From Telmatactis stephensoni (Eukaryota > Cnidaria > Anthozoa > Actiniaria > Isophelliidae): a stretch of 64,000 nt of DNA. Positions 1 to 64,000 of the stretch are shown in pieces. The notes beneath the pieces are model-generated. The model ran no database searches. It saw nothing but the letters and a program-made list of their open reading frames with translations, and was not told the origin of the DNA. The DNA lies in assembly GCA_029948255.1 (NCBI GenBank), contig JALIZF010001884.1, forward strand, positions 62,001 through 126,000, read 5' to 3'. Positions within the stretch are counted from its first letter, which is position 1. Each line of letters begins with the position of its first letter. The translations under genes were made by a program, and so were the position numbers.

Positions 1-59
1 AATCACGCTATAGCTTTAAATTTAACGTTATTCTATAAAATATGAAATGCATGTGAAGG

Positions 60-262
60 CCAAGACCAACCACTTTCCCATGCCCAGAGTTCAGACATTT
101 TAGTCTTGAAAATGTATCCGATCAGTTGTACACAATTATATTCTTTCCAAATCAGGAGACTAGCGTGACCCAATCACATCTTCTACCATATATGACGTCA
201 TTTTGGGGTTGCTTCGGTTCTCGCCCTCACATTCATGATAACTGTCTCACACAGTATAAATA
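60..262 (+). promoter_or_regulatory. Promoter region of DSL-A
   Basis: A CCAAT box in the form CCAATCA lies at 170-176, a palindromic CRE/ATF-type site TGACGTCA at 193-200 and a TATA box TATAAATA at 255-262, about 50 bases before the ATG at 313. The stretch from about 60 to 230 is recognisably duplicated at about 8055-8240 upstream of DSL-B, with CCAATCA and a TGACGT core kept at the same spacing. Shared upstream sequence supports tandem gene duplication and possible co-regulation by bZIP factors. Function is inferred from motif and position only. Confidence 0.55.
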
Positions 263-312
263 AGAGATTTCGTTTTTGAAATCTTGAGGGACATTGCACT
301 GAAGCGTATATC

Positions 313-2684
313 ATGAATTCCACAATACTCGCTTTAGTAGTGATGTGTAGCCTAGTGGTAAGTTATGCAGGGCTTTGAAACAATTCTTAAAAGCTAGTAA
401 TCATTTACTGGCTCAAACGGATAATTATCTGACAATCGCATACCAGTAGACCCGGCCAGTATGGTAACCGAACACGTCTCGATTCTGGTTCTGTAAAAAA
501 ATATGTTTGTTTTGTTGCAAAAGCTAGCTATATTACAGTATACGAATCGTTTCGCTAGAACTCTAAAGTTCTACTAAAAGTAAACATATTTGTCCCATTC
601 ATTAGTTTTCAGAGTAACTTGTAACTCATTCTTTCGTTTTGGCAACATTATGGCTACAGGATGTTCGAGTGAAAAGTAACCCTAGATTGGCCTAAACTGC
701 ATTATCAAACTTATTTGACCTACTCGCCGATACTAAAACAAAGAGAATCTGGAATATTGTGTTCGCTGGGGCAGACATTTGTGGGGAGAGGAATTTTCTG
801 GAGGGAGACTTGAGCAAAGTCTGCATTAATAAATCCGGATAAATTTGACAAAACGTCTTTTTGGTGTGGACGAGGGGTCTCAGAACCATAAAAAGATGTG
901 TTTCTTATTGAGTACGGACTTGTGAAGGCCGCAAGTAGATACTCATCGGACACATGACTCATATCACTCCAAGAGAGTTGTGTTACTAACCCATCATGTG
1001 TTTCTTGGTATTACCTTTGATTAGGTTACATTTGATCAAGCCGTGTTGAGACATGTCTGTGTCAAATTTCGGTTTTACTTATAGTTGGGGTCATATATAT
1101 ATATTTTTGGGCGGGGGGGGGGGGGGGGGACAGGCTGATGGCTCAATTTTGCCGTTTAATTTACACTTTGTGGACTGAAAGAGCTTTTTGATGTAATTCA
1201 TGAAATTAAAATTGATGATCCCATTATTTATCCAGGCATCGTCTACCAGTAGTGGTGTACTTGAGGTCATCTTTACACAATTCTTGAATCTAAAGGGAAA
1301 GGACTACCAAGGACAAGACTGCGATGCAGGGTTTGGGGGATCAAATCATTGTGACACGTATCTTCGTATTTGCGTGCGGTCTCCACCTCCTCCGTCATCA
1401 GGTTACTCGTGTTCTACAGCGACATCCAAGATCAAGAAAAACATGAACTCTTTTTCCATGTATGTTCGCGTGTTAGCAGCCTTCTCTGCTCTAAAGGTAA
1501 GACAAACAAAGTCTGTAATGTTGGTCTTCATTCTCATCCAGTCTACAATTTCGCAGGATACAATTTTCAAGAGCGCTTAACTGATTTTTATTAATGCATC
1601 AAGTAACCAATTAAGAACAAAGTATTACAGTACATCAAGTTATTTGCTACAGAATATCCCGCTCATCTACATACATATAAGATAAAAGTAAGATGTACCA
1701 TTTTACATACACCCTTATAAATTGTATTTGGAAACGTGAAGTACACCACCCAGCACACTAGGAGTTGTTATATGAACTTGAAATACAGGAGCCGATCCAG
1801 CTTTTTTAAAGAGGGGGTGCGTTTTTGATGGTAGCCAAAATGGTCTGTAGTCAGCTACGGGAATCCGATCACGTACTACCGATTAAAGATCAGCACAGGC
1901 TTCCCGGCCCCAAAACGGTTAAAGTAGCAGGCGCGCGCGTGGTGTGCTGGGTTTCCTGCCACAAATACAATTAACCACAGCCTTCCCGACTCAAAAACGA
2001 TTGATGAAAAACGTTTATATTTGAGGAAAACTTTCACCGTCATCCAAAAGGGGGTGCGTCCGCACCCAACGTACCTCCCCTGGATTCGCCCCTGAAATAA
2101 AGTTTTGAATATGTCCTTTGGAACCATAGGAACCATATGGTGCTCTTGTAAAAGCATGGGATAGCGACGATGTCTCTAGAGATGATCTCATTGACACATT
2201 TTCCTTCAATTTTACCAACAAACCTACCGTGAATGGAACAGTTCCCTCCTGGACAAGCCTCTCAGCCAAAGGAAAAAGACGTGCAGATAAATGTACTTTA
2301 CAATATAAGTATCGAGTATACTGCAATACCCATTATTACGGTACGGGTTGTGAGAACTATTGCAAAGACACTGACTCTGACGATCGTGGTCATTACTGGT
2401 GTGCAAACAACGGAAGCAAAATCTGTTTTGTCAACTGGTTCAGGCCTCAAACTAACTGTTTGAAATACTGTCGTCCACGTAATGACACAGGTGGCCATTA
2501 TAACTGTAATTCCATTGGTGACAAGATGTGTCATCCCAACTGGTATGGCCAAAACTGCACCGTGTTTATCAAGACTACACCCAAGAACGAAACGAAAGGT
2601 CAATTCATGTTTAGTAACGTAGCTGTTTTACGATACGCGCGCTCTGATTGGTTGCACGAAGGGCCTGTTTGTTTGAAGAAGTAA
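313..2684 (+). CDS. DSL-A: short Notch-ligand-like protein (MNNL + two DSL units), probably truncated
   Basis: Model: exon 1 313-357 (15-residue hydrophobic signal start MNSTILALVVMCSLV), exon 2 1236-1496, exon 3 2130-2684, all phase 0, giving 301 residues. Exon 2 plus the start of exon 3 resemble the MNNL domain of Delta/Jagged (SSGVLEVIFTQF, then CDTYLRICV, then PYGALVKAWDSDD). A YKYRVYC..HYYGTGC entry leads into two DSL units with the usual spacing C-x8-C-x3-C-x12-C-x7-C in the first. After NWYGQNC the frame reads into a decayed third unit in which both expected cysteines are lost, then stops. No stalk, membrane span or tail was found downstream. Exon sizes, phases and sequence match DSL-B closely, so this is a tandem paralogue. 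It could be a secreted short ligand or a pseudogene. The sequence near 2630-2740 carries the motif CTCTGATTGGYT found in several dispersed repeats here, so a repeat may have cut the gene. Confidence 0.7.
1786..2094. mobile_element. MITE-like element in DSL-A intron 2
   Basis: Imperfect terminal inverted repeats CAGGAGCCGATCCAG (left) and CTGGATTCGCCCCTG (right) bound about 309 bases just before exon 3. The same type of ends recurs at 3355-3513. The CAGGGG.GGATCCAG ends resemble those of animal hAT-type MITEs. No coding capacity. Confidence 0.5.
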
Positions 2685-3354
2685 ACCTGCTCTAGAGTTT
2701 TGAATGTTTCGAGCATATAACATAAGCTCTGATTGGCTGAACTTTTATATTGACATCCTCTCATTTTAGGAAAAAAGTGCTTATAGTTTCACTTGTTTTC
2801 GAATAGAAAATCATTGTTGACATTTCTATTTCAAATCAGTCCATGTTCGATATCAAGGTCTTCATCTACCTTTCGCTTCTCGGTCGTTTCTTGTTCTTGG
2901 CAAGGATCTTTTGTAACTGGAAAATGTGTCCTTTTTCTCTGTTTAAACACAAAAGAGCTTTTCAGGTAAGAGTCAGATCAAGTACTCAGTTTCCATGAAT
3001 CATATAGTTTTTTCAGTGATATTAACTATACTTCGTTTGTTTTGTTCTTTCTTCCTCTCTGTTTAGTTATTTCATTGATCATATATTACATGTTGCTAGA
3101 TGAGTTTGTACTGGTGAGTCAAAGATGTCTCACATGATACGGGACAACATGGCCGGCCATATCAACCCGTCGTTTTTGCAATCCTACTATGTCAAGTTCC
3201 AGTCCTGCCTTTCTCACTAAGCTATCGGTGTGGTCTGCCGTCTTTCACTAGCTGAGGCTGGAGTTGTTTCTCGGTAGCTTCCAAGTAGTTTCTTCCAAGG
3301 GTGGTCGCTTATGAGAGACTGATCTAGTTGCCTTCACAAAGATTTAATGAACAA

Positions 3355-3513
3355 CAGGGGTGGATTTAGGGGAGGGGTGCAGGGGGTGCGCACCCCCTCC
3401 TGAGACGACTTTAAGTCCTTTTATCTCATAATTTTTCTAAAATGTCCTCTCAGCAGTTTCCAATTTATATGATGGTGCACCCCCTCCTGAAGCTAATCCT
3501 GGATCCGACCCTG
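3355..3513. mobile_element. Short hAT-like MITE
   Basis: About 159 bases with ends CAGGGGTGGATTTAGGGG and CCTGGATCCGACCCTG, and internal GGGGTGC / GCACCCCCTCCTGA inverted segments. It shares end type with the element at 1786-2094. Confidence 0.5.
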
Positions 3514-3867
3514 AACAAACTAACAATGGATCATGAACCAACATTGAGAGATTATAAGCTTTACGTAAACGGAAAACGACAGACGGCAGATTGAATCTGT
3601 CTTTTCGTCTGGCGTTGCCGCTGTAACGCGAACTGAGTCATTTCAAGTTGGATGTAAACGCTTGAAGTTACTCTCACATTTACGTGTAAAACACTCCTCG
3701 CCCTGCGCGAAAAAGGAAGTCGCGTAATCCTCTCTACCGTTTCCCGTTTAAATGAAGCTTTGCAAACTTTAATAGGGGAAGAATTGAAATCTGTAACACC
3801 GTATAAAAGGAGAGTACTTACATTCATCGGCGGAGAGCAAGGTGAGTTCTCATTCAATTAACCTACC

Positions 3868-4519
3868 GGGCCCAGTTGTTCGAAACCATTTAACGCTTAT
3901 AACCCAGGATAGTAAATCTAAAGAAAACTAGTGGTGTTAACCCAGGGTTAAATCTAAAGAAAACCATTGGTGTTAACCCAGGATTAAATCTAAAGAAAAC
4001 CATTGGTGTTAACCCAGGGTTAAATCTAAAGAAAACCATTGATGTTAACCCAGGGTTAAATCTAAAGAAAACCATTGATGTTAACCCAGGGTTAAATCTA
4101 AAGAAAACCATTGGTGTTAACCCTGGGTTAAATCTAAAGAAAACCATTGGTGTTAACCCAGGGTTAAATCTAAAGAAAACCATTGATGTTAACCCTGGGT
4201 TAAATCTAAAGAAAACCATTGGTGTTAACCCTGGGTTAAATCTAAAGAAAACCATTGGTGTTAACCCAGGGTTAAATCTAAAGAAAACCATTGGTGTTAA
4301 CCCTGGGTTAAATCTAAAGAAAACCATTGGTGTTAACCCTGGGTTAAATCTAAAGAAAACCATTGGTGTTAACCCTGGGTTAAATCTAAAGAAAACCATT
4401 GATGTTAACCCTGGGTTAAATCTAAAGAAAACCATTGATGTTAACCCTGGGTTAAATCTAAAGAAAACCATTGGTGTTAACCCTGGGTTAAACATCTAAC
4501 TTTCGAACAACCGCGGCCC
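3868..4519. repeat. 36-bp minisatellite inside a MITE
   Basis: Sixteen full copies and a partial one of a 36-base unit run from about 3899 to 4492. Each unit contains TTAACCC(A/T)GGGTTAA, a palindrome whose central base is the only variable point, followed by ATCTAAAGAAAACCATTGRTG. The array is bracketed by inverted ends GGGCCCAGTTGTTCGAA (3868) and TTCGAACAACCGCGGCCC (to 4519). Those ends match the short MITE at 43316-43453 (GGGCCCGGTTGTACGAA). So the minisatellite appears to be amplified interior of a MITE. The long minus-strand frame through it follows from a period divisible by three. Confidence 0.8.
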
Positions 4520-4708
4520 TTGTCTAACAACTCCATCTCGCATTTTTTACTTAATGTCGACGAAGAAACTAGGCTCAAACGTTGGTAACGAAAGTACTCT
4601 GTCTTTTTCTACGGTTTTTCAGATTTGATGCCCTCGTTTTCTCATACACCGACGCAGCTAGGCCAAATCATATTTGAAAAAACGTCGAAAATATTTTATA
4701 TAAAAGCA

Positions 4709-4895
4709 ATATAAAACGGTCGCTTATGTCTCTGTACTGTAATATAAACACGATGGAAGATGTAGAGCACTTGAAAAGCAAGAGAAGCACTTGGCGACGC
4801 CTCGTGTTCCTAAGCTTGCTTTTCTCTTGCTCTAAATCTTCCATCGTGTATGTATATCACAGTACAGAGACATGCGCGCGCGTTTTATATTCCTT
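4709..4895. mobile_element. MITE with long inverted repeats
   Basis: Left arm TGTCTCTGTACTGT...ACACGATGGAAGAT (about 4727-4765) pairs with ATCTTCCATCGTGT...ACAGTACAGAGACA (about 4837-4873), with an inner arm AAAAGCAAGAGAAG / CTTTTCTCTTGCTC. A partial copy of the same element lies at 45938-46050. Confidence 0.75.
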
Positions 4896-5028
4896 AAATA
4901 TAACATTAAGTCAACTAAACTTTTGAGATAAAGATAGATATGAGCTCCAACTCATTTTGTGTGATGCCATTAGTCACGTGATAAAGCTTAACTTTCTTGC
5001 TAAAAACCAGGATAAAAAGTTAGATGTT

Positions 5029-5135
5029 TAACATAACACAACACAACACAACACAACACAACACAACACAACACAACACAACACAACATAACACAATACA
5101 ACACAACACAATACAATACAACATAACATAATAAC
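5029..5135. repeat. (AACAC)n microsatellite
   Basis: Perfect then imperfect tandem AACAC pentamers over about 100 bases. Confidence 0.95.
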
Positions 5136-5698
5136 TCTATTTACGTGTAATGTTTCTTTAACGTGTTGACACGAACTGGGTACACGATCTAAAATCTAAA
5201 CTTCAGTTGTACTGAACAAAGAAAGATGTCTTTACGTAACCCGGTGATGTGATCAGACCAAGATGAAACCAACCTCCCCCCCCCCCCCCCCAAAAAAAAA
5301 AAACCGGATTATATGTAAAGACACTGTGGTGTATACATGTAATGTGCCTATTTTATTAGTAAATATTTCGGGGATAAAAATTATTATCATCTAAAATACA
5401 TTATAAAGTATTATATAAATTAGATAAATTACATATCACATAATTATCTACTGTACTATAAATTAATCTGTTGTATTTAGATTTTTATGTTTCTGTTTAG
5501 ATTATAACGAGAGATCAAGAGACCATAATACTGGAGGGGACGCTTCCCTCCATTTCCTGCCTCTCGAGTCGCGCTTACCTGACTAATTATTTTTGTCTTT
5601 CTTTGTCCGAAAGCTTGGCATTCTGATTAAAAAAGTTTACTCTTTCATGGCTACTCCCACGTACAATGGCGTGTTAAACACTAATACTAATAAACCCA

Positions 5699-5946
5699 AG
5701 GGAGCACGGCAGAATGTCGTTAGTACGCGCGCGTGCGCTTGTCAAATTTTGACTGGGCTTCCTGTAATTTGTCCGCTTCGAGTTTAGCCGGGTTTCCTGT
5801 GCTCAAAGCCGAACGAAATACCGGTAACTTCCGAACGAGTACAACGCTCGGAACTCTTGTCGTAGGTGCCGAAGCGCGCAGAAACAAAAATCACAGGAAG
5901 CCTGGTCAAGCGCGCGCGTACTAACGACATTCTGCCGTGCTTCCTT
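5699..5946. mobile_element. MITE with about 48-bp inverted ends
   Basis: The left end GGAGCACGGCAGAATGTCG continuing into TTAGTACGCGCGCG is mirrored at 5909-5943. Just inside each arm is a copy of a GGGCTTCCTGT-type motif in mirrored orientation (5755 and 5891), and another, GGGTTTCCTGTG, occurs at about 5790. Confidence 0.75.
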
Positions 5947-7084
5947 GATAAACCCCAGAATTGTGATCCCTTAAAGATACGGCAATCATTCCCGCCCTAA
6001 ATATCGGACTCCCTATACATTCATGAAAAAATATCTGAATATTCCAGAGAAAGTGACTTTTGTAGCAAACCTACTCGTGATGGTTTGCTTTGTTTATCCA
6101 TTAAAATGATCATGATTATTTCAGTTATATTTACAGTGCGCAGCTTGCATTCGTACAGTGTCTGCTATTGAGTTTGATCTCGTGTATCGTTTATCGTTCT
6201 GTAATCCAAGGCGACGTCTGGAGGTCATTGAAGGTGAGTCAAAAACTTTTATCCGGCACGCAGGGCGTTTTAATGTTACGTAATAGAGCAAATTTCGTAA
6301 GAGTGTGAGACGGAACGCGCCGTGCCGTGACCGTGTCAGTACCGTGGTGTCAAAAGAAACATTCGAAATTTCTGCCGTAACCGTGCTGTGACCGTGCGGT
6401 GTCGTTTTCACAGTCATACGAAATCTACTCTATTAATGTATTTCATTGCAGAAGAAATATCAAATGAAACTTATTGCATGGACTTTTAAGATATTTTTCA
6501 CCAGAAAATTCTTATTAAAAAAATTTTTTTTGAACAATCCATCCAGAAATTGACAAGAACGTGCATCAAAAGTCCGCCGCATCTGTCTACATCAAAACAT
6601 TTTTATGGCAAGACACCCCAAAATCTAATTGTCACGCGGACCGATTATTTTAAACAAATTTTCTGTTCACAAGATGATAATTATGGGAGCGGTGTGTCAT
6701 AAAATGAAGTATGCGCGCGCCCATGCAAAATTAGGGTTGCCGTGCCAGAAAAACGTTTGTCGTATAAATCAAGCTAAAGTTTATCACGAATGTTTGGAAT
6801 CAGAGAAATAAAGTTTCTTATAAAAACATTTACAGTTACTTTTGTTCCTACTGATGTTCTTTAAGCGTTTGAATTGCACAATTTTTTGTATAGCTGTTTT
6901 TATACTTTTTCATTCTTCATTTCTTACTTTTTGTATCCCTCATACCTCCCAAACTAATTTTCTCCTGAATTTCCTTTCTCCCTACTTCAGCACCATAAAG
7001 AGTCTAAATATTGACTCATATGGAAGTTCAGTTACCTGTTATGTTTTAAGAGTTAAGAGTCGTACATATGTTACCGAAGTATTT

Positions 7085-7253
7085 AGCTTAGAACTATTTT
7101 CAAAGGCATTTATTCGATATAAGATCAAACTCTGGAGCTTGCCACAGCGTGCACTGAAAACTGGCATTTCTTAGAACTATTTTCAAAGGCATTTATCCGA
7201 TATGAAATCAAACTCTGGAGCTTGCCACAGCGTGCACTGAATACTGGCATTTC
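7085..7253. repeat. Tandem duplication of about 84 bp
   Basis: Two adjacent copies, roughly 7085-7169 and 7169-7253, both beginning CTTAGAACTATTTTCAAAGG and ending near GTGCACTGAA.ACTGGCATTT, with a handful of substitutions. No associated gene. Confidence 0.85.
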
Positions 7254-7483
7254 GCAAGGGCTTCGCAGACATTAATATCGATTGCGATAATACTAGAGCA
7301 ACACGTAATCCACTTTTTTCATGGTGACTGAGAGAAGATCAATATCAAATGGCCGTCCACGGAAGGTTAAAAATAAAAGACAATCCTAACAAACTGTCTA
7401 TACTGAACCGGTCGCGGTCGCTAACAAGAGGTGGTCGCTTATAGAAAGTACAAATTGAACCGGAATATATTCAAATTGGGAAG

Positions 7484-7745
7484 CAAGGTTGGTCGAGCGG
7501 TGAGGGGGCCCGTCTGTCACCACTGCGGTGCCAGGATCGATTCCCGGACGGGGCACTGATCTCACTGTGACTTGAACTTGCCATGCATTTCGTTCCTCTC
7601 TTCTCACAACGGTTTTTCTTCAGGTCCTGCAGTTTTCCTCCCTTATAAAAACAAGTGAGCTGAGAGTTGTATGCATAGAATATTAGAATGTAGTGGTAGT
7701 GCGTGTGAGAGTACAGTGTTCCCCATTTGGAGGGTGTCAAAGGCG
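7484..7745 (+). repeat. tRNA-derived SINE
   Basis: A degenerate tRNA head has an A-box-like TGGTCGAGCGG near 7489 and a B-box-like GGATCGATTCCC near 7533. A non-tRNA body follows. It is not a functional tRNA: the acceptor and anticodon arms do not pair convincingly. Confidence 0.55.
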
Positions 7746-8054
7746 CAATGGGGGGGGGGGGGGGTACCCGATTTTCAGTTAACTGCTAATTGTTAGGCCA
7801 AAACCCATTAGTACTAGTGTGCAAACTACTAGAACACATCGGGTACTTTAAATTAATTAATTCATTCTTTTTATTTTATTTTGTTTATTTATTTTAGGGA
7901 TTTGTTTGGGAAACGATTGATATATTTTTTAATCAGTGGTAAACAAGAAAGTTGGCCGCTTAAGGAAGATTGTCGTATTAACTAGTGGGGGTTTTACTGT
8001 AAGATTGACATGTTATTGACACGGTTTCCGATAAACTCGGCTTTTCTTCACCTC

Positions 8055-8309
8055 AAGCCAGACAGGATTCTATTTCCCCAGAGTTCAAGACTTTTTCTCG
8101 GAAGTGTATGTACGAGTTGTGAAAAATGATGTTCATTTGGTAAATCAGGAGACGAACGTTGTCCAATCATATCTTCTACTTCATGTGACGTAATTCTTCT
8201 GGTTACTTCAGGTCAATATTCGCGTCTCTAAGGCCCCACATTCCTGGGCTTACTGTCCCAAATTGTAACATACACTTCCCTCTTGGACCTCGAGGAGAAC
8301 ACATTTATA
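8055..8309 (+). promoter_or_regulatory. Promoter region of DSL-B
   Basis: The sequence aligns with the DSL-A upstream region from AATCAGGAGAC onward. CCAATCA is at 8163-8169 and TGACGTAA, a CRE-like half palindrome, at 8186-8193. The TATA box seen in DSL-A has no clear equivalent. Conservation of the CCAAT/CRE pair between two otherwise diverged promoters makes it a good candidate control element. Confidence 0.5.
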
Positions 8310-11300
8310 ATGAATTCCACAGTTCTCGTTCTCGCAGTCTTGTGTAGCGTTGTGGTAAGTTATCATTTATGGTTGTAATGTTTGAAGCATTGTGTTCTAC
8401 AGCGCATTTGCTGTGGTTAAGTTCATTCATAGTTCTACACGTGGTTTTGAGTAACAGTCTGTTTCAGACAGCGGCATGGCGTGCCAAAAACAACAATCTC
8501 TTCGAACTGCAAGTAAACCGTTACAATAATGTTTCCAATATCGTTTCTCTAGTGAATAAAATGCACTGGAAAAAAGGATACTTAATTTGCTTTGCAATAA
8601 CATGTTTGTAGCGCAGGGCTGTTGATACATACTGATTGCTCAACTGGATGATTTGACTTATTTTAGTACTATATGTAAAGTGATTGTCACTCTCAAATTT
8701 GAGGCATCTCTCAGCGCTCAAACACTGAACAATTATGATTATATTCTATTTGAAGTCTAGTCGTGTTTCAGATATGTATTTGCGATCCTGCACAAACCAT
8801 AATTAATTATAAGCAAATTACAAATTCTCTGTTTATATTAGCATTAGTAATGTTTGATTTCAGCTTACATTTCTCCCGCGGGAGTGAGGGTTGGGTGAAC
8901 TTGATCGTATTTTAAAAATCTCAATATTTATATTCCATTTTTATGTTTTCAAGTTTTTTTATTTAATAATCTTTATTTGGTTGTTCAATTTTGTTAGAAT
9001 TATGTGTTAAAAATACAAATAAATTCCAGTGGCTCGAGCTCGTTTGCGGCATGATATATTAATTACAAATTTTCTGCACTTTCTTGAAAACATGTACTGG
9101 CATATTGATTTATTGTCTTCAGCAACAAGAAGAAAAAACGAAAAGAAAGAAAGAATGAAAGAACAAAAGAACGAAAAAAAGGAAGGAAAGAAGGGAGGAA
9201 GGAAGGGAAGAAGGAAGGAAGGAAGGAAGGAACGGAAAAGGAACAAACGAAGGAAGGAACGAAGGAATCGAAAGGAAGGGAGAAAGGAAGCAACGGAAAG
9301 AAAGTAAAGAAAGACATGTACTGAATTCATTAATTATAAGCAGCTTATTCATTTGATGCCTTTTATCCTGATAATTTCATGATGCCGCAATAAGATTTGC
9401 TCTGAAAGGAGTTTGTACCCCAGCTTCGTCACTCTGTTTCTTGGAAGTGGTTCCACCTGATCAAATGTCAGTACCGTACAAGAACGAACAGATCCTGCTT
9501 CCTGTTGCTGTACGAATTGTGAAATATATAGAACATCACGCCTAAAATGAAATGATAGTATAAATGATGTAAAATTTCTGAATAAATTTGTTTTAAACCA
9601 CGTTTTCGATCTATTGATCATCATCAGGTATGCTCTGGTTGGTTTGATTTATCTTGAATTTATACTATGAAATACCCCTGGAGAACAGTTTAAGATGGAA
9701 TGTTTGAACTTGTTTATTCACTATGAGGTAGATCTAAATGTGCTTATAAATAAGGCTTCCAAAATGCGTCTAATTCCCCACGGATGAGATATTTTAATAA
9801 TGATGTTCCAGGTGAGGGTGTGAGAAGGGTTATCTCTCAGGTGTGTGGCGGACTCTGATTGGCTTGTTGTCTCCTGTTCTTTCTGGCGTAGAGTAACAGC
9901 AAGGAACTTTACTCCATCTTAAACTGTTCCTATAGGGAGATTTCATAGTATAAATTCAAGATAAATAAAACCAACCAGCATACCTGATGATCATCAATAG
10001 ATCGATCGAAAACGTTTGATTAAAACAATTTTATTCATTTTATTTATAGCACTGTATATACCTATTTGCACAAATATGACCCCTCAAAACATAGAAGCTG
10101 AGACCGAAATGAACATTGGGAAATCTGTTGATTAGTTGATTTTAAAGAAGCGTGTGGCTTGAAACCGTTTGCACCGTAAATATATTTAACTCACATTTTT
10201 TGTGCATTGTTGTGTACACAGTTTTCACATACTGTCCGACCCATTTATCGTTTTCAAATTAAACCAAGAGACCTAATAATAAGAGAGCGAAACTCAGTAT
10301 TGATGTCTGTGCGATGTTAAACGGTCCCGTCCGTGCGCACATCAAAAATCAAATTACTTAAAATAGCCTGGCTAGTCGCCGTAAACATCGCATAGACATC
10401 AATACGTCCGAGCTTCGCTCTCTTAGTATTATGGTCTCTTGATTAAGCACAAATCAAAGGAAAATAGAAAGAATCGAAGCAGCCTATCCGAGCCTTTTTA
10501 TCATGATGCCGCAATAGGTTTGTTCCTCTTTTTCTTCCTTTGTTGTGATCTCATGTCAGTACATAAACCGTCTTAATAGAAGGAGAAAACGTACCCTCGT
10601 CCTACGTACCTACGTGCTGAAACTGAACGAAAACCTATAGAAAACCTACAACAGAGAAGTTTAAATGTAGTTTTTTCCCCAGTGTTACAGCAGATTTTAA
10701 TAGGAATTTATAATATTTTTGCCGATAGTTTCGAATGTATCCCTCCATTTGATTCTCGTTGTATTTGTTGCTCTCAGCTTTCAATGCTTTCTACAGTATC
10801 GTTTTTGAATTACTATCCTATAGTTCTAATTTTAGTATCATAATTGATGTTATTCGATATTTCTGAAATCATTATTGCATTTATATACAGTCAATTGCAT
10901 AGTCTCCACATATCAACATGCATATACAAATATATAATGAATGCTGTTGCATGAAATATTTAAAGGACGTTAACTTGTAATTGGTGGCCGGTTTCTAAAG
11001 TAATGTGGGATTTTTAAATGCTTGCACTGTAGTCACTCCATTGTTCACAGAACTTTGAAATTCTTATTCCGAAAATAGATTCAACAATTCAAAAATATTT
11101 GTTCTTAAATTGGCATGTTCGGCTACTGCTGAGGTCTGGGGGTGGTCCAGGAATACGTCTCGTATTCTTTAACTCTCTCTTGCACTGGAAATTTTTGCTC
11201 ATTTCCTCTGATAGGAAATATCTAGAAAATATCTAGGAAATTACATTTTCCTATTATAGGAACTGGACAAAATGTAGGAAAATACATTTTCCTAGATATT

Positions 11301-14300
11301 TCCTAGATATTTCCTATCATAGGAAAATGAGAAATATCTAGGAAAATGCAATTTTCTATGATAGGAAGTATCTAGGACATATGTAGGAACTAATGTATTT
11401 TCCTAAATTTTGTCCGTGCTTATCATGGGAAAATGAAATTTTCTAGATATTTCTTAGATATTTCCTATCATAGGGAATGAACAAAAATTTCCAGTGTTGC
11501 AGTGGTCTTCCTGTCTCCTTGTCACAAAAGAACAAACTAAGAGTTTACCGTCAATTTAAGACAAACTATACCTTTGAAAGCTTCCTAAGTCACGTCACCA
11601 ACATCAAACGTAGAGTGGTACTCACCAAATTAAGAATTAGTAATCATAGACTAGAAGTAGAGATTGGGTGATATAGAAAACCCTACTTGACTTATGAACA
11701 AAGGATTTCTCCAGTAACACTAATATAGATCAAACCGCCAATGGCGAAGTAACTCGTGGATTGACCGAGATGACCACAGGAAGCCCAAACACAATTTTTT
11801 AAGTAAAATAACGAGTTTTTATTTGAAGACAAAAATCCAAATCAATAAATCAATAATTTCTTTAGCGAAGAAAGAGTCATTAGCTATAAAAGAAAAAAAA
11901 TCTGTCAAAAAAAAAGGGGAAAAAAAACTCCCCGCAAGTCCGGGATTTGAACCCGGACCTTACGATTGTAAAGCCAAGAGCATATCCACTGAACCATCCA
12001 GAAGTTGTATGATATCATCTGGTGAATTTTGTATATTTATTGTCAGAGTGTGGTTATAAAACAAGTGCAAAAATGCTTCTCTCTCTGTGCTCTGTAGCAA
12101 AATGTCGCTATAAAGATAAAAGAAATTACTTTACAAAACACTAAGCCAATAAACTAACTCAATACGCCTTTTTGTTGCTGTTTTCGGCTAGCGGACTCGA
12201 AGCCTTCACGGCGGCGACCGACGACTGCTTTCAAAATGTTTTCGTTTGTTTAACTTATCTACTTTGACTCTTGTGATAATAGAGTACGAACACTAAAAGC
12301 TTGGATTACTTTGATGTTGCACTTGAAGAGATTTTTGTCGCTTGATAGCGATGTACAAAGTCTGGCTATCGACTGCAGTGCGATATTCTATTGCGTAATT
12401 AAGTCATGTCTAAACTTGCTTCGGTACTTCGATGGTTTTACCCCTGAAATAGCTTGTACTAATACTAGGAATTTAATGATCTAAAAAGCTTCTTCTTTAA
12501 ACAACGTCTGTATATATTTTTCGTGTGTATTGAACATGTCCACTGGGAGTGTTTGTAGTTCTTAACCGTAAATATAAATTTTGTCTATAGTCTGATTTCT
12601 ACATAAATCGTGAAAAGCAAATATCGTTGATCTGTGAATAGTTCGGGAGTCCTTCGGGAGTCCCGGAATAAAAATCATATTTCCTTTAATCTCGTACCCA
12701 GAGCCCACATTACTTTCGGCCTACGGTCAATTGCATCGAGCATGCGCAGTGCCATAGTGTTAACACATTTGCGAGTGAGTGACATAGGTTACTACTTTAT
12801 GTATGGCACCATTCTAGTCAGACAATAGATAGATTGAATAGTGTCATTTCATGTTGTCATACACGAAGTAGTAAGCTGACTCATTTGCATATTTTGACCC
12901 CTCACTATAACTCGTGGATTTGCAATCCACGAGTTAAAAATGAAAAACATTTTTTGATTACGTGCCCCTCATATAATGAGAATAATTAACAGAATTAATT
13001 GAAAAAAAATCAGGTATTGATATCAATAATATGAACACTGACGACCGATTCATGTATTTAATCAATCCTAGATCAGTGTTTGTACAGAAAGCTGTGTCAG
13101 CACACATCTTAAGTGTCTGCTGACACGAGATACCAATCTAAAATGTAAGGAAAAGTCCTGAAATTGAAAAAATTGTTTGGGACAACACCCATGTACTACA
13201 TTCAAGTACCAAGTGCCAAATAATCGTTGTTGTTGTTGTTGTTGTTGTTGTAGCTTCGTAGTGTGGTATCTGACTTGAAGACATCACACTGAAAGCAAAG
13301 TGTAAATACGTTTCTATAGATAAAATATACACTGAGATTTGATTTTTAACGTTACAGTTTGTGTTCAATTACCATGGTAACGTAAATAAATTTATACCGT
13401 ATAAGATAAAAACATAATTAAATAAGCGCCCCCTTAATTTCAATAAGCCCCCCTCTTGACTCAAAAATTAAAATAAGAGCATATACGGTATTCCTGATAT
13501 TTCAGTCAGTATTTCAAGGTGGGAAAACCTACATAGCACTCAGTTGGTGTAATGTATTCAAAAAATCTATTGTGTTCTATTGTCTTTCGTTCTATTGTTT
13601 TATGTGTTTTGTATTATATTTTTATGAATATATTACATCAACTGCGTGCTACGTAGGTTCTCCCATTTCAAGGTACTTGTATGTATATATTCAGATGCAT
13701 TTGATGTTAATCTTAACACATGGGTTTGGAACTCATTTACATCAGTGTTGGTCGGAATCCAATCGTATGCACGTGACCACAAGACAAACATCTAATTTGT
13801 GTATCAAGTCATAAATTATTAATGAGTTTGAGAAAGACAGTTTTTCATGCACTCAGTCCATACTGATCTCACAAAATATCAACACTATCATAAATTTCCC
13901 CTGAATAAAATTGCGGAGATTTTCATTCGACGTAGGCACGCAGAATTTGATGGAATGATGATCAAATTGAAACTGCTTATTTTTGTTATCAGGCATCGTC
14001 CAACAGCAGTGGTGTATTTGAAGTCACCTTTAAACACTTCTCTAACGATGATGGCAAGGATTCAGATGGTTTAACCTGTGACCGGTTTTCTATTTGGTAT
14101 GACTGTGATACGTACCTTATAATTTGTGTAGCGTCACCATCCCCTATATCGGCAAGCTGTCCAAACAAGATAAACACCGGTACCAAGGATGACACCAACT
14201 CTTTTTCGTTGTCTGGCATTTCTACTTCATTAAAGTTCTCTGTTCTAAAGGTAAGGCCTCCTCTTTTTAGAAATGAACTGGTTGGCTTGAACATTAAGAA

Positions 14301-17300
14301 ATATAGTAGTTCGTGTGGCCCTGAGAAAACAAAAGAGTGGTTTAACCATAAAGGCAATGGTGAAAAAGAATCGGAAATACTTGAAGCTACCATTAAAAGT
14401 ATACCAATAAATACTTCTACCAATTTCAATTGTCATACACAGAAACCATGAATAATTAGTTGTTATAAAAGGTTTTCTTCAACCCACCGAGACGCCGAGT
14501 CGACCCTTGTTTTAGCATGATAAAGTGATAAAGTTTTAATTTTTCGGTATTCACTTTATTCTAGAAACCGTATGGTGCTTTTGTGGAAGCATGGGATGCG
14601 GATGACGCCACTAAAGATGATCTCATAGACAAATTTTCCTTCGATTTTACCAACAAACCTGCTGTCAATGGAACCATTCCATCCTGGACAAAGACCTATG
14701 CCAAAGGAAAAAGAACCTCATATAAGCCATGTATCCTACAATATAAGTATCGAATATACTGTAATACCCATTATTACGGTACGGATTGTGGGAAATACTG
14801 CAAGTACACTGATTCTGACAACGGTGGTCATTACAGATGTGCAAATAGTGGAAACAAAATTTGTCTTACAAACTGGTTCAGACCTCATACTAATTGTATG
14901 AAATACTGTCGTCCACGTAATGACACAGATGGCCATTATAACTGTAATTCCATTGGTGACAAGATGTGTCATCCCAACTGGTATGGTAACAACTGTACCA
15001 AGTTGTGTGTGCCTCACGATGACGACGTAAACGGTCACTACACGTGTAACTCAAGTGGAGACGCAGTTTGCCGTGTTGGCTGGTATGGCAAAGGATGTTT
15101 TCGTTTTTGTCTAAGTCAAAATAGCGACAAATTGGGACATTATACATGTGATTCCAATGGGACGAAAGTCTGTAATGTTAGCTGGTACGGTATAAACTGT
15201 ACTGTATATTGTAAGCCGCGTAACGATAGCAAAGGACATTATACATGTAATAACTCAACAGGAGAAAAGATCTGTAGGACAGGGTGGTTTGGAACTCAAA
15301 GTGGATGCAACTGTACACCAAAGAATGATTCTCTTTTTGGACACTATATATGTGATGCAATAACTGGCAATAAGATATGTCTTGCATTATGGTATGGCCC
15401 GTCTTGTAAGGTTTACTGCAATGAAAACAATGGAAACTACACATGTAATACTACAACTGGTGAAAAAATATGTAACGCTCATTGGTATGGTAGATTGTGT
15501 GACCATTATTGTAATCCGCAAGCAGACGTCTCGGAACATTACAGTTGCGATCCCATAACTGGAGAAAAAGTCTGTCTAGCTAGCTGGTATGGTTCTTCTT
15601 GTTCAGTATTTTGCAATGCAAACTTAGGTAACTACACTTGTGACAATTCAACAGGAGAGAAAATATGTCACTCTGATTGGTTTGGTCAATTGTGTGATAT
15701 TTACTGTAGACCTCGTGACGATGAAAAAGGACATTACAAATGTAACGCTAGTACCGGTGCTAAAATGTGTCTAACGAACTGGTATGGTAAAAATTGTGTT
15801 GTTTACTGCAAAACTCAAAAAGGCTTAAAAGGGAACTACTATTGCGATCCATCCACAGGATCCAAAGTATGTTATCCCAATTGGTATGGCCAGAACTGTA
15901 CTTTGCTCTGTCAACCACAGAATGGAGTGGAAGGACATTACAACTGCAGCGGAGAAGGGGCCAAAGTTTGTCATCCTAGCTGGTACGGTCAGAATTGTAC
16001 TGTTAATTGTGAACCCAAGAATGGACAGGAAGGACATTACAATTGCAGTGATGAAGGGGCAAATGTTTGTCATCGTAACTGGTACGGACAGAACTGCACT
16101 GTAAATTGTGAACCCAAGAATGGACTGAGAGGACATTACAACTGCAGTGCCGAAGGGGCTAAAGTCTGTTATCCTAACTGGTACGGACAGAACTGCACTG
16201 TTAATTGTGAACCCAAGAATGGACTGGGAGGACATTACAACTGCAGTGGAGAAGGGGCCAAAGTCTGTTATCCTAACTGGTACGGTCAAAATTGTACTGT
16301 TAATTGTGAACCCAAGGATGGTAAAGAAGGACATTACAATTGCAGTGATGGAGGAACTAAAGTCTGTCATCCAAACTGGTATGGCCAAAATTGTACTGTG
16401 CTCTGTCAACCAAAGAATGGAGTGGAAGGACATTACAATTGCAGTGGTGAAGGAGCTAAAATCTGTTATCCTAACTGGTACGGTCAGAACTGCACTGTTA
16501 ATTGTGAACCCAAGGATGGTAAAGAAGGACATTACAATTGTAGTGATGAAGGAGCTAAAGTTTGTCATCCTAACTGGTACGGTCAGAACTGCACTGTTAA
16601 TTGTGAACCCAAGGATGGTAAAGAAGGACATTACAATTGCAGTGATGGAGGAACTAAAGTCTGTCATCCAAACTGGTATGGCCCAAATTGTACTGTATTT
16701 TGTCAACCGAAGAATGGTGTGGAGGGTCATTATAACTGTAGTGGAAAAGGGGTCAAAGTTTGTCGTTCAAACTGGTACGGTGAGAATTGTACTGTGAACT
16801 GTTCTCCCAGCGATGCAGTTGAGGGACATTACAATTGCAGTGATGAAGGAGCTAAAGTTTGTCATCCTAACTGGTACGGACGGAATTGCACTGCTAATTG
16901 TGACCCCAAGAATGGACTGGGAGGACATTACAATTGCAGTGGTGAAGGAGCTAAAATCTGTTATCCTAACTGGTATGGTCGAAACTGTACTGTGAACTGT
17001 ACACCCAAGTTTGGAGTAGACGGGCATTACAACTGTAGTGGTAAGGGGATTAAAGTGTGTTATCCTAACTGGTATGGCCAAAATTGTACTGTGCTCTGTC
17101 AACCAAAGAATGGAGTGGAAGGGCATTACAGCTGTAGTGATGAAGGGGCCAAAGTTTGCTATCCAAACTGGTACGGTCGGAATTGTACTGTTCATTGTGA
17201 ACCGAAGAATGGTGTGGAGGGTCATTATAACTGTAGTGGAGAAGGGGTCAAAGTTTGTCATTCAAACTGGTACGGTGAGAATTGTACTGTGAACTGTTCT

Positions 17301-20300
17301 CCTAGCGATGCAGTTGAGGGACATTACAATTGCAGTGATGAAGGAGCTAAAGTTTGTCATCCTAACTGGTACGGACGGAATTGCACTGCTAATTGTGACC
17401 CCAAGAATGGACTGGGAGGACATTACAATTGCAGTGGTGAAGGAGCTAAAATCTGTTATCCTAACTGGTATGGTCGAAACTGTACTGTGAACTGTACACC
17501 CAAGTTTGGAGTAGACGGGCATTACAACTGTAGTGGTAAGGGGATTAAAGTGTGTTATCCTAACTGGTATGGCCAAAATTGTACTGTGCTCTGTCAACCA
17601 AAGAATGGAGTGGAAGGACATTACAGCTGTAGTGATGAAGGGGCCAAAGTTTGCTATCCAAACTGGTACGGTCAGAATTGTACTGTTCATTGTGAACCGA
17701 AGAATGGTGTGGAGGGTCATTATAACTGTAGTGGAGAAGGGGTCAAAGTTTGTCATTCAAACTGGTACGGTGAGAATTGTACTGTGAACTGTTCTCCCAG
17801 CGATGCAGTTGAGGGACACTACAATTGCAGTGATGAAGGAGCTAAAGTTTGTCATCCTAATTGGTACGGACGGAACTGCACTGCTAATTGTGAACCAAAG
17901 AATGGACTGGGAGGACATTACAATTGCAATGGTGAAGGAGCTAAAATCTGTTATCCTAACTGGTACGGTCAGAATTGTACTGTTAATTGTGAACCCAAGG
18001 ATGGTAAAGAAGGACATTACAATTGCAGTGATGGAGGAACTAAAGTCTGTCATCCTAACTGGTACGGACGGAACTGCACTGCTAATTGTGAACCCAAGAA
18101 TGGAGTAGAAGGACATTACAATTGCAGTGGTGAAGGAGCTAAAATCTGTTATCCTAACTGGTACGGTCAGAACTGCACTGTTAATTGTGAACCCAAGGAT
18201 GGTAAAGAAGGACATTACAATTGTAGTGATGAAGGAGCCAAAGTTTGTCATTCTAACTGGTACGGACAGAACTGCACTGCTAATTGTGACCCCAAGAATG
18301 GACTGGGAGGACATTACAATTGCAGTGGTGAAGGAGCTAAAGTTTGTCATCCTAACTGGTACGGTCAGAACTGCACTGTTAATTGTGAACCCAAGGATGG
18401 TAAAGAAGGACATTACAATTGTAGTGATGGAGGAACTAAAGTCTGTCATCCAAACTGGTATAGCCCAAATTGTACTGTATTTTGTCAATCGAAGAATGGT
18501 GTGGAGGGACATTATAACTGCAGCGGCGAAGGGGCTAAAGTCTGTCATCCAAACTGGTATGGTCGAAACTGTACTGTGAACTGTACACCCAAGTTTGGAG
18601 TAGACGGGCATTACAACTGTAGTGGTAAGGGGATTAAAGTGTGTTATCTTAGCTGGTATGGCCAAAATTGTACTGTGCTCTGTCAACCAAAGAATGGAGT
18701 GGAAGGACATTACAGCTGTAGTGATGAAGGGGCCAAAGTTTGCTATCCAAACTGGTACGGTCAGAATTGTACTGTTCATTGTGAACCGAAGAATGGTGTG
18801 GAGGGTCATTATAACTGTAGTGGAGAAGGGGTCAAAGTTTGTCATTCAAACTGGTACGGTGAGAATTGTACTGTGAACTGTTCTCCTAGCGATGCAGTTG
18901 AGGGACATTACAATTGCAGTGATGAAGGAGCTAAAGTTTGTCATCCTAACTGGTACGGACGGAATTGCACTGCTAATTGTGACCCCAAGAATGGACTGGG
19001 AGGACATTACAATTGCAGTGGTGAAGGAGCTAAAATCTGTTATCCTAACTGGTATGGTCGAAACTGTACTGTGAACTGTACACCCAAGTTTGGAGTAGAC
19101 GGGCATTACAACTGTAGTGGTAAGGGGATTAAAGTGTGTTATCCTAACTGGTATGGCCAAAATTGTACTGTGCTCTGTCAACCAAAGAATGGAGTGGAAG
19201 GACATTACAGCTGTAGTGATGAAGGGGCCAAAGTTTGCTATCCAAACTGGTACGGTCAGAATTGTACTGTTCATTGTGAACCGAAGAATGGTGTGGAGGG
19301 TCATTATAACTGTAGTGGAGAAGGGGTCAAAGTTTGTCATTCAAACTGGTACGGTGAGAATTGTACTGTGAACTGTTCTCCCAGCGATGCAGTTGAGGGA
19401 CACTACAATTGCAGTGATGAAGGAGCTAAAGTTTGTCATCCTAATTGGTACGGACGGAACTGCACTGCTAATTGTGAACCAAAGAATGGACTGGGAGGAC
19501 ATTACAATTGCAATGGTGAAGGAGCTAAAATCTGTTATCCTAACTGGTACGGTCAGAATTGTACTGTTAATTGTGAACCCAAGGATGGTAAAGAAGGACA
19601 TTACAATTGCAGTGATGGAGGAACTAAAGTCTGTCATCCTAACTGGTACGGACGGAACTGCACTGCTAATTGTGAACCCAAGAATGGAGTAGAAGGACAT
19701 TACAATTGCAGTGGTGAAGGAGCTAAAATCTGTTATCCTAACTGGTACGGTCAGAACTGCACTGTTAATTGTGAACCCAAGGATGGTAAAGAAGGACATT
19801 ACAATTGTAGTGATGAAGGAGCCAAAGTTTGTCATTCTAACTGGTACGGACAGAACTGCACTGCTAATTGTGACCCCAAGAATGGACTGGGAGGACATTA
19901 CAATTGCAGTGGTGAAGGAGCTAAAGTTTGTCATCCTAACTGGTACGGTCAGAACTGCACTGTTAATTGTGAACCCAAGGATGGTAAAGAAGGACATTAC
20001 AATTGTAGTGATGGAGGAACTAAAGTCTGTCATCCAAACTGGTATAGCCCAAATTGTACTGTATTTTGTCAATCGAAGAATGGTGTGGAGGGACATTATA
20101 ACTGCAGCGGCGAAGGGGCTAAAGTCTGTCATCCAAACTGGTATGGTCGAAACTGTACTGTGAACTGTACACCCAAGTTTGGAGTAGACGGGCATTACAA
20201 CTGTAGTGGTAAGGGGATTAAAGTGTGTTATCTTAGCTGGTATGGCCAAAATTGTACTGTGCTCTGTCAACCAAAGAATGGAGTGGAAGGACATTACAGC

Positions 20301-23300
20301 TGTAGTGATGAAGGGGCCAAAGTTTGCTATCCAAACTGGTACGGTCAGAATTGTACTGTTCATTGTGAACCGAAGAATGGTGTGGAGGGTCATTATAACT
20401 GTAGTGGAGAAGGGGTCAAAGTTTGTCATTCAAACTGGTACGGTGAGAATTGTACTGTGAACTGTTCTCCCAGCGATGCAGTTGAGGGACACTACAATTG
20501 CAGTGATGAAGGAGCTAAAGTTTGTCATCCTAATTGGTACGGACGGAACTGCACTGCTAATTGTGAACCAAAGAATGGACTGGGAGGACATTACAATTGC
20601 AATGGTGAAGGAGCTAAAATCTGTTATCCTAACTGGTACGGTCAGAATTGTACTGTTAATTGTGAACCCAAGGATGGTAAAGAAGGACATTACAATTGCA
20701 GTGATGGAGGAACTAAAGTCTGTCATCCTAACTGGTACGAACGGAACTGCACTGCTAATTGTGAACCCAAGAATGGAGTAGAAGGACATTACAATTGCAG
20801 TGGTGAAGGAGCTAAAATCTGTTATCCTAACTGGTACGGTCAGAACTGCACTGTTAATTGTGAACCCAAGGATGGTAAAGAAGGACATTACAATTGTAGT
20901 GATGAAGGAGCCAAAGTTTGTCATTCTAACTGGTACGGACAGAACTGCACTGCTAATTGTGACCCCAAGAATGGACTGGGAGGACATTACAATTGCAGTG
21001 GTGAAGGAGCTAAAGTTTGTCATCCTAACTGGTACGGTCAGAACTGCACTGTTAATTGTGAACCCAAGGATGGTAAAGAAGGACATTACAATTGTAGTGA
21101 TGGAGGAACTAAAGTCTGTCATCCAAACTGGTATAGCCCAAATTGTACTGTATTTTGTCAATCGAAGAATGGTGTGGAGGGACATTATAACTGCAGCGGC
21201 GAAGGGGCTAAAGTCTGTCATCCAAACTGGTATGGTCGAAACTGTACTGTGAACTGTACACCCAAGTTTGGAGTAGACGGGCATTACAACTGTAGTGGTA
21301 AGGGGATTAAAGTGTGTTATCTTAGCTGGTATGGCCAAAATTGTACTGTGCTCTGTCAACCAAAGAATGGAGTGGAAGGACATTACAGCTGTAGTGATGA
21401 AGGGGCCAAAGTTTGCTATCCAAACTGGTACGGTCGGAATTGTACTGTTCATTGTGAACCGAAGAATGGTGTGGAGGGTCATTATAACTGTAGTGGAGAA
21501 GGGGTCAAAGTTTGTCGTTCAAACTGGTACGGTGAGAATTGTACTGTGAACTGTTCTCCCAGCGATGCAGTTGAGGGACATTACAATTGCAGTGATGAAG
21601 GAGCTAAAGTTTGTCATCCTAACTGGTACGGACGGAATTGCACTGCTAATTGTGACCCCAAGAATGGACTGGGAGGACATTACAATTGCAGTGGTGAAGG
21701 AGCTAAAATCTGTTATCCTAACTGGTATGGTCGAAACTGTACTGTGAACTGTACACCCAAGTTTGGAGTAGACGGGCATTACAACTGTAGTGGTAAGGGG
21801 ATTAAAGTGTGTTATCCTAACTGGTATGGCCAAAATTGTACTGTGCTCTGTCAACCAAAGAATGGAGTGGAAGGGCATTACAGCTGTAGTGATGAAGGGG
21901 CCAAAGTTTGCTATCCAAACTGGTACGGTCGGAATTGTACTGTTCATTGTGAACCGAAGAATGGTGTGGAGGGTCATTATAACTGTAGTGGAGAAGGGGT
22001 CAAAGTTTGTCATTCAAACTGGTACGGTGAGAATTGTACTGTGAACTGTTCTCCCAGCGATGAAGTTGAGGGACATTACAATTGCAGTGATGAAGGGGCT
22101 AAAGTTTGTCATCCTAACTGGTATGGACAGAACTGCACTGTTAATTGCGAACCCAAAAATGGACTGGGAGGACATTACAATTGCAGTGATGAAGGAGCCA
22201 AAATATGTCTTTCCAACTGGCATGGTCTTAACTGTAGTGTCTTCTGCCAGCCGAGGGCTGGATTCGATGGACACTACAATTGTAGTCGTGAAGGATCCAA
22301 AGTATGTCACACCTATTGGTATGGGAAGAATTGTATGACGTTTTGTAAAGAAATAGACGATGAGTCTGGTCATTACACTTGTAATAGCACGTCTGGTCAG
22401 AAAATGTGTCGCCTAGGATGGTATGGTGCAAACTGTACTTTATCGAAGAAAAGTTCCTCACTTACCAGTTTGCATTCAATGAAAACATCATCCGAGATGT
22501 TATCATTTGTTAATTCAATGGTTACAAAGTCTACATCGACATATTTTTCATTTTCCCCGCTGTTATCATCTACTGCTATCTTCTCGTTTTCCGCATCAAA
22601 GTCACATACGTCTGCTTTGTTCTCATTGCCTGGGATTTCCCCAACAGCAAAATATACGACCTCATCAAAAGAAGCTACAAGTTCCTTGAAAAGTTTTTCT
22701 TCCGCACAAGAAGCTCTATCTAGTTCAGCGAGTATTATTCAGACCTTGTCGTCGACCTCAAGCACTATAATTATTATTCAGCCACTTTCTTCCATGCATA
22801 ACATGTTTCCTTCGACAGTGGAAATGACCTTTAGTTCTTCGCCAGTTCTTTCGTCGCAGTTGTCATCCCTTGTAACATCACCAAGTTCTTCGAGCGTCAG
22901 TTTGTCTTCAATGGGCGTGGTATCTCTACCGTCTCCCCCCTTTAGTTCCAAGTCATTTATTTCTTCGGAGGTATCGCGAACCTTATTCTTATACCCGTCT
23001 AGCGTGATATCCCAGAGTTACGCGACAAGCGTTCATTCACGTTCGTCAGGTCTCAAGTCGTCGGCAAGTTCTTCAGAGATTACTCTTCCCTTGTCGTCAA
23101 AAAGGGAGACATCACCGAATTCATCAGTCGTTGTACCGTCCACTTCATCAGTTCATAAAATCTTTCCAAGTTCCCTTGGCTCTTGTCTTCCAAGTTCCTC
23201 TGGTTCTTATCGGCCTTTAACTTTACCGTTCAGTGTCACTCCTTCTCTTACAATTGCTCACTCACCTGTAAACACTTTACAAGTCTCCCCTGTATTTTCC

Positions 23301-25106
23301 AGTCAAGCATCTCCAACTATTTCTGTGGTTATACCATATAATAGCACTGCGCCTCCAAAAGTGGTCACTCCCAGCTGGGCCACAAACGCGAAAACGTGGC
23401 TTAAGGAGACATGGAAAACACCTGGAGGGAAGGCAGCCTTTGTCCTTATTCCCTTGTTTCTGCTTGTTCTTATTGTTGCGATTCTTCTAGTTCGACGAAA
23501 CAGAAGGTAAAAATCAGGCAAGTGCTTTAACTCCCGCCCCTCTTCTTTCCTAAATCGACTGATTTAGGTATCGATTATATGACGATTTTCAGCCCGCCTG
23601 GCCGGGCTGAATCTTTTTGGCGATTACATGACAAAACCAGCCCGGGCTAGGTTTTGTCACCTCTTCAAAGCGCCTGTTCAATACACTTTCCGCTGCCACA
23701 ATACAGCGTGGCTCAGGTCTTCAGCCCGGGCTGAAATGCTCAGTCGCGATTACATGAGAATTTTTTAGCCCGTCTCACCGGGCTGAACCTTCCAGCCCGG
23801 TTAGCTTGACCCGGGCTGGAAATGTCCTTCCGGGCTGAAACTCAGCACGGGATCAAAATCTCTTCATGTAATCGAAAACTTAACTTTATATACATTTGTT
23901 GAGGAGACCGGGCTGAAGTTTCAGCCCGCCTGACCGGGCTAAAAATCGTCATATAATCGGGCCCTTAGCTTGCATGCCTTGTGCTGCAGCCTACTTCATT
24001 TTGATCCCCATGGCACGGAAGAATGTTCACCTCAAACAGAGATTGAAATCGGAAAAAGATCAAGGCAAGCAAAATCGATTGGTCGATTGGGATTTTGCTA
24101 TTCCCTGTGATTTTCTCAAAAATGCATTTCTCCGTGGAATACAAACTCAAGAGTATGTTTTATTCTGAAAGGAGTATAATCTTGTATACTGCACTGTTTT
24201 TCTCTTTTACTTTATTTTTGTCAGAAAGAAAACAAAACCCCCAAAAGCAGTCGATGGAATCAATGGCTTTAGTACCGTGGACATGCCTGCTTGTCTTCTC
24301 CTAGATGCTACATACGTTGAAGAAATGGAAGATATGCCATCACAGCCCAAAAAACGGTACATCAGTACAACAATAATAACCATTACATTTGAACACAGTG
24401 ACAAAGCCTTTGAAATATTACCATTTTTTCGGGCCGGGTGATATTTCGGATGAATAAGTTGTGACCTTCCTCGATCTTGATAGAAACTGGATTGCTGGCA
24501 TTGTATGCAGCAGCAATTAAGTTTCTTAGATGTTGTACAAAGTCGAAGTCGCAATGGTTTTTATTGTGTGTATGTTTTAGGGCACAGCTACCAAAAGCAG
24601 ATTCAATCTTCAGTGCGAGTAACCCATTTTTTGACGATAAAACACGGTTTTTGAATCTTGGTGACGATTACGAACACGAAGACATTGAAACAGAAAAACC
24701 GAGGTAGGTGCTGTCAAGTTAAATTTATTAGTTTCTCCTTAACTAATTAAGGCTTTCGCCAATTACTGTAGGCCCTGTAGACGACTTTCCTCCAATGGCT
24801 CTATGCACCTTCATGCCTACCTGTCTTCTCTCTCCCTCGCTCACTCATTTCTCCTCCCTTTCCAACTTCCTCCATCCTTTAATTTCTTCCTTTCCACCTT
24901 ATACGCAATAATTTTAACGCCATGTATTTATTTCAGTAGTAACATTTATTCAAACTTTGTTGTCCAGAACTTCCAGTAAAAATGACCAGTTAGAAACAAA
25001 GACGCGATCCTTCAGTAACCCTTTTTATTCCGATGATGCCAAGTACTGCAAACTCAAGCCCGAGGACGAGACCAATGGAGGAAACGTAAATGAGTCGAAT
25101 GTTTGA
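8310..25106 (+). CDS. DSL-B: giant transmembrane protein with 77 tandem overlapping DSL units
   Basis: Hand-built model: exons 8310-8354, 13993-14250, 14565-23506, 24225-24356, 24581-24703, 24968-25106. Phases 0,0,2,2,2 agree at every junction and give 3212 residues. Residues 1-15 are a signal peptide core (MNSTVLVLAVLCSVV). An MNNL-like domain runs to about 150 (SGVFEVTFKHF; CDTYLIICV; PYGAFVEAWDADD), then QYKYRIYC..HYYGTDC opens the first DSL. The DSL array spans about 167-2725, a Ser/Thr-rich mucin-like stalk about 2726-3040, a membrane helix about 3058-3077 (AAFVLIPLFLLVLIVAILLV) and a 135-residue tail to 3212. Canonical Delta, Serrate/Jagged and LAG-2 ligands have one DSL domain and usually EGF repeats; here no EGF repeat is seen. 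By architecture it is a type I surface protein related to Notch ligands. Whether it binds Notch, another receptor or serves adhesion or mucin-like roles is unknown. If intron 3 is retained, translation ends RRNRR right after the membrane. Confidence 0.93.
9125..9305. repeat. GA-rich low-complexity tract
   Basis: Imperfect AAGG/AAAG tetramers over about 180 bases. Reading frames through it on both strands are compositional artefacts. Confidence 0.9.
9578..10038. mobile_element. Foldback element with about 120-bp arms
   Basis: Left arm 9578-9700 (with ATTGATCATCATCAGGTATG and TTTGATTTATCTTGAATTTA) is the inverse of 9910-10038 (CATACCTGATGATCATCAAT and TAAATTCAAGATAAATAAAA). The unpaired middle is about 210 bases and has no coding frame. 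Confidence 0.8.
10265..10441. mobile_element. MITE family with CAAGAGACC ends, copy 1
   Basis: 177 bases with ends CAAGAGACCTAATAATAAGA and TCTTAGTATTATGGTCTCTTG, and an inner inverted pair TATTGATGTCTGTGCGATGTT / AACATCGCATAGACATCAATA-like. A second copy is at 26090-26298. Confidence 0.8.
11183..11496. mobile_element. Foldback MITE built of TTTCCTAGATA repeats
   Basis: Ends CACTGGAAATTTTTGCTCATT and AATGAACAAAAATTTCCAGTG are inverted. The interior is made almost wholly of alternating TAGGAAATATCTAG and CTAGATATTTCCTA segments, so it can fold into several alternative hairpins. Confidence 0.8.
11935..12008 (-). repeat. tRNA-like relic (pseudo-tRNA or SINE head)
   Basis: On the minus strand a perfect T-arm GTCCGGGTTCAAATCCCGGAC is preceded by a D-arm-like TGGTTCAGTGGATATGCTC and followed by a run of T that could end pol III transcription. 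The acceptor arms do not pair and the anticodon stem is imperfect, so I do not call a functional tRNA. Confidence 0.5.
12540..12930. repeat. Dispersed repeat, copy 1
   Basis: It contains GGGAGTCCTTCGGGAGTCCC (about 12644-12664), GAGCATGCGCAGT and TTTTGACCCCTCACTATAAC followed by CTCGTGGATT. The same segments occur in inverted orientation at 56650-56890. The two copies are diverged and of unknown class. Confidence 0.7.
14760..22436 (+). repeat. Coding array of 77 DSL units (33-residue, 99-bp period)
   Basis: I counted 77 units from CNTHYYGTDC to GWYGANC. The common unit is NC-T-V-x-C-x11-C-x7-C-x7, with GHYNCS before the third cysteine and NWYGQ at the end. Spacing C-x3-C-x11-C-x7-C-x8-C equals cysteines 2 to 6 of a canonical DSL domain. 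The C-x8-C WYG segment that closes one unit (C5-C6) also opens the next (C1-C2), so neighbouring domains share a disulphide loop and the array is overlapping rather than beads with linkers. Units 1-11 and 75-77 are diverged. Units 12-74 are nearly uniform. Variants include a shortened C3-C4 loop in units 7 and 9, and C-x1-C in place of C-x3-C at unit 6. Almost every central unit has two N-glycosylation sequons, NCT and NCS. Confidence 0.95.
16767..22013 (+). repeat. Higher-order repeats of 495 bp (A) and 1089 bp (B) within the DSL array
   Basis: Fifty-three units fall into seven blocks in the order A A B A B B A: 16767-17261, 17262-17756, 17757-18845, 18846-19340, 19341-20429, 20430-21518, 21519-22013. 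A is five units and B is eleven; every block keeps the frame. Copies of a block differ by only a few substitutions, for example NWYGR versus NWYER in one B copy and HSNWYGE versus RSNWYGE in A. Such near identity points to recent unequal crossing-over or gene conversion. Copy number is therefore likely to vary between alleles and is vulnerable to assembly collapse or expansion. Confidence 0.92.
22437..23506 (+). other. DSL-B mucin-like stalk and membrane helix (end of exon 3)
   Basis: About 315 residues dominated by Ser and Thr with few charges follow the last DSL unit, consistent with an O-glycosylated stalk. Cysteine falls to near zero here, unlike the array. The helix AAFVLIPLFLLVLIVAILLV is followed by RRNRR, a stop-transfer signal. 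The exon ends ...CAGAAG with donor GTAAAA at 23507; the in-frame TAA stop is created by the donor itself. Confidence 0.85.
23560..23967. mobile_element. Foldback element with repeated CAGCCCGGGCTG motifs in DSL-B intron 3
   Basis: Ends ATTATATGACGATTTT and AAAATCGTCATATAAT are inverted and each is followed inward by an AGCCCGCCTG(G/A)CCGGGCT hairpin. The interior carries about ten further AGCCCG / CGGGCT half-sites. GC-rich pairing here could affect splicing of intron 3, which decides the cytoplasmic tail. Confidence 0.75.
24225..25106 (+). other. DSL-B cytoplasmic tail exons 4-6
   Basis: Three exons (24225-24356, 24581-24703, 24968-25106), each entered in phase 2, continue from the membrane helix for about 130 residues. 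Exon 5 contains SIFSASNPFFDD and exon 6 SFSNPFYSDD: two NPF tripeptides (residues about 3140 and 3184) in a repeated context. The tail is acidic and ends ESNV, matching the class I PDZ-ligand form S/T-x-hydrophobic. NPF is a known EH-domain-binding and endocytic signal, and Notch ligands need endocytosis for signalling. Role here is inferred. The exon 5/6 similarity suggests exon duplication. Confidence 0.82.
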
Positions 25107-25527
25107 GACGATGGGGCCTTCAGAAGCATTCGTTAATTGTGTACCTACAAGCCGAATACAAAGTAAAGCTATCGTACTTAGAGAACAGATCTCGTATGAC
25201 GGTGAAGAACTTGGCATAAAAACTGTTAGTATAACATACTTTGATTATTTTGATACACTACACACGGCCACATCACGGCACGGCCAGTCAGAGTACGGCA
25301 CGGTCACGGAAAGACACGATCATGTCACGAAAAGGTCAAAACACGAAACGGTCCCTGCCGTGATGTTTTCACAGTCATACGAAATTTGCTTGATATCAAT
25401 GACAGTGCCATGTTGGGTGACAGGCAAAAAATGTTGCTAAAAATATAGATTGTTTCTCATGTAAGCTAAGTGACTACGTTTTTCCTGACATCGTATCCCA
25501 CATGGCCAACAAGGTTCTATCTGCAAT

Positions 25528-25810
25528 GACACGGGTGAAAAATGCATTGCGCATGCTCAAAAATTTGGCGGGAATTTGTGGACACGTTCTTGTTTACAAA
25601 TAAGAATCAATACCGTCGATTCAACTGCCGTTTATAATGCTAATTTCTTGTTTATTATTTGAGCAGGGAAAGGGAACAACTAAAGCTATGTTTTAGGTTA
25701 AAATTAAGCACTAACGTTTTACGAACAGCGTTAACTTTCGAGATTTACTAAGTCTCCAATGATTTTATTTAAAACTTTCGAGTATGCGCAATGCGTTTCC
25801 TACCCTTGTC
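25528..25810. mobile_element. MULE-like MITE, uninterrupted copy
   Basis: Ends GACACGGGTGAAAAATGC and GCGTTTCCTACCCTTGTC (imperfect inverted) with ATTGCGCAT next inward. It is flanked by direct repeats ATCTGCAAT (25519-25527) and ATTTGCAAT (25811-25819), a 9-base target duplication with one mismatch. A second copy at 59302-60225 carries an insertion; here the same site is empty (25580-25589). Confidence 0.78.
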
Positions 25811-25904
25811 ATTTGCAATATTATTTCCTTGACATATGATTCAGAGTCATTACTACTTTGTGAAAAAGTCAACCATTTTTCAGGACATTTGGAAAAGATC
25901 TATC

Positions 25905-25985
25905 TGAAGGAAAAACAACAACAACAACAAAAACAACAACAACAAATAACAAAACAAAACAAAACAAAACAAAAAACAACAACCG
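25905..25985. repeat. (CAA)n / (CAAAA)n low-complexity tract
   Basis: CAA trinucleotides passing into AAAAC pentamers. Confidence 0.9.
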
Positions 25986-26089
25986 GCAAAAGACAAATAC
26001 AACGAATTTATACTTGTTTTTACAAATGCACTTTCGAATTTCAAAAATCCGTTTAAGTTTGGAACGTGCTCTATGTTATGTAGTGTAGT

Positions 26090-26298
26090 CAAGAGACCAT
26101 AAAAGAGCGAAGCCATCGCGCGCGCAAGGCTCTCAAAATTTTATTTCAGTTGAGTTGCGCGCGGACTGGACCGTTTGCTTTCGGCTTTTGAGAGCCTTGC
26201 TCGCGCGATGGCGAAGGTACTAAACTAGCCTTAGTCGCCGCGAACATTGCACAGACATCAATACTAGAGTTTCGCTCTTTTAGTATTATGTTCTCTTG
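26090..26298. mobile_element. MITE family with CAAGAGACC ends, copy 2
   Basis: Ends CAAGAGACCATAA and TTATGTTCTCTTG-like. Flanks GTGTAGT on both sides are a possible target duplication. The interior holds an extra inverted pair GCCATCGCGCGCGCAAGGCT / AGCCTTGCTCGCGCGATGGC absent from copy 1 at 10265-10441. Confidence 0.78.
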
Positions 26299-28076
26299 GT
26301 GTAGTGTAGTATTTATTTAGTTTATTGCAACAACGTTTGACGCGAATTGTTTCATTTTAGCTGTATCATTAAGACGAGATAGAAATAGATTTCTAGACAA
26401 ACAAATTATAATATTTTATAGTATTTTTATTTAGTATCTAGACAAACTAAGTAAAATATTCTATAGTATTAAGACCAAACAGAAGCTTTGCTGGGCATTG
26501 CTAAAGATTTATAAGTTTTATAATGTGAATACACATACATGTAGTTAGCTTTGTTAATGACCGACAACTGAAGGTAATCGTCACCTGGACCGAGCGCGCC
26601 ACTGAAACGAGACAATTTGTCAGCATTTTAAGTTTATGAATTCGACTCCATTCTTATCTCGTTAAGTCGAGTTAGGGACAGCTGCGAAGTAGAAATAACG
26701 AACTCTGCTATAAAAAGACATACATTTTGTTCGAGATAACGAGATATTGGCTACTGCACTTCCACAGCCGAAGTTCGAAAACTTTTGCCATGCGTCTCAG
26801 TTTTGATGTGGTCCAAGTCCACACTAAAACGTTTATCTTTTGTCTAAGGCACGTAAAACAGGAAAATAAACGTTTTCACAATTATTCGGATTAGTGTGGA
26901 CGTCTTTAGAATTGAATTAACGAAAGGATAGATTCAAATAAAATTGGATTTGAGTTCGAGATGGCTGGGAGATTCGACTACTTTATATAATGATCCTATA
27001 GCTAAGAATTTAATGAAAAATGAATTGATGAAATATCTTATTCTTCAAAGTCTATAATGTATATTTTTATTATTTGATTGGACAAATTTTATTACTCAAA
27101 TAATGTATATAAATTTGAATTGATGTAAATTATATATCTTCACCGAGAAGACACTACGGCAAAACAACTGCACATGCGCGCGAGTTTTCGCGGGCTTTCG
27201 CGCGGACGCGTCTTGATCACAGGAATCCCAAGCAATATTTTAAGTTGCTTTCTTTAGACTTTCCGCTATAATATCTTTGAGCATAACTTTCAGCAAGGCA
27301 GAAAACAGAAAAGTACTGTGAGAAAAACACAGGCATTAGAATATACTACAAAGTCCTTAACATCATTTTTTGGGACTGAGTTTGGATTCTGTGGCTTGAG
27401 TTTCGCCGGCAAAGTGTTTTCATTGAGGCCAATATTGAGGAGGACTGGAGAGGCGCGCATGCGTTGTACATTTTGCCGCGGTGTCCAAAAATATAATCAT
27501 GGTCGTACCCAGGTACGCATCGACTATACTAGTCCGTGTTTTCCCTGGAAACGAGAATGAGACAAGGCATCATAACGTGTTGCTGTAATATATTGTATTA
27601 TATCAGATTGTATTATTATGATTATAATGAAAATACATAACTGATACCTTTGACAAGCCGATGTCTGTATTTCAACGGGACTACCCCAGCACTCCTTCCC
27701 TCTGCGACCCTCCCCTTCCCCAAAGAAACATGGATTGTCCTCAAGGACAGGACAGTATCTTTGACAGAAGAGAAAAAGAAAGGCCATTGCTATCAAAAGC
27801 GAATGTTGATATTCTATAAATTTACAAATATAAACTGCTGACACATGTACACTGAATTTTTACAAACTGACTTGGCTATATATTTTCTTCGTTGGAAACC
27901 TCTATTACCTTCAGATACCTTCACTGTCTTGTTTACCGCGCGCGCGCTAGCTTTGACGTCTAGAACGCGCTGGAATTCAGAGTCATAGTTTATGATGTCA
28001 TACACTGCGAAGGGGAAACATTGCTAAAGAAATCAATAGGTTTAATTCAAAGAGTTGATAACCAAGTATAAAAGGC

Positions 28077-28511
28077 ATGAGCTTCAAAAACGAAAATCAG
28101 ACACATGGACAACAGGGACTTGGGACTAAACGGAATTGCGAGAACAATTTCAGACTCGTACGTCTCCTAACTACCAATCCTGCTGCTGCTCTACCTGCAA
28201 TCTTCTCTCCCAGCGGAAAATATGAGCAGAGAAAAATCAGAATGCTACCGAGGGAACATAGAATTATACAGCAGCCGCATCCTGGTATTTTTCCCGTACC
28301 GCTGGCTCACGACATACTTCCAACTCCTGAAGGACAGATTGTGTTTAGTCTTCTTCCACTTTTGCCAGAGAAAAGCTACCCGAGTTTGTTTGCCACTGAA
28401 GAAGAGATAAAGAAGAAAGGTTCTTGTAGTGATGACGCTGGATACTTTGATTTTGAAGCTATTTTACCCATAGATTGCCAAATCAAACTGAACTTTAACT
28501 GCAACACATGA
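28077..28511 (+). CDS. Unrecognised single-exon reading frame (144 aa), doubtful
   Basis: The frame opens with ATG about 10 bases after a TATAAAAGG sequence and encodes 144 residues, with a proline-rich middle (HPGIFPVPLAHDILPTPEGQ) and an acidic end. I recognise no family. There is no signal peptide or membrane segment. The amino-acid mix is more protein-like than most chance frames here, but there is no supporting splice structure or paralogue in the window. It may be an orphan gene, part of a larger gene or chance. Confidence 0.25.
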   Translation: MSFKNENQTHGQQGLGTKRNCENNFRLVRLLTTNPAAALPAIFSPSGKYEQRKIRMLPREHRIIQQPHPGIFPVPLAHDILPTPEGQIVFSLLPLLPEKSYPSLFATEEEIKKKGSCSDDAGYFDFEAILPIDCQIKLNFNCNT

Positions 28512-28967
28512 CTGAATTGATTTGATGGTCAGGGCTTAGGTTTATGTGGATTACAGATTGAGAGCAAATTTACCGAATACGATATGTTTAACTATTCTCC
28601 ATAGCAAAAATATTTCTGACCAATTGAATTATTTCTAATCTATATTAAATTATCACGAATTCAGTTGAAACGCTAATGCGGCTTCACCCGTTTGTATTTT
28701 AACTAGACGCATAACTGCGTGAACATGGGCTTCCTGTTATAATTAGTCATAAGCTTCGTTTTTATTACGTATAACAGTGTACAATTTAGCTATAAAATCA
28801 ATATGTACTGATACTTCTATCAAACAAGCTACGCATCTATTCTTGAAAAAGCGACTTATTATCCAATTTATCTTCAGCTTCAGTAATATGTGTTATATCT
28901 GTGTGCTCATTGCTAATATTTGTACAATCAATAACAACATCTTTATACAATGTGTTACTAGCTTTAA

Positions 28968-30741
28968 GGTGGCTGGACCCTATTTCGCCAGTGCGCGGGT
29001 AGTCGAATTGAAGCGGCTATTAATTGCGTTACAGAATTAAGTTGACCAAACTTTTTACGCACACCTACTACAAATGGACCCAATTTTATAATGATGCTAG
29101 TTTGGTTGAAATCGGAGCTTTTTTAACATCGAAATTGTTATACACTTGATTTGAAATTTTGCCAATTTTCTCAAAATCCAGACCTCGACGAGCAAAACGA
29201 TTTATGAGACTTTGTAAATCAAATGTTTGTCTATAATGTGAGAGCGTTTCAAGAAATTCTATTAAGTCGATTTTGAGTAAAAACGGAGCAATTATTTAAC
29301 TTTGAAGAAATTTAAATCCGCGGGTGCTCTACTAAATTAATTTTAAAACAATAATTTTCCAAAGAAAAGTTGCAATATTTTTGGTTCTAAATAATACCAA
29401 GGCATGGTTCTTTATTTTGTGAATATGTCATCGTATTTGCTATTTTTGATCGCCGTTGAGACGACTGTACGTAAAGCACTAAATTGCTGCGTTTATCTCG
29501 GAATTTCGACATCCATGTTAATAATACTGTTTCTTGAAAACTAGTAGATGAATTTTTTTTTATTTCTCGATATTGAATATTCAATCCTTTACCAGTAAGG
29601 TGTGTAAATTACAAAGGCATTGAAGTTTTTTAAGACCATTAAATAATTTTTTAAACATTGCCATATGTGCATCTCTATTCTCCGAGTTGTTGCCGGTGTT
29701 TGATTATGCATGCCTGCATGCGTGTCGCTTTGGCACCTCGTGCAAAAAATGCAAATACATGGAAGTCTTCCAAGTTACTTGGACTGGTGAACTACTTTTC
29801 TTCGCCTTTTTAGCCTTTAATGTGTTTTCCTGCAATATTTCACTTCTCCGTTTTCTTTTTGTACAAGGAAATACCATAGTTCTAGAAACTGTAGTAGGGA
29901 ACTGCTACGTACAGCGTTACTCTGGATATCACTGGCGTGACTTTCCATGTATATTTGCATTTTTTGCACGAGGCGCTAAAGCGACACGCATGCAGGCATG
30001 CATAATCAAACACCGGCAACAACTCGGAGAATAGAGATGCACATATGGCAATGTTTAAAAAATTATTTAATGGTCTTAAAAAACTTCAATGCCTTTGTAA
30101 TTTACACACCTTACTGGTAAAGGATTGAATATTCAATATCGAGAAATAAAAAAAAATTCATCTACTAGTTTTCAAGAACCAGTATTATTAACGTGTATGT
30201 CGAAATTCCGAGTTAAACGCGGCAATTTAGTGCTTTACGTACAGTCGTCTCAACGGCAATCAAAAATAGCAAATACGATGACATATTCACAAAATAAAGA
30301 ACCATGCCTTGGTATTATTTGGAACCAAAAATATTGCTAGTTTTCTTTGGGAAATTATGGTTATAAAATTACTTTAGTAAAGCACCCGCGGATTTAAATT
30401 TCTTCAAAGTTAAATAATTGCTCCGTTTTTACTCAAAATCGACTTAATAGAATTTCTTGAAACACTCTCACATTATAGACAAACATTTGATTTACAAAGT
30501 CTCATAAATCGTTTTGCTCGTCGAGGTCTGGATTTTGAGAAAATTGGCAAAATTTCAAATCAAGTGTATAACAATTTCGATGTTAAAAAAGCTCCGATTT
30601 CAACCAAACTAGCATCATTATAAAATTGGGTCCATTTGTAGTAGGTGTGCGTAAAAAGTTTGGTCAACTTAATTCTGTAACGCAATTAATAGCCGCTTCA
30701 ATTCGACTACCCGCGCACTGGCGAAATAGGGTCCAGCCACC
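28968..30741. mobile_element. 1.77-kb foldback element with about 800-bp arms and TTAA flanks
   Basis: Left arm 28968 to about 29775 is the near-perfect inverse of about 29942 to 30741, leaving a central loop of about 165 bases. Ends are GGTGGCTGGACCCTATTTCG and CGAAATAGGGTCCAGCCACC. TTAA lies directly outside each end (28964-28967 and 30742-30745), matching the target duplication of piggyBac-type elements. No transposase is encoded; the only frame across the middle is short and unrecognised. The arms show only a few differences, so insertion or arm homogenisation is recent. Confidence 0.85.
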
Positions 30742-31575
30742 TTAAGCCATGTATTAAAGTGCTGCTTGTACAGATGTTGGTCTGGCAGCTTCAAAATATA
30801 CATGACCTCTAAATTGTAGTTTTATTTTTAACTTAATCGCTGGAGGACGAGGCAGAATGTTACATGTCTTATCACATTGCACTGGTACATTGCAAATAGA
30901 GCCTTTAACCTTACGTTGCTGACCTTTAGGCATAATGACAATTTTTTCAAATACATGTACCATACGCTGTGCTATCAATATTTGTTCTAATTTTCGTAGA
31001 CATTCAAGTTCAGTTTGTAAAACTGTTGTGGTACATTTGAGCGTATTTTATGATAAACAAAGCTTGCTACTGAGTTCACGGCTACGATGACAACGTAAAT
31101 GCCTATAATTATAATAAACAAATCTTGAATAACGAGATCTAATATTATCTGTGATCTTTATTGTGACTCTGCATCGATCATTATATGCATGTATAATCAA
31201 GCAACTAGTCTTATCTAATACATCACAATCACTGAACGATGAAATCAGACAACAGTTTGAGTATAGCAGTCGAAGAACTTGACTGTTTTGTACCCTAATA
31301 AAGTTAATAGTATTAAATAAGGAAAATAAAACATACTTTCTTGAAGTAAAAAGAATAAAAGAAACAGTGTACTTAGCATTATTATAAAAGAAATGATCAT
31401 CTTTGATGTCGCTTTGCCTTGAGTGTGGGATGGTTTTGTGTAAACACAGTCGCTAGTCTTGTATCTTGTTCGCTTGAAATCCTCATTTTTTGCTCGGTAT
31501 ATCTTTGTTCACATTCTGTACTTGGATTCTTTGTGGTTTTAGAGTTGGTATAAGCTGAAATATAAGTCGCTTTTG

Positions 31576-31842
31576 CATAGCTGCCAACCCTCCCGGATAA
31601 TCCGGGAGTCTCCAGATTTTGGGCCTCGTCTCCCGGTCTCCCGGATAAAGACCTAAATCTCCCGGATAATCGCTCGAATCCTAAAATTGCGGCCATTTTA
31701 ACTGAAATATCGTCTATCTTTCTTGAAATATCGTCCACCCCCCCCCCCCCCCCCCCCCCCCCACTGAGCGTGAAAATCGACCCAGTTCTAAGGAAAAAAT
31801 GTTGATCTCCAGATACGAAAGCCTTGGGGGTTGGCAGCTATG
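31576..31842. mobile_element. MITE with CATAGCTGCCAACC ends
   Basis: Inverted ends CATAGCTGCCAACC and GGTTGGCAGCTATG are flanked by CTTTTG on both sides. The interior has repeated CTCCCGGATAA segments and a run of about 25 C (31738-31762). Confidence 0.75.
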
Positions 31843-32119
31843 CTTTTGTATAGATAGGTAGCTTGTTTGGCTTAAGTTTCACGATAAATTCACGGTATCT
31901 CGACAAATGCCCTTTTGCGTGGATAATTCCCGATCAAGACGACAACACGCATGCGTGGACATTTTGACGACCAAGACGACAAACATAAATAAAGGCGAAT
32001 TTTCAACATGGGCTTCGCTTCCACAGGAAGCCCATGTAATAAAGCCGGACTAACTTTTGCTTTCGTTTGCTTGAGGATAAAAAGAGTAGCAGGGAGAACT
32101 CGCCTTTGTGCAGAGAGTT

Positions 32120-32475
32120 AATTGGTCATTGTAGAGATGTGGTCATTGTAGAGAAGTGATCATTGTATAGTGGCCGTCATTGTAAGGGGTGGTCATTATA
32201 GAAGTGATCATTGTCGAGTTGGTCATTATAGAGAAGTGATCATTATATAGTGGCCGTCATTGTAAGGGGTGGTCATTATAGAAGTGATCATTGTAGAGAG
32301 TTGCAACAGTTTCGCGGGAAACCACATCTTCATATTGACTTTAATATTTACCGCGCGCTAGCGTCGACGTCTACAGTGCGCTTAGAATTCAGAGTCAAAC
32401 AGAAACTGTTGCATTGTACAGAGGCAGTCATTGTCGAGAGGTGGTCATTGATGGTAAAGAGGTGGTCATTGTAGA
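32120..32475. repeat. Imperfect tandem GGTCATTGTAGAG repeats
   Basis: About a dozen degenerate copies of a GTGGTCATTGTAGAG-like unit, with a block GTGATCATTRTATAGTGGCCGTCATTGTAAG present twice (about 32155 and 32236). A copy of the repeat also seen at 27940-27990 interrupts it. Confidence 0.75.
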
Positions 32476-32535
32476 AAGTAAGCTCTCGTTCAGACTCAGA
32501 ACATATGAAATCAACATAGTGAGATGGTGAGCATT

Positions 32536-32549
32536 TTTATTTTTTTATT
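32536..32549 (-). promoter_or_regulatory. NOP9 polyadenylation signals
   Basis: Two AATAAA hexamers on the minus strand (TTTATT at 32536-32541 and 32544-32549) lie 18-31 bases past the NOP9 stop. They imply a very short 3' UTR if used. Confidence 0.5.
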
Positions 32550-32566
32550 ACATTTGGTGTTTCCTT

Positions 32567-35500
32567 CTATTTCTTCCGTTTCTTCTCTTTCTCAGAAGCC
32601 TTACTTTTGCTGGCTTCCTCGAGCTCATTTTGTCCATTTGTTGTTGTTCTTTGTAATTTCTTGGATTTAAAAATGATATCGATGTCATCTTCTGTCTTTG
32701 TCTTTGAACTGGTGTTTTCGGCTTTTAATCTGGATTTCTATAAAGCAACAAAATGGTAAGTAAGAATCACTGCAATAACAAGGTAAATCTATCATCAGCA
32801 CCACTAAGAAGCATCATTACCATCACCGTGACCACCACCTTCACAGGGAACATGTCACATGGACATTAAACCCACCGCACACGTTGAGAAACTGCGTGAG
32901 GAAACTGCCACGCGAGGCTCAGACGATTTCTCGCCGCAAACGTTGCATCTTTTGCTACGCGAGGCCAAAAATAGAGCAGGTAAATAGCACACGGTGAGAA
33001 AAGTGCCTCGCGTGGCAGTTCCCTCTCACAGCTTCTCAACGTGTGCGGTGGGCTTAAGGGACAACTATCCTACTGCCCTTTTAGAGAAGTTAACGTTCAA
33101 ACAGGGAGTTGAGCAGTAAACACGAGGGACTTGTCCACATTTCTTGCCTATGCAACATGTCTCCTAGTGTGTACCGAACTTTATAATCTTAATCATCATC
33201 ATCATTCATCATCATCATCAGTAGCAGCAGCAGCAAGGCAAACATTGTCACACAGGCAAACACAGCATCATCACTTCTTCAGTTGTCTACCACCCAATGA
33301 CATCCATACAAGTTCAGTCTTATTGCGTTTATCAATATGACCACCTTCGGTCCAAAAATAACTGGCCGTAATAATGGGTTGGTCGTATTAAATGGGCACA
33401 TTTTTAAAAGAGATTAAGTACAAACTCTAGTTGTCAGGTTAAAATGGTCTCCACTACCACTGGTGTGTCTGAGCTTTTTCCGTGTTACGTTTTGTTAATA
33501 ATTGCGAACCGAAGCAGCTCTGGCACCCAGGTAAAGTTCCATAAGTGGAAGAGAAAAACTTGTTTGTGCGTCAAAACATTTCCAAAAATGAACAAAATAT
33601 TTGTACTCTACCTTTTTAGCAACACTGCTTTTGTTATTATTCTCTTCGTCTGTTTGTTGAAATCCTAACACAGCCATCTCCGTTGCATACTTCTGGACAA
33701 CATCGCTCTTTTCCTTCTTTTTCTCCGCTCCTTTTGATTTTTTTGGTTCACTTTCTTGAAATATTTCTTCAAAATTCTGTCTTTTTCTACTTGTTTTTGC
33801 TTCAACTTCTTTCCAATCTTTAGAGCGCTTTTTAAATTTATCGACACCACAACTTTTCAGTACTTTGCCGCCATAAAAGTCCTTCGATAGCTTGTCTTCT
33901 TCGCTGGCCAATTCTTTTGCGATATCTTCTTTGTGGATTGTGTCTACTTCTCTCCAACATGTTTCCACAACATGACTCGCGCTTTTGTCGCAGGCTAGGT
34001 GTGGAAGTTCTCCCTGAAAATAAATGGATAACAACAGGTGAGATATGGTAACAACAACAACGGCCGCGGCGTCTTGGACATCATAAAATGACGAGAAGAA
34101 TCGATGAGTTGTAATTTCCGACTTGCAATCGTTGACACATAAAAGAGGTGTATGATAGATAGCAGTGAGCATGCGCTGTAGCGACGTCTCTACATTTTGA
34201 AGAAAAGGCAGTTGGTTAGTGTTTCATATAAGACCTCAACCAAACACTGTTGAGGACATTTTAAGGCGAATCTTCTATGGAACACCATAGCTCGGTGAGG
34301 CTAAGCCCATAATTATCTTACCTTGAGTACATCACATAACTGGTTTTTCTTTTCGTTTTTCACAGTTTTACTCTTAAACAAAGCTTCTACAGTTCTTGAC
34401 CCAATAAAATCTTTACAAACTCGTATCAGTTCTTCTTTACTCAAGTTTGCAATACTGTTGACAAACGCTTTAGGATTCTTGAAGTCCAGAATGGTTTTCA
34501 GCAAGACAGCACCGTGAAAGTTGATTCTTTTGAGAGCTGGAGGGCTTTTTTCAATCTAGAATTAAAAAAGAATATCACTGTTAGTGTTCTTGTAATATGT
34601 AACTCTGTACGTGGATAAAAACACTAGTTTGGTGGTTGTCAAGGCTTGAAAGTATTTACCACTTTGTAACCACGTACTCTCTTCTTTTACTCTTTATACA
34701 TATATATATTAATTTATCAATTTCTATAAAATAACTATGATAAAGTGCATGCTCTCATTGGCCAAAGGACGCATATACTACCAACTCTAAATCTGCAGAC
34801 AGCATGTGTGCACATGTTTTCTATTTCTTCAATCCCACATGTAATAATAACTGTAAGTATGTAACTTTTTATTGTAAAATGTGTGCAAATAAAGTCTAAT
34901 TGTGAATTCACAACAAAGTGTTATTCATACTTGATTATCTTCTTCTTTTTCTTTTTCTTTTTTCACGTCCTCTTTATTTCCTTCACCTCCAAAGAACACA
35001 TCATAAGTTGTCATGCAAAATATGAGAGTTGCACACTTCTTCTTCTCCTTCTTCCCAGCACAGTGAAAGGCCTCTAGAAGAACTTGTTGAAATTCTTGTT
35101 GCTTCACCTCTAGGCGTACACAAAGTTCTGCCATTCTTGCAACAACACCATCGTGGCCAGCTGAAAATATTTCTTCCATTTCAACCAGAAGTTCATCTAA
35201 CATTTGCTCTGCCTAGGGAAACAAACAAAAGATAGATACAAACAAAAGCTTTGTTCAATGACAGTGAGAATTTATCAGAGCTACTATATGATGTAACTAC
35301 AAGATAACAATATTTCTGTTTGCGTAATTATGTACTGTGACAGATAAGAGCCTAGACAGGGAATAGGGCAATACACTACCACGAATACAATACAATATTT
35401 ACACAGTCACACAAGGAAGGGCAGTTTTCACCACTAATTTTGCAAAACTCCGCCTACTATACTTGTATGACAGCTGTCTGGCAATGTGTTGGATTCATAG

Positions 35501-38500
35501 TAGCTAATCTCCCTATTCCAATAACTAGTACTAGACTTTGGAATTTAGTACCCTCTCCCTTCAACAGTGTTCCATCCTATGGATATTTAAAGCTACAACG
35601 GCGTGCAGAATCTGTTGAGACACTGCCCCAATTTGGGCCATAATTGGTTCCCCTTGTTTCGTCCTCCCCCTCCCCCCCTCTCTCAATGTTGGGCAGGCGT
35701 GGGAGATTCGTGCTAGGTCCAACACTTGACCCAACCAACATTGTGTCGGGGGAGGGGGGGTTCAGAATATATAGCCGTTCTAAGACCAACATGGCGGGTA
35801 TGATATGAAACAACGTCAATTTCAGGGCACAGTGTCTCAACCATTCTGCACGCCGTTGTACATGGATCAGAGAGAAGTCCCAAGTTCGATCCCTTCACAT
35901 GATGATTTCACATCCTTGTTTCAACTTCTTTCCTTTCCGTGTAGCTTTAAATACCCTTAAAACAGAGCACTGATGGAAAGAGAGGGGTAAAATCCCGTTG
36001 GCCTCCTGGAAGACTAGCCTCTGGTTAAAGGAACTACCGACGTCAAACAAAGGCCTTTACCTTTACCTTTTAAAATAAGGATGTAAGACAGTGTTCTCTC
36101 TACTCCAGTATCATCTTCTTTCACATAGAAGGCTGCATGCTCACTAACCAACTACATAGAGTTGGTCAGTGAGTATATTTATTTTATTATTTTATTTTAT
36201 TTAGAAGCTTCCACTTAGATAACAGGTTACAATAAAAAAAGGGGAAAAAATGAATAAGAAAGAAATACGTAACAAGACAGTTAAACTAAGTGAGGGAGCA
36301 ACTGAGGAACTCAAGAGGTCCCAGCAAGGTTGCCCCCAACTATATATGCAGCCTTGTATGTGAAAGAAGATGATGATGGGGTAGAGTGAACATGTAAGCT
36401 AGCAGTCTTGTTCCATCACCTAAACATTATGCATGCATATAGTAATCTACCATGCAAAGAAAATTGCTGATTAATGTTTGTGCCATTTCACACCAACCAT
36501 GATAGATTTGCGGTCACTTGTCTATATGTTCAAGGATGGACTCTTGATTTACTAAGGGTTGTCTGTTCAGCAGGAGTTATGGGACAGATACTGAACTTAC
36601 CAGGGTGGGGTCAGTAGTGCTTGCAAGCAAGTGTTGCAAAATATAATTACTAACACCATGCAATGATAGAACACCAAGATGACCTTTAAAGAACTGTTTA
36701 AAAAACTTCTTGTGCTGTTTTGGTGTGACAACATGAAGAATCTTCTCCACAAGGTGGCTGCCAACATCATGGGTGAAGAGAGCTGGGATTTGATAGCTGA
36801 AAAAATGGAGTAAAGCTTTGATTATAATATACAAGTAGAAATATCTTGAAATTGCTGGCAGTTCTTAATTGGTCCTCATTTCTTTTTCCCAAAAATCAAA
36901 TATCTAATAATGTCATGCTTGTGTGATATATGTATACTGCGAAGACAACATGTCAAATGATATTCCATTTACATGGGTAAATCCATTTGTGAATTTATAG
37001 AAACATCAACACAAAGTGAGTATGAAACTTAATTTCTTTGGAAAGAATTTAGAGAAACTACTGTCAGTACCTTTTCTTATCATTACCATCATCCTCCCCA
37101 CCTTCTTCTGTATTTGAATCTTCTTTCTTGTCAAATTCTACTTGACTCATAATTTTCTTGCACAATTTTGAACAAAGCTTGACATCTTTTTCATGCAGCA
37201 CAAGCAAAAGTGTCTGAAGTACAGGACAGCTTAGACGACTTAGAACAAGCTTGTTCAAGTCCATTTCTATCAGCCGCGAGGTAAGACCCACTAATGTGGA
37301 GATAAAACTCTCTGGTACTGCAATATTTTGAGTCGTTGGTAAAAGCTGTGTATTTCCAAATGCTTGTCCAACTGAAAGAGACAATATGAGTTATAACCTT
37401 CTGCTTATTACAAAAAAAGTTAAGAAATGTGTGCATGTGCAACACAAATCCTTTAGTCAATCAGAGTGAGCCAGTCACCTGGGGGGAGAGGGGGAGAGGG
37501 GGAGAGCACTCCCAGGCATTTTGTAGAGGGATGCCCTGCCCACACTCTCGACCCCTTACCTTTAATATACCAAATTTTGATAAAAAGGTGGGGTTGGGGT
37601 GATGTTAGTCTCCTTTGCAGCAGCTACCAGTGTCGTCACGCAAAGCTTTCAACTTAGGGGAGAAAGTGTTGTGTGACAACACTGGTAGTGGCTGCAAGGG
37701 TGATGTGCACCCCCCCACCTTTACAATCAGTACCATTTTCTGTATGTTTATTTTTATATGTGCATGTTCACTTAATATACATTTATAGCTGTACATGTAT
37801 ATCTTAAGGTACTGTAACACCACACTTAGTCAGAAAAATTCTGATATATAATAGCTATATAAGACACCAAATAAAAACGTCTGTCTGTCTGTCTGACCAT
37901 TAATTATTTTGCTCTGAAACTTACCTGATTGCATTTTGCCATATTTTCCTTCATCCATCTTAAATGCTTTTGTTCTACAACTCCTAGAATACCTACTTCT
38001 TTGTATACTATCAACAACATGGACGCCCCCAAGTACCTCAAACACGGCACGTACAACATGTGACCCATATATGTCCTCAACTAAATCTTCTAAATCATTA
38101 TTCACAAAGCTACAATAGTTTAAGAACAATTGCTCCATTGAGTCTAGTTTTGGTTCTTTTTGTTTGACTTCTTTCATTTTATTTCGTTCCATTCTTATCG
38201 TCTTTGGAGTCGAGTTGACCAAATGCTGCATAACATGGCTACCAAAACGGTCAGTCGTGACAGGTTTGAAGTCCTTTGACAAGTTCATCCACATTGCTTT
38301 CACCTGTTTGTCGTCGAAATACTCTATAAGTCGCTCAAGAACTCTGCTCAGAGATTGATCACATGATAGAGCGATTTCGTTGCCCTGGATCTGGGTAAAC
38401 ACGTTCTCCACGAACAGCAGTTTTGCTTGCTCGTCGTCAAAATCATCGTCTTCAATCACGCTCTCAACACGCTTGAAATAACTCAAAGTGTCTTCATCTA

Positions 38501-38543
38501 GTTTACTTTTTGGTTTGGTATTCTGTTTTTCTGGATTACTCAT
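32567..38543 (-). CDS. NOP9: NOP9, nucleolar pumilio-repeat protein
   Basis: Seven minus-strand exons: 37925-38543, 37071-37371, 36601-36796, 34931-35212, 34322-34555, 33612-34013, 32567-32737. Phases join in one frame of 734 residues; human NOP9 is somewhat shorter. The N-terminus (LSYFKRVESVIEDDDF...LFVENVFTQIQGNEIALSCD) and pumilio-type helical repeats such as TDRFGSHVMQHLVN, YGSHVVRAVFEVLGG, THDVGSHLVEKIL, HGVSNYILQHLL, FIGSRTVEALFKS and CDKSASHVVETCW are typical. Family knowledge: NOP9 binds 18S rRNA precursor near the ITS1 cleavage site in the nucleolus and is needed for 40S maturation. A lysine-rich, acidic C-terminus ending EKEKKRKK supplies likely nuclear/nucleolar localisation. It shares a divergent promoter with MRRF. 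The ATG at 38543 is the first in frame and fits the family start. Confidence 0.93.
32870..33053. mobile_element. MITE with TTAA flanks in NOP9 last intron
   Basis: Ends ACCCACCGCACACGTTGAGAA and TTCTCAACGTGTGCGGTGGGC are inverted over about 50 bases (inner part ACTGCCACGCGAGGC / GCCTCGCGTGGCAGT). TTAA lies at 32866-32869 and 33054-33057. Confidence 0.82.
35593..35861. mobile_element. MITE in NOP9 intron
   Basis: Ends ACAACGGCGTGCAGAAT...TTGAGACACTG and CAGTGTCTCAA..ATTCTGCACGCCGTTGT are inverted. A SINE copy abuts or overlaps its right end. Confidence 0.7.
35863..36071 (+). repeat. tRNA-derived SINE family, copy 1
   Basis: A B-box-like AAGTTCGATCCC near 35881 is followed by a body identical in outline to 48052-48285: CACATCCTTGTTTCAACTTC, TTCCGTGTAGCTTTAAATAC, AACTACCGACGT. 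It ends in a CCTTTACCTTTACC tail. The head is shorter than in the second copy. Confidence 0.8.
36097..36386. mobile_element. MITE-like inverted repeat in NOP9 intron
   Basis: CTCTACTCCAGTATCATCTTC...AAGGCTGCAT at the left is inverted at the right as ATGCAGCCTTG...GAAGATGATGATGGGGTAGAG. Confidence 0.65.
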
Positions 38544-38792
38544 GCTGTAGCCCAGAAATTAGGTAAAAAGGGAGAAATAATTCCAGCTAAAAACACTCAT
38601 AGTTCGTCGGCCATTTTGGACCACGTGGTTACCGCGGGTAGCTGAATTACTTCATATATGGTACATCATGTGCACATTATAATGATCTTACAAATGGATT
38701 ACAAAAGAATATATCATATATGAAGGACTTAGCTTGTTGACCGTCGGCCAAAAGTAACGCGGGCTCTGGGTTAGATTTAAAGTTAGAGAAAA
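38544..38792. promoter_or_regulatory. Divergent NOP9/MRRF promoter
   Basis: Only 249 bases separate the two start codons, which point away from each other. The interval contains an E-box CACGTG (38622-38627) and a GGCCATTTTGG segment (38610-38620) resembling a YY1 site. No TATA box is evident in either direction. Head-to-head pairing of two translation-machinery genes fits a shared housekeeping promoter; that is inference. Confidence 0.65.
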
Positions 38793-41700
38793 ATGAATTC
38801 AGTTTTCGTCTCCCGTTTTGCCAATCTAAATGCATTTAATACAGCAAGAACTACATGTATAAGACTAACAACTGTAAGGCTATATTCGGCCAAAAAAGGT
38901 AGCGAAATCTGTACATTTTTATCCAAGAAATTCCAGCGCTTTACACTCCTTTCTTGGTTTCTTTTTTCCAGGCAAAACTAAGAAGAAAGGGGGAGCTGTG
39001 GCCTATGATCCTGAGCTGGCTGAGGGTCTAGTAGATTTTGAGAAATTGAGGAAAAGTATGGAGACAGCAGTTGAGAAACTAAAACAGGATTTCACAACAA
39101 AAATTAATGTGGAGTTGAAATCTAGTAAGCATGGAAAAATTATATCATCATCATCATTGATCATCATTTGCAATTGTTTAGACCATATCATTATGATATC
39201 AACAATTTGTTAAAATCATCTTTTTATTATTGTCAAGTTATCATCATCATCCTGATCGTCACCATCAATAATTTTATTTTTTATCTTCAATTGTCATCAA
39301 AACAGTGTCATCACATGGTCTTTGTCATTGTCTTAAGCTATTGTTTTATGATACAAAAGAGGGAGTAGAATTTTTAGGACAGTTGACTCTCTTTGAACAA
39401 CCACTCTTGTAAGTGACCATCTCCCGTTAGCGACCACCCTTTCAATTTCCCGTTTTGTTTCCCATATAAACTCTGTGATAAATCTATCTCTCATAAGTGA
39501 CTGCATCCTCTCATAAGTGACCGCGACCACCTTTGGGGCTCAATTTTTGGAATTTTTCATTCTTTTCCCTCTATATAAGCAACCACCCCAAAGTCGGTCA
39601 TGATGACAGATCCTTACAGTAAACACAACTGTTGAATTTAAATGTCAATTTCAAAATCTAAACATTATATTCTAATCTTTAATTTAAACAGAAGGAAATT
39701 TTTAAGATTGTTGATGATTTTTGACATGTATCTGTGTAATAAATAATGTATGGTTTGGGCTTCCTGTGTTGGGGTTCTCTTGGTTTGGGTTTCCTGTGTT
39801 AAGGTTTTCATAAGTATCCATCTCAGTGTAAGCAACCATTTACTCATGATCCCAAGGGGAGTTGCTTATAAGAGAGTCCACTGTATTGTTCTATTGTGAG
39901 AGGCATACATGTGATGATATTGATTGTACCAATTTAATTTACCTAATTTAGATAACTTGGACAAGATTCGTGTGTCTACCAAAGAAGGAAAAGTACCACT
40001 AAAAGAATTAGCTGAAATAAAGATAAAAGGGAATAATATCTTTGTTATAGATATGTCCTCTTCTCCTGATGTAAGTACACCTGTAAACATAGAAAAAATG
40101 TAGCTGTAGCCTTTTCTGCAAGCAACTCCTTTTTACGCTTGGGTTTCCTGTGGTACAGGATCCTAAATGACACAGGGTACCCAATGAATGAATAGCCTAG
40201 GATTAGTACCCCATGATTCAGTGGTAAAACTTGTTGTGCGGTGCATGATTGGTATACCTTGGGCTACCTGTGTTCCTAATATTATAGGAGGATTTTTGCT
40301 GACGTCAATGTGTGTATTGTATAGTTCAGAAAATATCCATACCACCACCACAGAGGGAACTGGAAATTCTGAAGGGGCGGGGTGGGGGTCAGAAAAAGAA
40401 CAAAATTACAGAGTTTGTATGGAAGTTCCAGGAGATAGGGGGAGGGTCCATAAAATATAAATTCCCTCTGTGGTGGGTATGGATATTTTCTGGAACTACA
40501 CATTCTGCTTTATTAGCATATGAGCGCAAAACGTTTAAGAGCTTTTGTTAATATATAAGAAATCTATGAAAGTTTTATCTCTTTGTATATAGTATTACTG
40601 CCTCACTGCTACATGTCAAATAAATGCAGTAGAATTACATTAAAGATAGCTGTAATTCCAGCAGCTGTAATTTACTGAGTGAAACACTGCTTTACCTTTT
40701 TATATCTTTTTCAGAATACAAAAGCTGCATTACTTGCAATAAAAGATTCCAGTGTTAACTTAGAACCTGTTACAGATGGTCATTGTATATCCGTTCCTAT
40801 TCCAAAGTAAGAAACTCTCTTAATAATCAATGGGTCAAAAAACTATTAATAAATCTTAAAGTGTCCCTAACCCCTGATTTGAAAATTTAGCAATTATTGT
40901 ACTTCATGTAAACAGCTGACTGGTGCGAGATGTCCTCATTTGAGCTCTGTACTCCCGGGGGGGGGGGGGGGGGGGAGGGGGGACGAGTCCTATATATAAG
41001 AGGATGGGGATGCTTGTCGGAAATTTTGAAAGTGACCCCTAAAAGGTACCTGGAGTGAGTGAGAGTGGCAAAAATTCATTTCTACCCCTAAAAGGTACCA
41101 ATGCAAAAACAATAATTAAAGTAATGAAACATTTGTTATCGATGTGCTTTGAAGATTCAATTCAGATCATCAAAATCGTCCCTTTCACGCTTATTTTAGG
41201 TTTATAAAAATGCTTGGGTTGTAGTCAGGCATGATAAGAATTAAGAATTTTGTAGTTGTCACTGACCTATTTTTTAGGTCAGTGACAACTACAAAATTCT
41301 TAATTCTTATTTTAGGTAGTTTACCCCAAAACAGTCCCTAAAAGGTACCAGCTATGTCTCTGGTAGTCCACTCTGAGACACCCTAAAAGGTACCAGATTG
41401 CAGATTTTGACCCCTAAAAGGTACGATGAGCATCCCCATCCATTTACAATCGGAGTCCCCCCGGGTCTGTACTCATGAGTTATAAAAAGCTCAAGGATTT
41501 ATATTTTAGATGGTACCTATACACTGTACCCAGGAATTTCCAATATTTTTTTCATGATTTAGAATATAATACTTCTGAAGTTATGGGAAATTTTAAGTAT
41601 GAAAAAACAACAAAACAAGGCTTTGTGGTCAGGACCCACTCAAAAATCACTTACTAAACTCTAAATTTGATCCTAAATAACTCTGTGACTATTAATGGTG

Positions 41701-42615
41701 AATAGCCATGAAACTTTTAAATTTATGGTTTGGTTCCTCAGTGTATTTTTTAGATCTACAATTGTGTAGATCTCAAGCTTTCTGATCCAAACAATGTGTA
41801 GTTCCAGAAAATATCCATACCCCACCGTGGAGGGAATTAGAAATTCTGGAGGGGAGGGAGGGGGTCAGAAAAACAAAATTACAGAGTTTGTATGGAAGAA
41901 AAATGGAAGTGCCGGAGGGTAGGGGGGTCCATTTACAAATTCCCTCCTTGGTGGGGGTATGGGTATTTTTTGGAACTACACAATATTGTAAACCTAAAAA
42001 TACATTGAAGAAACAAACCAATACATTTAGTCTGAAGCTAATACAACCAAGTGTTTAATAAGCTCTTCAAAGATGACAGGGCACCATGAAGCATTCCCAT
42101 GCCCTACGTGTACCTTCAGAGACAGAGGGCTGAATGAAAATATTGAAATCATATCAAGTTTCAGTGATACAGAATAATTCTTATTTCGTTTTTTCTTTTT
42201 CCTCTTTTTTTCAGAGTGACACAAGAATATAGACAAAACTTAGTCAAGTTAGCTAAACAATCATGTGAATTGTCCAAACAGAGTATTAGAAAAGTTCGTC
42301 AAAAAGCTATGGGGGATATACGAAAGAATAAAAAAGGAAAATCAGAAGATGATATCAGACTTGTAGAAAAAATGGTGAGGATATAGAGAAATGATGGTGA
42401 GCTATTGAAATATGGATAAATGAATGTGAGGATTGATGGAAAATGGGAAAACAACAAAATGCCTTCAACAAAATGAATTTGGTTATTTTTTCAAAAAATA
42501 ATCCTCTGAGTTCTGATCATTCTTTTATTTTCAGATTCAGCAACTAACAGATGAACATACAAGTGATACTGATCTTCTTACTGAATCAAAGACAAGAGAG
42601 TTATTAAGAAAATAA
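38793..42615 (+). CDS. MRRF: MRRF, mitochondrial ribosome recycling factor
   Basis: Six exons 38793-38898, 38972-39124, 39952-40070, 40715-40806, 42215-42374, 42535-42615 join with matching phases into 236 residues; the human protein is 262. Residues 1 to about 35 (MNSVFVSRFANLNAFNTARTT...RLYSAKK) lack acidic residues and are Arg/Ser/Thr-rich, a mitochondrial targeting sequence. The RRF fold follows: KTKKKGGAVAYDPEL, a long helix EKLRKSMETAVEKLKQDF, the domain II strand region KVPLKELAEIKIKGNNIFVIDM, ISVPIPKVTQEYRQNLVKLAK, then SIRKVRQKAMGDIRK, which matches the conserved RNIRR..K-type helix of bacterial RRF. With mitochondrial EF-G2 it splits post-termination mitoribosomes. Introns 2, 3 and 4 carry MITEs. 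Confidence 0.95.
39379..39884. mobile_element. MITE-like element in MRRF intron 2
   Basis: Ends ACAGTTGACTCTCTTTGAAC and TATAAGAGAGTCCACTGT are inverted. The interior repeats AAGTGACC / GCGACCACC-type words that also occur at 7420, 3298 and 33340, suggesting a larger family. Confidence 0.55.
40319..40501. mobile_element. MITE family with GTGTAGTTCC ends, copy 1 (MRRF intron 3)
   Basis: Ends GTATAGTTCAGAAAATATCC and GGATATTTTCTGGAACTACAC are inverted, flanked by ATT on both sides. Internal GGGGTCAGAAAA and ATTACAGAGTTTGTATGGAAG match copy 2 at 41797-41981. A 3-base A/T duplication is typical of PIF/Harbinger-type elements. Confidence 0.82.
40954..41465. mobile_element. hAT-like element with CCCGGGGG ends and CCTAAAAGGTACC repeats, copy 1
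   Basis: Ends CCCGGGGGG and CCCCCCGGG are flanked by TCTGTACT on both sides (40946-40953, 41466-41473), an 8-base target duplication as in hAT elements. Inside are six copies of a CCCTAAAAGGTACC-like word and inverted GGATGGGGATGC / GCATCCCCATCC. A copy at 51134-53828 shares this layout. A perfect hairpin at about 41238-41314 is unique to this copy. Lies in MRRF intron 4. Confidence 0.85.
41797..41981. mobile_element. MITE family with GTGTAGTTCC ends, copy 2 (MRRF intron 4)
   Basis: Ends TGTAGTTCCAGAAAATATCC and GGAACTACAC are inverted, with AAT direct repeats outside. Similar along its length to copy 1 at 40319-40501. Confidence 0.82.
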
Positions 42616-42788
42616 CAGATGTGAATTACCATTCTTTCTTAATCTTGAACCTATGTTCTGACATTGCTGCCTCCCCTACCCCCCCAGAAAAAAACTTTCC
42701 CATTTTGGGGAGGGGTGGTAGCAGTTGAGGCTTGAATAATTGGGTATTAGTTAAATTTTTATCTTTTTAATAATTACATCACTGGGGA

Positions 42789-42794
42789 AATAAA
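42789..42794 (+). promoter_or_regulatory. MRRF polyadenylation signal
   Basis: AATAAA 174 bases past the MRRF stop; another AATAAA follows near 43045. Confidence 0.45.
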
Positions 42795-43315
42795 ATCCAT
42801 ACATTTGTACATTGCTCCCTTGTAGATTCATGTTATTTTATTGAACTCTTTGTATTCACTGCTTCCTCTTAAATCTTACAAAGGTTTGGCTTCCTATGTG
42901 AGTGAGTGGTCCATCCTAGGGGACCCAGGACTCGGGGACCCTTCCCCACCCTAAAGATTCAATATAAAAATGTATATCAAAGTTTCAATTTTACTTTCAT
43001 GATCAGCTTTTACTGATGTATCATATCCATGAAAGTGACAATGAATAAAATCATAGAGATTATAGCAGAGTGACAGTCCAACTCATGGACATATCCAAAC
43101 TGGAAAGGAGAAGTCAAAGATACCTATTATAGTGAACATTAGAGGCATGAGTTGCTTGGGGTCCAGGGGAGGACCCAAAGAAAATTTTGAAATCTGGGGA
43201 TCTGCAAACACTATTTCTAGGATCTTCTCAGCGATCTTCTGGTCTCCTTCATAACCGTTATTAGTCTAGCTCCCATTCCCCTGCGGTCCACTCCCACCAG
43301 CCACAGGATCTTCTG

Positions 43316-43453
43316 GGCCCGGTTGTACGAAGGTTGGATAAAGTTATCCACCGGATAAGAGTTATCCACTGTATAGATTTTGTATAGATTTTATCTGCTG
43401 GATAAGGATTTATCCGCTGGATAGCGCTATTCACCCTTCGTACAACCGGACCC
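43316..43453. mobile_element. Short MITE between MRRF and PEDS1
   Basis: Ends GGGCCCGGTTGTACGAAGG and CCTTCGTACAACCGGACCC are inverted; the interior is a series of GGATAA/TTATCC segments. Its ends match those enclosing the minisatellite at 3868-4519. Confidence 0.8.
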
Positions 43454-43931
43454 TGGAGTATTTGTAAAAAAATGTTCATTAAATTTAATTCTCTACTGTT
43501 TTTTGGGGGTAGTTATTGTAATTAAAACTTGTTTGATTTGAATGACATTTGAATTACAATACCTATCCCCCAAAACAGAAGGTAGTGAAAGTAGAAAATA
43601 GGTAGTGAAAGTAGAGAATAGACCAGAAATTGCTTGCTCGAATTTTTCTGACAGAAGCACTGTTTTTTTATTTTATTTGATTTGATTTTTTTCCCCCACA
43701 TTTAGTAAGCGCGCGCTTGATTTTTGAAAATATGGTTTATCCCCCCTCTCCGAAATTTGTGTAACCCGTCCCTCCCCACCCTTGTTTATCTACAGAGGCA
43801 TTACTGACTAAACTGTCTGAAGGCTCAGACGCTCGTCCGACGGGTGTAAGATCTGTCGCAACTGACAGAAAAAAGGCTGTAAAATGGCTTTATATTGCTT
43901 ATAAATACCAAATACGTCTAACCTTAACTAA

Positions 43932-46900
43932 ATGGCGAGTATAACAGCAAAGAAGAGCAATCAAGAAGACGACGAAACGGCGAAGATGACGGATACAATA
44001 ACAGCCGATTCAGCTCCAACGATGGGAGCAAAGGCAGAATTGGCTGGTGGTTACACGAAAGGTACTGCAGAATTCTTTCTCGCATGTAAATATTCTTGCC
44101 ACTATATGTTTTGAACTTGGATTTGAGTCTACTTTAAGATCTTTGATGAACTGCAAGATTATTAGATGAAAGAAAAATCATCAAAGATGTACGAATTGCA
44201 TAACAACAAATTAAAGTTTACATGCATGAAAAAGCAACTTTGTCTAGTACAAGGTTAAGTTTGTTATCTGTTTGACCATTTTAATTCATGATTGATATAT
44301 CAATTTCAGAAAAATTAAGAAAAAACCCTCTTATGAACAATTTGTGCAGTAATAAAAGGTGTTTCAGTTGAACATAAATTTGCATCCAAAACACTGTCGG
44401 ACTTTGCTCTTGAAAATAATTGGTTCTCCAAAGTGGCGTGACACAAAAAATCCTAAACCTTCTTTCTTGTCTTTCTTTTTCAGAGAAACGAATGCTGGAA
44501 ATATTCAGTATCTGTTATTTTATTATTATGATGTCAATTTTTAGTGTCTGCTTGTTGGTTAATTTTAAACTGGATCTAGCAAAATACATTATTATTGCAA
44601 TTTGTAAGTACCTATTATATTTGTCCCGGCGTAGGCAATCGATGAAAATCGATCATCGAAAACCCAATCGATCAATCGATATCAATCAATTTAATTTGCT
44701 GATTAATATCGATTGATATCGGTGATCGATGACCAATCGAAAGGTCACAAGACTGAGCGCCAATCGATGAAAATCGATCATCGATTAACCATCGATTATT
44801 GAGTTTTTTCGATCATGTTACGAGACGTCATTTATTATGCAGTTGTCTTTGACCGCTACCCATTCCGGTATATCATTGCGGAACGTGCTAACAATCGATG
44901 CCAATCGATGAAAAGGTCACAGATTCTTGCGCCATCAATTGATCATCAATCACCAATATCAATTGATTAATTCTCATCGATTGTAATCGATTGCCATCAA
45001 TTGTCATAGATCATCGATTTCATCGATTGCCTACGCCGGGTATTTGTCCAGCTAGTCTGGCAGTGAGGTGAGAGTGATGGAGATTCAACTGAATAAGCTC
45101 CTGTTCACATGAGAGATGGTGCCCCTATGTAGTAGGGATAACTCTTTTGTTTTCTTTTCCCTGGGGGACACAGAGCAAAAGAGTTATCCCGAGTTATCCT
45201 GTTATCCGATCATCACAATATAAACACACTAAGATTTTCAATCAAGGTTTCTGCTGTCCTAGCTAGTCTTGGAAGATCTCTTATGCATTCTAGAACCACA
45301 ATTTAATTTCTAATTCTCACTAAAATCATCTGATTCTCACACAAGAAATTTATGAAAGCAAAAAATTTCCTTTGAACATTTGCACATAACATCATGGTTA
45401 AATGGATGTCACTGATTCTCAACCAATCAGAAAGCAACATTTGAGATATTCAGTTAAGTCTCCATCCCTCTCAACTCAGTCCCTGTTATGCCTTTATATG
45501 CAGATTTTGTATGAGTGCATGTGTCATACAAAATCTACTCTATTGCTGTGCACTTAAAAGCCCACTTGGATGAAAATTGGTGAAAATTGGAAACTGGTCA
45601 TTTCTATACATGTTGATTAATATAGTTAAATAACTAGCTAATCTTGGACAAAAATCTACATTTTAAGCTCATTATCACAGAGAAATTTTGGTTTAAAAGC
45701 TAAAAGAACGGGTTGAGTAATCAACATCATAATGACGTCATTTACTCACAATTTAAATGCTTAAAACCTTGACAATTTTCTCTTTCTCTATTGGATGTGA
45801 AGAAAATATTGCTTCTTGATGATTATTGGTGCCGTATACATAGGTTTCACTGAGTTTCAAGTCATTTTCAATTTTCATCGATTTTAATCCAAGTGCTCCT
45901 TTAACCACTGGGAGGTTTTAACCACTCGAAAAGCAAGAGAAACACTCGGCTACGCCTCGTGTTCCTAAGCTTGCTTTTCTCTTGCTCTACATCTTCCATC
46001 GTGTTTATATCACAGTACAGAGACATGCGCACGTTTTATATTGCTTAAACACAGAAAATCAACTCAATCATATAACTTGGCTTAACGAGAGTATATGTGA
46101 ATGATGCCAAAATATTTTTCATTATTTTTAGTTGTACTGACCTATATTTATTGTTTTTCAGTTGGAGGAATCCTCACAGCAGACTTTTTCTCAGGTCTTG
46201 TTCACTGGGGTGCTGACACATGGGGATCCATAGAGGTGCCAATAGTTGGCAAGGTAAACAATAAAACCACTGGCATGGCTTGCCATAGACATTTAAACAG
46301 CTAGCTAGTTTGTAAACTGTATTAGTAGAGCATATACACAGAGAAAATAGATAAGGGCAAAAACCATGGTCGCCAAGAATTTGTCACATTGCATGCCTAG
46401 TTACTGCTTGCTGTTCACTGCTCATCTGCCTCTTAGTGCACACACTTAAAGGCCCACTTGGATGAAAATCGATGAAAATTGGAAACTGATTATTTCTGAA
46501 GATGAATGAAGTTAAATAACTAACTACCCTATGCCCAAAAATCTGCATTTCAAGCTCATTATCACAGAGAAATTTTGATACAAAAGTCTAAAAGGACAAC
46601 AGTTGAGTAAGTGATGCCATTTACTCACAACGTAAATGCTAAAATACTTCACAATTTTGTCTTGTTTCATTGTTAGTAAAGAAAATGTTGCTTTTGGTGA
46701 TTATTGGGAGTCGTACAGATAGATTTTACTAAGTTTCAAGTCATTTCCAATTTTAATTTATTTTCATCTAAGTACCCCTTTAAATATTTATACGTATGAA
46801 TGCTTTGACAGTTGGCTCACTCACTACCAGTACTAGCAGAAAATGGTTACTTACACATGCCTAAAAAACAAGGGAATCTTTGATTTGAACATAAGTAAAT

Positions 46901-47558
46901 AGAAAATAAGGAGGATTTCTGGTCATAATTAATTTTATGTCTCAGCCTGATGAAATTCAGCTGTTTTAGTGTATTTATCTCAACATAGTTAGTAGCTATG
47001 ATCTCAATAGGGATAGTATTGGTCATCATGAATTACGTTAGTGTTGTAAATGTTTTAAAATTTGTGATTAATTTTCAGGCATTTATCAGACCGTTTCGGG
47101 AACATCATGTTGACCCAACAGCCATTACCCGCCATGATTTGATTGAAACCAATGGTGACAACTGCTTGATATGCCTTCCCATCCTCACCATAGTTACCTT
47201 AAAATACTTTGTTTGCACTCAAGAAACAATTGATTTCTGGCAGACCTGGGATTGGTACATCTATGCTCTAGCCATATTTGTCATGTTTACTAATCAGTTC
47301 CATAAGTGGTCGCATACATATTTTGGATTACCATGGTGGGTTGAAAAGCTGCAAGATTGGCATATCATTCTTCCAAGACTTCATCATCGGATTCACCATG
47401 TCTCGCCACATGAGACTTACTTCTGTATAACAACTGGCTGGCTGAATTATCCTCTTGAGGTCATTAATTTTTGGCGTAACCTTGAGTATATCATCACAAT
47501 GACAACAGGAGCACTACCAAGATCAGATGATCTTAACTGGGCTTCCAAGACCAAGTGA
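43932..47558 (+). CDS. PEDS1: PEDS1 (TMEM189/Kua), plasmanylethanolamine desaturase
   Basis: Four exons 43932-44061, 44484-44603, 46162-46253, 47079-47558 join in phase (1,1,0) to 273 residues; the human protein is 270. Two hydrophobic helices occupy about residues 50-85, then [22 protein letters not shown]. The histidine clusters of this desaturase family are all present: His98, His123/124 and His133, FHKWSH (189-193), His209, LHHRIHH (216-221) and His225. They would bind the di-iron centre. The enzyme makes the vinyl-ether double bond of plasmalogens in the ER membrane, using oxygen and cytochrome b5. The first ATG is used; the N-terminal 40 residues are polar and variable. It is not fused to a UBE2V1-like domain. 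Introns 2 and 3 are loaded with MITEs. Confidence 0.95.
44626..45040. mobile_element. ATCGAT-rich hAT-like MITE in PEDS1 intron 2
   Basis: Ends CCGGCGTAGGCAATCGATGA and TCATCGATTGCCTACGCCGG are inverted and flanked by TATTTGTC on both sides (44618-44625, 45041-45048), an 8-base target duplication. About 16 copies of ATCGAT crowd the two sub-terminal regions, with an ordinary middle of about 100 bases. Confidence 0.88.
45558..45900. mobile_element. MITE with TTAA flanks, copy 1 (PEDS1 intron 2)
   Basis: Ends AAGCCCACTTGGATGAAAA and the inverse of AAGGAGCACTTGGAT lie between TTAA tetramers. It aligns along its length with copy 2 at 46450-46779 (shared TCATTATCACAGAGAAATTT and GAGTTTCAAGTCATTT). 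The two copies lie on either side of PEDS1 exon 3 in the same orientation. Confidence 0.85.
45938..46050. mobile_element. Partial copy of the 4709-4895 MITE
   Basis: It shares AAAAGCAAGAGAA, CGCCTCGTGTTCCTAAGCTT, ATCTTCCATCGTGT and CACAGTACAGAGACATGCGC with that element. The outer left arm is missing. Confidence 0.8.
46450..46779. mobile_element. MITE with TTAA flanks, copy 2 (PEDS1 intron 3)
   Basis: Ends AGGCCCACTTGGATGAAAA and TTTTCATCTAAGTACCCCTT lie between TTAA tetramers. Same family as 45558-45900. Confidence 0.85.
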
Positions 47559-47644
47559 CTCTGTAGTTTTACATGCACATTTCAATCATTCCCAGGATAC
47601 GGAATTGAACAAAACACATGGCAAACATATTGGTGGTCTTAATA

Positions 47645-48300
47645 GGCCATTTGCACTAACAGGTCACGTGACTTTATCTCCCCTAAATCAAGCAGCACCA
47701 TCAAAATGAATGCCAGAAATAGAAAGAGCACCTCCATATATTAAAATTGCAACGTTTTAGTTTATAAGATGAATAAGAGAACAAATTAATGACAGCAAAT
47801 TTAAGATTAGATATTTTCTGAAGGACCCTGAAGATATCTTTGGATGGCACGAGCTTGCCATCCAGTGTGTTTTTCTAAATAAATCTTAAGAAAATATCCA
47901 ATCTTAAATTTACTGTCATTTCTCCTTTATTACATCTTATGAGCTGAAACTTTGCATTTTTCCCAGTATTGAGGTGCTCTTTCTATTTCTGGTGTTCATT
48001 TTGATGATGCTGCTTGATTTAGGGGAGATAGGGTCACATGACCTGTTAGTGAGCAAGGATGGCACAGTTGGTTAGTGTGTGGCCTTCGGTGCGAGAGGTC
48101 CATAGTTTGATCCTCAGTGACCTCACATCCTTGTTTCAACTTCTCTCCTTTCCGTGTAGCTTTAAATACTCTTAAAACGGAGCACAGATGGAGAGAGGGG
48201 GGTAAAATGAGTGCACCGTCGGCTTCCTGGAAGATTAGCTCGGCTAAAGGAACTACCGACGTTAAACAAGGTCCTTTACCTTTTTTTAGTGCAAACGGCC
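47645..48300. mobile_element. Foldback MITE with TA flanks, interrupted by a SINE
   Basis: The left arm begins GGCCATTTGCACTAACAGG and is mirrored over about 190 bases on the right (CCTGTTAGTG...CAAACGGCC once the SINE is removed). Outside both ends is TA, as for Tc1/mariner-type elements. The right end is split by the SINE at 48052-48285. Confidence 0.85.
48052..48285 (+). repeat. tRNA-derived SINE family, copy 2, nested in a MITE
   Basis: It begins AGCAAGGATGGCACAGTTGG (A-box-like GGCACAGTTGG) with a B-box-like GTTTGATCCTC near 48108, then the same body as 35863-36071, ending CCTTTACCTTTT. TTAGTG lies at both ends (48046-48051, 48286-48291) as a target duplication. Removing SINE plus one TTAGTG restores the MITE's inverted end. 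Confidence 0.87.
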
Positions 48301-49200
48301 TATTGACAGTAGAAAATCACAAACATGGCGGCTATGTCTTTTGTTCAATTCACTCTCCTGGGAATCATTGCAAACCAAGAATAGAAGTATTTTCTCAATA
48401 ATAATTACAATGCTACATCTTATAGGCAAGTTTGTGGCATATTTTCTCATCTTACTATTAATCATGATTGTTTGGTGTGGGCTTATACAAACCTATCAAT
48501 AGTTTGAATGGAGTTGTATAAACCCATCACCAAAGGTAATTAGTTATTCAAAACAAATTAAAGACACTAATATATAGATTTCTGCACTTTCACAAAACAC
48601 CTGGTCTCAACGTCCTTCTTGCTGTGTTGGGTTTTGTCTGCTAGATGTAAAGAAGACTTAATGTCTCAAGTATGAGCTATTTTGGAGTTACCATGTAATA
48701 ATATACAGCAACTTGTACTGAGGGCTTATACGGCCCATCGGCCACTCCTTTGCCAGCTACTTCAAATCTAGACCTGTCTGATTTATAACTTTTTGAGAAC
48801 AATGTCTTGTTGCTTTTCAATGTCTTGAATGAAAATGAGGCTTTGCTATTGATTAATGTACCTACTTATTTATTTAAAATTGATACTGCTTAAAGGTGTA
48901 ACTGTCACTATCTGATAGTCTAGTTAGTGTGAGAAATAGAATTTAAACACTAAAAGGGTCCACTACTTTGCATTCTATAATAATGGCTTTATTACGTGCG
49001 CTCTGATTTGCTGAGAACTGTGTGTGAATCTGCGTGCTCTGGTTGGATGAAATATTTTGATAAACATTATATGAAACAGATTCCATCTGCATCGGTACTC
49101 AAACGTGCACTGAAGACCTAAAAATATGGTGATATTAACAACAGTCATCGTATCTTCCTTTTTTGTTCTTACTACATTTTGACGTCATCTATGTATCTAT

Positions 49201-49343
49201 TAAGGATTGATGCACACATAGCATGCAGCTATCGAGTTTTGGGTGCACGCGGGAGGTTCCTAAGCACAAAAGAAGCGAAAGAGTAGAGACAAGTGCACCC
49301 AAAACTCGATAGTTGCACGATAAGTGTGTACCAATCCTTTTAT
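49201..49343. mobile_element. Short MITE
   Basis: CTATCGAGTTTTGGGTGCA is inverted as TGCACCCAAAACTCGATAG, with outer parts AAGGATTG and CAATCCTTT. Confidence 0.7.
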
Positions 49344-49865
49344 GACATAGGCTAGCTGAAACCAAAAACAGACATATTTTTACGCCCGGTTCGATTTTAA
49401 TTTGGAGTGCGCGCGCATCCTTGCCATTGTCGTGCGTGCTCGCGCACGGTTCAAAACTTCTCTGTTCAATAAAAAAAATCAACTAAAATTTATGCCACTT
49501 TTAATCCTTTTTTCGTTCTTATCAAAGATGTTAAAAATCGTACAGTGCTATGTCTTCTTGACTTTTGCAAAAATTATGATAAAAATTGAGAGAAAGGAAC
49601 TATTATTTGTCCTCAACTACTTCATCAACGTGCGTGAGCGTGCACTCATGGGGTTTGGGTGCACGGTGTCCAGCCAATCGGAGCGGGCGTTATATCATAG
49701 CTATGTTATGATAGAGTACAGATGCACGGGACTCGTCCAAACGTAAACACCTCACACGAAAATCATGTGAAACTCGTCTCTTTACCATCCTCAGGGGGCC
49801 AGGGCGTCTCGGACGTTAAAACTGGTAAATTAGGAATCGAAAGGCCGGTCGGCGTCCCTTCCTTT

Positions 49866-50003
49866 AGCCTGTGAACAGGCTCAGGGGGATTGGGGAGGGA
49901 AGGGGAGGGGGACTGGGAAGAAGTCCCTCTCCCCTTCTCGTCCCATCCCCCTCCACTCCCCTCCCCCTCCCCAATCTCCCTGAGTCTGTTCACAGGCTAC
50001 CCT
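49866..50003. mobile_element. G-rich MITE-like inverted repeat
   Basis: TAGCCTGTGAACAGGCTCAG and GTCTGTTCACAGGCTA bracket a strongly strand-skewed G-rich then C-rich interior (GGGGAGGG / CCCCTCCCC). Confidence 0.65.
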
Positions 50004-51776
50004 TTCTTCCGTTTTCCCTTCCCCTCGCATTCTTATCTCATATCCCCCTTCCTCTGTTTCTAGCTGAATGAGCAGAGCTGGATTTTATTCTGCATTATTC
50101 AGAAGGAATTGGGTACAGTATTCTAGACGCACAGCATTTTTACTATAAATTACTGCATACATTTATTATTGGGGCAACTGCCCCTGTCCCTGTGTCGTGC
50201 TTTCGTTCATGGAGTCAAAATTCATCAGACTTTAGAACAAGTTCTACCAGACATCGTTGTCAGCGGTATTTCTTTAGGAGCGAGAAACGAGCGACAAAAT
50301 AATATCCCTAATTCCCGAGGATGAAGCGTACGAAGCGCGTGTTCTACACAGTCTTAATAGCGTTGCGCAGCGACACTAAAAATAGCCCGCTTAATAGATG
50401 CATGACTCAGACAAACATTATGAATCTGAAATCGTACTGAATAGAACATGGAGAAACTTACATTTTATTATGAAAACGTTGCTTATGTTTTAAAAAATGA
50501 GCATTAAAATCCAAAGTACCGAAATCGGGCTCAAGGAGATGAAAAATTTGGTTTGTTTGTCTGAGTTGTGACGTCACGGTTGCGCTTCGCTATTGCAGTG
50601 TTTTGTACTCACGGCCATTCGCTGTGCACTGTTTATTGATTGATACGCCACAAATTATCTATTGCATACAAATGAAACCATGAATGCACACTGAACTGTT
50701 TTGTCAAAAGGGTTGAGTTTCTTTGGACCTTAGGATCCTTAAGAAAAAGAAAAACTGCCACCAGGCTTCAACAAGCTGTAGATAAAAGAAAGAAGAGCAA
50801 AATAGAACAGTAAAACCTGAGAAAGAAAAGGAATGGAAGGAAAAGAAAAGAGAATGTATTAACAGAAGGGGAGGACAACAAGAAAGAACCAATATATATG
50901 GTGCATGGTTTAATTGTTTTCCACTGGTTGAAATTCTTCTGAAGGTTAGGTTAACAGCTAAAAGGAAGTGGTCAATGCCCTAAAAAAATTAAACTTGGTG
51001 ACCACATCAAAAACGAGATAGCACTGGAAAATATTAACATGATCGATTTTGTTTTGAATTTCGGTTGACTCACGTGACCATTGGGAAAGGTCCAACTGAT
51101 GACGCTTTGCTTATGTTTCTGCTTCCTGCTATTCCCGGGGGGGGAGGGGGGGACTCCTATATATAAGAGGACGGGGATGCTCGTCGGAAATTTTGAAAAT
51201 GACCCCTAAAAGAGGGTCTCAATGGGGTTAACCGTCAACCGTCAAACGGCCTAAATTTTAATCGTCAACTGTAAAAAAAAACTGATTAACCGTCAAATAC
51301 ACTCTGGAACAATTTTTCTAAGTTATCGTTATCTTTTTCCAAATGCGCGTATTTCTCAAGACGTTATAACAATTTCACTATTTCAATACTGTTAAAACTA
51401 TATAAAAGTCATACTGAACTTCACATTGTTCAGGACTTCTGGCTCGTCGCAAGCATAGTGTTAGGGAAAGTTGGATGTCCTCCATTTTTGGCTGGGATTA
51501 GGGAATGCTTCAGAATGACCTGTATAAGTATCTGAGGTCCCGCTGGCTTTTGGAAAGTGGAATGATTTTTTTTAGATAACTCTTATTTCAAGGAATTTCA
51601 AGTGCATGTTTTTCTAAATAATGCCAAATTTGAAAGAATTTAGCTAATGCAAAGAGTTTATGTAATTATTCTTCGTTGAAACCTGAATTTTAAGCCAAAA
51701 AAGATTAGAGAAGAGAAATAGAATTTATTAAAAACAGAAAAGAAAACAGAAAAAAAGAAAGAAAGAAAAGTTGTTG

Positions 51777-52035
51777 GCGCCGCCGACAGGACTCGAACCC
51801 ATTACCCCAAGAAATTAGTATGTTAATTTTATGCAAAACCCCAAAAATTGGGCCATGCATCCAGACAAATCGCTGAATCATCGCATGTTACGTATAGGAT
51901 GGAGATTTCGGCCCCTTCCGCGATATCCGGTAGAACGCAGCAAGCTTCGCGGTCAAAGAGGGAGGAAACAGTCGGATCCTAGGCCATAAATGACTGCACC
52001 TTACCACTAGGCTAACTGGTCTACTGAGGGATTTG
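51777..52035 (-). repeat. tRNA-like segment with widely spaced A and B boxes
   Basis: On the minus strand a D-arm-like TAGCCTAGTGGTAAGGTGC (about 52000-52020) and a T-arm-like GGGTTCGAGTCCTGTC (about 51786-51805) are about 200 bases apart. It may be a tRNA relic interrupted by an insertion, or a SINE with its own head and a second B-box. Confidence 0.4.
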
Positions 52036-52496
52036 GAGGACAAAATAACCTAGTGTATCGCGTGAATGACTGTCTATTGTTGTGCTAATAATATACATGC
52101 AAAAATTTCTCGATGCTGATTGGCTAAGAGCAGTGCTGTTTCGAGGAAATTTAGTGCAGAAAAAAGGAAATTTAGTGCCAAAAAAAGGAAATTTAGTGCA
52201 AATTTCTTTTGGCGGAAAACAGTCAAAATGCACTTAAACGTCAAATTCTTCTTTTTATTCATCAAAGAAACAATTTATAAAACACTTTCAGTGGGATTTG
52301 TTTCCAAAATTGTCGAAAATATGCAAGAAAAATGTCAAAAAGTGCCCAAGTTTCGGGTGAAAAGTTTTGAATTTTTCCCTTGAGCGCGCGCTTGGTGACG
52401 ACATTCGAACACTAGGCGCGCGCTAACCTGATTTTTCAACTGAAAAGCTACAGAAAACTTGAAAATATTGCTCGAATTTTTGCATGTATATTATTA

Positions 52497-52666
52497 AAAG
52501 GAAATAATATGGTTTACTCGTGCAATTTAGAATAAATTTGACTCGTGAGTTTTCAAAGAGCACAAATTGCACTCGCCCTACGGGCTCGTGCAATTTTGAA
52601 CTCTTTGAAAACTCACTCGTGCAAATTTATTCTAAATTGCACTCGTAACCATATTATTTCCTATAC
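52497..52666. repeat. Long hairpin with GCACTCG words
   Basis: GGAAATAATATGGTT...GCAATTTAGAATAAATTTG at the left is inverted at the right with arms of about 75 bases around CGCCCTACGGGCTCG. Nested within the 2.3-kb element. Confidence 0.8.
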
Positions 52667-52671
52667 AAATT

Positions 52672-52760
52672 ACGCGATCCCGTGGCGCAGTTGGAAAACC
52701 CTTGAACTGTGAAGCAAACGAGCAGATGTAAGAGCTGGGTTCGAAACCGGCTAGGGGCCC
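52672..52760 (+). repeat. tRNA-like segment (SINE head or pseudo-tRNA)
   Basis: A-box-like TGGCGCAGTTGG and B-box-like GGGTTCGAAACC are at tRNA spacing, followed by a CT-rich tract to 52840. The acceptor ends GATCCCG / GGCTAGGGGCC pair only in part. Confidence 0.5.
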
Positions 52761-54016
52761 ATCTTTCTTTTTCTTTTTCTTTTTTTTTTTTTTTCTCTTT
52801 CTTTCTTTTTTTTTTTTTCTTTCTTTCTTTTCTTTTTTCCCACCGTTTCAAAATCAAAATTAGCTAGTCGTTAATTAAAAGAGAGAGAAAAGATACAAAC
52901 AGAAAAAAATCATGAAAGAATTTTACGTAGTAAGCACTAAGAAATCGTTAAGATAAATAGCTAAAGGTCGGGGTTTTGATAAAACCATAATTCACCAGCA
53001 TTTACCAAAGGTTCATTTAGAGAGAAATGTAACAATGTAACTGTAGTTTCTTAAGGGAAAAGCTGGGAAAGTACTAGTCGGCCTAAGCTAAGCGGCTATT
53101 TTCTTTGGGAAAGGAGGTTGGGTTCGTTCGAACCTCCGAACCAACCGAAGCGACGGGCCTGGAACACTAACCCTTATGATATCGAATTTCGCCTAATACA
53201 GCACATTTATTCTATTTCCTGGTCAAATATTAAACCGCAATACAAGAAACGGGCAAGTTAGACAACAACAAGTTGGAAAAGTAACAACTGGCGATATAAA
53301 GTGATTCATAAAAATCGATGGCTAACTATTGGTTATTAATATTCAATTGGATTATTTTATAATGCCTTATACATATGGATATGATCTAAATATGCCATCT
53401 AACCGTCAAAGAGTAGAATTAACTGTCAAACGTCAAAACACCGAACTTCTTGCCGTCAACTGTCAAAGAGGCAAGATTTTAACCGTCAACCGTCAAAGCT
53501 ATACCCCCATTGAGACCCTCCTAAAAGGTACCTGAGTGGTGTGGCAACAATTGATTTCTACCCTTAAAAGGTACCAATTCAAAAACAATAGTAAAGAATT
53601 AAAGCAATGAAACATTTTGCTATATCGATGTGCTGTGAAGATTCAATTCAGATCATCGAAATCGTCCCTTTCATGCTTATTTTCGGTAGTTTATTTACCC
53701 CAAAACAGTCCCTAAAAGGTACCAGCTATGTCTCTAGTAGTCCACTTAAGTCTGAGACACCCTAAAAGGTACCAGATTGCAGATTTTACGAGCATCCCCG
53801 TCCATTTACGATCGGAGTCCCCCCCGGGCTGCTATTGTTCCGGTTTTGTTGAAACGTCACCAGTTGGAGCTTTCAAATTCAAAACACAATCGATCGTTTA
53901 TTTTTATATTTTGCAGTGATTTCGGTAGTACCATCGACATATATTCTAACATTCACAGTCTACCATGCATGTTATATGTTTTTGTAAAGAGCAGATCTAG
54001 ATAGGGGCTATATAAA

Positions 54017-54018
<2 letters not shown>

Positions 54019-54047
<29 letters not shown>

Positions 54048-54048
54048 T
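54019..54048. repeat. (CAT)n microsatellite
   Basis: About ten CAT trinucleotides. Confidence 0.9.
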
Positions 54049-55648
54049 ATCATTCTAAGAGCTACCATCTAATCATGTAACAAGAAAGAAATTGCTCTTG
54101 TGAAGTAATTTCAAATATTTTATTCAGAACAATAATATAGAATATATAAGCACTTTAGAAAGAAAACTAAAAGTCTAAAAAGTCTAAGTCCATGTAATAA
54201 ATTCGATACTGAATGAGTACTGCGTATGTTGCTGCTTGCATGCGTATGTCTCCAACTTCTATTGTCTTGGACAAATGGATAATTTCTAGCTTGTTCATAC
54301 TTCTGCACTCGAATGTAATGCTCCGAAAAACTTTGGGGAGACTATATACGACTCTATTTACTGTATTTATGAGAGAGGTAGCCCTGAGCCAGGTCAAAAC
54401 CGTAATTGAGGCCATTTCCGTCCAGCGGCTCGCGCATACCCGTCATGTTATCACTTGATGTTGTTACCCAGACTGGTTTTACCAGTTTTGGGCATGGGCT
54501 TCCTGTGATAAGCCAAAAGCAAATATCAAACTGATATCTCTCGCTTCGTAGGCCGGCTACAAAACCGAGAGATATCAGTTACATCCTGTGTAGTTGACCT
54601 TAGCAGCCTTATAGCTTTGAGCATGTTATAAGTCTTAGTTGTCTTGAAACTTGTTGACGCTTGGCTTCTTCGATCATCAGGCCTACAAGGTGAGTCAGAA
54701 AGTAACTCGTTTATAGCCATTCCAGTCAATTAATTAAGATCATTCAACTGAAAATTTTCAGAAACAGTTTGGAAGAAGCCCACTAGAATGATCAACCGGC
54801 AAAATCCGTCACTTAGCCGCTATTTTGGTTTGATCATGAACAACAGTTATCAGTTCAGAGAAGTTTGCATAATTATCAAGGTCTGGTTCACACTAACCAA
54901 GTGTTAAACACATAGGCAATGATTGCGGCATGTCTGAGCGTATGATTACTGACCTACATGTACAGTGATATAATACTCTTAACTGTTCGCATCCTTTTTT
55001 AGAGCTTTTGACGAAGAAATCTACAATGATTTGCTCTGGTCTCAGGAACATTTTCTCATCAAATCTTCGTATGTAAGTATAAACTATATGAATTTTAACC
55101 CAGGACGTCGACGGCCCAGAACCTGCCACAACGATTCACAACCAATGCAAAACAACTCAACTTGTGATTATTAAATTCACGTGACTCACAGGATTCTTCA
55201 AATCACTAATGTTGGTCTAGATATTTATTTTATAAAGTGTTCTGATATATAAATTAATGAATGGAAATGTACTCGGAAATTAGTCAGGGAGCGTTGCGTG
55301 ACGAGGCTAAACAAGGCTGCGAGGGAGACTACTCGGAAATGTGCTCTGATATAAAAGAAAAACGTCTATGAAAGAGAAATAGTACTTTCGAGGAGTTTTC
55401 TCGGTATGTTGTTGCCGCGTCTCCAGCATTGCGTGACGAGATTAATAGAACACTTTCACGTGACATCAAAGCAGCTCAACAAAAGAATTTCAATCTCCTG
55501 AGAATTGGAACCTATTGTTTTGTCCTCCAAATTGAGCTGCATTTCGAGGTGCTGCAAATGGTCTATAGGTTGCTATCAATAGACGTCATATCGCGTCGCG
55601 TGCGGAATTTTTACCAGCTGAATTGTAAGTTTTCAAAAGAATTCTTTA

Positions 55649-55900
55649 AGGCTGGTTCACACTAGCGTCGGAATCAGAATCGGAATCGTAAGAAAACAAC
55701 AAAGAATTTAGGGATTAGAATACAAAAGAAAGGTGTTTTTCTTTGTTCCTTCCTTTGTCTTTGATTATGCTTATGCTTGGTCTTATGCTTCTTGCGATGC
55801 TTATGTCGATGTCTTATGTCACACGCTTGACTTAACTCTTTTGTCTTTTCCTTTGTTTTCTGCTTCCGATTCCGAATCCGACGCTAGTGTGAACCAGCCT
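55649..55900. mobile_element. Harbinger-like MITE with TTA flanks
   Basis: Ends AGGCTGGTTCACACTAGCG and CGCTAGTGTGAACCAGCCT are perfect inverted repeats, continued by TCGGAATCAGAATCGGAATC / GATTCCGAATCCGA. TTA lies on both sides. Confidence 0.85.
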
Positions 55901-56194
55901 TTATGGTTGAAAGCTACCCTCCAGTCAAACGCAGAGATTCAACAGCTGATTGATAGCAACCTATACGGCTTCCCGCGGGGGGTAGGGAGGGTGTACTCCC
56001 TTTGTCCAAGTGGTAGGGGTTAAAATATTTCCTGTGTGAACCTTTTAGGGGCTTCCTACTCAAATGTTAGTTACTTAACATGACTCCATGACTTTAAGTG
56101 GAAGTTTGAAAAAAAGATGCAGTGCTAGAAGAGAAATCCCACCGTGGAAACTTTCCGAGCGGCCGTGACCCAAAAAAGCAGAGAGAAAAATTCT

Positions 56195-56275
56195 CTAATC
56201 TCGGTGGGATTCGAATCCACGACCCCTGGATTTACGATTCAGTGCTCTACCAACTCTTGAGACAGTTGTGGGGAT
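56195..56275 (-). repeat. tRNA-like relic
   Basis: On the minus strand AGTTGGTAGAGCACTGAATCG and a perfect T-arm GTGGATTCGAATCCCAC are seen, but the two acceptor strands do not pair, so this is a pseudo-tRNA or SINE head. A long poly-C run follows at 56327-56349. Confidence 0.5.
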
Positions 56276-56649
56276 ATAGATGTTGGACGCGTGTTAGAAT
56301 ATGAAGGAATAGGAGTACCTCTCCCCTCCCCCCCCCCCCCCCCCCCCCCAGAGACGGCTTCTTGATTCTGCACATTACTGCGGGGGTTCTTAAGGAAATC
56401 AAGGAAATACCTGTAAATATGTTTTAAGAGTTTTCACCTGTCTGTCTATTGAGGTTGTCCATTTTACCGGAACGTGCAGCCTGGTAGTGTGATCATTCTC
56501 CGTGTACTGAAACGGGCATATATTCATTGTTAGCTTCATTCGATTGTTCTCACAATTGCAGTCTTTTGGTTATCTATGGACCAGTCTTAGAAACACTTGA
56601 TTCGGAGGCTAACATGAATATACAAAAGAAGCCAATGCCAGCACTTCTT

Positions 56650-56890
56650 TGGTTTTTAACTCGTGGATTTTTTTAGTGAGGGGTACGTCGAAATATGCAA
56701 ATGTGTCACTCACTCGAACATTGTTAAACTATGCTACTGCGCATGCTCGGCGTGATTGACCGCAGGCCGAAAGTATTGTGGGCTCTGGTTTATTCCGGGA
56801 CTCCCGAAGGACTCCCGACCTATTCACAGATCAACGATATTTGCTTTTCACTATTTATGTTGAAATCAGACTAGACAAAATTTATATTTA
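56650..56890. repeat. Dispersed repeat, copy 2 (inverted relative to 12540-12930)
   Basis: It contains CTCGTGGATT, TAGTGAGGGGTA, GCGCATGCTC and GGGACTCCCGAAGGACTCCC, the reverse of the order in copy 1. Part of it (CCCAGAGCC / GGGCTCTGG) is shared with the ends of the element at 59530-60164. Confidence 0.7.
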
Positions 56891-57403
56891 GCTAAGAACA
56901 GAAAGACAATACAGAACATATGCTTCAAAATAGCTAGCTAGAAGGAAAATTTGTGATAGCCGAGTCAAATAGTGCTGGAGAACACATCAGCTCAAGAAAT
57001 ACAAACTGAACATTATAGTTTGAAAAAAGCATTGACTAGATGCAATCTGTAGATGCACTCCCAGACATGTCCAATGGCACACGAAAAATTAAATACAGAC
57101 GTTGTTTAGTTAGAGTTATGCGCTCATCGTGTAACTTAAATGGCATCCAGTTACGTGCTGGGTGTGGCACAGGAAGAAGTGGGTGTGGTCTAGTGCGTAA
57201 CTCGAAAAGCGCGTAACTCGAAGCGCGTAACTCAAAGATTAACACGCCCTCCGTAAAATTCTATGACATAATCTGTGCGTATGTACTGCAATCATACACG
57301 GTTCTCGACCAATCCGAGCGAGGATAATGCCAATGATTATATAGACTGCTCTTGTTGTTCCAGTCATAGGTTTCTATTAAGACCATGGAACAGAACATCG
57401 TGT

Positions 57404-63940
<6,537 letters not shown>

Positions 63941-64000
63941 GTGAGTTGATGTATATAAAAAAGGGAAATTAAAGGTCAATATTTTATTGATGTCGGTACG

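Follow-up and report, generated by a model that had tools for sequence, protein, structure and literature searches.

A predicted sea anemone membrane protein with a C2 head on 77 overlapping DSL units, possibly a calcium-dependent membrane-contact receptor

A 64,000-nt window of the genome of the sea anemone Telmatactis stephensoni (the whole stretch of DNA analysed here; all coordinates are positions within it) holds a giant gene on its plus strand (8310-25106), whose predicted protein consists, in this order, of an MNNL/C2 head, an array of 77 overlapping DSL units, a Ser/Thr stalk, a membrane helix and a tail. Our reading, to which we assign a probability of about 0.45, is that it may be a Ca2+-dependent membrane-contact receptor, serving adhesion or uptake, rather than a Notch ligand. 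The DSL domain is commonly regarded as a hallmark of Notch ligands. A preliminary description of this DNA had proposed an MNNL-headed, membrane-anchored, EGF-free DSL polymer, which our analysis supports, and had suggested a non-Notch role, to which the sequence features also point.

No other frame in the window comes near the stop-to-stop frame at 14565-23510 (+) in length (2,981 aa). The spliced model joins 9,639 nt in six exons (Table 1) to encode 3,212 aa with a lone terminal stop; all five introns are GT-AG and the exon frames are consistent. Exons 1 and 2 are echoed in an upstream paralogue (313-2684, +) with identical splice positions, and with the exon 1 donor and a similar peptide as well. 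The closest comparison is Exaiptasia diaphana LOC110249840 (P0003; 754 aa), a 'Delta-like protein' in UniRef, whose alignment covers the head and the exon-3-to-6 tail of the giant protein, including the three small 3' exons. The single phase-consistent six-exon model of the preliminary description is thus upheld, and an annotation accident appears an improbable source of the gene. A chance open frame was ruled out by the dN/dS of 0.14 among the units and by the existence of P0003. Likewise, two genes run together were ruled out because P0003, as one annotated protein, holds head, array and tail.

Table 1. Features of the giant gene and of its upstream paralogue (positions within the window)
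Feature	Position	Strand	Remarks
Upstream paralogue, exon 1	313-357	+	MNSTILALVVMCSLV
Upstream paralogue, exon 2	1236-1496	+	MNNL 22.5 bits, at cut-off
Upstream paralogue, exon 3	2130-2684	+	remaining head, two DSLs (71.3 bits, 2 stretches), 38 residues unlike the array, stop
Giant gene, exon 1	8310-8354	+	hydrophobic N-terminus, signal-peptide-like MNSTVLVLAVLCSVV; donor gtaagt; spliced model
Giant gene, exon 2	13993-14250	+	MNNL/C2 head, first part; contains Asp54 at a Jagged-type calcium-ligand position
Giant gene, exon 3	14565-23506	+	remaining head, array, stalk, membrane helix
Start of exon 3, remaining C2 head	14565-14759	+	Asp-rich loop VEAWDADDATKDDLID; aligned to DLL4/JAG1 structures
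DSL array	14760-22436	+	77 four-Cys units and a closing two-Cys loop; residues 167-2725
Array units 12-76	15870-22304	+	33-aa (99-bp) units
Exact 1,707-bp repeat	17180-18886	+	recurs without difference 1,584 bp (16 units) further on
Ser/Thr-rich stalk	22437-23432	+	332 aa, Ser+Thr 41%
Transmembrane helix AAFVLIPLFLLVLIVAILLV, then RRNRR	23433-23492	+	from sequence; counterpart in P0003 is predicted helix 608-633
Giant gene, exon 4	24225-24356	+	cytoplasmic tail; aligned with P0003
Giant gene, exon 5	24581-24703	+	tail with first conserved SNPFFDDKT motif; aligned with P0003
Giant gene, exon 6	24968-25106	+	tail with SNPFYSDDA, YCKL, C-terminal NESNV, stop; aligned with P0003

The identity of the repeats as DSL is borne out by Pfam, in which PF01414 matches 77 stretches of the 14565-23510 frame (1790.9 bits; cut-off, 24.2). 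Six Cys are required per DSL. The array contains 310 Cys (77 x 4 + 2), with exactly four in each of the 77 units, most of which are 33 aa long (n=65; 34 aa, n=8; 35 aa, n=2; 31 aa, n=2). This count means that the outer loops of each DSL are common to its neighbours, and neighbouring DSLs indeed have a C-x3-W-Y-G-x2-C loop in common. According to a passage of PMC3415683, disulphide pairing in DSL is between consecutive Cys, and the loops C1-C2 and C5-C6 can be superimposed. In the array, the C5-C6 loop of each DSL doubles as the C1-C2 loop of the next, therefore giving a chain A-B-A-B-...-A of 78 A and 77 B loops, which we infer would form a continuous rod. The 77 units reported earlier hence stand as a number of profile matches but not as separate units, since they have four Cys rather than six, and the notion of DSL as a stand-alone building block finds no support because adjacent DSLs have loops in common.

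The EGF pattern, including that of the Draper/MEGF10 and teneurin repeats, has six Cys per repeat. Pfam EGF_TEN scores 265.5 bits (cut-off 65) in 14 stretches, of which the best lies inside the array. This is far below the DSL score, and the earlier statement that EGF repeats are missing holds by the Cys pattern but not by profile matching. An EGF-repeat array or EGF-repeat receptor (Draper/MEGF10, teneurin) was ruled out by the four Cys per unit in 77/77 units. Downstream of the array come the stalk and the membrane helix, with no EGF-like repeats after DSL. AlphaFold predicted the array of P0003 with a pLDDT of 92-97 (19-row alignment). The array of the giant protein was aligned in 6-unit pieces, and for six of its units (11 rows) the best of five models had a mean of 77.5 with one strand pattern repeating, while the other four had 29-36. 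In a Foldseek search with this best model, Notch-ligand structures ranked first with TM-scores to the query of at most 0.31 among the matches listed, and the likeness is therefore local.

The MNNL profile (PF07657) matches the spliced N-terminus only marginally (22.9 bits against a cut-off of 22.5), so that the MNNL head claimed previously passes narrowly; the first DSL of the same N-terminus scores 35.3. Searched against PDB sequences with phmmer, head and DSL together match DLL4 (3.4e-13), Jagged-1 (5.7e-13) and Drosophila Delta (2e-12). The two Jagged-type calcium-ligand Asp residues (Asp54 and Asp112) are retained. The head also has the loop pattern D-x-D...D-x-hydrophobic, which is found in 174 of 2,600 shuffled heads as well. 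These Asp residues are by themselves no proof that the head binds Ca2+ or lipid, and a passage of PMC5538765 describes Delta ligands that lack Ca2+ sites and bind liposomes.

The array carries 152 N-x-S/T sequons, of which 138 are N-C-S/T, against 28.7 +/- 4.7 (maximum 46) in 1,000 shuffles; this is an about five-fold enrichment, with ~2 sequons per unit, in homogenised units that are not independent. The short array of P0003 is enriched too (9 sequons, against 2.1 and a maximum of 7 in shuffles). N-glycosylation of the array is thus predicted. N-glycans may be added inefficiently to an Asn that adjoins a Cys in a disulphide bond. The tail of the giant protein (135 aa) has AVDGxNGFSxxDMPACLLLDAxYV, SNPFFDDKT, SNPFYxD, YxKL and a terminal NESN[V/L] in common with that of P0003, and we infer that it may serve endocytosis. 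The C-termini, NESNV in the giant protein and NESNL in P0003, were compared with the class I PDZ ligand rule, which is a C-terminal S/T-x-hydrophobic.

P0003 resembles the giant protein throughout. It begins with a signal-peptide-like sequence and a C2 head; then come an array of loop-sharing DSLs, a Ser/Thr stalk and a membrane helix. Its tail contains NPF twice, has YxKL and closes with NESN and a hydrophobic residue. Identity is 49% in the head, 38% in the stalk and 60% in the tail. It differs in having 6 units instead of 77 and in yielding no MNNL match in Pfam at E 0.01, a match that several other relatives lack as well; their heads rest on alignment and fold. Since head, tail and architecture are common to both proteins, the difference is one of array length.

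The upstream paralogue has no array, stalk or membrane helix; judging from its predicted exons, it may encode a short C2-DSL2 protein that is secreted, or else be a truncated copy. A comparison with the giant gene across 242 codons gives a dN/dS of 0.35, which falls to 0.21 when the DSL part is taken separately. When 15 hand-picked and hand-cut heads (P0029 was excluded since its DSL was unmatched) were placed in a tree, the giant gene, the paralogue, Actinia P0002 and Exaiptasia P0003 fell in one clade (support 100/99). Deeper forks, including any that would set all poly-DSL proteins apart from Delta as one clade, are weak. In Actinia tenebrosa P0002, three MNNL-like heads alternate with DSLs in one annotated protein; they may be neighbouring genes that were fused, which would point to tandem gene copies at this locus in anemones.

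Among the anthozoan poly-DSL proteins, the giant protein shows the features of the P0003 group (head, tandem loop-sharing DSLs, no EGF, stalk and membrane helix). A protein search with residues 1-600 of the 2,981-aa frame found no significant relative of 1,640-5,217 aa among 1,477 candidates, and further searches matched 40 of 2,517 and 12 of 1,000 candidates. Poly-DSL proteins are present in Actinia, Exaiptasia and Actinostola, together with Nematostella and Oculina, where the Pfam DSL stretches number up to 11 and 15, respectively; two EukProt entries have 14 and 10, and further ones come from ENA entries and, in divergent form, from Mnemiopsis. The Nematostella 'protein draper' (P0004) and Oculina P0042 have a head-like N-terminus that aligns with those of the family, 11 and 15 Pfam DSL stretches, respectively, and a hydrophobic helix, but they lie in another branch of the head tree and have no NPF motif like that of the giant protein. 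Mnemiopsis P0046 and the ENA entries P0047, P0049 and P0050 have a hydrophobic helix and 6-10 Pfam DSL stretches, but differ by divergent DSLs, weak laminin-EGF matches (in three of the four) and many tyrosine motifs. The multi-DSL membrane proteins P0046-P0050 each contain 6-10 Y-[AST]-x-hydrophobic motifs over the whole protein, visibly crowded in the tails, which we take to resemble immune tyrosine motifs. The annelid Owenia fusiformis has proteins with DSL and EGF domains (P0014, P0051 and P0052); two of them, P0014 and P0051, have repeated DSL-like units among EGFs, and are thus a case of repeated DSLs outside cnidarians and not an EGF-free array.

The preliminary description knew of no described protein of this kind, which does not hold: the databases contain relatives with 5-15 Pfam DSL stretches, and two sentences in the consulted part of Gazave et al. 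2009 (PMC2770060) report cnidarian DSL-only genes with 1-11 repeats, one of them with MNNL and 3 DSL, for which misassembly was suspected. Those genes come from the same phylum and likewise have several DSLs and no EGF repeats, but at most 11 repeats, and that part of the account says nothing of shared loops, a lost Notch face, calcium residues in the head, a stalk, a membrane helix or a tail. In the excerpts obtained from open-licence literature, nothing else was found on EGF-free multi-DSL proteins. The giant gene is therefore an extreme case within a kind that has hardly been described; as far as these searches go, its 77-unit, loop-sharing, Notch-face-less form is undescribed, while the kind itself had been glimpsed before. 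More than one DSL per protein is also known from the 'Delta-like' receptor tyrosine kinase of Capsaspora (two DSLs), which differs by its EGF repeats and kinase (a passage of PMC4810162).

If the giant protein is a Ca2+-dependent membrane-contact receptor, its array would be a stiff rod, an estimated ~150-230 nm long at an assumed 2-3 nm per unit, coated by N-glycans at its sequons. The head at the tip of the rod would bind phospholipid of an opposing membrane or particle with Ca2+, as Jagged C2 domains do, and the tail, through its NPF-acidic and YxxL motifs, would engage EH-domain proteins and clathrin adaptors, leading to internalisation. The array could be a length-tunable spacer, as its unit number (6 in P0003, 77 here) differs between two proteins whose head and tail are conserved. 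Together, head, rod and tail might bring about adhesion, particle capture or engulfment. Distinctly more doubtful is the wider idea that the DSL of cnidarians and ctenophores was polymerised, here by loop sharing, into an open-ended, disulphide-pinned rod of 77 periods in this protein, which bears a Ca2+-dependent membrane-binding C2 head well away from the cell and feeds an endocytic tail, and that this Notch-free use in adhesion or engulfment is as old as Notch ligands or older. An EGF-free protein of 77 loop-sharing DSLs that has lost the Notch face, with a conserved relative in the laboratory anemone Exaiptasia, would mean that the DSL fold can act as a structural polymer, and that Pfam and automatic 'Delta-like' labels in cnidarians may mislead on function. 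What a passage of PMC2770060 gave in 2009 as a doubted footnote becomes a testable family, and one that bears on whether C2-DSL proteins started as adhesion molecules ahead of Notch signalling, an origin argued for in a passage of PMC4810162.

The main rival, possible but rather doubtful in our assessment, is that the array matters solely as a carrier of N- and O-glycans, i.e., a mucin-like, protective or anti-adhesive glycocalyx rod, with the head as a partnerless relic. The sequon enrichment, the Ser/Thr stalk, the homogenised tandem units and the 77 units here against 6 in P0003 would all fit a glycan-carrying spacer. But head and tail are more similar to their counterparts in P0003 than the stalk is, and both ends therefore appear constrained; the Asp kept at both calcium-ligand positions also argues against a relic. 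Less likely is a place in the Notch pathway, where the protein would act on the animal's Notch receptor as a multivalent ligand, a cis-inhibitor or a decoy. Like Delta, Serrate and Jagged, it is a type I membrane protein with a C2 (MNNL) head directly before DSL, its NPF/YxxL tail is compatible with ligand endocytosis, and its NESNV end (NESNL in P0003) is similar to the ATEV ends of many Delta proteins. Delta, Serrate and Jagged, in contrast, have a single DSL, EGF repeats and an intact Notch-binding face. When this mammalian face was scored at JAG1 F199, R201, R203 and F207, none of the 77 units kept all four residues and 61 kept none; the first unit after the head has one, whereas units 2 and 10 have three. 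Over 16 poly-DSL relatives, F or L stands at the 207 position in 29 of 106 matched loops and is missing from the first matched DSL in 10/10 headed relatives; the first DSL of P0005 and of P0012 has Y/R/R at the remaining three positions. EGF1-3, required for receptor binding along with MNNL and DSL according to a passage of PMC4810162, are missing. The multivalent Notch ligand considered earlier thus loses its footing, although a lost mammalian Notch face does not prove lost binding to a cnidarian Notch.

How the array grew bears on a further alternative. Units 1-11 and 77 are divergent, whereas units 12-76 are more alike, with 31 distinct DNA versions and 26 distinct protein versions among 65. 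Distinct 33-aa units have a mean pairwise identity of 78.9%, with pS 0.56, pN 0.13 and a dN/dS of about 0.14, from pairs that are not independent. Higher-order repeats span 5, 11 and 16 units, the exact 1,707-bp repeat is a recent internal duplication or an assembly matter, 695 bp are repeated exactly at 11- and 27-unit offsets, and the window contains no N. Given the higher-order and exact 1.7-kb repeats, 77 is the count for the present assembly and an uncertain number. The gene could thus be real and its length inflated or haplotype-specific, a recent tandem duplication or assembly error having multiplied a shorter array, an account that we regard as unlikely. It agrees with the exact repeats, with the few distinct versions and with the lack of a relative of comparable length among the 1,477 candidates, but the reading frame is maintained across all units, the array ends are divergent, and the distinct units alone exceed the DSL stretches in scanned relatives (at most 15). 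It would touch the number 77 and not the kind of protein. Inside the array, the minus strand has three open frames of 362 aa each (17757-21518), which are likely a by-product of the 11-unit (1,089-bp) higher-order repeat.

Rfam at gathering scores gave no match and ARAGORN no tRNAs. Elsewhere in the window, a 36-bp tandem repeat (3913-4492; 16 copies, 97% matches) is open on both strands and reaches the cut-off of no Pfam profile. A NOP9-like PUF-repeat protein (Pfam PUF_NOP9) has exons at 33495-38558 (-), and a lipid desaturase domain (PF10520, 182 bits), which we take to be TMEM189/PEDS1-like, lies at 46989-47558 (+). Exons of an FAD-dependent oxidoreductase, perhaps a relative of sarcosine/dimethylglycine dehydrogenase, extend over 57272-62763 (+), with DAO scoring 38.5 bits at 57272-57679 and below cut-off at 62410-62763.
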